Shown here one piece after another: positions 1-64,000 of a stretch of 64,000 bases of DNA. The position numbers and the translations under genes were made by a program. This DNA comes from Desulfobacterales bacterium (lineage in GTDB: Bacteria > Desulfobacterota > Desulfobacteria > Desulfobacterales > Desulfobacteraceae). The notes under the pieces were generated by a model. That model ran no database searches and was not told where the DNA came from. It saw nothing but the letters and a program-made list of their open reading frames with translations. The stretch lies in the NCBI GenBank assembly GCA_023143455.1, contig JAGLHT010000002.1, forward strand, positions 1 through 64,000. The letters are read 5' to 3'. The stretch's first letter is position 1; every line of letters begins with the position of its first letter.

Positions 1-2853
1 AAAGCTGAAGACAGAGAACTTTTCAGAAATGCAATGGAAAAAATCAACCTCAGGATTCCAAGAAGCAACTTTGCCTATAAAATCGAAGATGTTGAACCTA
101 TTGCCAAAGAAATTGGTTTCCCAATAATTGTACGTCCTAGCTTTACCCTTGGCGGCACAGGCGGAGGTGTTGCATACAACTTAGAAGAGCTTTTACTTCT
201 TTCAAAAACAGGACTTGACGCGAGCCTTAATACCCAGGTTATGCTGGAAGAATCTGTTCTGGGCTGGAAAGAATACGAACTTGAAGTCATGCGTGACAAC
301 GCAGGGAATGTTGTTATTATCTGCTCCATTGAAAATGTGGATCCCATGGGTGTCCATACCGGAGACAGCATAACTGTTGCACCTGCCCAAACTCTTTCTG
401 ATAAAGAATATCAAAAATTACGAGATGCCTCCATAGCCATAATGAATGAAATTGGAGTTGATACCGGAGGCTCAAATGTTCAGTTTGCAATCAACCCTGA
501 AAATGGGGAAATGATTGTTGTGGAAATGAACCCCAGGGTTTCAAGAAGTTCAGCGCTTGCATCAAAAGCAACTGGATTTCCCATTGCAAAAATTGCAGCT
601 AAACTTGCTGTTGGATATACCTTAGATGAAATTCCCAATGATATAACCGGAGAGACACTTGCATGTTTTGAACCTTCTATAGATTATTGTGTTGTAAAAA
701 TACCCAGATGGACTTTTGAAAAATTCCCTGAGACTGAGGATGTTCTTACAACAGCCATGAAATCTGTTGGTGAAACCATGGCAATTGGGCGAACATTTAA
801 AGAAGCTTTGCAAAAGGGTTTAAGATCTCTTGAAATCGGTAGAGCAGGACTTGGAGCTGACGGGAAAGACCCGGGACTTGAAGATCTTTCAGAATCCCAG
901 ATTGAAAACAAGCTTGCTACACCAAATTCCCAAAGGATTTTCTATCTTAAATATGCCTTGGAAAATGGCATGACAATAGAAAAAATCTACAAGCTTACAA
1001 AAATTGATCCCTGGTTTCTTGATCAAATAAAACAAATTATTGAACTTGAAAAAAGAATTAAACTTGCAGGTAAAAACATTCCAAAAGATGTACTTGAATC
1101 TGCAAAAAAAACAGGGTTTTCAGATAAACAATTATCTTTTTTAACAAAACTTACAGAAACAGAAATTGAAAAGAAAAGAAAAGAACTTGGCATTATACCT
1201 GTATATAAGCTTGTTGATACATGTGCAGGAGAATTCCAAGCATCCACTCCCTATTATTATTCAACATATGAAAAAGAATGTGAAGCAAGAATTTCCAACA
1301 AGAAAAAGATAATCATACTTGGTGGAGGACCAAACAGAATCGGCCAGGGAATAGAGTTCGACTATTGCTGCGTCCATGCATCCTATGCCCTAAAAGAAGA
1401 AGGCATTGAAAGTATAATGATTAACTCTAACCCGGAAACTGTCTCAACAGACTATGACACTTCTGATAAACTATATTTTGAACCACTCACAAAAGAAGAT
1501 GTCATGCATATTATTGAAAAAGAAACCCCCGATGGAATCATTGTTCAGTTTGGTGGGCAAACTCCCCTTAACCTTGCTAATGACCTTGAAAAAGCCGGCG
1601 CCCCAATAATTGGAACTTCTCCTGAAAGTATTGCAAGAGCAGAAGACAGAGAACTTTTCCAGGAAATGATAACTATGCTTGGTCTTTTGCAACCGGAAAA
1701 TGGAACAGCAACAAGTTACAAAGAAGCCCAAAAAGTTGCAACTTTAATCGGTTATCCTGTAATGGTACGCCCTTCCTTTGTCCTTGGCGGCAGAGCCATG
1801 AAAATAGTTTATGATGAAAAAGATCTTGAAGAGTATTTTACCCTGGCAATTTCTGCCTCGCCAAAACATCCGGTTTTAATTGATAAATTTTTAGAAGAAG
1901 CTTTTGAACTTGATGTTGACGCAATTTCTGATGGAGAAAATACTATAATTGCAGGTATGATGGAACACATTGAAGAAGCAGGCATACATTCAGGAGATTC
2001 TGCATGTGTCCTTCCTCCTTTTTCCATATCAAAAGAACATATTGATGAAATGACAAAAGCAACCAAAGCCATCGCAAAAGAACTTTTAGTTAAAGGGCTC
2101 ATGAATATACAATTTGGAATAATGGATGACAAAGTTTATATAATAGAAGTAAATCCCAGGGCTTCAAGAACTATCCCTTTTGTATGCAAGGCAACAGGTA
2201 TTCCCTTTGCAAAGCTTGCCACCAAGGTAATGCTTGGCAAAAGCCTTAAAGAGTTAGGATTAACAAAAGAATTTGTTCCAAATCATTATTCAGTAAAAGA
2301 GGCTGTCATGCCCTTTGATAAATTTACCAATGTTGACCCTGTGCTTGGTCCTGAAATGAAATCCACCGGCGAAGTAATGGGCATAGACAATGACCTTGGG
2401 ACTGCCTTTGCCAAGGCACAATTTGGAGCCTCACAACTTTTACCAACCTCTGGCAATGTTTTTATAAGTATTCAGGATAAAGATAAAAAAGCAGCTCTTC
2501 CCATTGCAGAAAAGCTCTATGAAATGGGATTTAAGATACTTGCCACCAAAGGCACAGCAGACTTTCTTGAAGAAAATTCAATCCCTTCTGAAATCATTAA
2601 AAAAGTATCAACAGGTCGTCCCAATGTTGTTGATGCAGTGAAAAACAATCGCATACAACTTATATTAAACACAGCATCAAACAGCCAGACAAGACGTGAC
2701 GGCTATGCAATAAGAAGTGCGGCTCTAAAATTTAAAATTCCATATTCAACCACTACTGATGGAACAAAAGCTATCTGTAATGCAATAACCGCTTTAAGGA
2801 AAAAAGAATTTACAGTTAAAACTATTCAAGAATACCATAAGACTATTTTATAA
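1..2853 (+). CDS. carB: carbamoyl-phosphate synthase large subunit (5' truncated by window edge)
   Basis: Large subunit of carbamoyl-phosphate synthase, which makes carbamoyl phosphate from bicarbonate, ATP and glutamine-derived ammonia for pyrimidines and arginine. The reading frame is open from base 1, so the start lies upstream; the ATG at 34 is internal. About 950 residues are present against roughly 1070 in the family. The internally duplicated architecture is visible: AEDRELF opens an ATP-grasp unit at the window start and recurs near base 1640, and each half carries a VRPSF..GG motif and an E.NPR motif ([11 protein letters not shown] and [10 protein letters not shown]). The last ~130 residues form the MGS-like allosteric domain. 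A radical SAM gene follows 15 bp downstream. carA is not in the window. Confidence 0.97.
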
Positions 2854-2868
2854 AGAGATATAGTAACT

Positions 2869-3888
2869 ATGCAGAAACAGACTGTTACTTTTTCAAAAAA
2901 CTCTTCCAACCTTTTTTTCCATATTTTGACAAAATGTAATTTGTCCTGCAAGCATTGTTATATAAATAAAGAACAGCATGGTGACAATACACTTGATATC
3001 GAAACAATAAAAAACTGGCTCACTCTTTTTTCAAATAAAAGCAAGCAAACAAATGTAATTTTTCTGGGTGGTGAGCCAACGTTACACCCTGACCTTTCAC
3101 TTGCTGTAAAACATGCAAAAAAAATAGGGTTCAACTCTATCACTATCGATACAAACGGGTATCTGTTTAATAATATCTTAGATAAAATCACAAGCGATGA
3201 AGTTGATTTCATAAGCTTTTCCTTAGATGGCGCAACTAAAAAAACTAATGATTCTATCCGGGGCAAGGGCTCTTATGATCAATGTCTCGCCGGTATAAAA
3301 CAAGCTCAGGCAAAAGGCTTTTCAACTTCAATGATATATACCATAAGCAATGAAAATATAGATGAACTTTCAATGATGCCTGATCTTGTAAAGACTCTTA
3401 ATATTGAACGCTTTTTTATTCAGGTTCTTGGGATAAGGGGAAAATCATCTGAAATAAAAAATAATAAAATAAGCTCAAATCCAAGTGTAAGTCAGGTATC
3501 AAAAGAAAAATGGCTAACTCTTGTCCCGAAAATTGCTGAACAAATTGCCCTGCTTGGAATAATTGTAACTTATCCCAAGGTGTTTCTAAACAATGATGAA
3601 AAATTTGAATGTGCAGCGCTGTTTGCCAATAATTATTTTGTTTTCCCTAATCGAAGAGTCTATCAATGCCCTGTTTGCGAAGATTTACCTATGCACAGCT
3701 TTGAAATAAGAAACAATCTTTTAGTAAAAACAGAGAAAATAAACGAAAAAAATATTTTCAGCCTTTCTATCCCTGAAGGATGTGTGATGAACAAGCTTAT
3801 ACAGCCTGACAACCTTGTATATGATAAAAAAGGTGCTCCAAAATACAAAATTGCCTGCTGTTTGTTAAAACAGGAAATTAGTCTCTGA
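2869..3888 (+). CDS. radical SAM protein
   Basis: Radical SAM enzyme of unknown substrate. Near the N-terminus it has the cluster motif CNLSCKHC (C23, C27, C30), followed by the SAM-binding GGEPT motif. The C-terminal third holds further cysteines (QCPVCED, EGCVMN, IACCL) that could ligate an auxiliary iron-sulfur cluster, as in SPASM or Twitch proteins, but the spacing is not a clear SPASM match. The gene starts 15 bp after carB and is probably cotranscribed with it; there is no sequence link to carbamoyl phosphate. A peptide- or cofactor-modifying role is possible, but no precursor peptide gene is visible nearby. Confidence 0.85.
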   Translation: MQKQTVTFSKNSSNLFFHILTKCNLSCKHCYINKEQHGDNTLDIETIKNWLTLFSNKSKQTNVIFLGGEPTLHPDLSLAVKHAKKIGFNSITIDTNGYLFNNILDKITSDEVDFISFSLDGATKKTNDSIRGKGSYDQCLAGIKQAQAKGFSTSMIYTISNENIDELSMMPDLVKTLNIERFFIQVLGIRGKSSEIKNNKISSNPSVSQVSKEKWLTLVPKIAEQIALLGIIVTYPKVFLNNDEKFECAALFANNYFVFPNRRVYQCPVCEDLPMHSFEIRNNLLVKTEKINEKNIFSLSIPEGCVMNKLIQPDNLVYDKKGAPKYKIACCLLKQEISL

Positions 3889-3900
3889 TCCAAAGATTCT

Positions 3901-3929
3901 TTGACAATCATAATAATTTTTTCTATAGT
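3901..3929 (+). promoter_or_regulatory. sigma-70-type promoter for the EAL/HDOD gene
   Basis: TTGACA at 3901-3906, a 17-base spacer, then TATAGT at 3924-3929, one base off the -10 consensus. Transcription would begin near 3936, which excludes the upstream TTG start at 3934 and supports ATG 3964 for the next gene. Confidence 0.7.
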
Positions 3930-3963
3930 TTAGTTGTCTTTTAATAAGCGAAAATTTTTAATT

Positions 3964-5187
3964 ATGAAAACATTTATTGCGCGACAACCTATATTAGACC
4001 GAGCTAAAAACACCATCGGATATGAACTTTTTTTCAGAGATGGTATTAACAATGCTTTCCCTGATATAAGTGGAGATGTTGCAACTTTTCGAATCATTGT
4101 TGATACCTTTTTATCCTCGGGCTCAAGAAATTTAACCAGTGGAAAACCTGCATTTCTTAATTTCCCTCAGAATCTCATTGTCAACAATTCAGCCAGCTTT
4201 CTTCCAAACGATAAAATCGTAATTGAAATACTTGAAGATGTCATGCCTGGCAATAACGTGATTCAATCTTTAAAAAAATTAAGGGCTGAAGGATATAAAA
4301 TAGCTCTTGACGATTTTATTTTTGAAGAAAGCCTTTTACCCTTAATTTCAATTGCAGATATTATCAAGCTTGATATAAAACTCCTTGATTTCAAAGAAAT
4401 TGAAGAAACCATGGAGAAAGTCAATCAGAATTTCAATATTAAATTCCTTGCAGAAAAAGTTGAAACTATTAAAGAGTTTGAACAATCAAAACAACTTGGA
4501 TTCTCATATTTTCAGGGGTATTTTTTTGAACAACCTAAAATTATCCAGAACAAAACAATCCCGGCATCCCAGAAAAATATTATGAGCCTTGTTGGGGAGG
4601 TTTCAAAAAAGAAAATTGACTTTCAAAAACTGCAATCTCTTATTAAAATGGATATTGGTCTCTCATTTAGACTTTTAAGGCTTATAAATTCAGTTTATTA
4701 CAAACGCGCCATGGAAATAAACACAATAAAGAATGCAATAATTGCCCTTGGTGAAGATAAAACTATACGTTTTATCATGATGGTGGCAGCAACTGAAATG
4801 GCAAAAGGAAAACCGGATGAGTTGATAAAAACCTCAATACTACGTGCTATAATGGCTGAACTTACAAGTCCAATTTTAAAATCAAAATACTCAGAAAATG
4901 AACTCTTCACACTTGGACTTTTTTCCAATGCAGATGCAATGCTCGGTATTACCATGGAAAATTTAATGAATGAAATGCCATTTACGACAAGAATAAAAGA
5001 AGGACTGCTTCAAAAAGATAATAATTTTACAAGTATTTTGAACCTTATCTCTTCTTTTGAAAAAGTTGATTGGACCAAAAGAAAAAATCGTTGTAAAGAC
5101 TTTAATATTTCTGAACATGAAATGCAGATTATTTACATGGATGCATTAAAAAAAGCAGACTCTTTTCTTAGTTATTTAGCTGTTTAA
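3964..5187 (+). CDS. EAL and HDOD domain signalling protein
   Basis: A 407-residue protein with an N-terminal EAL-like domain (residues ~1-190) and a C-terminal HDOD domain (~200-390), the YuxH-like architecture. The opening MKTFIARQPILDRAKNTIGYE is characteristic of that family. Where EAL phosphodiesterases have the EAL signature and metal ligands this protein reads GYELFF and LDDFIFEE, so the domain is probably not a canonical c-di-GMP phosphodiesterase; a regulatory role is likelier (inference). The HDOD part is a catalytically inactive HD-like domain used in protein-protein signalling. An in-frame TTG exists at 3934, but the promoter position and the conserved N-terminus favour ATG 3964. 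Transcribed alone. Confidence 0.9.
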   Translation: MKTFIARQPILDRAKNTIGYELFFRDGINNAFPDISGDVATFRIIVDTFLSSGSRNLTSGKPAFLNFPQNLIVNNSASFLPNDKIVIEILEDVMPGNNVIQSLKKLRAEGYKIALDDFIFEESLLPLISIADIIKLDIKLLDFKEIEETMEKVNQNFNIKFLAEKVETIKEFEQSKQLGFSYFQGYFFEQPKIIQNKTIPASQKNIMSLVGEVSKKKIDFQKLQSLIKMDIGLSFRLLRLINSVYYKRAMEINTIKNAIIALGEDKTIRFIMMVAATEMAKGKPDELIKTSILRAIMAELTSPILKSKYSENELFTLGLFSNADAMLGITMENLMNEMPFTTRIKEGLLQKDNNFTSILNLISSFEKVDWTKRKNRCKDFNISEHEMQIIYMDALKKADSFLSYLAV

Positions 5188-5207
5188 TAATAGTAAAACA
5201 AAAAGCC

Positions 5208-5237
5208 TTGACACTACTATTTATTTGCTTATTTTAT
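5208..5237 (+). promoter_or_regulatory. possible promoter of the NifU-like gene
   Basis: TTGACA at 5208-5213 and, 18 bases later, TTTTAT at 5232-5237, a 4/6 match to the -10 box. It sits about 45 bases upstream of the NifU-like ATG, which has its own ribosome binding site (GAGGA at 5276-5280). Confidence 0.4.
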
Positions 5238-5284
5238 CTTCATTGAAAATAAAATAAAAACATGATCTATATTTTGAGGAAAAA

Positions 5285-5794
5285 ATGAATAATATAAATA
5301 CACAAGCCATTGAAAATGAAAAAAAAGCCCTTGCAGAAATAGGATACGGTGCAAACGCAATAAAATATTATATCGAAAAACCTTACATGGGTGATCTACC
5401 TGATGCTGACCATATATCTGAAATGGTTGGAACCTGTGGAGACACTATGAAAATCTATTTGAAATTTGATAATGAAAAAATTGCTGATGCAAGATATCAG
5501 GTTCTTGGATGTGCTGGCGCTGTTTCAGCTGCAATGGCTATTGCAGAAGCGTTAAAAGGTAAAACAGTTGAAGAAGCTAAAGAAATCAATGACGGACATA
5601 TCTTTAATATACTGGAAAATATCCCGGAAAAAAAGCATCATTGTATCCAGCTTGCTGTTAAAACTATGCACAAAGCTATAGACGAATATCAGAACAATAT
5701 CACTTATGAAAATTCAGAACCCTTAAAGTGTGACAAGGTCTGCGATAGTGACTGTTGTAGCAAAAACACAATTAAGCTACCTAAAGCCATATAA
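5285..5794 (+). CDS. NifU/IscU-like iron-sulfur cluster scaffold protein
   Basis: A 169-residue protein resembling the N-terminal scaffold domain of NifU/IscU. The three scaffold cysteines are visible: C51 in GTCGDTMKI, C76 in LGCAGAVSAA and C120 in KKHHCIQLA, with D53 after the first. A cysteine-rich tail (CDKVCDSDCC) follows the scaffold domain and is not part of the IscU fold; it may bind metal or a cluster. No nifS/iscS cysteine desulfurase is adjacent. The 3' end overlaps the convergent cbiB gene by 14 bases. The protein probably assembles clusters for anaerobic enzymes, but could be a single-domain variant with another partner. Confidence 0.88.
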   Translation: MNNINTQAIENEKKALAEIGYGANAIKYYIEKPYMGDLPDADHISEMVGTCGDTMKIYLKFDNEKIADARYQVLGCAGAVSAAMAIAEALKGKTVEEAKEINDGHIFNILENIPEKKHHCIQLAVKTMHKAIDEYQNNITYENSEPLKCDKVCDSDCCSKNTIKLPKAI

Positions 5795-6719
5795 TAAAAC
5801 AGGATATTATTATTGATAAGAATGAAGAAAAAAGCATAAGCTCACATGCCTGTTTTATTTGATATAAGCCAGAATCATTGAAATCATTACCGATATAAGG
5901 TTTATCAACAAGTTTACCATGATAATAATTTGGTCCCCCAAGTTTTATGTGAAGAGCTCCTGCAAAAGAAGCTTCCGGGAAACCTGCATTGGGACTTTTG
6001 TGAAATCTGCCTTCTCTAAGGCCTGTTTTAAGTGAAGAAAATCCTCTTTTGCCTGGAAATAAAGTTGCTCCGGCTGCAATTATTATCACTGAAATTCTTG
6101 CCGGAATAAAATTTGCTACATCATCAATTTTTGCTGAAGCTCTGCCAAATTCAATATACTTTTCATTTTTATACCCAACCATTGAATCAAGTGTGTTAAC
6201 CATTTTATATGCTACTGCACATGGAACACCTCCAATAAGAGCAAAAAAAAGTGGGGATAAAAATCCATCCACAAAATTTTCAGCAACAGTCTCCACCGCA
6301 GCTCTTACTATTCCTGTCTGGTCAAGGGATTTAACTTCCCTTCCAACAATCATTGCAATTTTGTCTCGCCCTGATTCAATACCACTTGTTTCAAGCGCAA
6401 TTTTAACATCCATGGCAGCTTTATAAAGACTCTTGGAAGATAAGGTGAAAAACATGAACACACAGCTTACAATTTGACCAAAGAAAAAATCAATTGATCT
6501 GCATAAACTGATTATACCGTATGTTAGAGCAAAGGTTGATCCAATAAGGAAAACTGCAAAAAGAGCGCCACAAAATACCTGATTAGATACTATTTTTCTA
6601 AACAGAGGTTCAAAAAACTCAATAGCTTTTCCCATAAAAACAACAGGATGAGGTAAAAAAGTTGGGTCTCCAACAATCAAATCAAGTACAAAAGCAAATA
6701 ATAGTATATACCATTCCAT
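5781..6719 (-). CDS. cbiB: adenosylcobinamide-phosphate synthase CbiB
   Basis: Integral membrane enzyme that joins the aminopropanol phosphate linker to adenosylcobyric acid, making adenosylcobinamide phosphate. The 312 residues match the usual family length. Conserved CbiB features are the start LDLIVGDP..LPHPV.FMGK, the AVETVAENFVDG segment, and hydrophobic segments throughout including the extreme C-terminus. It is the last gene of the minus-strand run cobU - radical SAM - cobS - cobD - cbiB, 6 bp after cobD, whose product supplies the linker. Its 3' end overlaps the convergent NifU-like gene by 14 bases. Confidence 0.95.
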   Translation of the reverse strand: MEWYILLFAFVLDLIVGDPTFLPHPVVFMGKAIEFFEPLFRKIVSNQVFCGALFAVFLIGSTFALTYGIISLCRSIDFFFGQIVSCVFMFFTLSSKSLYKAAMDVKIALETSGIESGRDKIAMIVGREVKSLDQTGIVRAAVETVAENFVDGFLSPLFFALIGGVPCAVAYKMVNTLDSMVGYKNEKYIEFGRASAKIDDVANFIPARISVIIIAAGATLFPGKRGFSSLKTGLREGRFHKSPNAGFPEASFAGALHIKLGGPNYYHGKLVDKPYIGNDFNDSGLYQIKQACELMLFSSFLSIIISCFIIWL

Positions 6720-6725
6720 TTTAAT

Positions 6726-7808
6726 CTATTGCTTTAAAGCTTGTTTAACAAGATTTGCAAGTCTCTTGTTTAAGTCTTGTGTTTTAAGAGAAAAGCGAAC
6801 AAATTTGTCTGAAAGTCCATAAAAATTTGAACAATCCCTGATTAAAATCTTTTGATCTCCAATATACCTACACAAATCATTTGATTTGAGATTTAAAGTT
6901 AGTTTCGCAAGTATAAATGAAGTCTCAGAAGGAAATAATTGTATCCCATAGGTGTTTTTTAAATTATCTATAAAGCTCTCTCTCTCTTCATTGATAAACT
7001 TTCTTGTTTTCTCAAGAAATGCTTTATTTTGATCTTCTTTTTCAAGAAGGTAAATAACTCCTTTTTGTGCAAGAGAATTGATTGACCATGGTTGATAATA
7101 ATGCATCACCTGCTTTATTATTTCAGGGTTTGCTATTAAAAACCCGGTTCTCAATCCAGGCACTCTGAATATCTTTGACATTGAAGCAAGTACCACTAAA
7201 TTGGCAAGCTCTGCATTATTAATAAGTGACAAGTCTTCAGCTTCATTAACAAAGGGGAGATAGGACTCATCTACAACAAAAAGAGTATCAGGGTGTTTGT
7301 TTATAAGTTTTATAATATCTTCTTTGGCAATAAGACCTGCTGTAGGGTTATTGGGATTGCATATAAAAATTGTATCAAAATTGTCAGCTACTTCTGAAAT
7401 TTTATTTAAATCATGGACAAACAAAGAATCTTCACTTGAATTTAAAAAAGTATATTGAACATTATGCATTATACAGGCATCTTTGTAGTCTGAGTATGCT
7501 GGTCCACAAATAAGCACTTCTTTAGATTTCAATGCCTGAATCAGTGTATAAATAAACCACGTTGTGCCATTCCCAACTGCAATCCTTGCAGAATCAATGT
7601 TCTTTGATTTGCTGAATGCCTGGATCATTCCCATTGCATCTACTTCAGGAAGTGATCTTATCTCTTTAACATTTTCCTGGATATAGACCTCAAACCCTTC
7701 AGGAGGTCCTAAAGGATTAAGATTACTACTCATATCTATAATTTCTTTTGGAGAGCAACAAAGCCTTTTTGCAAGTGCTTTTTTATTACCGCCATGCCCA
7801 ATTATCAT
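6726..7808 (-). CDS. cobD: threonine-phosphate decarboxylase CobD-type aminotransferase
   Basis: PLP-dependent fold-type I enzyme of 360 residues. The N-terminal GHGGN and DMSSNLNPLGPP segment is typical of CobD, which decarboxylates L-threonine O-3-phosphate to (R)-1-amino-2-propanol phosphate. The NPNNPT motif and the PLP lysine in SMSKIFRVPGLRTGF are present. The family is close to histidinol-phosphate aminotransferase (HisC); position between cobS and cbiB, with 6- and 16-bp gaps, decides for CobD. The N-terminal CC pair is unusual but not known to matter. Confidence 0.92.
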   Translation of the reverse strand: MIIGHGGNKKALAKRLCCSPKEIIDMSSNLNPLGPPEGFEVYIQENVKEIRSLPEVDAMGMIQAFSKSKNIDSARIAVGNGTTWFIYTLIQALKSKEVLICGPAYSDYKDACIMHNVQYTFLNSSEDSLFVHDLNKISEVADNFDTIFICNPNNPTAGLIAKEDIIKLINKHPDTLFVVDESYLPFVNEAEDLSLINNAELANLVVLASMSKIFRVPGLRTGFLIANPEIIKQVMHYYQPWSINSLAQKGVIYLLEKEDQNKAFLEKTRKFINEERESFIDNLKNTYGIQLFPSETSFILAKLTLNLKSNDLCRYIGDQKILIRDCSNFYGLSDKFVRFSLKTQDLNKRLANLVKQALKQ

Positions 7809-7824
7809 CCTAGATAAATTCCTT

Positions 7825-8607
7825 TTAAAATAGTGTCATTCCAGCGACCACAAAAAGCAAAGCTTCAATAACTTCTGTCATGGCTCCCAGCATATCGCCT
7901 GTGATACAGTTCATCTTTTTTTTATAAAAAAAGAGTATGGCAAAGACCATTAACCCAAATGAAAAATTAATAATAATAAACTTATACCCTGTAAAAACAG
8001 AGATTATTACTGGAATGCAAAGCCAGATAAAATCTTTAAACTCAAGCTCTCTTGTAAAAAAATCATGCCCGGTTCCTTTTTCTCGCCCATAATTAAGGAA
8101 TTTTATCCCAAATATCATGCTGCTTCTGGCATATGCCGGAATAATCAAAAAAAGTAACATGACTGTAGTACCCGAACAGGAAGCTTTTACAGAATATATA
8201 CCAGCAAATTTAACAGCTAAGGTGCAAACCACTGCAACAAGACCCATCATCCCGGTTCTTGAGTCCTTCATTATTAATAAAGCTTTTTCCCTCGACCTGT
8301 GGCTAAAAATACCATCTGCTGTATCCCCGACACCATCAAGATGAAATGCGCCTGTAATTACAACAAGAAAAATCAGATCAAGAAGGACAACAACACCTTC
8401 ATAAAAGAAAACTGAAGCAATCAGATCAAAAACTATTAGTAAACTACCAATAACAAGGCCAATAATTGGAAAAAATCGTATCATTCCCGAAGGAGAAAAA
8501 TGTGAATTTTTACCTGATGGAAGAATTGTAATAAATTGGAGAGCTGATTTAAAATCACTCAAAAATTTTCTTTTATCTTCCCCATAGTTCTCATTGGTAT
8601 TATTCAT
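7825..8607 (-). CDS. cobS: adenosylcobinamide-GDP ribazoletransferase CobS
   Basis: Membrane enzyme that joins adenosylcobinamide-GDP to alpha-ribazole (phosphate), the last assembly step of cobalamin. The 260 residues and several hydrophobic segments fit. The conserved metal-binding stretch FHLDGVGDTADG and KDSRTGMMG identify the family. The N-terminus is hydrophilic and about 15 residues longer than common, with FKSALQFITILPS starting the conserved part. It lies between a radical SAM gene (25-bp gap) and cobD (16-bp gap) in the corrinoid operon. Confidence 0.95.
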   Translation of the reverse strand: MNNTNENYGEDKRKFLSDFKSALQFITILPSGKNSHFSPSGMIRFFPIIGLVIGSLLIVFDLIASVFFYEGVVVLLDLIFLVVITGAFHLDGVGDTADGIFSHRSREKALLIMKDSRTGMMGLVAVVCTLAVKFAGIYSVKASCSGTTVMLLFLIIPAYARSSMIFGIKFLNYGREKGTGHDFFTRELEFKDFIWLCIPVIISVFTGYKFIIINFSFGLMVFAILFFYKKKMNCITGDMLGAMTEVIEALLFVVAGMTLF

Positions 8608-8632
8608 TGGTATTACTCATTATCTTTTATAG

Positions 8633-9568
8633 TCACCCGGCTTTTGTGTAAAAATTACCTCTTTTTTGGGCAACCACTTTAATTTCTCCCTCTTTTTCAA
8701 GCTTAGAAAGATATTTGTTGATTTCATTTATATGTTTCCCGAGAATACTTGATAAATCTTCTAAAGTGCATGGCCTTCTCTTTATTGTTTCTAACACAGC
8801 TTCTTTAATATCTTTTCTAAAGGGAATACCTTTTTTTTGATCTTTAAAAGCTGCAATAATCTCAATATTGTCAAACCCTAAAAAATCTGAAATTTTTTCC
8901 AGACTCTCTTTTGTTGCAGAAGTTATATCAGAAACAGTGCCGGGTCTGTCAAGGGTGTTAAGTTGTGTTTTGTCAGGTTTTATTTTTTCTATACTCTTTT
9001 TTAAAAACTCAAGGTCTTTTTGGCTGTCATTGTATCCGGGAATAATCAGCACTTCCAGCCAGATCTTCCCTTTAAATTCATTCCTTAAATCCCAAAGTCC
9101 CTGGATATATGCTTCTATATTTAAATCAGGGCATGGTCTGTTAATTTTTCTGAATGCCTTAGCAGAGACTGCATCAAGAGATGGAATTATTAAGTCAGCA
9201 TTAATAACATCATCCCTTACTTCCTTTTTAGAAAATAATGTGCCATTTGTTAGCAAAGCAACTGAAACATTCTTTTTATTTTTTTTTATAAATTCAATGA
9301 CTTTGCCAATAGAGGTATTTAAAGTTGGTTCTCCTGAACCTGAAAATGTTATATAATCAGGGTTCGGGTTATTTTCAAAGTAATGACCAAGCTCTTTCAA
9401 AACATCCTTTAATGGCACATATTCTTTTCTTTCACAAGTAAGATTTGTAGTTCTCCCGCACTCGCAATAAACACAGTCGAGACTGCATATTTTATGTGTT
9501 ACAAGGTCAACTCCCAAGGATATTCCAAGCCGCCGTGACGGCACGGGTCCAAAAAGATACTTATACAT
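8633..9568 (-). CDS. radical SAM protein with C-terminal winged-helix-like domain
   Basis: A 311-residue radical SAM protein starting with the diagnostic YLFGPVPSRRLGISLGVD and the cluster motif CSLDCVYC (C28, C32, C35), followed by a GSGEPT SAM-binding motif. Residues ~250-311 look like a small winged helix (LEDLSSILGKHINEINKYL). The family is widespread in anaerobes and annotated only as radical SAM; I do not know its substrate. Here it is embedded between cobU (18-bp gap) and cobS (25-bp gap), so it is coexpressed with cobalamin assembly. That is circumstantial evidence of a corrinoid-linked role, not proof. Confidence 0.85.
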   Translation of the reverse strand: MYKYLFGPVPSRRLGISLGVDLVTHKICSLDCVYCECGRTTNLTCERKEYVPLKDVLKELGHYFENNPNPDYITFSGSGEPTLNTSIGKVIEFIKKNKKNVSVALLTNGTLFSKKEVRDDVINADLIIPSLDAVSAKAFRKINRPCPDLNIEAYIQGLWDLRNEFKGKIWLEVLIIPGYNDSQKDLEFLKKSIEKIKPDKTQLNTLDRPGTVSDITSATKESLEKISDFLGFDNIEIIAAFKDQKKGIPFRKDIKEAVLETIKRRPCTLEDLSSILGKHINEINKYLSKLEKEGEIKVVAQKRGNFYTKAG

Positions 9569-9586
9569 ATTTTTAAAAATCCATAC

Positions 9587-10114
9587 TTATTCTTTTATAT
9601 TTACTGATATTCCAGCTACAGTCCAGACAACATTTTTTACTGCTTTTGCAATTTCCTGGTTTGCAATTCCTGCTATATCTCTAAATACTCGAGCAAGTTT
9701 ATTCTCGGGAACAATACCCGTGCCGACTTCATTAGAAACAAGAATAATAGGGCATTCAGTCTTTTTTACAGAATTAACAAGTTTTTGAATATATTCTAAA
9801 ATCTCTTTCTTTGTATAATCTTTATACAACAAATTAGAAATCCAAAGAGTCAGGCAATCAATTAAGATAACATCAGCTTTGTTTGAATATTCTTCTATTA
9901 TTTCAGGTAATAATACTGGCTCTTCAATGGTCAAAAAGCTTTCTTCTCTTTCTTTTTTATGTGCCAGAACACGCTCTTCCATCTCAGAATCAGTCGGCAC
10001 AGAGGTTGCCACAAATATTTTCCTATTTGCTGAAATATTATTTGCAAGGTTGAGTGCATATCTACTTTTACCGCTTTTGCACCCGCCTATAACCAGCGTG
10101 GTAGTTTTACTCAT
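9587..10114 (-). CDS. cobU: adenosylcobinamide kinase / guanylyltransferase CobU
   Basis: Bifunctional enzyme that phosphorylates adenosylcobinamide and transfers GMP from GTP to give adenosylcobinamide-GDP. The 175 residues match the family. Visible motifs: the P-loop GGCKSGKSRYA near the N-terminus, the VATSVPTDSEMEERVLAHK segment with the GMP-accepting histidine region, DCLTLWISNLL, and VSNEVGTGIVPENKLARVFRDIAG. It is the first gene of the minus-strand corrinoid operon. No cobalamin riboswitch precedes it, unlike the second corrinoid locus in this window; a 9-bp palindrome lies 23 bases upstream. Confidence 0.95.
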   Translation of the reverse strand: MSKTTTLVIGGCKSGKSRYALNLANNISANRKIFVATSVPTDSEMEERVLAHKKEREESFLTIEEPVLLPEIIEEYSNKADVILIDCLTLWISNLLYKDYTKKEILEYIQKLVNSVKKTECPIILVSNEVGTGIVPENKLARVFRDIAGIANQEIAKAVKNVVWTVAGISVNIKE

Positions 10115-10136
10115 AAAAAAGACAATCCCTTATTCT

Positions 10137-10167
10137 AAGGTTATATTTCAATTTGTGGTATAACCTT
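10137..10167. promoter_or_regulatory. palindrome upstream of cobU
   Basis: AAGGTTATA at 10137-10145 is the exact reverse complement of TATAACCTT at 10159-10167, separated by 13 bases. It sits 23 bases upstream of the cobU start in the cobU/galU divergent gap. It could be an operator or an mRNA hairpin in the cobU leader; the sequence alone cannot decide. Confidence 0.5.
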
Positions 10168-10304
10168 TTTCATAATTTATTTCAATGATTGGGTTTGAGA
10201 ACAATAATTATAAAAAAGCTCATTGTTAAAACAAGATGACAAAAATATCTTAATTTGCTACTATTATAGAAATAAATTTAAATATTTTCTCTAACGGAGA
10301 TTCC

Positions 10305-11168
10305 ATGAAAATCAAAAAAGCTGTATTCCCTGTAGCAGGCTTAGGAACAAGATTTCTACCTGCGACTAAGGCAATGGCAAAAGAAATGTTGCCTGTTGTT
10401 GACAAACCCATTATCCAATATGCAGTTGAAGAAGCTTTTAGTGCTGGTATTGAACAAATTGTCTTTATTACTGCCAGAGGCAAAATAGCACTGATAAATC
10501 ACTTTGACAGATCTTTTGAGCTTGAACACAATCTTAAAATAAAAGGAAAACATGAATTACTAAAAGAAATAAAAAAGCTCGTTCCAAAAACAGGGACTAT
10601 TATTCATACAAGGCAAAATGAACCCTTAGGACTTGGACATGCCATCTGGTGCGCAAGGGATATTGTAGGAAATGAACCTTTTGCTGTATTGCTTGCCGAT
10701 GACCTTATTAAATCTGATGTCCCTGTGTTGTCACAGATGATGAAAAAATTTACTAAATTGCAGTCTTCCATTGTAGCTGTAATGGAGGTTGAGAAGCATC
10801 AAACTGAGCAATATGGAATCCTTGATGCTGTTCCGATTAATAATGAGGTTGTTAAAGTTAACGCCTTGATTGAAAAACCTGCTCCTGAAAAAGCACCATC
10901 TAATCTTGCAATTATTGGAAGATACATACTCACTCCTGAAATATTTAATTATCTTGGGAAAAACAAAAAAGGGGCAGGAGGTGAAATTCAGCTTACAGAT
11001 GCGATGCATTCTTTATTAAAAACACAATCTATTTTTGGATATAAGTTTAAAGGGGAAAGATTTGATTGTGGCGATAAAGCAGGATTTCAAATGGCAAACC
11101 TTGCTTTTGCCATGGAAAGAGAAGATATTAAGAATAAATTATTAAAATATATAAAAACTCTAGGATAA
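10305..11168 (+). CDS. galU: UTP-glucose-1-phosphate uridylyltransferase GalU
   Basis: Makes UDP-glucose from UTP and glucose 1-phosphate for envelope polysaccharides. The 287 residues are typical. The nucleotide-binding start AVFPVAGLGTRFLPATKAMAKEML, then PLGLGHAIWCA, LLADDL and GEIQLTDAM are the standard motifs of bacterial GalU. A good ribosome binding site (CGGAG) precedes the ATG. It is divergent from cobU and ends 8 bp before the convergent lytic transglycosylase gene. It appears to be transcribed alone. Confidence 0.96.
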   Translation: MKIKKAVFPVAGLGTRFLPATKAMAKEMLPVVDKPIIQYAVEEAFSAGIEQIVFITARGKIALINHFDRSFELEHNLKIKGKHELLKEIKKLVPKTGTIIHTRQNEPLGLGHAIWCARDIVGNEPFAVLLADDLIKSDVPVLSQMMKKFTKLQSSIVAVMEVEKHQTEQYGILDAVPINNEVVKVNALIEKPAPEKAPSNLAIIGRYILTPEIFNYLGKNKKGAGGEIQLTDAMHSLLKTQSIFGYKFKGERFDCGDKAGFQMANLAFAMEREDIKNKLLKYIKTLG

Positions 11169-11176
11169 AATAATAT

Positions 11177-11755
11177 TTAAATACTTCGTTTGTAGATATT
11201 ATAGGCTGTCATAACCTTTTGTACATATCTTTGTGTTTCACGAAATGGCGGGATATCTTGATGTGCGTCTACGCGGGTCGGTCCTGCATTATATGCAGCA
11301 AGCGCCATAGGAAGTTTGTTTTTATATTTTCTAATTAGCTTCCCAAGGTAATAAGTACCCCCCATAATATTATCTACAGGGTCAAAGGGATCTGCCACAT
11401 AAAAACTTTTAAAATTAAATGGCATTATCTGCATTAATCCTGTTGCACCCTTCCTTGACACTGCTCTTGGATTAAAATCAGATTCTACTTTTATCACAGC
11501 TTTAACAAGGGAGAAATCAACTCCAAATTTACTTGCAGCTTTTCTGATTATGGAATCAAATTTAGAAGTTGTATAAAAATTTCTATCCCGACCCAGACTC
11601 CCATCTACGAAAAAATTCATTTCAGAATCAGTTTTGGTAAGTACATTAGTAAAATGCAGAACCCCGTCTTTATCAATATATTTATAAATATCTGCATATA
11701 CGCCGGCAGGCGAAAAAGAAACAACCAATAAAATTATAAGTAAATATTTTTTCAT
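11177..11755 (-). CDS. lytic transglycosylase (SLT domain) with DUF4124
   Basis: Exported peptidoglycan lytic transglycosylase of 192 residues. A signal peptide covers residues ~1-21 (hydrophobic core IILLVVSFSPAGV, cleavage near VYA-D). A short DUF4124 domain follows (YKYIDKDGVLHFTN). The SLT domain runs from ~65 to the end: catalytic E91 in KVESDFNPRAVS, then GLMQIMP and ALAAYNAGPT. The DUF4124 plus SLT pairing is common in Desulfobacterota. It directly abuts the upstream gene (0 bp), so translation is probably coupled. Confidence 0.94.
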   Translation of the reverse strand: MKKYLLIILLVVSFSPAGVYADIYKYIDKDGVLHFTNVLTKTDSEMNFFVDGSLGRDRNFYTTSKFDSIIRKAASKFGVDFSLVKAVIKVESDFNPRAVSRKGATGLMQIMPFNFKSFYVADPFDPVDNIMGGTYYLGKLIRKYKNKLPMALAAYNAGPTRVDAHQDIPPFRETQRYVQKVMTAYNIYKRSI

Positions 11756-12154
11756 CTAACCTGCTTTTATTCTATGAATTTTATTATCAACCTTATCTTT
11801 ATAATGCTTTAGTATTACTTTTTTAGGAAAATCAGGCATTGATATGTATTTTACAATAATTTCAAAAAAATCATGCACAAATTTTTCAAACACTTCATCC
11901 TTATCTTCTGCCATAATAAAATTTCGCTCAGACAGATATTCATAAACAGCAACTTTGCCAACTTTCGCCAGGATATCTTCAAAAAAAAGTTCTTTTTGTT
12001 CCTTGTTTGAAAAAAGACTCTTTTCAAGTAAAATTTCCATTTTTGCTTTCATCCTTACAACATATGCGTCTTTGGAAATTTTTTGTGAAGCGTCTGATAT
12101 TATAAGGGTTTGATTATTATCCAACTCAACCCTTTTTACCAATTTTTCTTTCAT
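11756..12154 (-). CDS. hypothetical protein of 132 residues
   Basis: Function not recognised. The protein is small, soluble, rich in lysine and glutamate, probably mostly helical, with no signal peptide or membrane segment. Its 3' end touches the start of the lytic transglycosylase gene with no gap, so the two are probably translated together and may be functionally linked; the sequence offers no further clue. A plausible promoter region of about 120 bp separates it from the methyltransferase gene upstream. Confidence 0.7.
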   Translation of the reverse strand: MKEKLVKRVELDNNQTLIISDASQKISKDAYVVRMKAKMEILLEKSLFSNKEQKELFFEDILAKVGKVAVYEYLSERNFIMAEDKDEVFEKFVHDFFEIIVKYISMPDFPKKVILKHYKDKVDNKIHRIKAG

Positions 12155-12273
12155 AGTCTTTTTTACCCAACTACACCATAATTTTTTAAAGTATTACTAT
12201 TTGTTTACTAAATCATAAGTATATTGTCTGTAGATTCTTAAATATACCAAGAATTCATAATTTGATCAAGCCT

Positions 12274-13428
12274 TTAGAATAATTCTAGTTGCTGCCCTGA
12301 TTTTGGTTTTATTTCCGGGAATTTAAAATCATTTATAAAATTACTATCTAATAATTTCTCCCAGTTTAAGCAAAACTGATCCTGGGGTTTTTCATAATAA
12401 TCAATGATAAAAGACTTATTCTTTATTTGTTTAACACTTATTAAATCATTAAACATTAAAAGCTTTTCCTGATTCGTTATCACAGGAAAACCATAGTGTT
12501 CATTTCTGTGTTTTATGACTTTATTTAACTGAATCCTTTTTTTCACAAAATCAATATGATTATTCAATCTGTTTTGAATAATTTGATTTGAAAAATCGAT
12601 TATATCATCTTTAATAGTATTAACGGTCTTCTTAAGCATATTATCAATTTCAAACCCAATAGAATTTCTTGCACCGGTCATTGAAGCAGCCATTACAGTA
12701 CCTGTACCAAGAAAGGGATCAAGCACTATATCGCCTTTTACAGAATACATATTAATTAACCGATAGGCCAAATCAAACGGAAATGCACCACTCCTTTTCC
12801 GAGATGATGATTTAACAAGCCCCTGTGTTGTCCCCTTAATATCAAGCCATATATCTGAAAAAAAAATATTCCTTTCTTCCCAGAAAAAAGAACTTTCCCG
12901 CCTCTTTATTTTTTCAGTATCTTTTATAAACTCTCTTTTGGAGCCTTTACGAACTATTAATATATATTCATGTTCCAATGTAACATATGCACCAGCCGGA
13001 AGCATTCCTGACCCCATAAACTTATTTGGCGCATTGGTTTGTTTTCTCCATAATATGTCAGGCAAAGATGTAAATCCAATTTTTCTGAGATATTGTAGAA
13101 TCCTTGCATGATTGGGATATAAACTAAAATTGCCATTTATTGTTCTCGTCGCATCCCCGATATTTATACAGGCAAAACCCCCGTTTTTTAATACACGAAA
13201 AGTTTCATCCCATACAGGGTCTAAAATCTGATGCATAAGCTCAAAAGCTTTGTTGCCGTCTCGCTTTTTCAACGCATCTAAAATTTTAGCATTTTGATTT
13301 GAAAAAATATCATCCCACATTTCAATCATTGGATAAGGAGGAGAAGTAACCATCAGATCAATACTGTTAGAAGGAATATCTGACATATCCTGTGAATTCT
13401 GATAAAAATTTTTATGTGTTGTTTCCAT
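12274..13428 (-). CDS. site-specific DNA methyltransferase (N4-cytosine or N6-adenine), orphan
   Basis: SAM-dependent DNA amino-methyltransferase of 384 residues. The catalytic motif IV TSPPYPMIEMW is near the N-terminus and the SAM-binding FxGxG motif is downstream as LDPFLGTGTVMAAS, the beta-type order. The SPPY form is common in N4-cytosine enzymes, but TSPPY also occurs in N6-adenine enzymes, so the modified base is uncertain. About 100 further C-terminal residues (after ~285) carry no recognised domain and may add target recognition. No restriction endonuclease gene lies on either side, so it looks like an orphan methyltransferase, regulatory or a remnant of a restriction-modification system. 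Confidence 0.88.
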   Translation of the reverse strand: METTHKNFYQNSQDMSDIPSNSIDLMVTSPPYPMIEMWDDIFSNQNAKILDALKKRDGNKAFELMHQILDPVWDETFRVLKNGGFACINIGDATRTINGNFSLYPNHARILQYLRKIGFTSLPDILWRKQTNAPNKFMGSGMLPAGAYVTLEHEYILIVRKGSKREFIKDTEKIKRRESSFFWEERNIFFSDIWLDIKGTTQGLVKSSSRKRSGAFPFDLAYRLINMYSVKGDIVLDPFLGTGTVMAASMTGARNSIGFEIDNMLKKTVNTIKDDIIDFSNQIIQNRLNNHIDFVKKRIQLNKVIKHRNEHYGFPVITNQEKLLMFNDLISVKQIKNKSFIIDYYEKPQDQFCLNWEKLLDSNFINDFKFPEIKPKSGQQLELF

Positions 13429-13560
13429 TTTTAAATCTTCTCATGTTTTTCCAAAAAAGTTTAAACAGAATCAATAATAATAATAATTTTGTCAACAACT
13501 ATATGAATAAATATCAAAACTAAAGTACATTTTGCTTGCTTTGCATGGCTTTGTTTGTTA

Positions 13561-13593
13561 CCTTTTTTAGACACAACACTTTTCTAAAGGAGG
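13561..13593 (+). promoter_or_regulatory. possible hairpin covering the DUF4870 ribosome binding site
   Basis: CCTTT...TAGA at 13561-13571 can pair with TCTAAAGG at 13583-13590 (three-base bulge), placing the strong Shine-Dalgarno AAAGGAGG next to or inside the stem just before ATG 13601. This may modulate translation, but such short A/T pairings also occur by chance. Confidence 0.3.
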
Positions 13594-13600
13594 AAAACGC

Positions 13601-13957
13601 ATGACTAAAAAAAAAGCTAATAATCCTGCAAACATCTGGGCTATGGTATGTCATTTATTAGGTCTTTGTACATTTATTGGAATACCGTTTGGAAATATTA
13701 TCGGTCCCTTAATCGTATGGCTGATAAAAGGGAAAGAGTATGAATTTGTTGATGAGCAGGGCAAGGAAGCATTGAATTTTCAAATATCAATAACTATATA
13801 CGGACTTGTAGCTGGGTTCCTATGCTTTTTTATTATAGGGTTTTTTTTACTATTTGCTTTAGTAATAGCAGATGTCGTTTTTATTATTATTGCTGCCATG
13901 AAAGCAAATGATGGTGAATCATATAGATATCCGTATATTTTTCGTCTGGTAAAATAA
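13601..13957 (+). CDS. DUF4870 domain membrane protein
   Basis: A small 118-residue inner-membrane protein. The start NPANIWAMVCHLLGLCTFIGIPFGNIIGP and the loop KGKEYEFVDEQGKEALNFQ are characteristic of DUF4870 (related to the Tic20-like four-helix fold). Hydrophobic segments are visible at ~14-42 and ~66-100, ending in a conserved GE.YRYP tail. Molecular function is unknown for the family. It has a strong ribosome binding site (AAAGGAGG), stands alone and is followed by a clear terminator. Confidence 0.9.
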   Translation: MTKKKANNPANIWAMVCHLLGLCTFIGIPFGNIIGPLIVWLIKGKEYEFVDEQGKEALNFQISITIYGLVAGFLCFFIIGFFLLFALVIADVVFIIIAAMKANDGESYRYPYIFRLVK

Positions 13958-13985
13958 GACTTAAATATTTAAAAAAACACTTGCA

Positions 13986-14018
13986 TGGGCTAAAAATTCT
14001 CTATTTTTAGCCCATTTT
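13986..14018 (+). terminator. rho-independent terminator after the DUF4870 gene
   Basis: An 11-bp perfect stem (TGGGCTAAAAA at 13986-13996 with TTTTTAGCCCA at 14004-14014), a 7-base loop, and a following TTTT. The A/T symmetry means it could act in both directions. Confidence 0.8.
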
Positions 14019-14144
14019 AGCCAGAAATTAAAAGCTATAATGCATTTTCATGAAAACTGCTTCAGTAATATTAAACTACTGCCTCATTACCCTTTATCCC
14101 CAAATAATTTGGTTAAACTTCGACAGATATCAATGTCAGAACCC

Positions 14145-14239
14145 ATGCGGTTCAGGTTGTCTTTTTCTCCACCGCTTGAACATTTTGAAAAAACCAAAAT
14201 ATCAAACGAATGCTCCTAAAAAGACAACCTGAACCGCAT
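14145..14239. repeat. palindromic element with 22-bp perfect arms
   Basis: Bases 14145-14166 and 14218-14239 are exact reverse complements (22 of 22). The 51-base interior holds a smaller hairpin, ATTTTG..CAAAAT with a 7-base loop. The layout, long outer arms plus a small central A/T hairpin, matches the element at 16286-16370, and the interiors share a CTCC start and a GATGC/AATGC-CT end. It codes for nothing recognisable. A MITE-like or folded single-strand element is possible; an integron attC site is not supported. Confidence 0.75.
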
Positions 14240-14432
14240 TAGATGTTTTGAAAATCATCCGTATTACTAAAATTCATATACTATTAGGTTAAGACTATTC
14301 AGTTTTAACAAAATTTCAAATAAATCTTATGGCAAAATGCATGATTAGATGCATCGCCTGACAGATTAATTTCTATTGCATAATGAATTTTAAGTTGCTC
14401 AGCTACAATTCATGGCTCTGTTGAGTGACCAT

Positions 14433-14563
14433 TAGAAGTTGTCGCTCGAAGAGGGGCGCATGCCCACAAATATCCAAACTGACACGCGCAAGGTAATTAG
14501 ACCTCAACGGGTTGGGGTTTTATTCTTTTATTACAAAATTTAGTTCACTAAATAATTGTCATT
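14433..14563. repeat. left copy of direct repeat flanking the hipBA-DUF2971 region
   Basis: Three blocks recur in the same order and orientation near 17.7-17.8 kb: TAGAAGTTGTC (14433-14443), a 48-base block (14469-14516; 43 of 48 identical) and a 19-base perfect block (14540-14558). This copy has 25 extra bases between the first two blocks, including a GGGCGCATGCCC palindrome. Inside the 48-base block CTCAA-CGGG-TTGGG forms a hairpin followed by a T-rich run, so it could also terminate transcription. Confidence 0.8.
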
Positions 14564-14580
14564 TCATTATACAATAAATA

Positions 14581-14609
14581 TTGACATTTTATAAATGTGC
14601 AAATATAAT
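14581..14609 (+). promoter_or_regulatory. consensus sigma-70 promoter of hipBA
   Basis: TTGACA at 14581-14586, exactly 17 bases, then TATAAT at 14604-14609: both boxes perfect. It lies about 50 bases before hipB and its -10 region is inside a palindrome, the usual layout for an autorepressed toxin-antitoxin operon. Confidence 0.85.
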
Positions 14610-14615
14610 TGCACA
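14596..14615. promoter_or_regulatory. candidate HipB operator overlapping the -10 box
   Basis: TGTGCAA (14596-14602) and its reverse complement TTGCACA (14609-14615) flank six A/T bases. The palindrome straddles the -10 element, so a bound HTH dimer would block RNA polymerase. HipB autorepression through promoter palindromes is established for hipBA; the assignment here is inference. Confidence 0.65.
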
Positions 14616-14660
14616 CAAAGACTTTTAGGATAATTATAATTATACAATTTTGGGGTAAAA

Positions 14661-15005
14661 ATGAGCAAGTACAGCAAAGGGCTGAATGCACTTCCAAATT
14701 CAATTTTGAGTATATTGGAGCGCACAGGCAAAAATATTCAAATAGCCAGAAAAAGAAGACAAATACCATTACGGGAAATGAGCAAACGTACCATGGTAAG
14801 TATTCCTACTTTACGTAAAGTCGAGTCGGGAAATCCATCCGTGAGTTTGGGAATATTCTTACAGATTCTTTGGGTGCTTCAACTTCATTTTGAGTTTGAA
14901 TCTCTAACAACACCTGAAAAAGACACTATAGGGAAAAAATTAGAAGAACAGCGACTTCCCAAACGAGTTCATTCACCAAAACCTAAAATAGACTTAGATT
15001 TTTAA
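14661..15005 (+). CDS. hipB: HipB-type antitoxin, XRE-family HTH regulator
   Basis: A 114-residue DNA-binding protein with an XRE helix-turn-helix at ~29-75 (IARKRRQIPLREMSKRTMVSIPTLRKVESG). It is longer than E. coli HipB, with ~25 residues before the HTH and a basic tail (RLPKRVHSPKPKIDLDF) that could contact the toxin. It ends 3 bp before hipA and is preceded by a consensus promoter with an embedded palindrome. By analogy with HipBA it should neutralise HipA and repress its own operon. Confidence 0.88.
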   Translation: MSKYSKGLNALPNSILSILERTGKNIQIARKRRQIPLREMSKRTMVSIPTLRKVESGNPSVSLGIFLQILWVLQLHFEFESLTTPEKDTIGKKLEEQRLPKRVHSPKPKIDLDF

Positions 15006-15008
15006 GGA

Positions 15009-16259
15009 ATGAAAATGCAAAATTCATATGTTTATATGCACCTTAATGGTGAATTTGTGCCTGCTGGTATAATGCATACATTTCAAGAGGGCTATTTGGG
15101 ATATTCAACCTTTCAATATGGACAAAGGTATCTTGAACGCTCAGATGCAACTCCGGTTGACCCTGTTTCATTGCCTCTTTCCAATATTGAATATCATACA
15201 CCAGAATGGTTAATTTTATTCGGAGGTATTCGTGATGCTGCCCCAGATGGATGGGGACGTTACTTGTTGGAAAAAGAAGCGAATAAGCCGATGACAGAAT
15301 TCGATTATCTTGTAAGAGCCGGTCTTGACAGAATTGGAGCACTTGGGTTTGGTCCCGATCCAATTAATGGACCGGTTCGCAATGGAATCGATAATGACAA
15401 CCCGTTTTCCCAAAAAATTTTAGACTTAAATGACCTTGTTACTGCAGCCCAATGTCATATGAACGAATTGGAAATTGCTGACCATTTAAGACCATTTACA
15501 GAATATGGTTCATCTCTTGGTGGTGCCAGACCAAAAGCTCATGCTAACTATATTGATAAATTCTGGGTGATCAAATTTAATGATAAGGATGATCGTCGTT
15601 CAGAAACCAGGATAGAATATGCAAACATGTTATTAGCTCAAAAATGTGGGCTTTCAATCCCTGCTTTGAAACACGTAACACTTGCTTCAAACCAAGAGGT
15701 TTTCCTTATCGAACGGTTTGACCGATATATTATTGGGAAAAAGAAATTCAGGAAACACTTTGTATCAGGGCTTACTATGCTGAATGAGCATGAGAGTTAC
15801 ATTACTCAAATTGATATAAACAAACATAGTTATGGCGCATTGGCTGATATATTAAGACGATACGGCTCAAGTAATCTTATAGAACAAGATCTTAAAGAAC
15901 TTTTCCGTCGCATGGTTTTCAATATTATATGTTCAAACAGTGATGATCATCTTCGTAATCATGGCTTTTTATATGATCAACAAACACAAGGTTGGCGCTT
16001 GTCACCCGGGTATGACATGGTTCCTGATCAAAATTCTCATGATTCATTAGGGCTTGGAGTTGGCCCTTATGGAAGAGCGGCAACTTTTGATAATGCTAAG
16101 AAAGGAGCTGCTCAATTTGGTTTAAGTTCTAATCTTGCTTCGAACATTATAAAAGAAATGTGTAAATCTGCTAAAAATTGGAAAGCCATTTTTGCTGAAT
16201 CCAAAGTTCCGGAAAAAGATATCCAAAAGCTGGAAAAAAATTTCGATAAAATTGTTTAG
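15009..16259 (+). CDS. hipA: HipA-family serine/threonine kinase toxin
   Basis: A 416-residue HipA-like kinase. The N-terminal subdomain-1 region is followed by the glycine-rich loop YGSSLGGARPKAH (167-178), the catalytic loop SNSDDHLRNHGF (309-320; D312 corresponds to the catalytic aspartate) and the metal motif SPGYDMVPD (332-340; D336). All catalytic residues are present, so it is probably active. Known HipA proteins phosphorylate aminoacyl-tRNA synthetases such as GltX and induce dormancy; the target here is unknown. It is translationally linked to hipB and lies within a repeat-bracketed island. Confidence 0.92.
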   Translation: MKMQNSYVYMHLNGEFVPAGIMHTFQEGYLGYSTFQYGQRYLERSDATPVDPVSLPLSNIEYHTPEWLILFGGIRDAAPDGWGRYLLEKEANKPMTEFDYLVRAGLDRIGALGFGPDPINGPVRNGIDNDNPFSQKILDLNDLVTAAQCHMNELEIADHLRPFTEYGSSLGGARPKAHANYIDKFWVIKFNDKDDRRSETRIEYANMLLAQKCGLSIPALKHVTLASNQEVFLIERFDRYIIGKKKFRKHFVSGLTMLNEHESYITQIDINKHSYGALADILRRYGSSNLIEQDLKELFRRMVFNIICSNSDDHLRNHGFLYDQQTQGWRLSPGYDMVPDQNSHDSLGLGVGPYGRAATFDNAKKGAAQFGLSSNLASNIIKEMCKSAKNWKAIFAESKVPEKDIQKLEKNFDKIV

Positions 16260-16285
16260 TTTCAAAATAGAATAATAAAAGGAAT

Positions 16286-16370
16286 GGGAGAGGCTCAGCC
16301 AGGCTTCCTCCGTTTAGATTTTTATCAAAGATAAAAAGATGCACTACAAAAGCCTGCCTGAACCTCTCCC
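16286..16370. repeat. palindromic element with 21-bp arms downstream of hipA
   Basis: Bases 16286-16306 and 16350-16370 are reverse complements with 19 of 21 pairs. The 43-base interior contains a second perfect hairpin, TTTTTATC-AAA-GATAAAAA (16319-16337). It begins 27 bases after the hipA stop and may stop hipA transcription, though it has no T-run after the outer stem. The architecture matches the element at 14145-14239. The arms are much G/C-richer than the surroundings, which suggests an imported element. Confidence 0.75.
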
Positions 16371-16500
16371 GCCCAATATACATTTACAAAAGACCAGATT
16401 CTTATAACCCAAATGTTTTAACAATTCATTTTCCCAGAACAATATAGTTGATTATAATTAGTATTTCAGTTATCAATTAGTAAAATAAATAGGGTCTTTT

Positions 16501-17448
16501 ATGAAGAAAATACCAAATTTTCCAGAACCGTTTATAAATCTGTTATCAGGAATCGCTGATTCAGTGAATGAAATAATTTATCACTATACTTCTGCCGAAG
16601 GGTTAAGGGGGATTATTGAAAATAGTGAGATATGGTTAACCAATATTGCATTTTTAAATGATGTAAATGAGTGTAAAGCTTTGCAAAAAGAAAAAAAATT
16701 ATTCAAAGATATAGACTTTAATAATTTTTTTATAAAAGAAAGCTGGGAAGGGTTTATACGCAACCCTAAAAACGACTATAATACTTACATGGCTTCTTTT
16801 AGCAGGGGGGAAAAAGAGTCTCTTGAACAATGGCGTGCCTATGGTAATTTTCGAATCGGATTCAAGGCCAATAAATTAATTAATTCTTCTTCCAATTTTT
16901 TTCAGTGTGTATACAGTGAAAATGCAATCAAAAAGTGGATACTTGGAAAAACAAAATTGGCAGGATGGAACGATAAAAACATTACCGACTCACTTAAAAG
17001 AATTATAGCCGGGCATCTGATATCTAGTGCGGCAAAAAAATACAAGAACAACTATTTTAAAAATGAAAAAGAAGTGCGTTTAATTGCGCACTCTAATCAT
17101 ACATGGGAGCCCTCCCCTAATAGCCCTACATTATTTAAAAACCAACCGCCTATACATTATCGAGATCATTCTGTTTATAAAATCCCTGTCCCATATATTA
17201 AATTCATCATTGGCGATAGTAAAAAGGCAAGAGTAAAAGACAACGAAACAGAAATGAGAATGAAAAAAAGAAAACTTGATGAAGAAACTTCTATGACAAG
17301 AAGACTCCTACCAATCGAAGAGGTTTTGATTGGACCTATGCTTCATCAAAAGGAAGCTGAGATAGCATGCAATATCCTTTTGAAGAATAAGGGATATACG
17401 AAGAAAGATATATTAAATGTTTCAGACATACCATATAGAGGGTTTTAG
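16501..17448 (+). CDS. DUF2971 domain protein
   Basis: A 315-residue protein with the DUF2971 signature near the N-terminus: IYHYTSAEGLRGIIENSEIWLTN..FLNDVNE (~27-60), then ASFSRGEKESLEQWRAYG. The family has no firmly assigned activity; the H-Y-T start and the acidic EVRLIAH segment loosely recall ADP-ribosyltransferase folds, but that is only inference. Such genes are frequent in accessory and defence-rich islands. Here it is separated from hipA by a palindromic element and closed on the right by the second repeat copy, so it is probably cargo of the same island. Confidence 0.82.
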   Translation: MKKIPNFPEPFINLLSGIADSVNEIIYHYTSAEGLRGIIENSEIWLTNIAFLNDVNECKALQKEKKLFKDIDFNNFFIKESWEGFIRNPKNDYNTYMASFSRGEKESLEQWRAYGNFRIGFKANKLINSSSNFFQCVYSENAIKKWILGKTKLAGWNDKNITDSLKRIIAGHLISSAAKKYKNNYFKNEKEVRLIAHSNHTWEPSPNSPTLFKNQPPIHYRDHSVYKIPVPYIKFIIGDSKKARVKDNETEMRMKKRKLDEETSMTRRLLPIEEVLIGPMLHQKEAEIACNILLKNKGYTKKDILNVSDIPYRGF

Positions 17449-17699
17449 TTTATATATCTCAAATTATAAAAACCGATAGACTTAGGTCTATCATAGAATG
17501 ACCAGCATTGACACATATATAAAATTTTAAAATTTTCAACTCACGATGTTGTATTGTGACTCCAGTGGCGGTCTGATTGCCTTGTAGCGGGTTCATCTTT
17601 GGATCATTTTGTACAAATTCTTAACCAGGCGGAACGTTAAGACAGCAAGCTGTTTGAGGGTGTAGTTTCCCGAGTTCTTGCTGTTAGTGCAGCCTTGTT
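17449..17699. other. non-coding stretch with several hairpins
   Basis: No gene seen. A 7-bp hairpin (GATAGAC-TTAG-GTCTATC, 17475-17492) lies 26 bases after the DUF2971 stop. From ~17530 the base composition becomes noticeably G/C-richer than the flanks. ACAGCAAG (17642-17649) pairs with CTTGCTGT (17677-17684) around a G/C-rich loop. This part is only present on the right side of the island and runs directly into the right repeat copy; it could be a structured RNA or the end of a lost mobile element. Confidence 0.55.
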
Positions 17700-17838
17700 T
17701 AGAAGTTGTCAGAATATCCAAACTGACCCGCGCAAGGCAATTAGACTGCAACGGGTTGAGTCTTGATCTCTTAACAAATATTTTTTATTAAATGGCTGCA
17801 TTTATTGCAAAACTTAGTTCACTAAATAATTGCTATTT
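17700..17838. repeat. right copy of direct repeat flanking the hipBA-DUF2971 region
   Basis: TAGAAGTTGTC at 17700-17710, the 48-base block at 17713-17760 and the 19-base block at 17814-17832 match the left copy 3.2 kb away, in direct orientation. The CAA-CGGG-TTG hairpin is kept although bases beside it changed: here GACT pairs with AGTC around a bulged G. Apparent compensatory change argues that a folded form matters. Confidence 0.8.
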
Positions 17839-17910
17839 TCATTTAACAACTCTTTGATTTTCCAAGTTTAATCTGATATGTTGTATGCCTAATTTTTGAG
17901 GATAGAGCAA

Positions 17911-18780
17911 ATGCATTATGAAGGTGACATGATCAGACCTCCCAGCGAGGCTGGAAGTATTTTATTACAGGTAACTCTTGGTTGTTCCCACAACAAATGT
18001 ACATTCTGCGGAACCTTCCGGGGAAAAAGATTTAATATTAAAAAAGATGATGTTATCTTTGAAGATATTGAATTTGCTGCAAAACATATGAAACGCCAGA
18101 ACAAGCTTTTTATTTGTGACGGTGATGCCCTTATAATACCCCAAAAAAAACTTGTGAAGATATTAAAGCAGATACAAAACCGTCTGCCATGGGTTAACCA
18201 GGTCAGTCTTTATGCCAATACAAAAAGCATAAAAATGAAAACTAAAGAAGACCTTACAGAACTTCACAAACTTGGTGTAAAGCTTGCTTACATGGGACTT
18301 GAGTCTGGTGATGATCTCACCCTTAAAAATATCAATAAAGGGGCAGACTCAAATAAAATGATTGAAATGGGTAAAAAAATCAGAGCTTCTGGTATAAAAC
18401 TTTCAATCACAGTGCTTAATGGTCTTGCAGGACGGGAACGTTCAAAAATCCATGCAAAGGAGACTGGCAGAGTTTTATCAGCTATTGATCCTGAATTTGT
18501 CGGCGCATTAAGCCTTATGCTGATTCCCGGCACTGAGCTCCATGAACAATATACAAAAGGTGAATTTGAACTTCTAACGCCTCAAGAGTTGTTGGAAGAG
18601 CTTGGGGCTATGATATCTGCAACAAACCTTTCTTCAGGACTTTTTCATGCAAATCATGCTTCAAATTATCTTCCCATAAGAGCAAAGCTACCCGAAGAAA
18701 AAGAAAAAACACTAAAACTCATTTTTGATGCTTTAGAAGGAAAAGTTGAACTAAAGCCGGAATATATGAGGGCATTATAA
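17911..18780 (+). CDS. radical SAM protein
   Basis: A 289-residue radical SAM enzyme beginning MHYEGDMIRPPSEAGS with the cluster motif CSHNKCTFC close behind, a pattern typical of a widespread, uncharacterised anaerobe family within the Elp3/MiaB/NifB-type radical SAM group. I chose ATG 17911 because AGGA (17899-17902) is well placed for it; an in-frame TTG at 17896 would add five residues. It precedes transketolase by 26 bp, so the two may be cotranscribed. Substrate unknown. Confidence 0.85.
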   Translation: MHYEGDMIRPPSEAGSILLQVTLGCSHNKCTFCGTFRGKRFNIKKDDVIFEDIEFAAKHMKRQNKLFICDGDALIIPQKKLVKILKQIQNRLPWVNQVSLYANTKSIKMKTKEDLTELHKLGVKLAYMGLESGDDLTLKNINKGADSNKMIEMGKKIRASGIKLSITVLNGLAGRERSKIHAKETGRVLSAIDPEFVGALSLMLIPGTELHEQYTKGEFELLTPQELLEELGAMISATNLSSGLFHANHASNYLPIRAKLPEEKEKTLKLIFDALEGKVELKPEYMRAL

Positions 18781-18806
18781 AACTTTAATACCAACAGGAG
18801 AAAAGT

Positions 18807-20822
18807 ATGACTTTAATTGATAAAGACATGGACCAAACTTGTATAAACACAATCAGAACACTTTCAATTGATGCAATCCAAAAAGCAAACTCAGGTCATC
18901 CCGGAGCACCTATGGGGCTTGCACCTGTGGCTCATGTCCTATGGAAATACTTTCTGAAACATAATCCAAAAAACTCATCCTGGGTTGATAGAGATAGATT
19001 TGTACTCTCCGGCGGTCATGCTTCAATGCTCCTTTATAGCCTTCTCTTCCTTCATGGCTACGGCTTAACACTTGATGATATTAAAGATTTCAGACAATGG
19101 GGAAGCAAAACTCCGGGGCATCCTGAACTTGGACATACAAATGGTGTGGAAACCACCACCGGTCCGCTTGGACAGGGTGTTGCCAACAGCGTTGGTATGG
19201 CAATGGCAGAACGCCATCTTGCAGCAAGATTTAATAAGGACGGAAAGAATATCATTGATCATCACACCTATGTGATCTGCGGAGACGGAGATCTGATGGA
19301 AGGTGTTGCCATGGAAGCAGTGTCCCTGGCAGGTCATCTTGGGCTTGGCAAACTTATCTTAATTCATGATGATAATTCTATCACCATTGAGGGGAAAACA
19401 GACATTGCTTCCAGTGAAGATATAGAAACAAAATTTAAAAGCATGAATTGGCACGTTCTTGTAGTTGAAGACGGCAATGACCTTGATGAAATCCATCAAG
19501 CTATTCAAAGTGCTAAAGATGAGACTAAAAAACCAACTCTTATTAAATGTAAAACTGAAATTGCTTTTGGAAGCCCAAACAAACAAGGAACTTCAGATGC
19601 TCATGGCGCACCCCTTGGTGCTGATGAAATAAAACTTGTAAAAGAAAATTTTGGCTTCCCTATAAATAAAGATTTTTATGTTCCAGCTGAAGCCTTAGAT
19701 GATTGCAGAAAATCATTAACTAAAGGTCAAGAAAAAGAAGATAAATGGCAAACTGTTTATGATCAATATAAAAGTGAATTTCCTGAACTTACAGCAAGTT
19801 TTGTTGATGCTGTAAGCGGATTTTTAACCACAGGCTGGGATAAAGATATAGCAACGCTTTCTCCTTCTGACGGCCCTATTGCAACTCGGGCTGCGTCAGG
19901 AAAAGTTTTAAATTCAATTGCCAAAAATCTGCCCACACTCATGGGCGGCTCAGCTGACTTGGCTCCTTCTAACAAAACATATCTTGATAATGAAGAAGTG
20001 TTCCAAAAAAATTCATACCACGGAAGAAATATTAGATTTGGTGTGCGGGAACATGCCATGGGATCTATTATGTCTGGCATGTTTCTCCATGGTGGAATCC
20101 GACCCTACGGTGGAACATTCCTTGTATTTGCGGACTACATGCGACCAGCAATTAGAGTTGCATCCTTGATGAAACTTCCGGTTATCTACGTTTTTACCCA
20201 TGACAGTGTTGCCGTTGGAGAAGATGGACCAACACATCAGCCTGTAGAGCATGTTGCATCCCTTAGAGCAATCCCAGGGCTAAATGTTATCCGGCCTGCG
20301 GATTTCAATGAAACATCTCAAGCCTGGCAAATAGCTCTTAAATCTGTTGATGCACCGACAGCTCTTCTTTTAAGCCGCCAGAAACTTCCTGTACTTGACA
20401 AAATCCTCGATCAACCCAAGGGAAATGGCAATGTAATTGACGGGGCATATGTAATAAAAGATTCTGACAAAGATCCTGATCTTATACTTATAGGCTCTGG
20501 CGCTGAACTTCATATCTGTATCAGCGCTGCTGAAACCCTTGAAAATGAAGGGATTAGCACAAGGGTTGTAAGTATGCCTTCATGGGAACTTTTTTCCAAA
20601 TCTCCTGAGGTTTATCAAGAAAGAATTCTTCCTGAAACAGTTACAAAACGTATTGCAGTTGAAGCAGGAATATCAATGGGCTGGGAGCGCTTTGTTGGCA
20701 ATAAGGGAAAAATCATATCCATTGATAAATTTGGAGCTTCAGCTCCTGGTAACAAAGTTCTGGAAGAATATGGTTTCACTTCAGAAAATATTGTTAAAAC
20801 AGCAAAAGAAATGTTTAAATAA
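18807..20822 (+). CDS. tkt: transketolase
   Basis: Thiamine-diphosphate enzyme of 671 residues, the usual full length, moving two-carbon units between sugar phosphates in the pentose-phosphate pathway. Visible family motifs: SGHPGAPMG near the N-terminus, the ThDP-binding [14 protein letters not shown] region, TGPLGQG, and in the pyrimidine domain [10 protein letters not shown] and [16 protein letters not shown] good ribosome binding site (AGGAG) precedes the ATG. It follows the radical SAM gene by 26 bp. No transaldolase or isomerase gene is adjacent. Confidence 0.97.
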
Positions 20823-20948
20823 TACATAGACTTTTCTAAAACAATAACTACTTTATCCTCAAGAAAATAATATTCTTATAATGAATATCATAAGATAGCT
20901 GTTTTTAAACAGGTGCCTTAGATTTAGAATTAATTAGTTAAAGTAATA

Positions 20949-22223
20949 ATGAATAACGATATTGTAAAAGATAAATATTTTTTAAGAAATGCAACCAGTG
21001 TTTCCCTTGTAGAATTCATCTGGGGACTTGGTTTCCCAATCCTTTTAGAATCAACATTTCTTCAAATATTCTTAAAAACACTTGGGGCATCTGATTTTGT
21101 CATCGGACTTGTTCCATGTATCTTTATCACAGGAGTCTCCACGTTCCCACTTTTATCCAGTTATCTTACACGTAATCATAAGCATAAAAAAAGGATTGTT
21201 ATAAATCTTCACATTTTATCATCTATTGCTATTATTTTCTTTGGGATCTCCCTGTTTTTTGTAACAGCACCTTCATATATACTTATACTATTTTTCTTGT
21301 CATACATTGTGTTCTCACTGAGTATAGGACTTACATTGCCTGTCTGGCTCAACTTTCTTGTAAAAATCTTTTCGGAAAATAAAAGTGTTTCAGGATTTGG
21401 TATCATGATGGGCGCTCAAGGCATTGCAAAACTTATAAGCAGTTTCATAATCTTAAAAACTATTGAAAAATTTGGATTTTCAACTTTGAGTGCTGCATAT
21501 ATATTTTTAATTGCAGGCCTGCTGTTTTTAATAGGTTCATTCTGTTTTCTTTCTACTAAAGAAATTTCAGATGACAGAAAAATTTTTAAAAACAGTGAGT
21601 CATTCTCCAGGCATACAAAGAATACAATCAAAGAAATTTTAAAAAACAAAAATTTTTTAAAATACCTTATAGGAGATTTGGATAATTATGTGGTTATTAC
21701 AACAATTTCCTTTTATGCTGTTTATGCAACTGAGTTTTTCAGCATAAAAGCCTCAACAGCAGCGGGACTTTTTGTAGGCTTTTACTATGCAGGTTCCATC
21801 GTTGCAAACCTTTTACTTGGTCCCTTTGATTTTATAGAATTCATGGATTTGAAAAAAAAATTTATCAGCACAAAAATTCTTACAATTGCAGGACTTTTAC
21901 TACTTATCTTTATGCCAACATTGACAGGTTTTTTCGTGGCAAGTTGCTTATTTGGTTTTTGCAGGGGAACAAGAAGTATAATTTTTTCACCGGCTGTAAA
22001 AATGTTCTCAAACAAAGAAGATTCCACAGGGTATTTTGCCATAGCTCCACTTCTTACAATAATTTTTGGCTCAGGGCTTCCGGTTTTTTATGGAACTATG
22101 CTGGATATGTTTGGAGGTATGCAGGAAAACGCATATAAAATAATGTTCGGTATGTCCATTTTCCTTACTCTAATAATTTTTTACTTTGCATTAATTACAG
22201 ACTTTAAAAATAATTCTGACTAA
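20949..22223 (+). CDS. MFS transporter
   Basis: A 424-residue inner-membrane protein with about 12 hydrophobic segments in two halves, the pattern of the major facilitator superfamily. The loop between helices 2 and 3 reads LTRNHKHKKR, a basic-rich equivalent of the MFS motif A loop. The substrate cannot be read from sequence. It stands 15 bp before a periplasmic adaptor gene and an RND pump gene and is probably in the same operon, which suggests export of a common compound or complementary routes for it. Confidence 0.85.
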   Translation: MNNDIVKDKYFLRNATSVSLVEFIWGLGFPILLESTFLQIFLKTLGASDFVIGLVPCIFITGVSTFPLLSSYLTRNHKHKKRIVINLHILSSIAIIFFGISLFFVTAPSYILILFFLSYIVFSLSIGLTLPVWLNFLVKIFSENKSVSGFGIMMGAQGIAKLISSFIILKTIEKFGFSTLSAAYIFLIAGLLFLIGSFCFLSTKEISDDRKIFKNSESFSRHTKNTIKEILKNKNFLKYLIGDLDNYVVITTISFYAVYATEFFSIKASTAAGLFVGFYYAGSIVANLLLGPFDFIEFMDLKKKFISTKILTIAGLLLLIFMPTLTGFFVASCLFGFCRGTRSIIFSPAVKMFSNKEDSTGYFAIAPLLTIIFGSGLPVFYGTMLDMFGGMQENAYKIMFGMSIFLTLIIFYFALITDFKNNSD

Positions 22224-22238
22224 ATAGGAGCATATGAA

Positions 22239-23357
22239 ATGCAACTTAACAACAAAAAGAAAAAGATAATAATTATCTCAACAATTTTTATCGTTCTGAT
22301 AGGTATAATGTTATTGCTTGGGTTTTTTGTAAGTTCAAAAGCACAAGCTCTCAAAGAACAAGAGACCAATACTTCTCAAATAAAAAAAGCATTAACAAAT
22401 GTTATAACAATGGAAATTGTTCCATCTCCTGTACAGGAAGTCATCAACTTGCCTGGACGTGCAAAACCATGGAAATCTCTTACCATTGTTGCAGAAGTCC
22501 AAGGCAAAATTATCAAAAAAGAAATAATTGAAGGCACACAAGTAAAAATTGGAGATATCCTTGCAGTAATTGACAAGAGAGATTATGAAAATTCATACGA
22601 TTCTGCTGTTGCATCTTTTGAGACTGCAATGTCTTCAAAAAAACGACTTGAAGCGCTTAAAAAAAAGAAGTTTATTACGCAATCCGAGCTTGATGATGTA
22701 ACAGCAAAAGTTAAACAGGCAAAAGCTTTAAGGGACAATGCAAAACTAAACCTTGAGCGCTGCACAATCTTATCTCCTATGGATGGCATTGTTGATAAGA
22801 TCTTTATAGAAAACGGAACTTTTCTAAGCTCTGGCGACCCTGTTATGAATATTTTACAAATAGACAAGGTAAAAATAGAAGTTGGCATTCCTGAATCTGA
22901 TGTCGATGTTGTCAAAGAAATTGATGATTTTGATATTACAATTGATGCCCTTGAAAACAGGCAGTTTAAAGGAAAACGGTATTATCTTTACAATACTACT
23001 GACAGCTTTGCACGTCTTTATAACCTTGAAATAAGTGTAGAAAACTATGATAAAAAAATTCTGCCGGATATGTTTGCAAGGGTTAAAATAATTAAACATT
23101 ATATTGAGGACGGACTTTCAGTTCCAATGTACGCACTTGTCAATAAAAATGGAGTAGATGGCGTATATGTTGTTGAGAATAATGTTGCAAATTTTAGGAA
23201 AGTTGAAAAAGGTTTTCTTGACAAATGGAGAATCCAGATTGCAAAAGGATTAGAACCTAATGATAAAGTAGTTGTTATGGGGCAACGCCTAATATCTGAT
23301 AAAGAACAGGTCAATATTACTAAAAACATTAAAAGCATGGAAGAGCTGTCCCAATGA
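22239..23357 (+). CDS. RND efflux periplasmic adaptor (membrane fusion protein)
   Basis: A 372-residue MFP-family subunit anchored by an N-terminal membrane segment (~10-32). The order is that of adaptors: beta/lipoyl piece (GRAKPWKSLTIVAEVQGKI), an alpha-helical hairpin (~115-170), second lipoyl half (CTILSPMDGIVDKIFIENGTFLSSG), then beta-barrel and membrane-proximal parts. It links an RND pump to an outer-membrane channel. Its stop overlaps the ATG of the pump gene (ATGA), indicating translational coupling. No TolC-type channel gene is in the window, so a channel from elsewhere must be used. Confidence 0.93.
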   Translation: MQLNNKKKKIIIISTIFIVLIGIMLLLGFFVSSKAQALKEQETNTSQIKKALTNVITMEIVPSPVQEVINLPGRAKPWKSLTIVAEVQGKIIKKEIIEGTQVKIGDILAVIDKRDYENSYDSAVASFETAMSSKKRLEALKKKKFITQSELDDVTAKVKQAKALRDNAKLNLERCTILSPMDGIVDKIFIENGTFLSSGDPVMNILQIDKVKIEVGIPESDVDVVKEIDDFDITIDALENRQFKGKRYYLYNTTDSFARLYNLEISVENYDKKILPDMFARVKIIKHYIEDGLSVPMYALVNKNGVDGVYVVENNVANFRKVEKGFLDKWRIQIAKGLEPNDKVVVMGQRLISDKEQVNITKNIKSMEELSQ

Positions 23358-26300
23358 TAATTTCAGACAACGCTATTAAAAATCGCATCAGCGTTGTGGT
23401 GCTTGCCTTGATTATTTTTTTGACAGGAACTTATTGTTATATAGCTTTACCAAGAGAAAGTTCTCCTGATATTACAATCCCCTTTATTTTTGTCAAAACT
23501 GACTATAGAGGTGTTTCCGGCACTGATATTGAAAATAGCATAACAATAAAAATTGAAAAAAAACTTAAAGGGCTTGATAATGTTAAGAAAATCACATCCG
23601 TGAGCTCTGAAGGCCTTTCCCAGATTAATATTGAATTCATACCAGGCACAGATATTGACGAAGTATTACCCAAGGTTAAAGATAAAGTAGATGAAGCCAA
23701 ACAGGACCTCCCAAATGACCTTGATAGTGAGCCATCTGTTTATGAAGTAAATTTCTCTGATATGCCAATAGTAATATATACTTTGTCAGGAGATTGTGGC
23801 CCACGAGTTTTAAAAAAAATAGCCGACGACCTGTCTGATGATATTGAAGCCGTCCCTGGTGTACTTGAAGCTGAAGTTACCGGGGGTATAGAAAGAGAGA
23901 TCAGAGTTGAAGTTGATATTGACAAACTTGCTTATTTCAGAATCCCGATACTTGCTCTTCAAGATGCAATCTCAAGTGAGAACCAGAATACCTCGGGCGG
24001 AGCAATCACTCTGGGGCATGGACGTTATCTCATGCGGGTTCCAGGTGAATTTGATTCTCCCGAAGAGATACTCCACCTTATTGTGGCAACTCATAATGGA
24101 ACTCCTGTATATTTAAAAGATGTTGCAAAAGTTATTGACGGAAACAAGGATGCCACAAGCAAATCCAGGCTCAACGGCATAGATTCAGTCAATATCTCAG
24201 TTAAAAAACGAGTCGGTGAGAATATTATCAAAGTTGCTGCAAAGGTTGATTTAGTTGTAAAAGAGGCTCAAAAAACATTCCCAAAGAATACAAAAACAAC
24301 CAAATTAATGAACGAAACAAAACAAATAAGGCTAATGGTAGAAGACCTTGAAAATAATATCATTACAGGTCTTATTCTGGTTGTTCTTGTACTATTTCTG
24401 TCTTTAGGTGTAAGAAATGCCTTTCTTGTAGGACTTGCAATCCCTTTTTCAATGCTTCTATCTTTTACAGGATTATATGCCCTGGGTATTACCTTGAATA
24501 TGGTTGTACTCTTTTCACTCACCCTAGCTCTTGGTATGCTTGTTGATAATGCCATTGTTATTGTCGAAAATATCTATCGGTATATCCAACAGGGTGTTCC
24601 AAAAATTGATGCTGCCATGAAAGCTACAAGTGAAGTTGCATGGCCTGTAATTGGATCCACGCTCACAACCATAGCAGCGTTCTCCCCTTTAATTTTCTGG
24701 CCAGGTATCATGGGAGAATTTATGAAATACCTCCCAATGACACTGATCATAACGCTCTCATCAAGTTTATTTGTGGCTTTAGTTATAAACCCGGCACTTT
24801 GCGCTATTTTTATGAAAGCAAAAAATGTGGATGGGGTTGATCCCAAAGAACTTGCTGAAAAAATTGCAACTCAAGGCGAAGAACCAATAAAAATAGAAGG
24901 GTTTTTACTAATCTGGTATGAAAAAATAATGAAGACAGTTCTGGACAATAAACTTACAACACTGTTTTCAGCTTTTGCCATTCTTGTTATACTCTTTCAA
25001 ATCTGGCTTTTACGCATTGGTATTGAAAAACCCATTGAATTTTTTCCCAAAATAGACCCTACATCTGTTTATGTTAATATTGACCCCCCTGAAGGAACTG
25101 ACCTTGAATATATTGACTCAATAGTTCGTCAAACAGAGATTGCTTTATCAAGTTTTACAACAACAGTCTCTGATAATTCAGTTAAACTTTATAAAAAAGC
25201 CCTGACTCTTCAAAAGCATGAAAATTCTGATGGGGAAACCTTTATGGCCCCAACAGATATAAATAACATAGAACACCTGTACACCAAAGCTGTGCAAAAT
25301 TCAGGGGGAGGGTTTTCGTTTGGCTCAAGCCTACCAAATCATATTGGAATACAATTTATAGATTTTGAAGACCGAATTACATCTTCAAATGATGATTTAA
25401 ATAAATTAAGAGAGCGGATAAAAAACATAACAGGTGCTAAAATTACTGTTGAAGAGCAGGAAGAAGGTCCTCCAACAGGACCTCCCATAAACATAGAAAT
25501 ATCCGGAGATAATTTTGATATCCTAGGAAAAATTGCAGAAACAATTAAAGAAACTCTTTCAAGAATCCCCCATGTCAAAGATATAAGAGATGATTATGTT
25601 AAAGGTCTGCCCAGTATTAAAGTTAATATCGACAGGCAAAGAGCCTCTCTATTCAAACTTACAACAAGCGCCATAGGCTTTGCCATTAAAACAGCATATA
25701 ACGGACTTGATGTTTCAACTTATTATGAGGGCGATGAAGAATATGATATTGTTGTCAAACTCTCAAAAGAGGACAGAAATGTTGTGGACATCCTTCATAA
25801 ACTCATGATACCGACTCCCACAGGAGAAATAATACCGTTGACTACTATTGCAAATATTGAATATAGCGGATCCATTGGTGATATTGTACGAATAAATCAC
25901 AGCCGCGTTGTAACTGTAACTGCGAGTGTTGATGAAACTAAAGTGCCTGGTGCTGTTGTAAGAGCAAAAGCAGAGCCCCTGTTGACCAAGCTTGATTTAC
26001 CTCCTGGATACAAAGTAAAGTTCACTGGAGAAGATGAATCCCAAAAAGAGTCCCAGGATTTCCTAAGCAAAGCCTTTGCCCTTGCTTTGTTATTTATTTT
26101 TCTCATACTTGTAACGCTTTTTAACTCAGTCACACAACCAATTATTATTCTAACTTCAGTTATTCTCTCTCTTGGTGGCGCATTCCTGGGACTTTTTGTA
26201 CTTAAACTTCCCTTTGGTATAATCATGACCGGAGTTGGGGTAATTTCTCTTGCAGGCGTTGTTGTTAACAATGCAATTGTATTGATTGATTATATCAATA

Positions 26301-26590
26301 AACTAAGAGCCCGGGGAATGGCGCTTACAAAAGCTGTTATTTCAGGTGGTGCTACACGATTAAGACCTGTCATGCTTACTGCAATAACAACTATTTTAGG
26401 TCTTTTACCCATGGTTACAGGAATAAGTTATGATTTTCATGTTATGGCCTTATCCCTGACAAGTGAATCAACTCTATGGTGGAAATCCATGGCAATTGTT
26501 GTAATCTTCGGACTTATGGTTTCAACAATTCTAACATTGATTGTGGTTCCTGCACTCTATACCCTGATTGAAACATCAAAAAAGATTTAG
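23354..26590 (+). CDS. RND family efflux pump inner-membrane subunit (AcrB/HAE-type)
   Basis: A 1078-residue proton-driven transporter with an initial membrane helix, two large periplasmic loops and two six-helix bundles, the AcrB layout. Helix 4 carries LGMLVDNAIVIVENIYR, with one aspartate where AcrB has two; that variant occurs in many RND subfamilies. The second half has GVVVNNAIVLIDYIN. The LPRESSPDITIPFI segment near residue 30 is standard. It overlaps the adaptor gene by 4 bases and the convergent DUF1178 gene by 4 bases. The substrate is not readable from sequence. Confidence 0.95.
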   Translation: MIISDNAIKNRISVVVLALIIFLTGTYCYIALPRESSPDITIPFIFVKTDYRGVSGTDIENSITIKIEKKLKGLDNVKKITSVSSEGLSQINIEFIPGTDIDEVLPKVKDKVDEAKQDLPNDLDSEPSVYEVNFSDMPIVIYTLSGDCGPRVLKKIADDLSDDIEAVPGVLEAEVTGGIEREIRVEVDIDKLAYFRIPILALQDAISSENQNTSGGAITLGHGRYLMRVPGEFDSPEEILHLIVATHNGTPVYLKDVAKVIDGNKDATSKSRLNGIDSVNISVKKRVGENIIKVAAKVDLVVKEAQKTFPKNTKTTKLMNETKQIRLMVEDLENNIITGLILVVLVLFLSLGVRNAFLVGLAIPFSMLLSFTGLYALGITLNMVVLFSLTLALGMLVDNAIVIVENIYRYIQQGVPKIDAAMKATSEVAWPVIGSTLTTIAAFSPLIFWPGIMGEFMKYLPMTLIITLSSSLFVALVINPALCAIFMKAKNVDGVDPKELAEKIATQGEEPIKIEGFLLIWYEKIMKTVLDNKLTTLFSAFAILVILFQIWLLRIGIEKPIEFFPKIDPTSVYVNIDPPEGTDLEYIDSIVRQTEIALSSFTTTVSDNSVKLYKKALTLQKHENSDGETFMAPTDINNIEHLYTKAVQNSGGGFSFGSSLPNHIGIQFIDFEDRITSSNDDLNKLRERIKNITGAKITVEEQEEGPPTGPPINIEISGDNFDILGKIAETIKETLSRIPHVKDIRDDYVKGLPSIKVNIDRQRASLFKLTTSAIGFAIKTAYNGLDVSTYYEGDEEYDIVVKLSKEDRNVVDILHKLMIPTPTGEIIPLTTIANIEYSGSIGDIVRINHSRVVTVTASVDETKVPGAVVRAKAEPLLTKLDLPPGYKVKFTGEDESQKESQDFLSKAFALALLFIFLILVTLFNSVTQPIIILTSVILSLGGAFLGLFVLKLPFGIIMTGVGVISLAGVVVNNAIVLIDYINKLRARGMALTKAVISGGATRLRPVMLTAITTILGLLPMVTGISYDFHVMALSLTSESTLWWKSMAIVVIFGLMVSTILTLIVVPALYTLIETSKKI

Positions 26591-27033
26591 TTCATATCTT
26601 CTTTTGAATTTTTATGGAGGGGTAATTTAATTGTTGGGATGCCTTCTTTTTCAAGCAGTTTATCTTCATCTTTTGTTGTTGTTCCCCTGATACTTCTTGC
26701 TTCAGAAGTACCATAATGCATTTTTAAAGCTTCTTCTGTAAACTTTGATCCAACATTCTCAAAATTATTTTCAACAAACTCAGAAATCTTTTTTCCAAAT
26801 TCTTCAATAGCTTTCATATCAATTTGAGGTTCTTTGCCAGGCAAAGCTACTCTGTTTGACATATTCGATTTTGTTCTCACAGCTACTGCTGATAATTTTT
26901 GAATGACTATATTTGTCTCACAAACAGGACAAGTCAATATGCCTTGTTCCTGCTGATTGTCCATGTCTTCTCTATTATCAAACCAGCCTTCAAAGGTATG
27001 ACCATTTATACACTCAAGATCGAATATAATCAT
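26587..27033 (-). CDS. DUF1178 family protein
   Basis: A 148-residue protein with the DUF1178 pattern: MIIFDLECINGHTFEGWF at the start and a CPVCETN zinc-ribbon-like pair. C8 and the CPVC pair could bind zinc. The family is conserved in Proteobacteria and Desulfobacterota without known function. Its 3' end overlaps the convergent RND gene by 4 bases. About 95 bases upstream lies one copy of the direct repeat that brackets the neighbouring FapA gene. Confidence 0.88.
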   Translation of the reverse strand: MIIFDLECINGHTFEGWFDNREDMDNQQEQGILTCPVCETNIVIQKLSAVAVRTKSNMSNRVALPGKEPQIDMKAIEEFGKKISEFVENNFENVGSKFTEEALKMHYGTSEARSIRGTTTKDEDKLLEKEGIPTIKLPLHKNSKEDMN

Positions 27034-27127
27034 ATTATTTTGCCTATACCTGCTTTATACATTTTTTTATGCCTTTTATCTGGTAAAATAATTATTTAAT
27101 TAACCAGTCCAAATACAACCTACGTAC

Positions 27128-27162
27128 TTTATTACAAATTTTTCATCCTGGCAATTTGTTTT
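27128..27162. repeat. 35-bp direct repeat, distal copy beside the FapA gene
   Basis: Matches 29363-29397 at 33 of 35 positions in the same orientation, 2,235 bp away. It contains a 7-bp inverted repeat, ACAAATT..AATTTGT. The other copy includes the last codons of the radical SAM gene, so this one looks like a duplicated gene 3' end left on the far side of an inserted segment. Confidence 0.85.
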
Positions 27163-27191
27163 ATATCCTTTAAAATATTATATAATCAAAA

Positions 27192-29351
27192 TCAGCTAAA
27201 ATAGCCTTCAACCAAAATTTTAGTTTCGTTCTTAAGGGAATTTCTAACCTCCATAAGCTTAACACCATACATTGTTTCCTCAACAACCATTTGGGCTACT
27301 TGCCCCTTGATTATAGTACCTTTAGCAATTTGACCTTTCACTTTTATCACTGAATTTATAGGATTAAAAGAAGCCTCTTGCTTTGAAAGTAACAACTCTT
27401 TTCCAGCAGAAAGCCTTTCAATTTCATCTTCTATTTTTTTAATTTCAGGACTATTGTTTTCAATTTCCTTTTCAATTTGACTCGCTCTGGTTTCATGGTC
27501 ATGGTTCATCTTTTTAGTCACCTCAACTGTTGCCTTAAGCATGCCTGATTCTATATTAAACACTTCCTCAACATGAGCTTTTTGATGCTTAAGTTCTTTT
27601 AACTTATTTCCTTTCTCTTCAATCATCTTATCTATTTTTAAAGTTTTAGGATCAGATTTTTTACCAATTTGCAAGACAGATGGATTGGCTTCATTAAAAC
27701 CAACACTTCTCAAAATAATTCCATCAACAGCAATAATCTCTGAAGATATTATTTCAGAATTAGGGGCTATTAATTCTTTCCCTGTTTCTAATTTTGTATT
27801 TTGAATATTTTTTCTGACAATAATATCACCATCAGCAAAAATATTTGTTTGGTGAACCGTTTCAGAACCTGTGTTTTCAATTATTCCGATACTACCTTTT
27901 ACTTCAATATCACCTGTTGCATATATGTTCCCAAGGGCATCTCCTTGTAATATTAAATCATGGCAGAATAGCACTGCTTCTTTGCCTATTATGCCCTTTA
28001 TCTCCAAATTCATGGCTTTATAGGTATCTCCAGTTTCAGATTCAATGTTTTCAGAAATAATATGGGTTTGAGATTCTTCAGGAAGCGGCGAAACAATAAT
28101 AGCTTTTCCATTGTGAAGCAATGGGATGCCATCTATATCAGCAGTAAAAACTAAGTCATCCAATCTTACGCCTTTCCAACTATTAACAGGACATATTTTA
28201 ATGTCAGCAGGCTCAATGGATTGCCCCCAGACATCTTTACCTGGTTTTCCTTTTTTTCCAGGAATTATTTTAGCTAAAACATCACCTTTCTTAACTAAAG
28301 GGATTTCTTCATTTTTTACTTGTTCATCTGGCAAAACAAAATTTGTGTCAAATAAAAACTCAATTGATTCATCTTCACCTTCAACCGGAGGATAACCTTT
28401 TGCTATTACAATTTCTTCCTCTGCTTTCTTGTTAAATAGAAAATCCTCAATTGTTTTGTCATCAACAATTCCAAATTTAATACCGATCTGCTTTAGCCAA
28501 CTGAAAAAATCATACCATTTTATTTCTTCGGGCAGATCCTTAATCTTTGAAACATATGCTTCTAATCCGGTTTTTGGGACCCTGTATTTAAACAATTCAC
28601 CAAGTTTGTTACTTAATCTAATTTCAGTATTATATGTTGCTAACGCTTTTTCTAAATTCAGTCTTCTTTTCTCAAATTGTTTTTGCTCTTTTAAAATACT
28701 TATTGTGTCATCAGTTGACAACCCCGATGATTCCTCCAGAATTTCATGTAGATGTCTTCTTTTTTCCCCAAGCAGCAGCTCTCCCTGCTGTGCTGTTAAC
28801 GCCTCATTTAATTGATCTAAAGAGATCAATTCTCTTTTTAAAGCGATAACTCCAAATCTTTTATTTATGGCTTTTTTTTCAGCTTGAGAGGAACCAAGGT
28901 CATCTAACGCCTGGGCAAGCATATCGTCTTTGATTCTATCTTGTACAATTAATATGGCTGTACAGTTTCCCAAAGTAATCTGCTCTTTTTTAAGCAAACT
29001 CTCACTTATTTCTTTAGTTTGCTCTGTTCTTGAATAACAATCTTTTTGGAAATCCAATGCATCATTTATCGCTTCTCTTGTTGCAAAATCATTTGCAATC
29101 GCCAATTGACCGAATTCAATATCAAGTTCCTGGGTATCTAAATATTTTTTAAAAGCCAATAGAAAATCAATTTTTTTCTGAGAAAAGGTGTTCCCTTCCT
29201 TGAAAAAGTCTATAACAGAATAGGTCGGATCTTGTTCAACACGGTCTTTAAGCGTGGCTAAGATACTTTCCTCTTGTTGCGAACTGATAAGCATACATTT
29301 GACTGCCAACCGCACAACACTCTGATTAGAATTTTCACTGCTGATTGTCAT
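27192..29351 (-). CDS. FapA/DUF342 protein with N-terminal MshEN-like repeats
   Basis: A 719-residue soluble protein. Residues ~1-240 contain about four copies of a short helical motif of the form G.[IL]......[IT]...[IL]..AL..Q (for example FGQLAIANDFATREAINDALDFQ and FGVIALKRELISLDQLNEALTAQ), like the N-terminal module of type II secretion/MSHA ATPases. From ~300 follows the DUF342/FapA core: LVKKGDVLAKIIPGKKGKPGKDVWG, then a beta-helix-like region (GDIEVKGSIGI.., GDIIVRKNI..), then a helical coiled region and a C-terminal beta piece with IKGQVAQM. It lacks the receiver of its two relatives at 48-53 kb. It is bracketed by 35-bp direct repeats. FapA in Vibrio is linked to flagellation control; the role here is unknown. 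Confidence 0.88.
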   Translation of the reverse strand: MTISSENSNQSVVRLAVKCMLISSQQEESILATLKDRVEQDPTYSVIDFFKEGNTFSQKKIDFLLAFKKYLDTQELDIEFGQLAIANDFATREAINDALDFQKDCYSRTEQTKEISESLLKKEQITLGNCTAILIVQDRIKDDMLAQALDDLGSSQAEKKAINKRFGVIALKRELISLDQLNEALTAQQGELLLGEKRRHLHEILEESSGLSTDDTISILKEQKQFEKRRLNLEKALATYNTEIRLSNKLGELFKYRVPKTGLEAYVSKIKDLPEEIKWYDFFSWLKQIGIKFGIVDDKTIEDFLFNKKAEEEIVIAKGYPPVEGEDESIEFLFDTNFVLPDEQVKNEEIPLVKKGDVLAKIIPGKKGKPGKDVWGQSIEPADIKICPVNSWKGVRLDDLVFTADIDGIPLLHNGKAIIVSPLPEESQTHIISENIESETGDTYKAMNLEIKGIIGKEAVLFCHDLILQGDALGNIYATGDIEVKGSIGIIENTGSETVHQTNIFADGDIIVRKNIQNTKLETGKELIAPNSEIISSEIIAVDGIILRSVGFNEANPSVLQIGKKSDPKTLKIDKMIEEKGNKLKELKHQKAHVEEVFNIESGMLKATVEVTKKMNHDHETRASQIEKEIENNSPEIKKIEDEIERLSAGKELLLSKQEASFNPINSVIKVKGQIAKGTIIKGQVAQMVVEETMYGVKLMEVRNSLKNETKILVEGYFS

Positions 29352-29362
29352 ATCTTGTATAT

Positions 29363-29397
29363 TTTATTACAAATTTTTAATCTTGGCAATTTGTTTT
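29363..29397. repeat. 35-bp direct repeat, proximal copy overlapping a gene 3' end
   Basis: Direct copy of 27128-27162 (33 of 35 identical). It covers the last nine or so codons and the stop of the radical SAM gene (KQIAKIKNL) and 12 bases before the FapA start. Confidence 0.85.
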
Positions 29398-30713
29398 GTT
29401 GGGTTTTTTTCAGAAACACAAGGGAAAAGATTATTGTTGGTAAATACTGGGTTTGCTTCTAAATCATACTTTGAATATTTTTTTGCTTTTTCCCACATCT
29501 TTGTATGGGGAATGGGGGTGTAATATGCAAGCGTGGGCTGGATTCCATTTTTTTTTACTTTAAGAAATGAATTTTTTACATTATCAAGACTCTGCCCCGG
29601 AAGTCCGCACAAAAGATATGCTCCTACCTGGGATGCTTTAAATCCAGCGTTTTTAAGATTTGTAACTGCTGCATAAAACTCTTTTTCTTTTACTTTTTTA
29701 TCAAATTGTCTATCTTTAAAGTCTATTGTTTCAAGACCAAGTCTAATTGATTTAAAACCTGATTTAAACAACAATTCAGAAGTTTTTTTGGTTATTTCTT
29801 TAACATGAACGGCATTAGGAGTATGAAACCATGGCTCCATGTTTGAATCAATTATTTTCTCAAAAAGAGAGTGAGCATAGTTTTCGCCATTAATAAGAAG
29901 TGCATCATCATAAAAGGCAAAATTTTTCACTTTATGTTTATAATACCAATGTTCTATTTCATTAAAGACAGATTCAGGCGAACGGCGAATAAATTGTGGG
30001 GAAAGATAGGATGAGGCACAATAATCACAGTCAAAGGGACAACCGATTGAAGTTAAAATTGGAACATGGGCAATTTTATTTTGCAAATCAAAAGCAGGAT
30101 ATGGAAGGTCATCAAGGCTGTCTCGATCATCAATATCATACTCAAACCCCATATCAAACCGAGTATAATCTTTAATAATTGTATTTAAATTCTTAAACCC
30201 TGAACCTGTTACCACAAAATCAGCCATTGAATGCTTTTGGGCATGTTCACTGCACAAGGTTGCATATATCCCGCCAAGGACCACTGGCACATATGGGAAT
30301 ATCTGTTTTATTATACTAATTGTCTCTTTTACACCTGCTGCCCAGTATGTCATAAGTGATGTGACAAAAATAAGATCTACTTTCTTAAGCGCTTTAAGCT
30401 TTTCAAGATCTCCTCGCAACCAATCAGGTTCAATACCATACCTTGAATAACGCTGGTGGATATTTTCAATGCCTTTTGGCAAACCAATTATTTTTTTCCG
30501 ATATGGTCCTCTTCCATCCCAGAAGATTTTTTGCTTATTTTTTTCTTTTGGATGGAATCTATCAAGGCAATCTATAAAAGTTACGTTAATGCCATGCTTT
30601 CTTAAAACTGCTGCGATCTGCAGGAGCCCTAAAGGTTTAGCCCAGAAATCAAATGCTGCAAAATCATGGATAAAGGGATTAACACACAGGATATTTGGTG
30701 GTTTTGAACTCAC
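29367..30713 (-). CDS. B12-binding-domain radical SAM protein
   Basis: A 448-residue protein with an N-terminal cobalamin-binding-like Rossmann domain (~5-190; NILCVNPF, LLQIAAVLRKHG, PVVLGGIYATL) and a radical SAM domain with the cluster motif GCPFDCDYC near residue 218. It starts with GTG immediately after the ahbB-like stop codon (0 bp), so translation is probably coupled. Class-B radical SAM enzymes of this layout perform methylations or ring rearrangements; the substrate is unknown. The pairing with a siroheme-decarboxylase-like protein suggests a tetrapyrrole, as inference. The 3' end is part of a direct repeat. Confidence 0.88.
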   Translation of the reverse strand: MSSKPPNILCVNPFIHDFAAFDFWAKPLGLLQIAAVLRKHGINVTFIDCLDRFHPKEKNKQKIFWDGRGPYRKKIIGLPKGIENIHQRYSRYGIEPDWLRGDLEKLKALKKVDLIFVTSLMTYWAAGVKETISIIKQIFPYVPVVLGGIYATLCSEHAQKHSMADFVVTGSGFKNLNTIIKDYTRFDMGFEYDIDDRDSLDDLPYPAFDLQNKIAHVPILTSIGCPFDCDYCASSYLSPQFIRRSPESVFNEIEHWYYKHKVKNFAFYDDALLINGENYAHSLFEKIIDSNMEPWFHTPNAVHVKEITKKTSELLFKSGFKSIRLGLETIDFKDRQFDKKVKEKEFYAAVTNLKNAGFKASQVGAYLLCGLPGQSLDNVKNSFLKVKKNGIQPTLAYYTPIPHTKMWEKAKKYSKYDLEANPVFTNNNLFPCVSEKNPTKQIAKIKNL

Positions 30714-31193
30714 TTATTCAAAATATTTCATGGATGTTTTTTTAAGTTCTTTTTTGCTGAAAAGGATGGCATATTTATCAATATTCACAGCAATGGATAT
30801 TTTTTTTACAATTGTATAACACTCTTTTTCATCAGCAGCATGCACCATTGTATAAAGGTTATAATCCCATCCTGGCACAGGGTTTCTTCTATAACAGTGG
30901 GAAACTTCATTAAAAGATGCCATTATTTTTCCTGTTTCAATTGCTTTTTGTTCATCAACAATCCATGCGACCATTGCATTGGCATTAAATCCTGAATTTT
31001 GATGTTTCAAGGTTGCACCAAAGCGCCGAATCAAACCTCTGTCATTTAGGTTGTTCATTATTTTTAAAAATTGTCCTTCGGTTATTCCAATCTCCTTTGC
31101 AAGTTTTAAATATGGACGTTCTATTACAGGGATATCACCCTGGAGTGATGCAATTACTTTTTTTTCAAGTTGAGTTAGCTGTTTAGTTTCCAT
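30714..31193 (-). CDS. ahbB: siroheme decarboxylase subunit, AhbB-like (AsnC/Lrp fold)
   Basis: A 159-residue protein with the two-part Lrp/AsnC layout used by siroheme decarboxylase: a winged helix (~10-60, including GLIRRFGATLKHQNSGFNANAM) and a ligand-binding domain with VSHCYRRNPVPGWDYNLYTMVHA. The SHCY..P and YNL.TM.H pieces resemble AhbB rather than AhbA, whose equivalent reads more like T-N-Y..NVWFT. AhbA and AhbB act together to convert siroheme to didecarboxysiroheme in sulfate reducers; no ahbA, ahbC or ahbD is adjacent. A transcriptional regulator of the same fold is the alternative. Confidence 0.8.
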   Translation of the reverse strand: METKQLTQLEKKVIASLQGDIPVIERPYLKLAKEIGITEGQFLKIMNNLNDRGLIRRFGATLKHQNSGFNANAMVAWIVDEQKAIETGKIMASFNEVSHCYRRNPVPGWDYNLYTMVHAADEKECYTIVKKISIAVNIDKYAILFSKKELKKTSMKYFE

Positions 31194-31237
31194 GGTTCAA
31201 TTTTTTAAATTTTTATGCTGTAATTGTCAAGCCTTAA

Positions 31238-31840
31238 TTATAATTCTCTTTTTTGCATCAAACATATCCATGCCCTTGGCGGAATTTTCCTTTTTGATTG
31301 AAAAAAACCTGACGCAATAAATTGTATTTCAAAAAAAGGTTCTACTGCGGCAACAATATCTTTTACACTTCTTTGAGGAGGTCCATCACCTCCACGTTTC
31401 TCATCTATATTCCCTATAAGACTGAACCATTTACCTTCTTTTGATAAATGCATTGCTGCATTTTCAGCAAATACTGCCCTGTCATAATCATTATCAAACG
31501 AATGAAAGCACCCGCGATCGAAAACAAAACCAAAGGGATGGCCCTTAACTTTATCTTTTAAAAAATCATTCTCTGTAAAAGTAATATCAACATTGTTTTT
31601 TTTGGCATTTTCTTTTGCTATCTTGATTGCAGTGCTTGAAAAATCAGTTCCTGTAACTTCAAATCCATTTTTTGCAAGCCAGATACAATTTTGCCCGGTA
31701 CCGCATCCAACATCAAGAACTTTTTTGTTTATTATCCGTTTTTTCGTAACAAGATTGACCAGGTTTGAATCTGGTCTGTCATTGTCCCATGGCATATCAT
31801 TTGACTTATATCTTTCTTCAAAATAGTTTTTATCTTTCAT
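31238..31840 (-). CDS. class I SAM-dependent methyltransferase
   Basis: A 200-residue Rossmann-fold methyltransferase. The SAM-binding motif is VLDVGCGTGQNCIWLAKNG, the acidic motif II reads EVTGTDFS, and the start YFEERYKSNDMPWDNDRPD resembles thiopurine/tellurite-type methyltransferases (TPMT/TehB-like). A GPPQRS segment near 150 is typical of a small-molecule thiol or metalloid methylating group. Substrate uncertain. It lies 24 bp after mtnA and 44 bp before the ahbB-like gene in one minus-strand run, so it may share their transcript. Confidence 0.8.
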   Translation of the reverse strand: MKDKNYFEERYKSNDMPWDNDRPDSNLVNLVTKKRIINKKVLDVGCGTGQNCIWLAKNGFEVTGTDFSSTAIKIAKENAKKNNVDITFTENDFLKDKVKGHPFGFVFDRGCFHSFDNDYDRAVFAENAAMHLSKEGKWFSLIGNIDEKRGGDGPPQRSVKDIVAAVEPFFEIQFIASGFFQSKRKIPPRAWICLMQKREL

Positions 31841-31864
31841 GTTTTATCTCCACTATCCTGTCTG

Positions 31865-32971
31865 TTAAGTTTTTTCAGGGAAAAGTGATAATATACCCTG
31901 TTCAGATGCCTCACAAATTCCACGTTCTGTAATAAAACCTGTTACAAGTGAAGAAGGTGTTACATCAAAGGCAGGGTTTAAAGCCTTGCTTTCTTCAGGC
32001 GGAACAAGAACACTCGTAATAACACCATTTTTATCTTTTCCCTGAACATATCTTATCTCATCAGGATCACGTTCTTCAATTGGGATTTCTTTGATACCAT
32101 CTCTTTTTTCCCAGTCAAAAGTACTTGAGGGTAGAGCAACGTAGAAAGGAATATTATTATCTTTTGCAGCAAGAGCTTTAAGATATGTTCCAATTTTATT
32201 AGCCACGTCTCCTGTATATGTTGTTCTATCACTGCCTACAATCACAATATCAACTAAACCGTGCTGCATGAGATGTCCACCTGCATTATCCGTGATAACA
32301 GTATTTTTAATACCATGCTTAGATAGTTCCCAGGCAGTTAACCTTGCCCCCTGATTTAAGGGTCTTGTTTCATCAACCCACACATGGATATCAATCCCTT
32401 TGTCAAAGGCTTTATACATAGGTGCAGTTGCAGTTCCCCATTCGACACAGGCAAGCCAGCCAGCATTACAATGAGTCAGTATATTAATAATTTCACCATT
32501 TTTCTTTTTACTGATTTCATCAATAAGCTTTACACCGAAATCTCCAATCTTACTGCAATTATCTGCTTCGAATTCAGTTATTTTAATTGCTTCTTGTTTT
32601 GCAGTTTCTAATCGTTCAATAAAGGTTTCTTTTTTAAGTATTATTTCTAGAACTTTTTCTACGGCCCATGTAAGGTTCACAGCAGTCGGCCTTGAATTTT
32701 TCAGTTCCTCACAATCATTGATAAGTATTTCGTTATTTTCTGATTTCTCTTTAAGATTTTTTATAATAACATATACACCCCAAGCTCCGGTTGCTCCAAT
32801 TAAAGGTGCTCCTCTTACAAACATATCTTGGATGGCATAAATAGTCTTTTTAAGATCAATTAAATCTTCAATGACAAATTCATGGGGCAGTTGTCTTTGA
32901 TCTATTACCTGAACCATTTCTTTTTCTTCATTAAACCAGATAGGTCTTATATTTTTTCCATCAACATTCAT
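31865..32971 (-). CDS. mtnA: methylthioribose-1-phosphate isomerase MtnA
   Basis: Converts 5-methylthioribose 1-phosphate to 5-methylthioribulose 1-phosphate in methionine salvage. The 368 residues and motifs fit MtnA rather than the eIF2B subunits: VRGAPLIGATGAWGVY, the catalytic cysteine in ILTHCNAGWLA and the catalytic aspartate in TYTGDVANKIGTY. It is divergent from mtnP, which produces its substrate, across a 127-bp gap. The later salvage genes mtnB, mtnC and mtnD are not here, so the pathway may continue by an aldolase shunt or stop as an overflow product. Confidence 0.95.
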   Translation of the reverse strand: MNVDGKNIRPIWFNEEKEMVQVIDQRQLPHEFVIEDLIDLKKTIYAIQDMFVRGAPLIGATGAWGVYVIIKNLKEKSENNEILINDCEELKNSRPTAVNLTWAVEKVLEIILKKETFIERLETAKQEAIKITEFEADNCSKIGDFGVKLIDEISKKKNGEIINILTHCNAGWLACVEWGTATAPMYKAFDKGIDIHVWVDETRPLNQGARLTAWELSKHGIKNTVITDNAGGHLMQHGLVDIVIVGSDRTTYTGDVANKIGTYLKALAAKDNNIPFYVALPSSTFDWEKRDGIKEIPIEERDPDEIRYVQGKDKNGVITSVLVPPEESKALNPAFDVTPSSLVTGFITERGICEASEQGILSLFPEKT

Positions 32972-33098
32972 AGTTTATTCCTTTTGTTTTAAGCTTAATC
33001 TTGATTAGAAAATCCAATTATGTTAGGCACTTTATGTTAAGTGTTTATAAAGTTTATTATTAATTTATGATAATTATCAGAGGAGTAAAAAGAAAACA

Positions 33099-33848
33099 AT
33101 GATAAAAGTTGGAATTATTGGAGGGTCTGGACTTGATGATCCAGACATATTAAAAAACTCTGAGGAAATTGATTGCGATACTAAATATGGAAAACCATCT
33201 TCTCCATTAGCAATCGGAAAAATAAATAATGTTGATACTGTTATTATAGCAAGACATGGCAAAAAACATCAGTTTAGCCCTACACAGGTTAATAATCAGG
33301 CTAACATTGCTGCTTTAAAAGATGCCGGTGTTACCCATATACTTGCAACAACCGCTTGTGGAAGTTTAAGGCAAGAAATTGATCGTGGTGATCTTGTAGT
33401 TCTTGATCAATTTATAGATTTCACAAGATTTAGAAAGAACACTTTTCATTCTTCATTTGAAGAAGGAGCAGGTCATACAGGTATGGCTAAACCATTTGAT
33501 AGTGATTTAAGAAAGCATCTCTATGACGTTGCTGTTAGCGAGAACTTAAAGGTTCACAAAACCGGATGTGTGGTTACCATTGAAGGACCACGGTTTTCAA
33601 CAATAGCAGAATCAAAAATGTTCAGGTTATGGGGAGCAGATGTAATAAATATGTCCACAGCTCCAGAAGCTATGCTTGCATGCGAAGCAGCAATTCCATA
33701 TGCTGCTGTCGCTATGTCAACTGATTACGATTGCTGGAAAGAAGATGAAAAACCTGTTACGTGGGATGAAATATTAAAAGTATTTAATAAAAATGCAAGT
33801 AATGTTAAAAACCTGATTATAAAAACAATAACCAAATTGGCTGATTAA
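33099..33848 (+). CDS. mtnP: S-methyl-5'-thioadenosine phosphorylase
   Basis: Phosphorolyses methylthioadenosine to adenine and 5-methylthioribose 1-phosphate. The 249 residues carry the purine phosphorylase start IGGSGLDD, RHGKKHQFSPTQVN, the GPRFST phosphate/ribose motif, NMSTAPEAMLACE, and STDYDCW, whose aspartates mark 6-aminopurine (methylthioadenosine) specificity over inosine/guanosine. apt follows 43 bp later and takes up the adenine; mtnA, divergent, takes the sugar phosphate. An MTAP-related enzyme using 5'-deoxyadenosine as well is possible, which would suit a radical SAM-rich cell. Confidence 0.93.
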   Translation: MIKVGIIGGSGLDDPDILKNSEEIDCDTKYGKPSSPLAIGKINNVDTVIIARHGKKHQFSPTQVNNQANIAALKDAGVTHILATTACGSLRQEIDRGDLVVLDQFIDFTRFRKNTFHSSFEEGAGHTGMAKPFDSDLRKHLYDVAVSENLKVHKTGCVVTIEGPRFSTIAESKMFRLWGADVINMSTAPEAMLACEAAIPYAAVAMSTDYDCWKEDEKPVTWDEILKVFNKNASNVKNLIIKTITKLAD

Positions 33849-33891
33849 TTTAGCCTTTCCAAATAAAAGAACATACTAAATTGAGGTGAAA

Positions 33892-34413
33892 ATGAATTTA
33901 AAAGCAACTATCAGAAGCATTCCTGACTGGCCAATTAAAGGTGTTATATTTAGAGATCTAACTACGTTAATGCAAGATCCAGATGCGTTCAGAGAATCAT
34001 GTGACGTTTTATATGAGAGATATAAAGGTCAAAGTATTGATAAAATTGTAGGTATTGATGCAAGAGGATTTGTTTTTGGTGCTGTACTTGCCTATAAGCT
34101 TGGAATTGGTTTTGTTCCGGTACGTAAAAAAGGTAAATTACCTTATAAGACCATCGAGGAAACCTATATCCTTGAATATGGTGAAGATACACTTGAAATT
34201 CATGAAGATGCCCTTGATAAAGGTGATAAAGTGATTGTTGTAGATGATTTGATTGCAACTGGTGGAACTGTTGGTGCTACGGTAAGCTTAGTTGAAAAAT
34301 TGGGCGCCCAAATTCTAGAATGTGCCTTTATTGTAGAATTGCCAGATCTTAAAGGCAGAGATAAGATAAAAAATTGCAAAGTGTTCTCAATTACCAAATT
34401 TGAAGGTGAATAA
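33892..34413 (+). CDS. apt: adenine phosphoribosyltransferase
   Basis: Converts adenine and PRPP to AMP. The 173 residues carry the family start IRSIPDWPIKGVIFRDLTTLM, DARGFVFGA, the hood RKKGKLPYKT and the PRPP motif VIVVDDLIATGGT. ATG 33892 is chosen because GAGG at 33883-33886 is ideally spaced; an in-frame GTG at 33886 overlaps that site. It follows mtnP and is probably in its operon, recycling the adenine released there. Confidence 0.95.
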   Translation: MNLKATIRSIPDWPIKGVIFRDLTTLMQDPDAFRESCDVLYERYKGQSIDKIVGIDARGFVFGAVLAYKLGIGFVPVRKKGKLPYKTIEETYILEYGEDTLEIHEDALDKGDKVIVVDDLIATGGTVGATVSLVEKLGAQILECAFIVELPDLKGRDKIKNCKVFSITKFEGE

Positions 34414-34531
34414 GTAAATCTTATTTAAAACCTTTTGGGATAGCCCTGTAATGATCATCAATTGGGTATATGTTTGAATCAGTTTAAAAAGTATTGATTC
34501 TTCCGTTGGGACATAAATCAATCTTTCCTGA

Positions 34532-34567
34532 GGAAAAAGGCCAGGACAACATACCTGACCTTTTTCC
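34532..34567. terminator. bidirectional terminator between apt and cobT
   Basis: A 14-bp stem with one mismatch (34532-34545 with 34554-34567), an 8-base loop, and A-run/T-run symmetry (AAAAAGG..CCTTTTT). It lies between the convergent apt and cobT genes and can serve both. Confidence 0.75.
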
Positions 34568-34582
34568 CAAGACTGATTCTAT

Positions 34583-35665
34583 TTAATTGTCAAGTTGCGC
34601 ATTGATTATAGCTACTTCCTCAAAAGTTTTGATATCAGCAAGAACTCTTGTAGACGCATCAATAAGTTCAAAAGCAAGTGCTGCGCCTGTGCCTTCACCC
34701 AGTCTGAATCCTATATCTAAAAGAGGTTCTAATTCAAGTCTTTCATGCATAAATTTATGCCCCACTTCAACAGACCGATGGCTAGCGAATAAATATTGTT
34801 TTGCTAAAGGCGCAAGCTCACATGCTATTAAGGCACCAGCGGTAGATATCAAGCCATCGCACACAACAGGGATTCCTGCAGCTACAGCCCCAATCACAAG
34901 ACCTGCAAGCCCTCCGATTTCAAAGCCTCCAACTTTTGATAAAACATCAATGGGGTCACTTGCTGCAACCTTTGGGTCTGTGAGCTTATGGAGTACAAGG
35001 CTTTGTTCAATCACTCTTATTTTATTTAAAAGCATTTCATCATCAATACCTGTGCCACGCCCTGTAAGTTTTTCAGGTGCAATACCTGAAAACGCAGCTA
35101 TTATTGCAGATGAAGGTGTTGTATTACCTATTCCCATATCTCCTGTTCCAAGAATATCAACCGGTCCTTGTTCAAGCAGTTCTTTTACAATATCTATTCC
35201 TGCGTTAATTGATGCCACTGCTTCTTCTCTTGACATTGCAGGTTCTTTGACAAAATTTGAGGTTCCTTTTCTAACTTTTTTGTGGAATATATCAAGATCC
35301 GAAGCAAAATCAAAGTTCACACCAAAATCTGCAACTTTAACATCTGCATTTGCATGCTTTGCCAGCACATTAATTGAAGCACCTTTATTTACAAAGTTTA
35401 CCACCATCTGGGGAGTAACTTCTGATGGGAAAAGACTTACACCCTCTGCAACAACACCATGATCTCCGGCACAGGTAACAATAATCTTTTTGTTAAGGTT
35501 TACATCAAGCACACCTTTTATTGATGCCATTTTTGCTCCGACATGCTCAAGCATTCCAAGGCTTCCTGCTGGACGTGCCTGCTCAGCAAGGCGAGCATAT
35601 GCTTTTTTTTCAACTTCTTTATCAGTTTCTTTAATTTTTGCAATCTCTTGTTTCAATTTTTCCAT
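34583..35665 (-). CDS. cobT: nicotinate-nucleotide--dimethylbenzimidazole phosphoribosyltransferase CobT
   Basis: Activates the lower-ligand base of cobalamin to its alpha-ribotide. The 360 residues carry CobT motifs: RPAGSLGMLE, CAGDHGVVAEGVSLFP, GDMGIGNTT, GRGTGIDDE and the C-terminal catalytic glutamate stretch RLGEGTGAALA. It follows a ThiC/BzaF-like mini-gene by 20 bp behind a cobalamin riboswitch, so it is expected to be shut off when cobalamin is plentiful. It completes the cobU-cobS-cbiB-cobD set encoded 25 kb away. Confidence 0.96.
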   Translation of the reverse strand: MEKLKQEIAKIKETDKEVEKKAYARLAEQARPAGSLGMLEHVGAKMASIKGVLDVNLNKKIIVTCAGDHGVVAEGVSLFPSEVTPQMVVNFVNKGASINVLAKHANADVKVADFGVNFDFASDLDIFHKKVRKGTSNFVKEPAMSREEAVASINAGIDIVKELLEQGPVDILGTGDMGIGNTTPSSAIIAAFSGIAPEKLTGRGTGIDDEMLLNKIRVIEQSLVLHKLTDPKVAASDPIDVLSKVGGFEIGGLAGLVIGAVAAGIPVVCDGLISTAGALIACELAPLAKQYLFASHRSVEVGHKFMHERLELEPLLDIGFRLGEGTGAALAFELIDASTRVLADIKTFEEVAIINAQLDN

Positions 35666-35685
35666 GTTTAATTATTCTCCTGTTT

Positions 35686-36087
35686 TTATACTATTGAATT
35701 TATTTTATCTTTTTTTATATCTTCTTTAAAAACTTCCATGCCTTTTTTCATGGCACAAAAATCACCGCACATTGTACAGGTTTCTTTTTTTTCATTCTCA
35801 CGTCTGTTTAGATATTTTGCTATATCGCCAATTCTTGCAGCAATTTTTGTAGCACGAACTCCTTCTCTTACATCCTCTACATATGGCAAGGCAAGATGCT
35901 CAGCAGGTACATTCCCAACAGGAAGTGAAGTTGCATTAAGAACTGCTCTTCTAACCTCATCAAGATCGCCTCCAGCTAAAAGTTCCATTAAAGTATCAGC
36001 GCCTTCTTCCTCAGCAGCAATTGCCTTGGCAATCTCCCTGGGGGGGGTAATTTGCCCATCTAAAGCAAATTCGGTTTGACTCTTCAA
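35686..36087 (-). CDS. drastically shortened ThiC/BzaF-like protein (mini-BzaF)
   Basis: Only 133 residues, against ~430 for BzaF or short ThiC enzymes. Three pieces of the family can be read in order: the N-terminal start MKSQTEFALDGQITP; then EEGADTLMELLAGGDLDEVRRAVLNA with LPVGNVP from the barrel; then AEHLALPYVEDVREGVRATKIAARIGDIA and the C-terminal cluster motif CTMCGDFCAMK. The joins lack roughly 50 residues after ITP and ~250-300 after GNVP, both in frame. BzaF makes 5-hydroxybenzimidazole, a lower-ligand precursor used by CobT, and position behind the riboswitch and before cobT suits BzaF better than ThiC. It starts with TTG behind AAGGA. It cannot form the barrel, so it is a decayed gene or a new small protein. 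Confidence 0.78.
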   Translation of the reverse strand: MKSQTEFALDGQITPPREIAKAIAAEEEGADTLMELLAGGDLDEVRRAVLNATSLPVGNVPAEHLALPYVEDVREGVRATKIAARIGDIAKYLNRRENEKKETCTMCGDFCAMKKGMEVFKEDIKKDKINSIV

Positions 36088-36146
36088 AATAATTATCCTT
36101 TCCTCAAGGTTACTGCCATAGAGTTATTGGCATAAAGTTCCGGCAC

Positions 36147-36183
36147 AAAAAAACCCGGAACCGACTAATATTGTCAGCCCGGG
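36147..36183 (-). terminator. riboswitch-controlled terminator
   Basis: On the minus strand CCCGG-G-CTGAC, a 7-base loop, then GTCGG-TT-CCGGG, followed by seven Ts (plus-strand A-run 36147-36153). The stem is about 10 bp with small bulges. It lies between the cobalamin aptamer and the mini-BzaF/cobT genes, so it is the likely off-switch when cobalamin is bound. Confidence 0.8.
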
Positions 36184-36228
36184 ATTTACCATCTCCTAGG
36201 GGAAAATCAATTTAGCTAAAATCAACTT

Positions 36229-36394
36229 CAGGCAGGTCTTCTGACTTACGGATCACCCTACTCTCTGTGTCTTCCCATGATCTTAAAAATTAAATCAGAC
36301 CACAGTGACAATATACAGATTTCGTCCCCGTATACAGCGGCGGGACCATCCCGGAATCACACCGGGTTCCCTTTTAAGGTTTTTTAAACCACCT
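36229..36394 (-). promoter_or_regulatory. cobalamin riboswitch
   Basis: On the minus strand the aptamer reads from AGGTGG near 36394 through GGGAACCCGGTGTGATTCCGG and GGTCCCGCCGCTGTA to the B12 box AGTCAGAAGACCTGCCTG (36229-36246). These are the conserved blocks of the cobalamin riboswitch in the standard order. A terminator hairpin follows within 50-80 bases, then the mini-BzaF and cobT genes. The expected behaviour, from the known family, is transcription termination on binding adenosylcobalamin. Confidence 0.95.
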
Positions 36395-36579
36395 AAAGCT
36401 AAATATATTTCTAAAGCCACAAATTTATTACTATATTTTACATTCAAATGTCAATAATATTTCCAACAAAAAAATGTTTGCTTTTAGTTGCAATCCACTA
36501 TATTATAGTTAATTATAATTCAGCAAAATTCGTCAAACTATTTAATTGGTCTTTAATCATAAGTCTATCGGAGGAAACC

Positions 36580-38301
36580 ATGAAGCTTAAAATTGGTGCT
36601 AAAGTAAATTTTCTTTTAATCGCTGCCCTTTTTATCGTGGGAGGAGCGTCTCTCATTTTTACTGTTTCTGCTCTTAAACAGCAAGGGAAGAGTTCAATTG
36701 ATGAATATCGTGCAGACATTATGCAGGAAAAAAAAGAATTCCTTAAAACCATGGCTACTTCTGCATATATTATAGCTCAAAATAATTTTGAACAATCCCT
36801 TGATAAAAAAATGACCCTCGACGCTATAGGTTCTCTTCGCTATGGTAAAGATAATACAGGCTATTTCTTTATTCAGGATTCAAAAGGAGTTCTTCTCCTT
36901 CATCCTATAAAACCAGAACTGCAGGGAAAGAATATGATTAATGAAACCGACCCTTCTGGAAAATATTTGTTTAAAGAACTGATTAAAGCTGCTGCTGACA
37001 ATAAAGAAGGTGGATTCGTAACTTACATGTGGCCAAAACCCGGCTCAGAAGACCCAGTAAAGAAAATCTCGTTTTCTAAAAAACTTGACGGATGGGACTG
37101 GAATATTGGAACAGGTGACTATCTTGATGGTATCTCTGCTGCTGTTGCAAAAAAAGAAAAAGATATTAAAAGAAATATCACTAAAGGAATAATTAAAATA
37201 GTCACAATTGTTCTGCTAATTATAATAGGAACAATAATTATTTCTTATTTTGTTGTTGTAAAAGGTGTTGTGGGACCTATCAAAAAAATCATTGAGATGC
37301 TCAAAGACATTGCAGAAGGCGAAGGCGATCTAACAAAAAGGATTGAAAACAAGTCCGGAGATGAAATCCAGGAGCTTGCTGAGTGGTTCAATAAATTTAT
37401 TTTAAATACCCAGAAGATGATCTCAACGGTAAAAAAAGATTCTGAAAAACTAAATGATTCATCAAAAAATTTGGCTGGAATATCTGAACATCTGAGTGAT
37501 GCTGTAAGTACTACTTCATCCAAAGCTAACACAGTTGCTTCAGCTTCTGAGGAAATGACATCAAATTTAAACTCTGTAGCTGCTGCTATGGAGCAAGCTA
37601 CTGCAAATGTAAATATGATAGCTTCTGCTTCCGAGGAAATGTCTTCAACCATTAATGAAATTGCACAAAATGCTGAAAAAGCTAGCGGCATTACTGATGA
37701 TGCCGTGACTAAAACTAATAATGCTTCAATACAAATTGATAAACTTTCTAAGGCAGCAAAAGAAATTGGACAGGTTGTTGAGTCGATTACAGATATATCA
37801 GCACAAGTTAACCTTCTTGCACTTAATGCGACTATTGAAGCAGCCCGTGCAGGGGAAGCAGGGAAAGGCTTTGCAGTTGTGGCAAATGAAATAAAAGATC
37901 TTGCTAATCAGACAGCTACGTCTTCAAATGAGATAAAAGAACGGGTTGCAGGAATTCAGAGTTCAACAGACAATACAATAACTGAAATTGCAAGTATCTC
38001 CAAAGTAGTAACGGAAATAAATGAAATAGTAAGCACCATAGCAACAGCAGTAGAAGAACAATCAGCAACCACAAAAGAAATCACTGAAAATGTATCCCAG
38101 GTATCTACAAGTATAGAAGAGGTAAATAACAATGTTTCTGAAGGGTCATTAGCATCCCAGAAAGTAACCAAGGAAATCACTGAGGTCAATAAATCATCAG
38201 AAGCAATTGCAAAAACAAGTTCAAATATTAAAAGTGATGCAGAAAGACTTTCAGAGCTTTCCCAGAGCCTTGCTGAAATGATGGGAAAATTTAAAGTATA
38301 A
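36580..38301 (+). CDS. methyl-accepting chemotaxis protein with single-Cache sensor
   Basis: A 573-residue chemoreceptor. Order: membrane helix ~8-28, periplasmic sCache_2-type domain ~40-185 (YGKDNTGYFFIQDSKGVLLLHPIKP and DGWDWNIGTGDYLD are typical), second membrane helix ~200-225, HAMP ~226-280, and a signalling domain whose hairpin tip reads [34 protein letters not shown]. Cache_2 domains often bind small carboxylates; the ligand is unknown. ATG 36580 has a GGAGG ribosome binding site; an earlier in-frame ATG at 36448 lies in the riboswitch-side intergenic region and has no such site. No CheA or CheW is next to it; the che operon is 22 kb away. Confidence 0.93.
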   Translation: MKLKIGAKVNFLLIAALFIVGGASLIFTVSALKQQGKSSIDEYRADIMQEKKEFLKTMATSAYIIAQNNFEQSLDKKMTLDAIGSLRYGKDNTGYFFIQDSKGVLLLHPIKPELQGKNMINETDPSGKYLFKELIKAAADNKEGGFVTYMWPKPGSEDPVKKISFSKKLDGWDWNIGTGDYLDGISAAVAKKEKDIKRNITKGIIKIVTIVLLIIIGTIIISYFVVVKGVVGPIKKIIEMLKDIAEGEGDLTKRIENKSGDEIQELAEWFNKFILNTQKMISTVKKDSEKLNDSSKNLAGISEHLSDAVSTTSSKANTVASASEEMTSNLNSVAAAMEQATANVNMIASASEEMSSTINEIAQNAEKASGITDDAVTKTNNASIQIDKLSKAAKEIGQVVESITDISAQVNLLALNATIEAARAGEAGKGFAVVANEIKDLANQTATSSNEIKERVAGIQSSTDNTITEIASISKVVTEINEIVSTIATAVEEQSATTKEITENVSQVSTSIEEVNNNVSEGSLASQKVTKEITEVNKSSEAIAKTSSNIKSDAERLSELSQSLAEMMGKFKV

Positions 38302-38320
38302 AAAATATTGAGGCCCATGG

Positions 38321-38347
38321 GAGTCCTTGTTATAATAACAATGGCTC
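38321..38347. terminator. hairpin between convergent chemoreceptor and ABC permease genes
   Basis: TTGTTA-TAA-TAACAA extended outward by CC/GG and GAG/CTC pairs with single-base bulges. It fills most of the 50-bp gap between two convergent genes. There is no clear T-run, so termination efficiency is uncertain. Confidence 0.5.
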
Positions 38348-38351
38348 TCCA

Positions 38352-40016
38352 TTAAATCCCTTGAGTTTTATTTAATACTTTTATACCAAGTATTAAAGGC
38401 AAAATACTTGAGCATAATAATATTATTATAAGCCATAAACCCGTGGTTATCAGAAGGTTTTCTGCTGTTTGATGGCTTATCTTTGCAACTATTTCTAAGT
38501 GCAATATCAAGCCTGTGGGTACAATGCTGACGATCATGAAACAAAGACTCAATATAAGATTCAAGGTTCCACCAAACCCGGAAACTATTGCAGCAGGATT
38601 ACTTTGCTTAAGGTCTATAAAGATTGCTCCAAGTCCTGTTGATAACCCGCAGATCGCGATTGAAACAGATAGTATAAGGATTATAGTAATAATCTGTATC
38701 TCTTTTTCCACATTAAGCATAGAGGAAGATATCAGGACAAGGGTTACGCTGATAATAATCATTGCAACTACAGATGAAAAAAACTTTGTTAAAACTATTC
38801 GTTTCATACTGGTAGGTGATAGCCCTATCACCCAGAAGCCTTGCCCTTCTAGGCTCAACTCTGGATATATAAATCTTGAACCAAGCGAGGATAACACCAT
38901 GGAAAGACAGAAAACGTTTAAAAACGCAATCATATTTCTCCACATTGCATCTATATTATGATAATTAAAATTTCTTATATTTACAAAATATAAGCCTATC
39001 AATCCAAAAAATATTAACACTTGAGACCATTGAACAGGGTCGCGAAAAAAAATCCTGATATCTTTTTTGATCATTGCCTTAATATCATGGGGTAAATAAA
39101 TCTTATCAAGCCATTTAAACAATACTGGCGCTCTTTTATTATTCTGTCTTCCTTCCATGGTCGAAAGCCATGTATTATAGAATAATAATCTGCCAAGATC
39201 ATTTATTAAAACCAAAAAACCTGTTGCGGTCAACATTAAAAGCAACCAGAACATAAGCCCGCGAAGAATCTGTCCATTAGTTAAAGCCATTATTCCTTCA
39301 GAAGTCCAAAAGCTTGGCAGTATTGGGTTTGATGCTAAGTTTAATCCGGGGAGCACGGTAGAAATGTCAAAAACTTCCATCTCTTTATCTACATTAAAAT
39401 CAGTATTTATAAAAAAAACAACGACCAACATTAAACCTGTGAATATAAGCAGAGACAGAAGAGTTTTTTTGGATTTTGGAATAAATCTTACAAAGATTAT
39501 GATCGAAATTGAACCAATAGCTGAACATATTATTAAAAACGGGATGGAAAAAAGCAATGTCCATATTACAAAAAGAACTGACATTTCATTATATGCGGCA
39601 TATGCTCCGACATAAGGGAGAATAATAAATACAAAAGCCCATGAGGAAAGGGCTGTGGATTCAAAAAATTTATATAGTGTAATTTGATTATATCCTGCAG
39701 GTCTAACAAGAAGAAAAGGAATCTCATCAGATCTGAATATGGTTGAATAGGATGTGATAATACTTGAAAACACAAGCATTACTCCCATGCCAAGAAAGAA
39801 AAATGTGAATAATTTATTAATAATAATACTGCCAAATCCGCTCATAGTATCAAAGTAGCGAAATCCACTATAAAACATCAGAGCCATACCTGTTATTAAA
39901 ACAATTACCGAACAAAAAATGAAAAAGACTTTTAACTTTGACTGAATGCTCAATATTCTGCCAAGGTTATAAAAAGTGTACTTTATTTTTTTTAATATTG
40001 CTCTTTCAATGGACAT
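38352..40016 (-). CDS. ABC-type exporter permease
   Basis: A 554-residue polytopic membrane protein, about 10-12 hydrophobic segments, in the ABC-2 style with a long cytoplasmic stretch near the middle (~270-330, including KKDIRIFFRDPVQWSQVLIFF, a motif common to bacterial ABC-2 permeases of ~550 residues). It is the last gene of a transglutaminase - ATPase - permease operon, beginning 1 base after the ATPase stop. Substrate unknown. Confidence 0.85.
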   Translation of the reverse strand: MSIERAILKKIKYTFYNLGRILSIQSKLKVFFIFCSVIVLITGMALMFYSGFRYFDTMSGFGSIIINKLFTFFFLGMGVMLVFSSIITSYSTIFRSDEIPFLLVRPAGYNQITLYKFFESTALSSWAFVFIILPYVGAYAAYNEMSVLFVIWTLLFSIPFLIICSAIGSISIIIFVRFIPKSKKTLLSLLIFTGLMLVVVFFINTDFNVDKEMEVFDISTVLPGLNLASNPILPSFWTSEGIMALTNGQILRGLMFWLLLMLTATGFLVLINDLGRLLFYNTWLSTMEGRQNNKRAPVLFKWLDKIYLPHDIKAMIKKDIRIFFRDPVQWSQVLIFFGLIGLYFVNIRNFNYHNIDAMWRNMIAFLNVFCLSMVLSSLGSRFIYPELSLEGQGFWVIGLSPTSMKRIVLTKFFSSVVAMIIISVTLVLISSSMLNVEKEIQIITIILILSVSIAICGLSTGLGAIFIDLKQSNPAAIVSGFGGTLNLILSLCFMIVSIVPTGLILHLEIVAKISHQTAENLLITTGLWLIIILLCSSILPLILGIKVLNKTQGI

Positions 40017-40017
40017 A

Positions 40018-40761
40018 TCAATAATTACCTGTAAGGCTTAAAAAGATATCTTCAAGGTTGTTTTTTCCATGTCTTTCATAAAGCTCAGACAAAGTTCCTG
40101 TTTCAATAAGCTCTCCTCTCAATATTATCCCTATGCGATGGGCAATATCCTCTGCCAAAGCCAGAATATGTGTGGTTAAAAAAATGGTCATCCCATTTCG
40201 TGCTTTCTCTTTTAAGAGATCCTTAATAAGGCGAATAGTATATGGATCAAGACCTATCAGTGGTTCATCAATAAAAAGAATCTCAGGGTCGTGCAAAAAA
40301 GTTGCGGCATAAATAAGTCTCTGGCGCAAACCATGGGAAAGATCTTTAACAAGTACATTTTTGTATTCTATTAATCCGAAAAGAGCAAAAGACTCTTCAA
40401 GTTTTTCATGTATACTTTCTTTATTAATATCGTATAATTCCCCGGTAAATTCAAAAAACTCTGTTGTTGTTAGTCTTTCATACAAATAAGGCATATCAGG
40501 TATATAACCAATGATTTTTTTGGATGAGAGATGATCTGTTTCAGGGTCTATTCCATTAATCAATATAGAACCTGAAGATGCACGCAATAAACCTGTGAGT
40601 ATTTTAATGGTTGTGGTTTTTCCGGCGCCGTTTGGTCCAAGAAAACAAAAAAGCTCACCTTTTCCAATATCTAATGTTAGATTCTTTACGGCTTCAAAAC
40701 TATGGGGATTTTTTGCATCATTTGAACCATAGGTTTTGGATAATTTGTTAATTTTTATCAT
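40018..40761 (-). CDS. ABC transporter ATP-binding protein
   Basis: A 247-residue ATPase with Walker A GPNGAGKTTT, signature LSHGLRQRL (LSGGQ variant with H-G-L-R), Walker B ILFIDEPLIGLD and the switch histidine in FLTTHILA. It groups with drug/polysaccharide or bacteriocin-type exporters of the CcmA/NatA kind. Its start overlaps the transglutaminase gene by 14 bases, and the permease gene begins one base after its stop, so the three are a coupled unit. Confidence 0.93.
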   Translation of the reverse strand: MIKINKLSKTYGSNDAKNPHSFEAVKNLTLDIGKGELFCFLGPNGAGKTTTIKILTGLLRASSGSILINGIDPETDHLSSKKIIGYIPDMPYLYERLTTTEFFEFTGELYDINKESIHEKLEESFALFGLIEYKNVLVKDLSHGLRQRLIYAATFLHDPEILFIDEPLIGLDPYTIRLIKDLLKEKARNGMTIFLTTHILALAEDIAHRIGIILRGELIETGTLSELYERHGKNNLEDIFLSLTGNY

Positions 40762-42295
40762 ATATAACCTCTGTCACTTCTATATTAAGCTGCCCCATAA
40801 GGGAGAACAATTGAAACTGATTTCCAATCTCTCCATTCACAATTGCAATATGTGTTGTATCAACATAGGTCTGCCCCCAGGTTGGATCCATTTCACGCCA
40901 TGTATTGTCAATATAAACTGCGGGCCAGGCATGGTAATAAAACCTATCCTTAGTAAAGGCAAGACCTGTTGTGATTCTTGTTGGAATCTTCGCTGCCCGA
41001 GCAAGTGCTGTGAATAGGTAAGTATGTTCATTGCAATCGCCTTTCATTGTATGCAACACATCAAGAGCAGAAGGTATACTTATAGTAATTTCCTTTTTCA
41101 CATTCTTGTGAACCCAATTAAATATTGCCTCTGCTTTGGCTTTATCATCATTACTATCAATCTTTTGAATAATTTTTTTTGCTGCCTTAATAATTTTAGA
41201 ATGATCTGACTGAACAGCCATAGTCGATTTTAAAAACTTAGAAAGAGTTTCATCAGGCATTTCACTGCTTTTTAAAAGTTCTTTACTATTGCCGTTAATT
41301 ATCATCAATTCCGTTGCGGTTTCATTTAAACTCAATATTTTCTGCCTGTCTGATTCAAAATTAAAACTTTTCAGATCCAAACCTTTTAATTTCAATCTAA
41401 TTTCATCTGCATCAGGATCAACAGGTAAACCCCTGGGACGAATTGCAAGCTTTGTAAGGATATCACTTTTGTTATCAGCATTATTAATGCTTTTCATTGC
41501 AAGATCACTTGTAGTTTTTTCCATTGTCCAACCAAATGGTGTACTCTGCCTGACTGGCTGCCCTGTTGAAGAATCAATCCAGAGATTTGAAACAGCACCT
41601 TTCATATTGATAGATATATGAGTTGTTTCATATTCTTTTTTGTCAATTGTAATCTTCTCTTTCTTTACTCCTGTAAACATAATATTTGCCAAGGACATTG
41701 TTACAGGATCAAAGGTTAAAATTGAAAGTTTTTGACCAGGCTTTAATTTTTTCATTGCTATCTCAGTCATTGGTGAATAAATAACAACATCTTCAGGTAT
41801 CTTCACTTTTCTTGACTGAGTTGTATCCCCTGTTGTTGTTGTAATTTTAAAAATTTCATCTTGAATTTTTTTACCATTAATTTTTAATGAATAACCTGAT
41901 GATTTAATGAAAAAATAAAATTTTTGAAGTTGATAAACATTATTTAAAACTGAATTGGTTTTTATACTAATCCGTTGATTTAAACCTCCAAGATTAATAG
42001 TAAAATTTAAAGCATTTTCGATTTTATAATGGTTCACAGGGTCAGACTTTTCAACTTCCATTTTTGTATAACTGTATCCAACAGGAGAACCGTTCACTAA
42101 GATTCGCATCCAGGAATCAATAAGCAAAACATCTTTTGAGATAATACTCTTGTATCCATCCAATTTGTGAGTAAAAAATTCAGGATACGCCTCATACCTT
42201 ACAAGCCATCCGAACGCGCTCAACCATGATATAAACAGAATAATTTTTACTAAAAGGAATCTTTTTTTCTTTTTTTGAGCATCAATTAATTTCAT
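40748..42295 (-). CDS. transglutaminase-like domain protein, membrane anchored
   Basis: A 515-residue protein with one N-terminal membrane segment (~14-34) and a large, presumably periplasmic body. The C-terminal transglutaminase-like core has the full papain-type triad: C421 in KGDCNEHT, H455 in YYHAWPAVY and D470 in EMDPTWGQ. Residues ~45-300 are beta-rich without a recognised domain. It precedes and overlaps the ABC ATPase gene. In known cases such proteins act as cysteine proteases or peptide ligases; a role in processing the exported substrate or a partner is inferred from the operon only. Confidence 0.87.
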   Translation of the reverse strand: MKLIDAQKKKKRFLLVKIILFISWLSAFGWLVRYEAYPEFFTHKLDGYKSIISKDVLLIDSWMRILVNGSPVGYSYTKMEVEKSDPVNHYKIENALNFTINLGGLNQRISIKTNSVLNNVYQLQKFYFFIKSSGYSLKINGKKIQDEIFKITTTTGDTTQSRKVKIPEDVVIYSPMTEIAMKKLKPGQKLSILTFDPVTMSLANIMFTGVKKEKITIDKKEYETTHISINMKGAVSNLWIDSSTGQPVRQSTPFGWTMEKTTSDLAMKSINNADNKSDILTKLAIRPRGLPVDPDADEIRLKLKGLDLKSFNFESDRQKILSLNETATELMIINGNSKELLKSSEMPDETLSKFLKSTMAVQSDHSKIIKAAKKIIQKIDSNDDKAKAEAIFNWVHKNVKKEITISIPSALDVLHTMKGDCNEHTYLFTALARAAKIPTRITTGLAFTKDRFYYHAWPAVYIDNTWREMDPTWGQTYVDTTHIAIVNGEIGNQFQLFSLMGQLNIEVTEVIYDKN

Positions 42296-42446
42296 CTATT
42301 TATTTTATCAATCTGCAAGCTATGTGTAAAGTGCAATTCATAAAACTATTTTAAGGAACAAATAAATATAATTCCTTGATATATAATGTCTTTAAAGGTA
42401 TTATTAAAATATATTTCAAATTCGCATAATTTTGATTATTATTTTT

Positions 42447-42469
42447 CTTTTAGCGCATCATGCTAAAAG
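42447..42469 (+). promoter_or_regulatory. hairpin just upstream of the hybrid kinase start
   Basis: CTTTTAGC (42447-42454) and GCTAAAAG (42462-42469) are perfect inverted repeats with a 7-base loop, ending next to the ribosome binding site (GAGGGG) of the gene starting at 42482. It may be an operator or affect translation of the signalling operon. Confidence 0.45.
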
Positions 42470-42481
42470 AGGGGAAATCAA

Positions 42482-44782
42482 ATGAAACTTCGTAATGTTA
42501 TGGACAATTCTGTTGAACCCATTGTAATTTACAATAAAGACGGCCTTGTAAATTATATAAACCCTGCATTTGAAAGAGTTTTTGGGTGGTCCCCTGGCGA
42601 ACTTATGGGGAAAAAAATAGATTTTGTACCTAAAGAGGCAGAAGCCCAGACAAAAGAGGCTATTGCAAGCATTATGCGTGGAGAAACATGCTATGCCATG
42701 GAAACTCTACGGAAAACAAAAGACAATAAAATTCTTAATACCAGAGTTAGTGCAGCTACGATATTGAATGATACAGGAAAAATCGATGGCTTAATCGTGA
42801 ACCTCCAAGATATTACAAATATTATTCAGACGCGGGAGGCAGCTCAGAAAGCTGACCTTGCAAAAAGCGAATTTCTGTTAAATGTCAGCCATGAATTAAG
42901 AACACCAATGAATGGCATAATGGGGATGATAAATTTGTTACTCGACACAGAATTGGATAGCAATCAAATAGAACTTGCTGAAATTATACAAAAAAATGCT
43001 GATTCGCTTATGAATGTTATAAACAACATCCTTGATTTTTCTAAAATTGAAGCTGGCAAGCTTGAATACGAAACCATTAATTTTGATTTAAGAACTACTA
43101 TTGAAGAAGCTGAAAAACAAATATCAATAAAAACGAATGAAAAAAAACTTAAACTCGATATTTTTGTCCATCAGTTTGTCCCTTCTCTCATAAAAGGTGA
43201 TCCTCAACTATTACGCCAAATACTTCTTAACCTTGCAGACAATGCTGTAAAGTTCACAAATCAAGGCAAAATAAAAATTGCTGTGACTCTTGAAAAAGAG
43301 GACAAAACAAGTGCTGTTATTCGTTTTGAGATAATTGATAGTGGAGTTGGTATCAACTCTGATAAAAAAGATATAATTATTAAATCATTTTCCAAGGCAG
43401 ACGGATCAGTAACACGCGCGCAAGGAGATATCGGCTTAGGGCTTACCATTGCAAAACAGCTTGTCGCTTTGATGAATGGTAAACTAGGAGTTGAAAGTAA
43501 GCTAGGACATGGGTCAACTTTCTGGTTCACAGCTCTGTTTGAAAAACAATCACAAGGTTTATACAAAGAGACTGCAACTTCTGAAAACATTAAGGGAAAA
43601 AATATTCTAATCGTGGATGACAATACCACTAACCGCTTTTTTTTAAAAAAGCAGGTATCAGCTTGGGAATGTACTTTTGTTGAAGCAATAAATGGCAAAG
43701 ATGCTCTTGAAAAACTAGCTAATAACACTTCAAGGCAATTTGATATTGCACTCCTTGATATGCAGATGCCTGAGATGAATGGTGAATTTCTGGCACAAAA
43801 AATCAAATCAGATCCAAATTTTTCCAATATAATTTTAATTATGCTGACATCTGTTGGCAAAAAAGGCGATGTTGCAAGATTAAAAAAAATTGGCTGCGCT
43901 GCATATCTTCCAAAGCCTGTTAAACCACACCTGCTTTACGACTGCATTATCAAAGCTTTGACAGCATATAAACAGGGGAAAAATGAAATTATCACTCGCC
44001 ATTCCCTGATAGAGGGCAAAAAACAGAATGTTCATATACTGCTTGCCCAAAGCAACATTACAAGTCAAAAGATGTATTTAGACATTCTTGGTAAATCTGG
44101 TTACAAGGTTGATGTAGTTCCAAACGGAGTACAGGCAATAGAGGCATTTAAAACAGGAAAGTATAACCTGATATTAATGAATGAAAATATGCCAGAAATG
44201 AATGGGTTTGATGCTACAAAAAATATCCGAGCATTGGAAAAGCAACAAGGGTCAAAAAGGATTCCAATCCTTGGAATAACAGATAATACTATGAGTCAAG
44301 ATAGAAAGAAATGCCTTTCTTTAGGAATGGACGACCATCTCCCTAAAACTATAGATTCAATAAACCTCATTAAAACAATTGATAAATGGGCTGCACAAAA
44401 TCAAGTATTTTTAAAAACACTTTCTCCTAAAAACCAGGGTCTTATTTTTAATCTTGAAGATGCCCTTGAAAGAGCAATGGATGACAAATCATTTCTTGAA
44501 ATGATTTTAGAAGAATTTATGAGAGGATTACCACTTCATATTGATTCTATAAAAGAAGCAATATTAAAAGAGGACAAATACAGTTTAATAAGGGAATCTC
44601 ACTCTTTAAAAGGTTCCTCCTCAAATGTTGGTGCTATCGGGATAAGCTCAACAGCAGCAGAACTCGAAACTGCAGGAACAAGTGATGCCCTCAGCTCATG
44701 CACTAAAACATTAAGTAAGCTTGAAAACGAAGTTACACGTTTTTGCGAACATATAAACAAAATTGAATGGAGAAATATATGA
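42482..44782 (+). CDS. hybrid histidine kinase (PAS-HisKA-HATPase-REC-REC-Hpt)
   Basis: A 766-residue cytoplasmic phosphorelay protein with no membrane segment. PAS ~1-115; HisKA with H137 in NVSHELRTPMNG; HATPase ~235-355; REC1 ~374-495 with intact acidic pair (IVDDN) and phospho-acceptor D426 in LLDMQMP; REC2 ~512-635; Hpt ~670-766 with H707 in SHSLKGSSSN. REC2 has lost its chemistry: the acidic pocket reads LLAQSN and the acceptor position is N567 (LMNENMP), so it should not be phosphorylated. First gene of a four-gene operon; overlaps the next kinase gene by 4 bases (ATGA). Confidence 0.95.
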   Translation: MKLRNVMDNSVEPIVIYNKDGLVNYINPAFERVFGWSPGELMGKKIDFVPKEAEAQTKEAIASIMRGETCYAMETLRKTKDNKILNTRVSAATILNDTGKIDGLIVNLQDITNIIQTREAAQKADLAKSEFLLNVSHELRTPMNGIMGMINLLLDTELDSNQIELAEIIQKNADSLMNVINNILDFSKIEAGKLEYETINFDLRTTIEEAEKQISIKTNEKKLKLDIFVHQFVPSLIKGDPQLLRQILLNLADNAVKFTNQGKIKIAVTLEKEDKTSAVIRFEIIDSGVGINSDKKDIIIKSFSKADGSVTRAQGDIGLGLTIAKQLVALMNGKLGVESKLGHGSTFWFTALFEKQSQGLYKETATSENIKGKNILIVDDNTTNRFFLKKQVSAWECTFVEAINGKDALEKLANNTSRQFDIALLDMQMPEMNGEFLAQKIKSDPNFSNIILIMLTSVGKKGDVARLKKIGCAAYLPKPVKPHLLYDCIIKALTAYKQGKNEIITRHSLIEGKKQNVHILLAQSNITSQKMYLDILGKSGYKVDVVPNGVQAIEAFKTGKYNLILMNENMPEMNGFDATKNIRALEKQQGSKRIPILGITDNTMSQDRKKCLSLGMDDHLPKTIDSINLIKTIDKWAAQNQVFLKTLSPKNQGLIFNLEDALERAMDDKSFLEMILEEFMRGLPLHIDSIKEAILKEDKYSLIRESHSLKGSSSNVGAIGISSTAAELETAGTSDALSSCTKTLSKLENEVTRFCEHINKIEWRNI

Positions 44783-46047
44783 AAATCCTTATCGCAGAAG
44801 ATGACTATGTCTCGCGGCTTTTATTAAAAAAATCTATCTCGGCAATGGATCATGAAGTGCTTGAAGCTGTAGACGGGCAGCAAGGATTGGATTTGTTTCA
44901 AGAGAATGAACCATCCATGGTAATTACTGACTGGATGATGCCTAAAATAGATGGATTGGAACTGTGCAAAAAAATAAGATCTTCTGGCAAAAAAACTTAC
45001 ACCTATATAATGCTTTTAACAGCAAAAGATAAGATCTCTGATCTTGTAGAAGTATTTGCTGCAGGTGCAGACGATTATATCACAAAACCTTTCAAACCCG
45101 ACGAGTTAAAATCCAGAATCAAAACAGGAGAAAGAATTTTAACTTTAGAACACAACCATCACAAGCTACAACAAGAGATGACTGAAAAAAACTTTGAACT
45201 TGATAAGGCACTAAAGGATTTAAAAGAGACCCAGTCCCAGATACTGCAATCTGAAAAAATGGCTTCCATAGGCCAACTAGCTGCCGGTGTTGCCCATGAA
45301 ATTAACAACCCAATTGGGTTTGTAGGAAGTAATCTTTCAACTCTTACCGATTACTTAAAAGATTTTAATACGCTTTTAGGACATTACAATTTAATGAAAC
45401 AAAACCTAAAAGATACGGATTTGGAAAAATTACCCGACAACATAAAAATCATAACTGAAACCATAGAAAAGTTTGAAGAAGAAATTGATATTGATTACTT
45501 AAAAGATGATATTCCAGAACTTTTAGGTGATTGTGCTGAAGGGACAGAACGAGTAAGAAAAATTGTTGCTGATTTGAAAAATTTTGCCCACCCCGGAAAC
45601 GACAAAATAAAACTTGTGAATGTAAATCAAGGGATAGAATCAACATTAAACGTTGTAAGCAATGAGATTAAATATAAAGCCCAGGTTATAAAAGAATTTG
45701 GAGAAATTCCTCTTGTTGAAGGATATCCTCAGCAGATAAATCAGGTTTTTATGAATATTTTAGTAAATGCTGCCCAAGCCATTGAGGAAAAAGGGGAAAT
45801 CCATATTAAAACACAACAAGATAACAAAGACGTTAAAATAACGATTTCTGATAATGGATCTGGTATTGAAGAAAAAAATATTGCAAAAATATTTGATCCA
45901 TTTTTTACAACCAAACCTGTAGGGAAAGGAACTGGCCTTGGGATGAATATTGCCTATAATATCATTAAAAAACATAAAGGAACTATTGATATAAAAAGCA
46001 AAGTAGGGTCAGGAACAACCTTTACAATAATATTGCCGGGAAAATAA
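44779..46047 (+). CDS. receiver-histidine kinase fusion
   Basis: A 422-residue soluble protein with an N-terminal receiver (~1-120; D51 in ITDWMMP, ILIAEDD pocket) followed by a coiled linker and a kinase: H173 in [11 protein letters not shown], an N-box [14 protein letters not shown], and G-boxes DNGSGI and [13 protein letters not shown]. Start chosen at ATG 44779, which overlaps the previous stop (ATGA) and has GGAG six bases upstream; ATG 44767 is in the same frame but lacks such a site. Input is therefore phosphorylation of its own receiver, probably by the upstream hybrid kinase (inference). Three bases separate it from the next gene. Confidence 0.93.
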
Positions 46048-46050
46048 GTC

Positions 46051-46806
46051 ATGGAATTAGAATATGATGTTGAATATACAAACACAATTCTTTTAGTAGA
46101 TAATGAAAAAAGCATTTTAAATTCATTAAAACGTCTGTTAAGAAAAGAAGAATATAAAGTAATCACAGCCTCAAGTGGAAAAGAAGGACTTGAGATACTC
46201 AGAGACAATAATGTTCAGGTTATAATTTCTGACCAGAGAATGCCTGGAATGAGCGGGACTGAATTTTTTTCAAAAGTCATAGAAGAATTCCCTGATATTA
46301 TTAGAATCATTCTTTCCGGCTACACTGACGTTGATGTAGTAATAGATACTATCAATAAAGGCAGTATTTACAAATTTTTTCACAAGCCCTGGAATGATCA
46401 GGGCATAATTTTAGAAATACGGCAAGCTTTTGAGCATTATAAGCTTGTTCAGGACAACGCTAGGCTTAGCTTTCAAAACAAAGCTCTGCAATTATATCAT
46501 GCGGTTTTAGAAAATATTTCTTTTCCAATTATTGGAATTAATACAGAAAAAGCTATTGCTATTTATAACAGCATGGCATCAAAAATGCAGCTTGATAATG
46601 ATAACATTGATCTTAAAATCGGCTCAAAAATTTCAGATTCTTTTCCTGAAAACATAGTAAATATCATAAACAACTGCTTTGAAAACAATAAGTCAGAAAC
46701 CTTAGAATATTTAAATGAAAATAAAGGGTCATACAATATCACTTGTACACCATTTACAGGGCGTTTTTCAGGTAAGGGTGTTGTTCTGTCATTTATACGC
46801 CCATAA
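46051..46806 (+). CDS. response regulator with C-terminal PAS-like domain
   Basis: A 251-residue protein: receiver ~10-130 with acceptor D61 in ISDQRMPGMSG, and a C-terminal region ~145-251 that resembles a PAS fold (AVLENISFPIIGINTEKAIAIYNSMAS). The acidic pocket is LLVDNEK, with N18 where most receivers have a second aspartate. The SDQRMPGMSG..GY.D.D...IN.GSIYK...KPW pattern is the same receiver type as in the two FapA-operon regulators (50.5-54.1 kb), which suggests common kinases. No DNA-binding domain. Sits 3 bp after the previous kinase gene. Confidence 0.9.
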   Translation: MELEYDVEYTNTILLVDNEKSILNSLKRLLRKEEYKVITASSGKEGLEILRDNNVQVIISDQRMPGMSGTEFFSKVIEEFPDIIRIILSGYTDVDVVIDTINKGSIYKFFHKPWNDQGIILEIRQAFEHYKLVQDNARLSFQNKALQLYHAVLENISFPIIGINTEKAIAIYNSMASKMQLDNDNIDLKIGSKISDSFPENIVNIINNCFENNKSETLEYLNENKGSYNITCTPFTGRFSGKGVVLSFIRP

Positions 46807-46825
46807 ACAGATAAGAGGTTTTAAA

Positions 46826-48013
46826 ATGAATACAATCCTTGCAGTTGATGATGAAAAACAGAACCTTAATGCAATAAAACGTATTTTTAAAAAACACAAT
46901 CACAATCTCTTTTTTGCCTTAAGCGGTGAAGAAGCTTTAAGGCAAGTTACAAAAGAAAACCCCTCCATTGTTATTTTAGATATCATGATGCCAGGAATAG
47001 GCGGGATAGAAACTTGCTCAAGAATAAAAAAGATAGATAAAAACATCATGGTGCTTATAGTTTCAGGTAATGCAACTGTTGATGACAGACTTGAAGCTTA
47101 TACAGCTTTAGCTGATGATTATCTTGCCAAGCCCTATGACCCTGATGAACTTATTGCAAAGGTTGAAATTCTTTTAAGACTATATAATGCAAAACAAAAA
47201 TTAAAAGAAGTGAACCTGCACCTTGAAGAAACAGTAAAAAAAAGAACTGAAGAGCTTGTTACAAGAGAAAGACAGGCAATTGTAGGCAAAATGGTACAAG
47301 GGATTGTTCATAATCTCAGGGGGCCTGTTTCTGCTGCATACGGAAATGTTCAGTTAATGGAGATGAATTTTAACTCTTTTTTGGAATCTTTACCTTCAAT
47401 GGACGAAAAAACTTCTGCTCTTGCAGATAAAATTAAAAAAAGCAGCTCATATGTATTCAAAGCTATTGAAAAAACTTCTGAGCTTATTGATACCCTACTT
47501 ATTCAGGGCGGTTCAAACCCAAATGAAATAAAACAGTCTCTTAATTTAAATAACCTGATTGCAAAAGAACTTAAATTTATCCATTCTGAAACCATTATGA
47601 AATATAGAGTTAGGGTTAAGTTAAGTCTTGAAGATGATATTCCATTAATTAAAGGAATATATAGTGATTTTTCGCAAATTTTCTATAACATTGTAAATAA
47701 CGCTTGTGAGGCAATGAAAAATTCAGAAAATAAGCAGATTACTATTTCAAGTTCCAGCAGATCAACAGGAATTTCAATCTCTTTTTCAGATACAGGTTCG
47801 GGAATTGATCCTGACAAAATATCTTTGATCTTTGATCCGTTTTACTCAACCAAATCAAAATCAAGTGAAACCAAGTCAGGTTCAGGCTTAGGACTTTTTG
47901 TTTGTTCAAGACTTATGACTGAATATCAGGGTTTTATTGCTGTTAATAATAATGAACATGAAGGATCCACTTTCACAGTTATGATACCTTTATCTAATGT
48001 ATTCAAAACATAA
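46826..48013 (+). CDS. receiver-histidine kinase fusion
   Basis: A 395-residue soluble protein: receiver ~1-120 (ILAVDDE, acceptor D52 in ILDIMMP), coiled linker, then a kinase with the phospho-histidine region QGIVHNLRGPVSAAYG (H162; an HNLRGP variant of the H-box), N-box FSQIFYNIVNNACEA and DTGSGID/GSGLGLFV G-boxes. ATG 46826 preceded by AAGAGG is preferred; the frame is open 37 codons further upstream within the previous gene. Last gene of the operon; it converges with the receiver-FapA gene 25 bp away. Same architecture as the kinase at 44779. Confidence 0.92.
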   Translation: MNTILAVDDEKQNLNAIKRIFKKHNHNLFFALSGEEALRQVTKENPSIVILDIMMPGIGGIETCSRIKKIDKNIMVLIVSGNATVDDRLEAYTALADDYLAKPYDPDELIAKVEILLRLYNAKQKLKEVNLHLEETVKKRTEELVTRERQAIVGKMVQGIVHNLRGPVSAAYGNVQLMEMNFNSFLESLPSMDEKTSALADKIKKSSSYVFKAIEKTSELIDTLLIQGGSNPNEIKQSLNLNNLIAKELKFIHSETIMKYRVRVKLSLEDDIPLIKGIYSDFSQIFYNIVNNACEAMKNSENKQITISSSSRSTGISISFSDTGSGIDPDKISLIFDPFYSTKSKSSETKSGSGLGLFVCSRLMTEYQGFIAVNNNEHEGSTFTVMIPLSNVFKT

Positions 48014-48038
48014 TACTACAGACGATACAATTATTGCC

Positions 48039-50480
48039 TTATAAATCTGTAATTACCATCTCATAAAAACCAAGCGACCCCATCCCTTCATCAGTTTGTT
48101 TGATTTCCATTATTCTGCATCTTGAGGTAGATTCTTTAATAGTAAGAACCGAGGTAGGACCCTGAATTTTAGTTCCACTCATTATTTTTTTTGCAACTTT
48201 TACTACTGGTACAGGTTCTTTTTTTGAAGTAAACTCAAGTAATTTCTTTTTTTCTTCCATAAGTGCTTCATTTGTCTTGTCAAGCTGCCCAATTCTTTCT
48301 TTTTTCTGAACAATCTCCTGAGCAACAGCGTCCTGACGTTCAAACCCTCTGTTAATTTCGTCTTCAGCCTGCTTTGCCTGTTCCTGCATTTGTGCTTCAA
48401 GCTCAAAAACTTTTTGAAGAGCTGCTGCATTTCCTGATGCTTGTAAATCAAACTTCTTTTTTTCAACATCTTTTAATTTTACCTGGGTCCGATCCTGAGT
48501 ATAGGCATGTTCGGATATTGTTATATGAAGAGCCTGATCTTCTTTATCCAACTCTAATATTTCACTTCTCAAAATTGTGATAATATCAATATTAACTTTT
48601 AACTTTGAATCTATTTTTGCCACTAGAAAATTAGTGTGTTCATCTATTCCGACTTTTAATGTTGAAGGTCTTGAACCCATAGTTCCTATGTTCCCAGCAT
48701 CAATACCCATTTTAGCACTGATATCAGAAGCTATGATTGTGCCTCCCTCATTAATACATGCTCCACTCACTCTTATTTTTGAATCAAGTATTTCTTTTTG
48801 AACAATAAGATCACCAAACCCATATATCTTTGAATTATTTACATACTTTGCCTGGATATTTCCTTTAACTTTTATAAGATTGGCATCAACAATCCCGGAG
48901 CTGACACTAAGATCTCCTGTGAGATCAACTTCCGCACCTTCAATCTGCTCAATAGTAAGAGATGCTCCCTTAACAGTAAAGCCTTCTTTAATCATCCCTG
49001 AAACTATAATATTGCCGTCAAATTCAACATTTCCACTTTCAAAACACACATCACCATCTATTTTTAATTCTGGAAAAACTGAAATATTTCCTAAAGGATC
49101 AAGATTTGGTTGTCCATCTATATCAGCATAAATCTTAACTCCATCGTCTGACTCTCTCACACCTGTACCTGCCACAAAGACCATGTCTAAAGGCTCTTCT
49201 ACTGGCATAATCTCGCCTAAAACATTTATACCGGCAATTCCATCTTCCGGGAAAATTTTTGCTGCAAGGAATGTATCTTTTTCAACAAAGGGGATTTCAC
49301 CTCTCTCTTTAAAATCAATTCTGCCTTCAGAATCCACTTTTCCGGGCTGACGAAATTCTAATGGGAAATGGTAATTGATTTCAGCATTCTTTGGAGGCTT
49401 TGGCTTTCTTCCCTTAGCTATAATTATCGCATCATCTTCCGGGCTTGCCCCTAAAAGCCATGATTGAATAAAATCATCATCTTTAATGCCTACTTTAATT
49501 CCCTCTTGTTCTAATAATTCTTTAATTGTTATTATATTAATTCCATCTATATCAGAAGTTTTAAGCCTGATAAAAGCTTTTGTCTTATCCTCGGATAATG
49601 TAAGTTCAAAATCATTGCCATCACATGAACTTTCCTGAACTGCATCTAAAGCATCTACACCTAGAAATGCAGTTTTCCTTAAAAGCATAAAGCTTATTTT
49701 CAATATTTTATCAACCTCTTCAGAAGATTGATGTTTTTGAGAAGCTTTTTCTTTAATATCTTTATAAGAAAGCTCATCAAGCCCAATAAAATCACCAACT
49801 GCTTTTCCCAAGATCTCTTTTATTTGATCTTTTAGGATTGAAAACTCCCCTAACAAACCCTCTGGGGTAAGAGGTACATCTTTTTCTTTAATTACACCTT
49901 TTAAGGAAAGAGGTTCGTGCTTACTGTTATTAAGGCTGAGCTCTGATTCGGCCAACCTGATTTTATTTTTCCGTTTTCTTATTTTCTCAACATTTCGCTC
50001 TTCTTTTTCTTTTAATTGTTTTGCAATCTTATACAACTGATTATTCTGGTGTTGAGTTACTCTTATTAAATTCTGCTGTTTTTTTACTTCCTGAAACTGC
50101 CTACAGCCATTACTTGCTTGACTAATAAGATCTTCATCTTTAAAAGGAAGAGAGAGACAAGAATTTATCTCTGCCGTATTTATAGCTTTTGCAATTATAT
50201 CAATGCTTAAGGAATCGGTAATGAGTACCCTTTGAGTATCAGGCGAAAGCTCTTTAATTTTTTCAAGAACCTCATCACCCTTCATCTTAGGCATTTTATA
50301 GCTTACAATCGCTACAGCATACGGTTTTATGTCAGGACTTTCAAGTTCTGAAAAAGCAGCAGATGAAGATTCAAAACAAGATACTACATAATTTTGAGAT
50401 GTTAAAAGTTTTTCAATTCTTAGTCGCAAATCACCATCTGCTTCCACAACAAGAATTTTATACTTTTGACTTTCTTCCAT
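48039..50480 (-). CDS. pseudo-receiver fused to FapA/DUF342
   Basis: An 813-residue soluble protein. Residues ~8-130 fold like a receiver, but the acceptor position is S60 (AIVSYKMPKMKG, where functional relatives read SDQRMP) and the pocket reads VVEADGD, so phosphorylation is unlikely. A charged helical stretch (~140-210) follows, then a FapA N-region and the DUF342 core (FVEKDTFLAAKIFPEDGIAGINVLGE and a beta-helix with repeated G.I.V.G strands, ~440-620), a long coiled coil (~640-755) and a C-terminal beta piece with KIMSGTKIQGP. Third gene of a minus-strand operon, 36 bp after its paralog. Lacks the MshEN-like repeats. Confidence 0.9.
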   Translation of the reverse strand: MEESQKYKILVVEADGDLRLRIEKLLTSQNYVVSCFESSSAAFSELESPDIKPYAVAIVSYKMPKMKGDEVLEKIKELSPDTQRVLITDSLSIDIIAKAINTAEINSCLSLPFKDEDLISQASNGCRQFQEVKKQQNLIRVTQHQNNQLYKIAKQLKEKEERNVEKIRKRKNKIRLAESELSLNNSKHEPLSLKGVIKEKDVPLTPEGLLGEFSILKDQIKEILGKAVGDFIGLDELSYKDIKEKASQKHQSSEEVDKILKISFMLLRKTAFLGVDALDAVQESSCDGNDFELTLSEDKTKAFIRLKTSDIDGINIITIKELLEQEGIKVGIKDDDFIQSWLLGASPEDDAIIIAKGRKPKPPKNAEINYHFPLEFRQPGKVDSEGRIDFKERGEIPFVEKDTFLAAKIFPEDGIAGINVLGEIMPVEEPLDMVFVAGTGVRESDDGVKIYADIDGQPNLDPLGNISVFPELKIDGDVCFESGNVEFDGNIIVSGMIKEGFTVKGASLTIEQIEGAEVDLTGDLSVSSGIVDANLIKVKGNIQAKYVNNSKIYGFGDLIVQKEILDSKIRVSGACINEGGTIIASDISAKMGIDAGNIGTMGSRPSTLKVGIDEHTNFLVAKIDSKLKVNIDIITILRSEILELDKEDQALHITISEHAYTQDRTQVKLKDVEKKKFDLQASGNAAALQKVFELEAQMQEQAKQAEDEINRGFERQDAVAQEIVQKKERIGQLDKTNEALMEEKKKLLEFTSKKEPVPVVKVAKKIMSGTKIQGPTSVLTIKESTSRCRIMEIKQTDEGMGSLGFYEMVITDL

Positions 50481-50516
50481 TTTTTAAGCCTGAGTTATAA
50501 ACATTTTTTGTAAATT

Positions 50517-53396
50517 TTAAGACAATGTTTGATGGGTTATCAGTTTTGGATTGTCAGGATTATCAGAATCTATCTCGACAAATTTTGACATGCCAAGATC
50601 ATTTTGAATCATCATTGTTGCCTGTGTTCCTGTTATTCTGGTTCCAGAGTATATTTTTTTATTTACTTTAAGAGTCGGGTTTGGTTCTGTCTCAGATAAT
50701 GCTTCTATTGACATCTCTTTTTCCTTTTTTAAACCTGAAAATTCAACATTTAACTTGGCAATTTGAATTTCATGTTCTTCAATTTTATTTAATATTGAAT
50801 CTTGTTCCTCAAAAATACCCTTTATCCTTTCGTCAGCTTGTTTTATACCATTTTCAAGATCTTTAACAAGCTTTTGTTTCTCTTCGCTGTCCTTTGTCTC
50901 ACCAATCTTTTTTTCTGTAAAATCTATCTTTTTTATTAACTTTTCCTGGGCAAAAGTTTTGGCTGCAATATCAACATGAAGGGCGTTGTTCTCATCACTC
51001 ATCTCCATTTTTTCATTAATTATAATATCAAGGTCCCTTTGTATTTTTTCCATCTGTTTATCATATTTTTCAGCAATCCATTGGATATGATCATCAGCAC
51101 CTGCTTTTATTGTGGAAGATTCTGCTTTCTCAGTACCAATCTGCTTAACATTAAAGCCCATTCTCGCGGATATTGTGGACCCTGTTATTCTGCCGGCCTC
51201 ATTATTCATCTCTCCGCTTATAGCAATTTTAGATTCCATTATCTCCCTTGTAACCATCATGTTACGATAGCCAAAGATTTTTGAATTATTAACAAATTTA
51301 GCCTGAACACTTCCCTGGGTTTGGATATCTGCGTTAACTATTCCATTTGAAACCTTAAGATCTCCTTTAATTCTTATTATTCCACCATTTATTTCATTGG
51401 CTATAAGTTCTTCGCATTCCACCATAAAGCCCTCTTTAACAGCACCTCCGACAACAACATTTCCTTTAAAATTAATATTACCTGTTTTAAAATCAACATC
51501 GCCTTTAACAGTAAACTGCTCTAACACGGAAACAACTCCTTTAATATCAATACTTGGCTGTCCTGAAATAAGTGAAGTAATCTTTAAGCCATCCTCGGAT
51601 AACTCAGCCCCGTCACTACACTCTAATGTAACATCAACCACATCCCCTACAAGTAAAGTCTCACCAAAAATATCAAGTCCAGACTTTGCGTGCTCCATGG
51701 GATGTTTTTCAGCAAGAAGCTGACCTTTTTTAACAAAAGGAGAATCACCTCTTGAAGTAAAATCAATAGAGCCATCTTCATTAATAATACCTGCAGATTC
51801 ATGCTCAGTATTAAAGTGATAGACAATTTCAGCGGGCTTTCCTATTTCAACAGGTTTACCAATGGCAACATTCAATTTTTCCGAAGGGTCCTTACAGTTT
51901 TTAATAAAATCTCTAATGATTTTATCATCCACAATCCCGTGCTTTATGCCACGTTTTTTAATAAGTTTCTTTATGGGTTCGATATCTTCAGTACCAAGAA
52001 CAACCTCAGGAACCCTTATAAAAGCCACTACTCTGTCCTCGGAAATGCGCAAATCAACAAATGCACCAAATTGTGAATCAAATGCAGAAGATTCATCAAT
52101 ATTGCTCTTCTTACCGGTCCTGTCCTGGCTTTCCATTACTTCATCTCTGAGTTCCGGGGCAATTACTTCAGATTCCACAAGAAGATCACCTATAAGAATT
52201 GCAACTCCGCTCTCCTCAAAATTATTCAATTGTTTACGAAATGCCCGGTCAACATCTTTTTTGGTTGCTATCTCTCGGCTTACAAGTTCTTTTGCAAAAT
52301 CACGATCCAACAATCTTATTTCGATCAATGCCAGTTTAGCAAAGATACGACTTAAATCTTTTCTTCTAAGGAATTCATTTGTTACAAGGACTTTATCAAT
52401 TGTCAGGCCTGTAGATTGTTCAGCCTCTTTTGTCTCTAGTTCATCTCTTGCCTTTTCAAGTTCACCCTTTGTAACATACCCATCATTGAAAGCAAGATCT
52501 CCGAAATCAGGCACTTCTTCATAATCATCAATCACAACACCAACTGCGGGTTCAGATCCAATACCGCAAATTACAGGCTCAGCTTTTTGCACAACATTTT
52601 CAATAATAATATCTATGATATCATATACTTCTTCTTCAAATTCACCTGAAGGTTCATATCCAGTATGAATTTTTTCAGGAGAAAAGGGAATTTTATTTTT
52701 TTGGGTTATTGTATCCATCATAGAGTTTGCTTCTTCTTTGGCTAGGGACATTGCCTGTACAAGATTTTCCTTATTTAAAGTAATGGTTCTTGAAAGAAGC
52801 TCATCAAGCCCTAAATAAGTCTCTTTAAATTCTGCTGCTGCTTTTGCCTGGGCTAAAGATTCTTTAAGTTCTTCGACCTCTTGGGTTTTTTTTTCAATTT
52901 TATCAGTAAAAGCTTTATCAGTTTTTTTCTGCTGACTTGCAAGCTTAAAAAGCTTAGCATTTTGATACTTTGTGACTTTAAAAAGCCGCTTTCTTTCCTG
53001 GAACTTTTGAAAAATTTCAAATTCACCCATTATCCTCAACAACAAATCATCGTTCTCCCATGGTTTAGAAAGATACTGGTGTATTGAACCTTCATTTACG
53101 GCTTCGATTATTGCATCAAAGTCAGAATAACCTGTAATGAGAATTCTTCTGGATTCAGGGCTGATAAGAATACTCTTCTCAAAAAACTCACTTCCCTGCA
53201 TTCCAGGCATACGCTGGTCAGAAAGTATCAGAAAAAATTTTTCTCCGGAGCTTTCTAACAAACCGATTCCCTGTTCAGCATTAAGTGCAGAAATAACTTT
53301 ATTAAACCCTTTTCTTTTTAAAACCCTTCGCATGTTTTTTACAATAGGTTCATCATCATCAACCACTAAAATTGCATAGTCATTAATATCGCCCAT
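50517..53396 (-). CDS. receiver - MshEN-like repeats - FapA/DUF342 fusion
   Basis: A 959-residue soluble protein. Receiver ~8-130 with intact VVDDDE pocket and acceptor D60 in LSDQRMPGMQG; coiled coil ~145-200; about four short helical repeats ~305-440 (such as FGDLAFNDGYVTKGELEKA and IGDLLVESEVIAPELRDEV) like those in CheA and the 719-residue FapA; then DUF342/FapA (FVKKGQLLAEKHPMEHAKSGLDIFGE, beta-helix ~590-760), a coiled coil ~775-900 and a C-terminal KIYSGTRITG piece. Follows a response regulator gene by 21 bp. A phosphorylation-controlled FapA-type scaffold is the simplest reading; the cellular output is unknown. Confidence 0.9.
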   Translation of the reverse strand: MGDINDYAILVVDDDEPIVKNMRRVLKRKGFNKVISALNAEQGIGLLESSGEKFFLILSDQRMPGMQGSEFFEKSILISPESRRILITGYSDFDAIIEAVNEGSIHQYLSKPWENDDLLLRIMGEFEIFQKFQERKRLFKVTKYQNAKLFKLASQQKKTDKAFTDKIEKKTQEVEELKESLAQAKAAAEFKETYLGLDELLSRTITLNKENLVQAMSLAKEEANSMMDTITQKNKIPFSPEKIHTGYEPSGEFEEEVYDIIDIIIENVVQKAEPVICGIGSEPAVGVVIDDYEEVPDFGDLAFNDGYVTKGELEKARDELETKEAEQSTGLTIDKVLVTNEFLRRKDLSRIFAKLALIEIRLLDRDFAKELVSREIATKKDVDRAFRKQLNNFEESGVAILIGDLLVESEVIAPELRDEVMESQDRTGKKSNIDESSAFDSQFGAFVDLRISEDRVVAFIRVPEVVLGTEDIEPIKKLIKKRGIKHGIVDDKIIRDFIKNCKDPSEKLNVAIGKPVEIGKPAEIVYHFNTEHESAGIINEDGSIDFTSRGDSPFVKKGQLLAEKHPMEHAKSGLDIFGETLLVGDVVDVTLECSDGAELSEDGLKITSLISGQPSIDIKGVVSVLEQFTVKGDVDFKTGNINFKGNVVVGGAVKEGFMVECEELIANEINGGIIRIKGDLKVSNGIVNADIQTQGSVQAKFVNNSKIFGYRNMMVTREIMESKIAISGEMNNEAGRITGSTISARMGFNVKQIGTEKAESSTIKAGADDHIQWIAEKYDKQMEKIQRDLDIIINEKMEMSDENNALHVDIAAKTFAQEKLIKKIDFTEKKIGETKDSEEKQKLVKDLENGIKQADERIKGIFEEQDSILNKIEEHEIQIAKLNVEFSGLKKEKEMSIEALSETEPNPTLKVNKKIYSGTRITGTQATMMIQNDLGMSKFVEIDSDNPDNPKLITHQTLS

Positions 53397-53417
53397 AATT
53401 CTATCCTATTACTTTGG

Positions 53418-54137
53418 TTAGCTTGCCTCTTCAGGCATTTCAAAGCCATTTCGTGTTGCTATATCTTTAAATTGTTCATAAAGCTCTGATAATAATGCAG
53501 AATAAAGAAAATTAAGTTTTCCTTCCTCCAGCATTTTATATTCCTTGAGTACTGATTCTATTTCGTTTACATAATCTCTGTTTTCAAAACCTTGATCGTA
53601 TCTTTGGTTTAGCTGTTCAACTTGCTTATCTAATTGTGTAATGATTTTTTCATTAGCTGCTGAACTATTTTTTAAATCTGTATTTAATTGAAAAAGTTTA
53701 GAGTTTTGATCCTTGGCAAGCTTAAAAAGTCTATCATTTTCCATTGCAAGTTCAAATTGATTCAATCCCGACTTAATCTTTCCTTCAAAATCTTTATTAT
53801 CCCAGGGCTTACTTATATATTTGTGTATGGAACCATTGTTCACAGCCTCTGTAATTGCATCCATATCTGAATATCCCGTTAAAAGAAACCGAATGGTATC
53901 AGGAGAAATTTCCTTTGCTTTGCCAAGAAATTCAGACCCTGACATCCCCGGCATTCGTTGATCTGAAATAATAAGAGAAAAAGGTTTTGATGCCGATTGT
54001 ATTCTTTCAAGACCGGCTTGACCCGATTCCATATAAACATATTTCACACCAATGCCCTTAAGGAACCTGCCCAAAGATTTTCCAACCTGCTCTTCATCAT
54101 CAACAACCAGCACTGTATGGTCAAATTTTTCTACCAT
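53418..54137 (-). CDS. response regulator with coiled-coil tail
   Basis: A 239-residue protein: receiver ~8-130 (VVDDEE, acceptor D59 in IISDQRMPGMSG, then GYSDMDAITEAVNNGSIHKYISKPW) and a helical C-terminus (~135-239) with heptad-like pattern and no known domain. First gene of the operon leading to the two FapA fusions. The receiver closely resembles that of the 959-residue fusion, and the helical tail including RLFKLAKDQNSKLFQL matches the equivalent LFKVTKYQNAKLFKLA of that protein, so one probably arose from the other. It could compete for phosphate or hetero-oligomerise through the coil. Confidence 0.9.
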   Translation of the reverse strand: MVEKFDHTVLVVDDEEQVGKSLGRFLKGIGVKYVYMESGQAGLERIQSASKPFSLIISDQRMPGMSGSEFLGKAKEISPDTIRFLLTGYSDMDAITEAVNNGSIHKYISKPWDNKDFEGKIKSGLNQFELAMENDRLFKLAKDQNSKLFQLNTDLKNSSAANEKIITQLDKQVEQLNQRYDQGFENRDYVNEIESVLKEYKMLEEGKLNFLYSALLSELYEQFKDIATRNGFEMPEEAS

Positions 54138-54329
54138 CTTACCCCCTGATTATTCTCATGATTACAATCACTGCGATATTTTTTATGTCATGTAACTAAA
54201 AAATTATTGATATTTAAGTTTTATTATAATAGTATTAAGAAAATGTTTCAATAAAAATAATTATTTTTTAAAAAAATCAATTAAAATCGTCAAGGCGCTT
54301 ACACTGCCTGCTATTTTTGAGGAATGCAT

Positions 54330-55079
54330 ATGAAATCAATCCCGCAAATGGCTGAAGAGCTGGACATTTCGTCCGGAACAATCAGAGAATATTTACAGCG
54401 ATTTGAAGAGTTTTTTGCCGATCCTGTAGAACATGAAGGTGTTAAGGAATACCCTCCTGAAACATCAGAGCTTGTTAAAAAAATCTACGGCTATTATCAA
54501 AATAGTGGAATGACAAAAGAAGAAATCAGAGTAAAATTAGGCGCAGCTATGGTCTTAGAAGCTAATCCTGAGCTTGCGGCACTCCAGGCCCAGGCTGTTC
54601 CCATGGACATGGAAAAATTTGATGCACTGGGAGAAAAAATTGAGAAGCTTACGATAGCGATGGAAAAGCTAACTGAAGTATTTTCAAGTGGTGGTGCGAA
54701 TTTAAATGCTCCAAAAGAACCTTCTGACAATGAAACTATTGATGCCATAAATGCTCAAATAACTGATATTCTGGAATTAACAAAAGATAATGACCCTAAA
54801 AAAACAGAACAAAATGTCCTGGATGCTGACGGTACAATTATTTTCTCCTTTGGCAAACTCACAGGAAATGCTAAAGCTGCCTTAAAATTGTCAAAAATAA
54901 ATAAGAAACCATGGCTTCATATTGATCTTCAAACTGAGAAATCCCCGGCCAGGGCAGTCAGAACCTGGCTTGCACAATCTGATATTTCTGTGCTCAATGT
55001 GGCAGGAAGAAGCGCAAGCAAAATTCCAGGACTTAAAAAAACTGTAAATGATATTATTGCTTCGATATTAAACCAATGA
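54330..55079 (+). CDS. MerR-type HTH fused to a YpsA/SLOG-like (molybdenum-carrier-type) domain
   Basis: A 249-residue protein. Residues ~1-75 form a MerR-like winged HTH (IPQMAEELDISSGTIREYLQRF, then a MTKEEIRVKL helix); ~85-115 is a short helix. From ~155 the sequence reads NVLDADGTIIFSFGKLTG, KPWLHIDL, AVRTWLAQSDISVLNVAGRSASKIPG, the signature of the circularly permuted YpsA family listed as putative molybdenum carrier, a SLOG-superfamily Rossmann fold predicted to bind nucleotide-like ligands. The two halves together suggest a ligand-responsive regulator. ATG 54330 has GAGGA six bases before it; ATG 54324 is too close. Divergent from the receiver-FapA operon, so that operon could be its target. 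Confidence 0.82.
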   Translation: MKSIPQMAEELDISSGTIREYLQRFEEFFADPVEHEGVKEYPPETSELVKKIYGYYQNSGMTKEEIRVKLGAAMVLEANPELAALQAQAVPMDMEKFDALGEKIEKLTIAMEKLTEVFSSGGANLNAPKEPSDNETIDAINAQITDILELTKDNDPKKTEQNVLDADGTIIFSFGKLTGNAKAALKLSKINKKPWLHIDLQTEKSPARAVRTWLAQSDISVLNVAGRSASKIPGLKKTVNDIIASILNQ

Positions 55080-55098
55080 AACAAAACAAGATTTTCTA

Positions 55099-57858
55099 AT
55101 GACACCTCGATTATTATTCATTTTTCTATTAACATTGTTGGTTATTACCTTTGCACCTTTGCTATCTACAGCAAAAAATAATAACTCAAACTCAATCCCT
55201 CGTACTCTCAAATCTGCGAGCGAGCTTGATTACCCACCATTTTCAGTGATCAAGAATGATGGAACTGCTGATGGATTTTCAGTAGATCTCTTGAAAGCTG
55301 TTACTCATGCAGTAGGGCTTAAAATCAATTTTCAAGTTGGTCCCTGGGATAAAATTAAGCACAAACTAATAAACAAAGAACTTGATCTTCTTCCGCTTGT
55401 ATCTTATTCAGCAGAACGAGATAAAGTTTTTGATTTTTCAGCACCGTACCTGCGTATGCATGGCACTATTTTCATGCGCAAAGGGAATAAAACTATTAGT
55501 TCTGAGCTTGACTTAAAGAATAAAGAAGTAATAGTGATGCGAGGCGGTACTGCCCACGAATATGCAGTTGAAAACAATCTATCTGACAATCTTATATTGA
55601 CTGAAAGTTTTGAAAAAGCCATAAAATTGCTTTCGGCTGGCAAGCATGATGCTGTAATCATTCAACATTTAGTCGGTCATCAGATTATTAAAAAATTAAA
55701 CATCTCCAACTTAGTAGATATCAATTGTTTTCAAGGGAGCGATTTTAAACTTACTACTAAACCCTTATCTGAGTTTGAACAAAAATTTTGCTTTGCAGTA
55801 CAAAAGGGTGATAGTCAATTGTTGGCACTCTTAAACGAAGGTCTTGCAATTATTACCACTAATGGCACTTACAATACATTATATAATAAATGGTTCGCTC
55901 CAATTCTTCCTGCTCCGATAGTCAGTTTTGCAGTGAAGATAAAACACATCGCTTTTATCCTTTTACCTGTTATATTTCTTATGGGAATTTTTGGTCTCTG
56001 GTATTTGAAAAAAGAAGTTGCCAGAAAAACAGAGTTTTTAGAAAAAGAAATAAAAGAACGTGAACAGACACAAAAGGCATTAAAAAAGAGTGAAGATAAA
56101 TTCAAAAGCCTTTTTGAAAAAGCTCCGTTAAACTATCAATCTCTGGATGAAAAGGGAAATCTTACTGAAATAAACGAAACCTGGCTTAAAACATTAGGGT
56201 ATAAAAAACAAAAAGTTTTAGGAAAAAATTTCAGCGAGTTCCTGATTCCGGAATGGAAGCAACATTTTTCTGAAAATTTCTCCCAACTCAAGGCAGTGGG
56301 AGAAGTCTTTGGTGTTGAATTTGAGATGGTTAAAAAGGATGGCTCTGCTATTTTAGTTTCCTTTCAGGGTAAAATCGGAGAAAATCAAAATGGTACCTTT
56401 AAACAAGCACATTGTGTTTTTCACGATATCACTTCTGAGAAAGCAACAGAAGTTTTCCAAAAACTTGAGTTAGAGCTGCATAAAGCAATAGTTGAGATTT
56501 CAAAAAAATTAATATCTGACAAGTATGATATAAAAGAAGTCTCGGACATATTAATAAAATATGCCAAAAGCCTTACAGAAAGTAGTCATGGTTTTGTTTC
56601 ATCTGCTGATAACAATACATTTGAAAACCCAGGGTACACCCTTACTGACATATTTAGTGAACAATGGAAATCAAAAAACATGAGAGTAGCTTTTCCCATT
56701 AGAAGAGATGGGAAATATAATATTTTATGGGATTATGGTTTAAATGCCAGGAAAGCCTTCCTTACAAATAGTCTTGAAAAATACTCGGAGAATAAAGCTC
56801 TTTCCAAAGGGCATGTTCCTATTAAAAATTTTATGGCTGTACCAATCCTAATGGGAAAATCCTTAATTGGGTTAATCGCTTTAGCCAATTCCAAAAGGAA
56901 TTATACTGATCATGATCTAAGATCAATAGAACGATTATCAGAAATATTTGCTTTAGCTGTACACAGAAAAGAATACGAAACAGAAAAAACAAAATTGGAA
57001 CAAAACCTTCTTCAGCTTCAAAAGGTTGAAGCCATTGGAACTTTTGCTGGAGGCATTGCGCACGATTTTAACAATATATTATTCCCAATTATTGGATTTG
57101 CTGAAATGCTGGAAGAAGATTTACCAAAAGATAGTCCTCTTCGTGAAAATACTAATGAAATATTATCCGGGGCAAAACGGGCAAAGGATCTTGTTAAACA
57201 AATTTTAACTTTTAGCAGGCAGGCTGAACAGGAAATTATTCCACTCAAACCACATTTGATTATTAAGGAAGTCACCAAACTTATAAGAGCTATCATCCCT
57301 ACATCAATTAAAATCAAGAAATATATAGATCCTGAAACATGGAAAATCCTTGCTGACCCTACGCAGATACATCAGGTTGCCATGAACCTTATCACAAATG
57401 CCTATCATGCCATGCAGAAATCTGGCGGGGTTCTTACTATCAAATTACAAAATATTGAGGCTGTTGATGTTCCCAAACATAATGCAATGATAACTGATGT
57501 CCCTCATATCTTACTTTCAATTAGCGATACCGGTACAGGGATGGACGAAAATACAATTAAAAAAATATTTAACCCATACTTCACTACTAAATCCCAGGAC
57601 AAAGGCACAGGGTTAGGGCTTTCTGTGGTTCATGGTATTATTAACAATTGTAAAGGAAATATTAGAGTTAATAGCTCTATAGCAGAGGGGACTACATTTG
57701 ATGTATATATCCCTGCTTTTAAAAAGGGCTTGAAACCTGAAAAAATACAGCTTGAAACAGCTAAAATCCCTACTGGGACTGAACGAATTTTACTGATTGA
57801 TGATGAAGCCTATAATCAAATCAGAAATGGCTGCCCTAGTTCGAAAAGTGTTAGATGA
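55099..57858 (+). CDS. membrane sensor histidine kinase (SBP_bac_3-TM-PAS-GAF-HisKA-HATPase), receiver lost
   Basis: A 919-residue kinase. Signal peptide ~1-27; periplasmic solute-binding type 3 domain ~35-265 (LDYPPFSVIKNDGTADGFSVDLLKA, typical of amino-acid binders); membrane helix ~275-298; PAS ~333-450; GAF-like ~470-630; HisKA with H655 in AGGIAHDFNNILFP; HATPase with NLITNAYHAM, DTGTGMD and GKGTGLGLS-like G-boxes. After a TGTERILLIDDE receiver start the frame runs into 16 unrelated residues and a stop. The missing receiver is described separately. A plausible partner is the sigma-54 activator whose gene overlaps its stop. Confidence 0.92.
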   Translation: MTPRLLFIFLLTLLVITFAPLLSTAKNNNSNSIPRTLKSASELDYPPFSVIKNDGTADGFSVDLLKAVTHAVGLKINFQVGPWDKIKHKLINKELDLLPLVSYSAERDKVFDFSAPYLRMHGTIFMRKGNKTISSELDLKNKEVIVMRGGTAHEYAVENNLSDNLILTESFEKAIKLLSAGKHDAVIIQHLVGHQIIKKLNISNLVDINCFQGSDFKLTTKPLSEFEQKFCFAVQKGDSQLLALLNEGLAIITTNGTYNTLYNKWFAPILPAPIVSFAVKIKHIAFILLPVIFLMGIFGLWYLKKEVARKTEFLEKEIKEREQTQKALKKSEDKFKSLFEKAPLNYQSLDEKGNLTEINETWLKTLGYKKQKVLGKNFSEFLIPEWKQHFSENFSQLKAVGEVFGVEFEMVKKDGSAILVSFQGKIGENQNGTFKQAHCVFHDITSEKATEVFQKLELELHKAIVEISKKLISDKYDIKEVSDILIKYAKSLTESSHGFVSSADNNTFENPGYTLTDIFSEQWKSKNMRVAFPIRRDGKYNILWDYGLNARKAFLTNSLEKYSENKALSKGHVPIKNFMAVPILMGKSLIGLIALANSKRNYTDHDLRSIERLSEIFALAVHRKEYETEKTKLEQNLLQLQKVEAIGTFAGGIAHDFNNILFPIIGFAEMLEEDLPKDSPLRENTNEILSGAKRAKDLVKQILTFSRQAEQEIIPLKPHLIIKEVTKLIRAIIPTSIKIKKYIDPETWKILADPTQIHQVAMNLITNAYHAMQKSGGVLTIKLQNIEAVDVPKHNAMITDVPHILLSISDTGTGMDENTIKKIFNPYFTTKSQDKGTGLGLSVVHGIINNCKGNIRVNSSIAEGTTFDVYIPAFKKGLKPEKIQLETAKIPTGTERILLIDDEAYNQIRNGCPSSKSVR

Positions 57859-57868
57859 GGTTAGATAA
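57781..57868 (+). pseudogene. remnant of a deleted receiver domain at the kinase 3' end
   Basis: The kinase frame contains the first strand of a receiver (ERILLIDDE, 57781-57807). In the +2 frame, from the ATG at 57803, the sequence reads MKPIIKSEMAALVRKVLDE and stops at 57866-57868: the usual last helix of a hybrid-kinase receiver, including the conserved K-P. About 90 codons between them are missing. The junction has ATGAAG in common with both sides (DDE and MKP codons), so a deletion between short matches that shifted the frame is likely. Confidence 0.75.
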
Positions 57869-57872
57869 AATT

Positions 57873-59279
57873 ATGAAAAAAACAAAAATTCTGATCATTG
57901 ATGATGACACTTTTATTTGTAAAGTCCTTACGAAACGGTTTGAAAAATTGGGATACGAGACTCATTTCTCTTTAACCTTGAGAAAAGGTCTTGATAAATT
58001 ATTTTCAGATGAATTTGATGTTTTATTTCTTGATGTAAATCTTCCGGATGGGGATGGCCTTGAAGCCATAGATAACATCAGAGAGCATCCTAATGCTCCT
58101 GAAATAATCATCATGACCGGCGACAGTAATCCTGAAGGTGCTGAGCTTGCCATGAAATCAAGGGCTTGGGATTATATACAAAAAACCGGGTCACAGAAAG
58201 AATTTGAGTTTTCTCTAATTCGGGCCTTAGAATACAGACAACAAAAACAATCAAAACCTCCAAAACAAACAATTAAGAGAAACTCTATTATTGGAACAAG
58301 CAGGCAGGTCACAGCCTGCCTTGAAAAAATATCAAAGGCTTCAAACAATAATGCTCCTGTATTGATTACAGGAGAAACAGGAACAGGCAAAGAACTTTTT
58401 GCCAAAGCTATTCATGAAAACAGCCGTCGAAATAAAAATGATTTTATTGTGGTAGATTGTGCTGCTTTACCTGAACACCTTGTTGAAAGCGTACTTTTTG
58501 GACATTCAAAAGGTGCATTCACCAGTGCTGATTCTGATAAAACAGGGTTACTAAAATTGGCAGATAAAGGCTCTTTGTTTCTTGATGAAGTTGGGGAACT
58601 TCCACTGGCTATTCAAAAAAAATTCTTAAGAGCGCTTCAAGAAAAAAAATTTCGACCCGTGGGAAGTAAGAAAGAAATTTCAAGCGATTTCAGGCTTATT
58701 GCTGCAACAAACCGTGATGTTTCAACAATGATAGAACATGGTAAATTCAGGGAAGACTTATATTTTAGAATTGCCTCCCTGACAATTGAGCTTGCTCCTT
58801 TACGAGATCGTAAATCAGATATAGCTTTATTGATAAAGCACCACATGGATCGAAAAGAAAAGCTTTTTGATGAATCCCCCCATAAAATATCTAATGAATT
58901 TATGGACGATCTTCATGGATACAATTGGCCCGGGAATGTTAGAGAATTATTTAATTCAATAGATTATGCATGCAGTGATGCTTTTAACGAATCAATATTA
59001 TATCCAAAACATCTCCCAGATTATATTCGCTCCTTTAATATAAAAAACAAAATGAAACCCAAAAGGAACATTGAAACAGAAGGTTCCTTCAAGGAAGAAT
59101 CCACATTCGCTCCAGTTGAAACTCTTAATCTCAAAAACTATATTGAAAAAATAAAAAAAAAGTATATAACAGACCTTATGTCTCATACTAACGATGATAT
59201 TAAAACGGCATGTAGCTTATCTGGTCTTTCAAGAGGACATCTTTACGCCCTTCTAAAAGAATATGATATTCGCAACTAA
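57873..59279 (+). CDS. NtrC-family sigma-54-dependent response regulator
   Basis: A 468-residue regulator: receiver ~1-120 (ILIIDDD, acceptor D54 in LFLDVNLPDGDG), AAA+ domain ~135-370 with Walker A GETGTGKE, Walker B FLDEVGEL and GNVREL, and a C-terminal Fis-type HTH (DDIKTACSLSGLSRGHLYALLKEY). The sigma-54-contacting loop reads GAFTSA instead of GAFTGA. ATG 57873 matches the usual receiver start; ATG 57855, overlapping the previous stop, would add six residues. Its likely target is the chemosensory operon downstream, which has a sigma-54-type promoter and an upstream palindrome (inference). Confidence 0.94.
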   Translation: MKKTKILIIDDDTFICKVLTKRFEKLGYETHFSLTLRKGLDKLFSDEFDVLFLDVNLPDGDGLEAIDNIREHPNAPEIIIMTGDSNPEGAELAMKSRAWDYIQKTGSQKEFEFSLIRALEYRQQKQSKPPKQTIKRNSIIGTSRQVTACLEKISKASNNNAPVLITGETGTGKELFAKAIHENSRRNKNDFIVVDCAALPEHLVESVLFGHSKGAFTSADSDKTGLLKLADKGSLFLDEVGELPLAIQKKFLRALQEKKFRPVGSKKEISSDFRLIAATNRDVSTMIEHGKFREDLYFRIASLTIELAPLRDRKSDIALLIKHHMDRKEKLFDESPHKISNEFMDDLHGYNWPGNVRELFNSIDYACSDAFNESILYPKHLPDYIRSFNIKNKMKPKRNIETEGSFKEESTFAPVETLNLKNYIEKIKKKYITDLMSHTNDDIKTACSLSGLSRGHLYALLKEYDIRN

Positions 59280-59294
59280 TAAAAGGAAAAATAA

Positions 59295-59343
59295 ATGGAA
59301 CAGAATAAAATCTTAATTATTGATGATTAAGATTTTATTCTGT
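59295..59343. repeat. perfect 17-bp palindrome containing an 11-codon receiver start
   Basis: Bases 59300-59316 and 59327-59343 are exact reverse complements around a 10-base loop. The left arm lies in a frame ATG..TAA (59295-59330) reading MEQNKILIIDD, the normal first residues of a response regulator, behind an AAAGGAAAA ribosome binding site. The stop codon is made by the right arm. It may act as a terminator for the upstream regulator gene, or be a regulator gene killed by a template-switch event. Confidence 0.7.
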
Positions 59344-59359
59344 GTCAAATTAATCAGAA

Positions 59360-59377
59360 TGTCAGATTTTTCTGACA
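59360..59377. promoter_or_regulatory. candidate enhancer-binding site upstream of the che promoter
   Basis: TGTCAGA (59360-59366), TTTT, TCTGACA (59371-59377): a perfect 7-bp palindrome centred about 100 bases upstream of the expected transcription start of the sigma-54-type promoter at 59442. That is the usual distance for an enhancer-binding protein, and a sigma-54 activator gene ends 80 bases upstream. A short hairpin without this role is the alternative. Confidence 0.5.
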
Positions 59378-59441
59378 AAACCGAACTAACACAATATTTA
59401 TAACTATCTGAAATACCTCCTTTTTTTCATTTTTCTCTCTT

Positions 59442-59457
59442 TGGCACAAAACTTGTA
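59442..59457 (+). promoter_or_regulatory. sigma-54-type promoter of the chemosensory operon
   Basis: TGGCACAAAACTTGTA: the -24 GG and -12 G are 10 bases apart as required; the -12 element is GT rather than GC. It is 56 bases upstream of the ATG at 59514 and downstream of a sigma-54 activator gene. Confidence 0.6.
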
Positions 59458-59513
59458 ATATCAATAATAGAAAAATTGCGACCTCCTAACATTATAACTT
59501 GAAAGAGAAAAAA

Positions 59514-59936
59514 ATGAATCTTGTATTATTTATCCATCAAGACTCTTCAAAAAAAGGCAAAGCCCTTAAAACTGCCATCAAAAATAATGTTGGCGGAGGC
59601 GAATCTCTTACATTCCAGACTGTTAATAAGCTCGAATCAAGATTGAAAAAAACTTCTTCTACTGAAAAAGAAATATTAATACTTCTTGCTGAATCTAAAA
59701 CAAGATTAGACGAATTAACCTCTTTGATTTATTTACTGGAAAATAAACGTATCATATTAATCCTTCCTGATGAATCAAAAGAAACTATTTCTAAAGCAAG
59801 TCAGTTTTTCCCAAGATTTTTTACTCCCATTAGCTGCAAATATGATGATCTTTGCAGCGTAATAAATAAAATGATGGGGCAGGAAATAATAAATAACAAT
59901 ATTAAAGGAGGAGACGACAATGGCAGAACCTGCTGA
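59514..59936 (+). CDS. small hypothetical protein at the head of the che operon
   Basis: A 140-residue protein of unknown function, starting MNLVLFIHQDSSKKGK. Alternating hydrophobic strands (LVLFI, ILILLAES, RIILILPD) and helices suggest a small alpha/beta, possibly receiver-like, fold, but no phospho-acceptor motif is visible. Its last 17 bases overlap the start of cheW, so it is translationally coupled to it and probably part of the signalling unit. An in-frame TTG at 59499 is possible but less likely. Confidence 0.7.
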   Translation: MNLVLFIHQDSSKKGKALKTAIKNNVGGGESLTFQTVNKLESRLKKTSSTEKEILILLAESKTRLDELTSLIYLLENKRIILILPDESKETISKASQFFPRFFTPISCKYDDLCSVINKMMGQEIINNNIKGGDDNGRTC

Positions 59937-60435
59937 AGCAATGGATCAGGCAATTAGATCCATGACAGTAAAAACAGGAAAGTATTTAACTTTCTATCTT
60001 AAAGAAGAAGAATATGGAATTGGCATATTAAAAGTCAAAGAGATAATCGGAATGATGCCAATCACATCTGTCCCAAGAACACCGGGATATGTTAAGGGTG
60101 TAATCAATCTTAGGGGCAAGGTAATCCCGGTAATAGACTTAAGAGCCAAATTCGATATGGAGACCATCGAATATACAGACCGCACCTGTATTATTGTTGT
60201 GGAAATTGATTCAGAATCATCCACGGTGCTTATTGGTATTGTTGTTGATGCTGTGTCAGAAGTCTTAAATATCAAAGAGGAAGAAATAGAAGAAACTCCA
60301 ACATTTGGCACTAAGCTAAATACTGAATACATCCTTGGTATGGCTAAAATGTCAGGCGTAGTCAAGATTCTTCTTAATATTGACAGGGTATTGACAACTC
60401 TAGAAATTTCAACCGTTGAAAAGGTTGCTAAATAA
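59920..60435 (+). CDS. cheW: chemotaxis coupling protein CheW
   Basis: A 171-residue CheW scaffold that links chemoreceptors to CheA. After a ~20-residue leader the SH3-like fold begins (YLTFYLKEEEYGIGILKVKEIIG), with TSVPRTPGYVKGVINLRGKVIPVIDLR and GIVVDAVSEVL, all standard. A strong ribosome binding site (GGAGGAG) lies inside the end of the upstream gene. A chemoreceptor and cheA follow. No cheR, cheB or cheY appears before the window ends. Confidence 0.96.
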   Translation: MAEPAEAMDQAIRSMTVKTGKYLTFYLKEEEYGIGILKVKEIIGMMPITSVPRTPGYVKGVINLRGKVIPVIDLRAKFDMETIEYTDRTCIIVVEIDSESSTVLIGIVVDAVSEVLNIKEEEIEETPTFGTKLNTEYILGMAKMSGVVKILLNIDRVLTTLEISTVEKVAK

Positions 60436-60482
60436 TATTTATTTTATCAAAAAAATTAAAACCAAAAACTGGAGGATAACAA

Positions 60483-62399
60483 ATGTTTAAGAACATGAGA
60501 CTTGGTACTAAAATTGTAAGTGGATTCGCCATCGTACTTATTTTTCTTTGTGTAGTTTCTTTTATTGGCTTTAACAGCCTGTCAGGAGTTGTTGGCAGAG
60601 TGGATAAAGCAGATGATGTAAACCGTATCGTCAAAGACATTTTAGAAACCCGCCAACAGGAAAAAAACTATATTATTCGAGGAGATGAGACCTATATAAA
60701 AGAAGTAGAAGAGCATGCCCTGAAACTTATCGAACAAGCCACAGAAACAAAAAATAAATTTGATCAAAAAGCCAACAAAGATCAGATGGATCAAGTGATG
60801 GAAAAAGTAAATGATTATTCCAAAGCATTTAAAGAATATGTCGATCTGGATAATCAGAAAGATAAGACCATGGAAGAAATGCGGGCCAGGGCAAGGGAAG
60901 CTTTGGCACAGGCTGAGGCCATCCGTGCAGATCAAAAACAAAAGCTTGACCAAGCAATGGAGCAGGATGCCGGCCATGATGTTATTGATGACAGACTGAC
61001 TAAGGCAGATGATGCCAACCGGATAATCAAATGGTTTATTGATGCTCGTAAAAACGAGAAAGAATTTATCATATCCAATGGAGAAACAAAATGGCAGGAG
61101 TATGTTGATAAAGACATAGCACAGATATTGGAGTTGTCAAATGATCTGAAATCACGGTTTACAAACACTAATAATATTGCACAGGCAAATGCTGTTATTG
61201 CCGCTGTCCAGGCATATGATAAAGCTTTTGATTCTTTTGCAGAGCTTATGAAAAAACAAGTAGTCTCTGACACTGATATGGTCGCAGCAGCAAGGAGCGT
61301 CAATGAAGTGTGTACAGCAGCAAGAGCTGATCAAAAAGCAAAAATGGACAGCCAGATTTCAACTGCAAACATTGTAATACTTACAGGAACTATTATTGCT
61401 CTTGTGCTTGGTATGTTCTTTGCGTTTATCATTACAAGAGGCATTACCAAGCCCATTAATGCAATCACTCAGGGTATGAACGAAGGCGCAAACCAGGTGG
61501 CATCAGCAGCAGGTCAGGTATCGTCTGCCAGTCAGTCTCTTGCAGAAGGTTCATCAGAGCAGGCAGCATCCATTGAAGAAACATCTTCATCCATGGAAGA
61601 AATGTCTTCCATGACAAAAAAGAATGCAGAGAATGCCAGCCAGGCCGATAATCTGATGCAGGATACAAACCGCATAGTAAAAACTGCCAATGAATCAATG
61701 GAACAACTCACCCATTCAATGGAAGATATTTCTAAAGCCAGTGAAGAAACATCAAAAATTATTAAAACAATTGATGAAATCGCTTTCCAGACAAATCTTC
61801 TGGCTCTTAACGCGGCTGTTGAAGCAGCTCGGGCAGGCGAGGCAGGAGCAGGATTTGCAGTTGTTGCAGAAGAAGTAAGAAACCTTGCAATGAGATCTGC
61901 TACTGCTGCAAAAAACACAGCTGAGCTTATTGAAGGTACTGTCAAAAAGGTTGGTGATGGATCAAGCCTTGTAGCAAAAACAAATGAAGCCTTTAGACAG
62001 GTTGCAGAAAGCACAGGCAAGGTTGGAGAGATTGTTGCAGAGATTTCAGGGGCATCTGAGGAACAGTCCAAGGGAATTGAACAGGTAAATATTGCTATTA
62101 CTGAGATGGATAAGGTAGTTCAACAAAACGCTGCTAATGCTGAAGAATCAGCTTCTGCATCTGAAGAAATGAGTGCCCAGGCAGAAACACTTAAAGATTA
62201 TGTTGGCGATCTTGTCGCACTTGTATCAGGCAAGCAAAATAGTACCGAGCATATTAAAAAAAGTATTAAACCAATTAAGCCTGTACATGCACATGTTCAA
62301 ACGCCGAAAAGGAAAGCTTTGCTCTCCCAGTCAAAAGAAGTAAGACCCGATCAGGTAATACCTTTTGATGACGATGGCGATGATTTTAAAGATTTTTAA
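60483..62399 (+). CDS. methyl-accepting chemotaxis protein with HBM sensor domain
   Basis: A 638-residue chemoreceptor. Membrane helix ~10-30; periplasmic helical bimodular (HBM) domain ~35-285 with two similar modules ([19 protein letters not shown] and [20 protein letters not shown]); membrane helix ~293-316; signalling domain with tip [25 protein letters not shown]. Only the first HAMP helix is seen ([16 protein letters not shown]): the sequence goes straight into [21 protein letters not shown], so HAMP is shortened. HBM receptors in Pseudomonas bind organic acids; the ligand here is unknown. It ends in an acidic tail rather than a CheR-docking pentapeptide. Confidence 0.95.
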
Positions 62400-62412
62400 T
62401 ATAATTGTTTAA

Positions 62413-62445
62413 AAAGGGCAGAATAATAATTTCTGCCCTTTACTT
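62413..62445 (+). terminator. rho-independent terminator after the HBM chemoreceptor gene
   Basis: AAAGGGCAGAA (62413-62423) pairs with TTCTGCCCTTT (62431-62441), 11 bp with a 7-base loop, followed by a T-rich stretch. It lies between the receptor and cheA, so cheA is expressed by read-through or from its own start. Confidence 0.75.
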
Positions 62446-62513
62446 TATTAAAATAAATTATTATAATTATGTTCATTCATTCATTCCGGTAACTTTAAAA
62501 AAAAGACAAGCAA

Positions 62514-64000
62514 ATGACTTATAAAATCATTCAAGAACTTGTTGAGAAGCTTTCTTTGGAGTTTGTATTAATAGATTCGTCAGAACCAGAAGCTTTATCT
62601 GAATTATTGCCAATCCTTCAAAAGCTCCACGAAAACAGCATGAAACTATCTCTTGAAACTTTGCCTGAAGGGGCGTTAAAAGCTGAAAAAATAATAACAA
62701 ACATTGCTCAAGATGAAAACTCAAATATTGAAGAAGGCTTTGAGACCATAAACAGTATTATATCTGAGATGGAATCATCCATGCGTGAGCTCAAAAATAA
62801 TACGAAAAAAGAGTCTATTGATACACCTGTTATTGATACTGATATAAAACATGAGGATATTGAGTCGGATGACGAAGATAGCAATACTACACAGATAAAA
62901 AAAGTAGAAAAATCCCTTGAAAAATTTTCGAAATTGATTGCGGGTTTCTGCCCGGGAGAAATCCCTGACTTAGGTGCTATGCTCAATGTTTGTGACGAAA
63001 TTGCTGCTGATGCAAAATTGTTTTATTCTGATACGTTTGAAAAACTAGTCTTGTCATGCAAAGAGTATGTAGGCTCAATGACCCTTGAAAATATTGAGAA
63101 CACTAGACCCATTGAAGAAGGCCTAACCCTTCTTCAAGCGTTACTAAATCATATAAAAACAGGAAAGGATTTCGCCTTTGATATTTCTGATGTAGAGGAA
63201 CTTCTATCATCAGGATTATTCACAGATAATAATGAAGCTATAAGCCCTCAAAAAGAGATTAAAGCACCTCAAGAGAAACAAGAGTCAAAACAGGATCAAA
63301 GAAATATGGAAGAACAGTGTGGGCCTGAAAAAATTTCTGATGATGATTTGGAGATATTAGTAGATTTTATATCTGAAGCAACTGAAAACCTTGACAGCAT
63401 AGAGATTTCTCTTCTTAAGCTTGAGCATGACCCTGGCGATAATAAAATTATTAACAATATTTTCCGTCCTTTCCATACTATTAAAGGGGTATCTGGATTT
63501 CTCGGCTTACAAAAGATCAACACACTTTCCCACGCAACCGAGAATCTTTTAGACAGTGCAAGAAGTGGTGATTTTCTTATTAATGAAGCTGCTACAGATA
63601 TTATTCTTGAATCTGTAGACACCTTAAAGCAACTTTTATCAAGAGTTGGACAAGGGATTGAAAAAGGCTTAAAACAGCTGGATAATGATATTGATGTTAA
63701 TATTTTAATAAATAAACTTCAAAAAATTCAAATACGTCTTACACAAGGTGATAAACAACCATTGGGAGAAATCCTTGTTGAAAAAGGAATTGTTGAAGAC
63801 AAAGACATTACTGAAGCCTTGGAATTTCAAATAGATGCTCCTGACAAAAAACTTGGTGAAATTCTCATTGATGAAAAGAAAGCCACACCCAATGAGATTG
63901 CATCTGCACTTATTGCTCAAAGCCCAAAAAAGAAACAAATTGCAACACAGGTTAAAGTTAGTACAGAAAAACTTGATAACCTGGTTGATTATGCAGGAGA
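62514..64000 (+). CDS. cheA: chemotaxis histidine kinase CheA with MshEN-like repeats (3' truncated by window edge)
   Basis: The frame is open from ATG 62514 to the last base (495 codons). Residues ~1-270 are acidic and helical without a recognised domain. The Hpt domain covers ~275-385, with phospho-histidine H321 in FHTIKGVSGFLGL. Then two short helical repeats, LGEILVEKGIVEDKDITEAL (from 417) and LGEILIDEKKATPNEIASAL, of the kind also found in the FapA proteins. The final residues KVSTEKLDNLVDYAGE begin the CheA dimerisation domain; the ATPase and CheW-like domains must lie beyond the window. Domain order is unusual in placing repeats between P1 and P3. Confidence 0.93.
   Translation, partial: MTYKIIQELVEKLSLEFVLIDSSEPEALSELLPILQKLHENSMKLSLETLPEGALKAEKIITNIAQDENSNIEEGFETINSIISEMESSMRELKNNTKKESIDTPVIDTDIKHEDIESDDEDSNTTQIKKVEKSLEKFSKLIAGFCPGEIPDLGAMLNVCDEIAADAKLFYSDTFEKLVLSCKEYVGSMTLENIENTRPIEEGLTLLQALLNHIKTGKDFAFDISDVEELLSSGLFTDNNEAISPQKEIKAPQEKQESKQDQRNMEEQCGPEKISDDDLEILVDFISEATENLDSIEISLLKLEHDPGDNKIINNIFRPFHTIKGVSGFLGLQKINTLSHATENLLDSARSGDFLINEAATDIILESVDTLKQLLSRVGQGIEKGLKQLDNDIDVNILINKLQKIQIRLTQGDKQPLGEILVEKGIVEDKDITEALEFQIDAPDKKLGEILIDEKKATPNEIASALIAQSPKKKQIATQVKVSTEKLDNLVDYAG

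Follow-up and report, generated by a model that had tools for sequence, protein, structure and literature searches.

A gene module of receiver-FapA fusions and a conserved pseudo-receiver in a Desulfobacterales bacterium, with a probable link to flagellar motility

In a window of 64,000 nucleotides from a Desulfobacterales bacterium (positions 1 to 64,000 of contig JAGLHT010000002.1, assembly GCA_023143455.1), we found an operon of three genes, here called A, B and C, in which receiver domains are joined to coiled coils and, in B and C, also to FapA (DUF342). Judged by their residues, the receivers of A and B are intact and that of C is a conserved pseudo-receiver; kinase genes face the operon, and its relatives occur almost only in flagellate genomes. 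We consider it probable that A, B and C constitute a FapA module under two-component control, which acts on the assembly, placement or function of flagella. FapA is a widespread protein family, and a natural receiver fusion of this kind, kept with kinases and almost only in flagellates, would show where phospho-signals enter FapA and open its role to testing. The features of the region are the following.

42482..44782, plus strand: K1, soluble hybrid kinase PAS-HisKA-HATPase-REC-REC-Hpt (Pfam)
44767..46047, plus strand: K2, REC-HisKA-HATPase kinase, 426 aa, the most conserved facing kinase (Pfam)
46051..46806, plus strand: R3, receiver (SDQRMPGMSG), 251 aa, receiver-only by Pfam
46826..48013, plus strand: K4, REC-HATPase kinase, likely start 46826 (Pfam)
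48014..48038, no strand: 25-bp gap separating the convergent operons, about 20 bp in several relatives (ORF coordinates)
48039..50480, minus strand: C, pseudo-receiver, FapA_N, FapA solenoid and coiled coil, 813 aa (Pfam, receiver alignment)
50517..53396, minus strand: B, intact receiver, coiled coil, GspE/MshE-N-like helical domain, FapA_N, FapA solenoid, coiled-coil hairpin and C-terminal beta cap, 959 aa (Pfam, profile comparison, AlphaFold)
53418..54137, minus strand: A, receiver with intact Asp and Lys plus coiled coil, 239 aa, first gene of the operon (Pfam Response_reg, 1.7e-16)
54223..54251, minus strand: sigma-70-like promoter TTGAAA-17-TATAAT upstream of A (predicted from sequence)
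54324..55079, plus strand: gene divergent from A, for a protein with a MerR-like HTH and a circularly permuted YpsA (SLOG) domain (Pfam)
59499..64000, plus strand: start of a che operon, with a 145-aa ORF, CheW (59920-60435), MCP (60483-62399) and CheA (from 62514, running beyond the window end)

The open reading frames of 813, 959 and 239 aa lie on the minus strand where a first-pass annotation of this DNA had placed them, and the gaps of 21 bp between A and B and 36 bp between B and C fit one operon, as expected from its proposal that the receiver-coiled-coil gene is cotranscribed with both fusions. The two large fusions themselves were confirmed by Pfam: B and C each carry Response_reg, FapA_N (PF20250) and the FapA beta-solenoid (PF03961), while A carries Response_reg alone. 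All these Response_reg and FapA matches were far over the curated cut-offs and far beyond chance, and B and C, which score about 99-124 bits where the FapA models (PF20250 and PF03961) require 27 and 31, belong to the FapA family (DUF342). The notion that FapA is a single gene did not hold here, since five genes of the source genome exceeded the family cut-off, namely B, C, a receiver-like FapA beside an A-like gene (contig C16) and two FapA genes without a receiver. A simple hydropathy scan detected no transmembrane segment in any of the seven proteins A, B, C, K1, K2, R3 and K4.

Alignment across relatives separated the three receivers clearly. The phospho-accepting Asp was present in 34 of 38 A proteins and the Lys in all 38; in B, the Asp was found in all proteins and the Lys in all sequences covering the site, a count that leaves out one receiver-less paralogue which fell into the B set. 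C proteins, in turn, had the Asp in 1/33 and the Lys in 0/33, and thus C is a conserved pseudo-receiver as a class. A and B have the residues of a phosphorylatable receiver (acidic pair, phospho-Asp, Thr/Ser and Lys), and C lacks the complete set, its motif in the window reading VSYKMPKMKG, with no Asp and no Lys. Going by these residues, the usual phosphorylation chemistry should be possible for A and B only, among the receivers of A, B and C. The first-pass annotation had attributed one receiver type, SDQRMPGMSG, to both operons; this is true of A, B (SDQRMPGMQG) and the 251-aa R3, and is not true of C or of the three kinases. A pseudo-receiver regularly encoded beside intact partners bears on how pseudo-receivers are controlled, which is an open question (PMC12632262).

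The facing operon runs from 42482 to 48013 on the plus strand and ends 25 bp from the end of C. It had been described as an operon of three soluble kinases and a PAS regulator; the kinases and, by hydropathy, their solubility were borne out, while Pfam detected no PAS part in R3, and the fourth gene more likely starts at 46826 than at 46715. The second receiver of K1 is degenerate (NENMP), and the position of R3 is held in relatives by a REC-HDOD protein of about 398 aa. Just upstream of this operon, on the opposite strand, lie genes for a transglutaminase-like protein and an ABC transporter pair (38352-42295, minus strand). Elsewhere in the window, a cobalamin riboswitch (36214-36411, minus strand, 117 bits) stands upstream of minus-strand genes that include one for a CobT-type phosphoribosyltransferase (34583-35665).

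Conservation of the kinases beside the fusions had been named beforehand as a check able to refute the proposed system, and K2 is indeed kept beside the module, 55-70% identical, in eight other genomes of four other genera (G010, G018, G029 and G034, of one genus; G032 and G221, of another; G047 and G205), usually convergent with C and about 20 bp apart. K1 relatives (43-46% identical) are found beside the module in G010, G018 and G029. Among 58 relatives, K2 orthologues (E <= 1e-140) were present, physically close, in 7/8 genomes with a close B (at least 57% identity) and in 0/50 others; genomes with a more distant B (34-44%: G004, G006, G012, G016) had no K2 at E <= 1e-140. Overall, B orthologues were 34-68% and C relatives 35-49% identical. 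A scan of named genomes with B matched mostly bare receivers, because the search words lay in the receiver and linker. One genome outside the family of the window, G047, has the full set with a B 67% identical, perhaps acquired by transfer. The divergent MerR/cpYpsA neighbour is also conserved beside the module in several genera (54-61% identical in L044-L047, L156, L173 and L174).

Orphan kinases and receivers are abundant in this region and its relatives, so that one might see here a generic signalling cluster, with receivers shuffled onto FapA and A, B and C acting as phosphate sinks or similar, with no FapA output. However, A lies directly upstream of C, or of B and then C, in nearly all of the about 30 loci read, and both the good conservation of the FapA core and the uniformity of the pseudo-receiver pattern speak against such a cluster, which we regard as distinctly unlikely.

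C-type proteins (matches at E <= 1e-80 among 241 sampled genomes of the class, the receiver part being checked in some of the 33 positive genomes) share with flagellar proteins their occurrence in flagellate genomes. Within the family of the window, C-type genes were present in 33/39 genomes with FlhA versus 0/12 without it (Fisher 1.2e-7, a value that overstates independence because the genomes are related). This family is probably the Desulfobacteraceae, since in one of its members, G025, the coordinates of matches agree with those in a Desulfotignum metagenome bin (L097). The same held inside single genera, with 7/8 versus 0/7 genomes in genus g14 and 2/3 versus 0/4 in genus g13; six genomes of the family have FlhA without C. 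Similarly, FapA of any kind and FlhA agreed in 52 of 58 relatives (37 with both, 15 with neither, 6 discordant). Outside the family, the receiver part of C was absent from the matches listed except for G047. One genome that is 70% complete (G006) has B, and FlhA was not found in it. In the single-contig genome G027 (L163), the A and C genes are broken and FlhA is split between frames, which would fit joint decay and could be sequencing error.

The possibility that the module regulates type IV pili or surface movement (twitching or gliding) derives from the middle of B. Residues about 290-430 match the N-termini of receiver-less FapA proteins (hhalign, 99.2%), and these in turn match the N-terminal domains of PilB/MshE (profile comparison, E 3.6e-5 to 2e-4), to which B itself gives a weak direct match (E 0.012). 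The B middle helices and the receiver-less FapA N-termini may thus be related to the MshEN-like domains of GspE, PilB and MshE; B has no ATPase and, as seen by eye in the alignment, keeps the LG/IGD core of the RLGxxL c-di-GMP ligand motif without an evident Arg. Against a pilus role, there is no pilus gene nearby. Almost the whole class has PilM (228/241), including each of the 12 family members without FlhA and C, so that neither genome incompleteness nor pili explains the pattern of C. On this gene distribution we rejected a pilus link, and consider a role in pilus regulation very unlikely.

An AlphaFold model of B residues 185-959 (58 sequences, pLDDT 85) predicted helices, a domain of mixed type, an extended series of short strands, a helical hairpin and a small beta cap; a full-length model from 7 sequences was poor (pLDDT 47) and was discarded. 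Searches of PDB structures with the 185-959 model matched only helical hairpins (residues 589-715) and were uninformative on the FapA core, a match to the hairpin of H. pylori HP0958 being indistinguishable from hairpin background; likewise, the core sequence gave only coiled-coil matches among the PDB matches listed. Several variants of FapA architecture were seen in relatives: an 845-aa protein in which a diverged FapA_N accompanies GspE-N-like repeats, encoded near the A-B-C operon of G034 (L046:2735-5272), zinc-ribbon-like N-termini (CxxC...CxxC) on receiver-less FapA proteins (L036, L037, L116), weakly similar (E 0.01) to a zinc domain from a gliding protein of Myxococcus, and, in a Geobacteraceae bin (L060:6148-8575), a REC-HD gene overlapping a receiver-less FapA gene, as unfused neighbours.

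The first-pass annotation had reported no flagellar or pilus structural gene here; none is adjacent, but motility genes are nearby, since the window contains CheW, an MCP and the first part of CheA, with the rest of the che operon beyond its end. About 5 kb from the A-B-C module, the complete operon reads CheW-MCP-CheA-CheD-HDOD-CheY-CheX-CheB-CheR, from about 59.5 kb to about 69.2 kb of the contig; the 145-aa ORF at its head (59499-59936) had no Pfam or NCBIfam match. In G012 the che genes are inside the module, in the order A-B-CheW-CheA-CheY-C (L053:6673-17015), and in G216 and G218 CheR, CheB and kinases lie upstream of A-B. In other relatives che genes are not adjacent to the module, and thus the che link is recurrent and not constant.

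These che genes near or inside the module also favour a different view, in which A, B and C would mark a pole for the placement of chemosensory arrays or other machines, as FrzS and AglZ do for motility in Myxococcus, with flagella as only one client. The build of C, a pseudo-receiver with a coiled coil, is that of FrzS, whose receiver controls polar localisation (PMC1974792), and the zinc-ribbon-like N-termini on other FapA proteins of the order are weakly like a gliding-protein domain. On the other hand, the presence of the module tracks FlhA closely and both FrzS and AglZ lack FapA, which makes such a polarity scaffold rather unlikely in our assessment. Because loss of FlhA also removes other motility genes, the link of C may be to motility generally, chemotaxis included.

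The promoter of A does not look like that of a flagellar regulon. Neither the region preceding A in the window nor about 38 related ones showed a sigma-54 or sigma-28 consensus, and several relatives have a site similar to the sigma-70-like one (TTGAGA...AAAAT), so that membership of such a regulon was rejected on promoter grounds. This promoter type and the lack of an adjacent flagellar structural gene speak against a flagellar role. Conversely, flagellate genomes have the module while the pilus-bearing non-flagellates of the family do not, and this, together with the nearby che operon, suggests a tie to flagellar motility in place of the unspecified role at a pole or surface. Of the earlier proposal, a phosphorelay controlling a FapA-type protein is thus still the best reading, with K2 conserved beside the module, and the pole or surface role gives way to flagellar motility.

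In the mechanism that we infer for a FapA module acting on flagella, K1 (with its Hpt), K2 and K4 would act on A and B by phosphorylating their receivers. C, which has a dead receiver and would not undergo the usual phosphorylation, would follow A and B as its partners, joining them through the coiled coils of FapA and the receiver-coil region that all three share. The phosphorylation state of A and B would then decide how a mixed FapA scaffold assembles, which partners it binds or where it is placed, and its output would affect flagellar assembly, placement or performance together with the nearby che operon. A more specific version, which we put forward only tentatively, is that two phosphorylatable receivers and an obligate pseudo-receiver make A-B-C a switch, by which the facing kinases, possibly with CheA, determine how a cytoskeleton-like beta-solenoid assembles, or where it is positioned, at the base of the flagellum. 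If true, the output of this two-component system would be a structural scaffold, and not transcription or an enzyme.

In the open-access full-text literature we found no description of a receiver-FapA fusion, which may be listed elsewhere without a role, nor of any system of such composition, in agreement with the first-pass annotation; the pseudo-receiver literature examined (PMC12632262 included) does not mention FapA, and 'DUF342' in papers on ZitP was a false match to DUF3426. Among known regulators, the receiver and the coil after it at the N-termini of A, B and C had their best NCBIfam match in NF053512 (REC-coil-HD-GYP, RpfG/NosR type), far below cut-off. Contrary to those regulators, Pfam detected no HD or HD-GYP domain in A, B or C; nothing follows the coil in A and FapA follows it in B and C, as though A had lost the HD-GYP output and B and C had replaced it with FapA. 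Atypical receivers acting as heterodimers are known from the pair WhiI/BldM in Streptomyces development (PMC12632262), which bind DNA, whereas no DNA-binding domain is present here. FrzS and AglZ of Myxococcus xanthus resemble C in combining a pseudo-receiver with a coiled coil and serve motility (PMC1974792; PMC12632262), and FrzS may be taken as a precedent for a pseudo-receiver governing place (PMC1974792). They have a long coil and no other output domain, and act with pili or in gliding, whereas C ends in FapA and has intact partner receivers, A and B, in its own operon. In Borrelia burgdorferi, FapA (bb0267) belongs to the same family and is encoded in a flagellar operon (PMC11607428), as a single gene beside flagellar genes and with no receiver reported. 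A further parallel is FapA of Vibrio vulnificus and V. cholerae (VCA1085), a flagellar protein of the same family that binds EIIAGlc only when EIIAGlc is dephosphorylated (PMC6877527); a connection of Vibrio FapA with HubP is cited in PMC8789113. In Vibrio the phospho-signal comes from a separate PTS protein, while here the FapA proteins themselves carry receivers and are encoded in a multi-gene set that has kinases of its own, and the Vibrio FapA-EIIAGlc pair is a precedent, in another form, for phospho-control of FapA.
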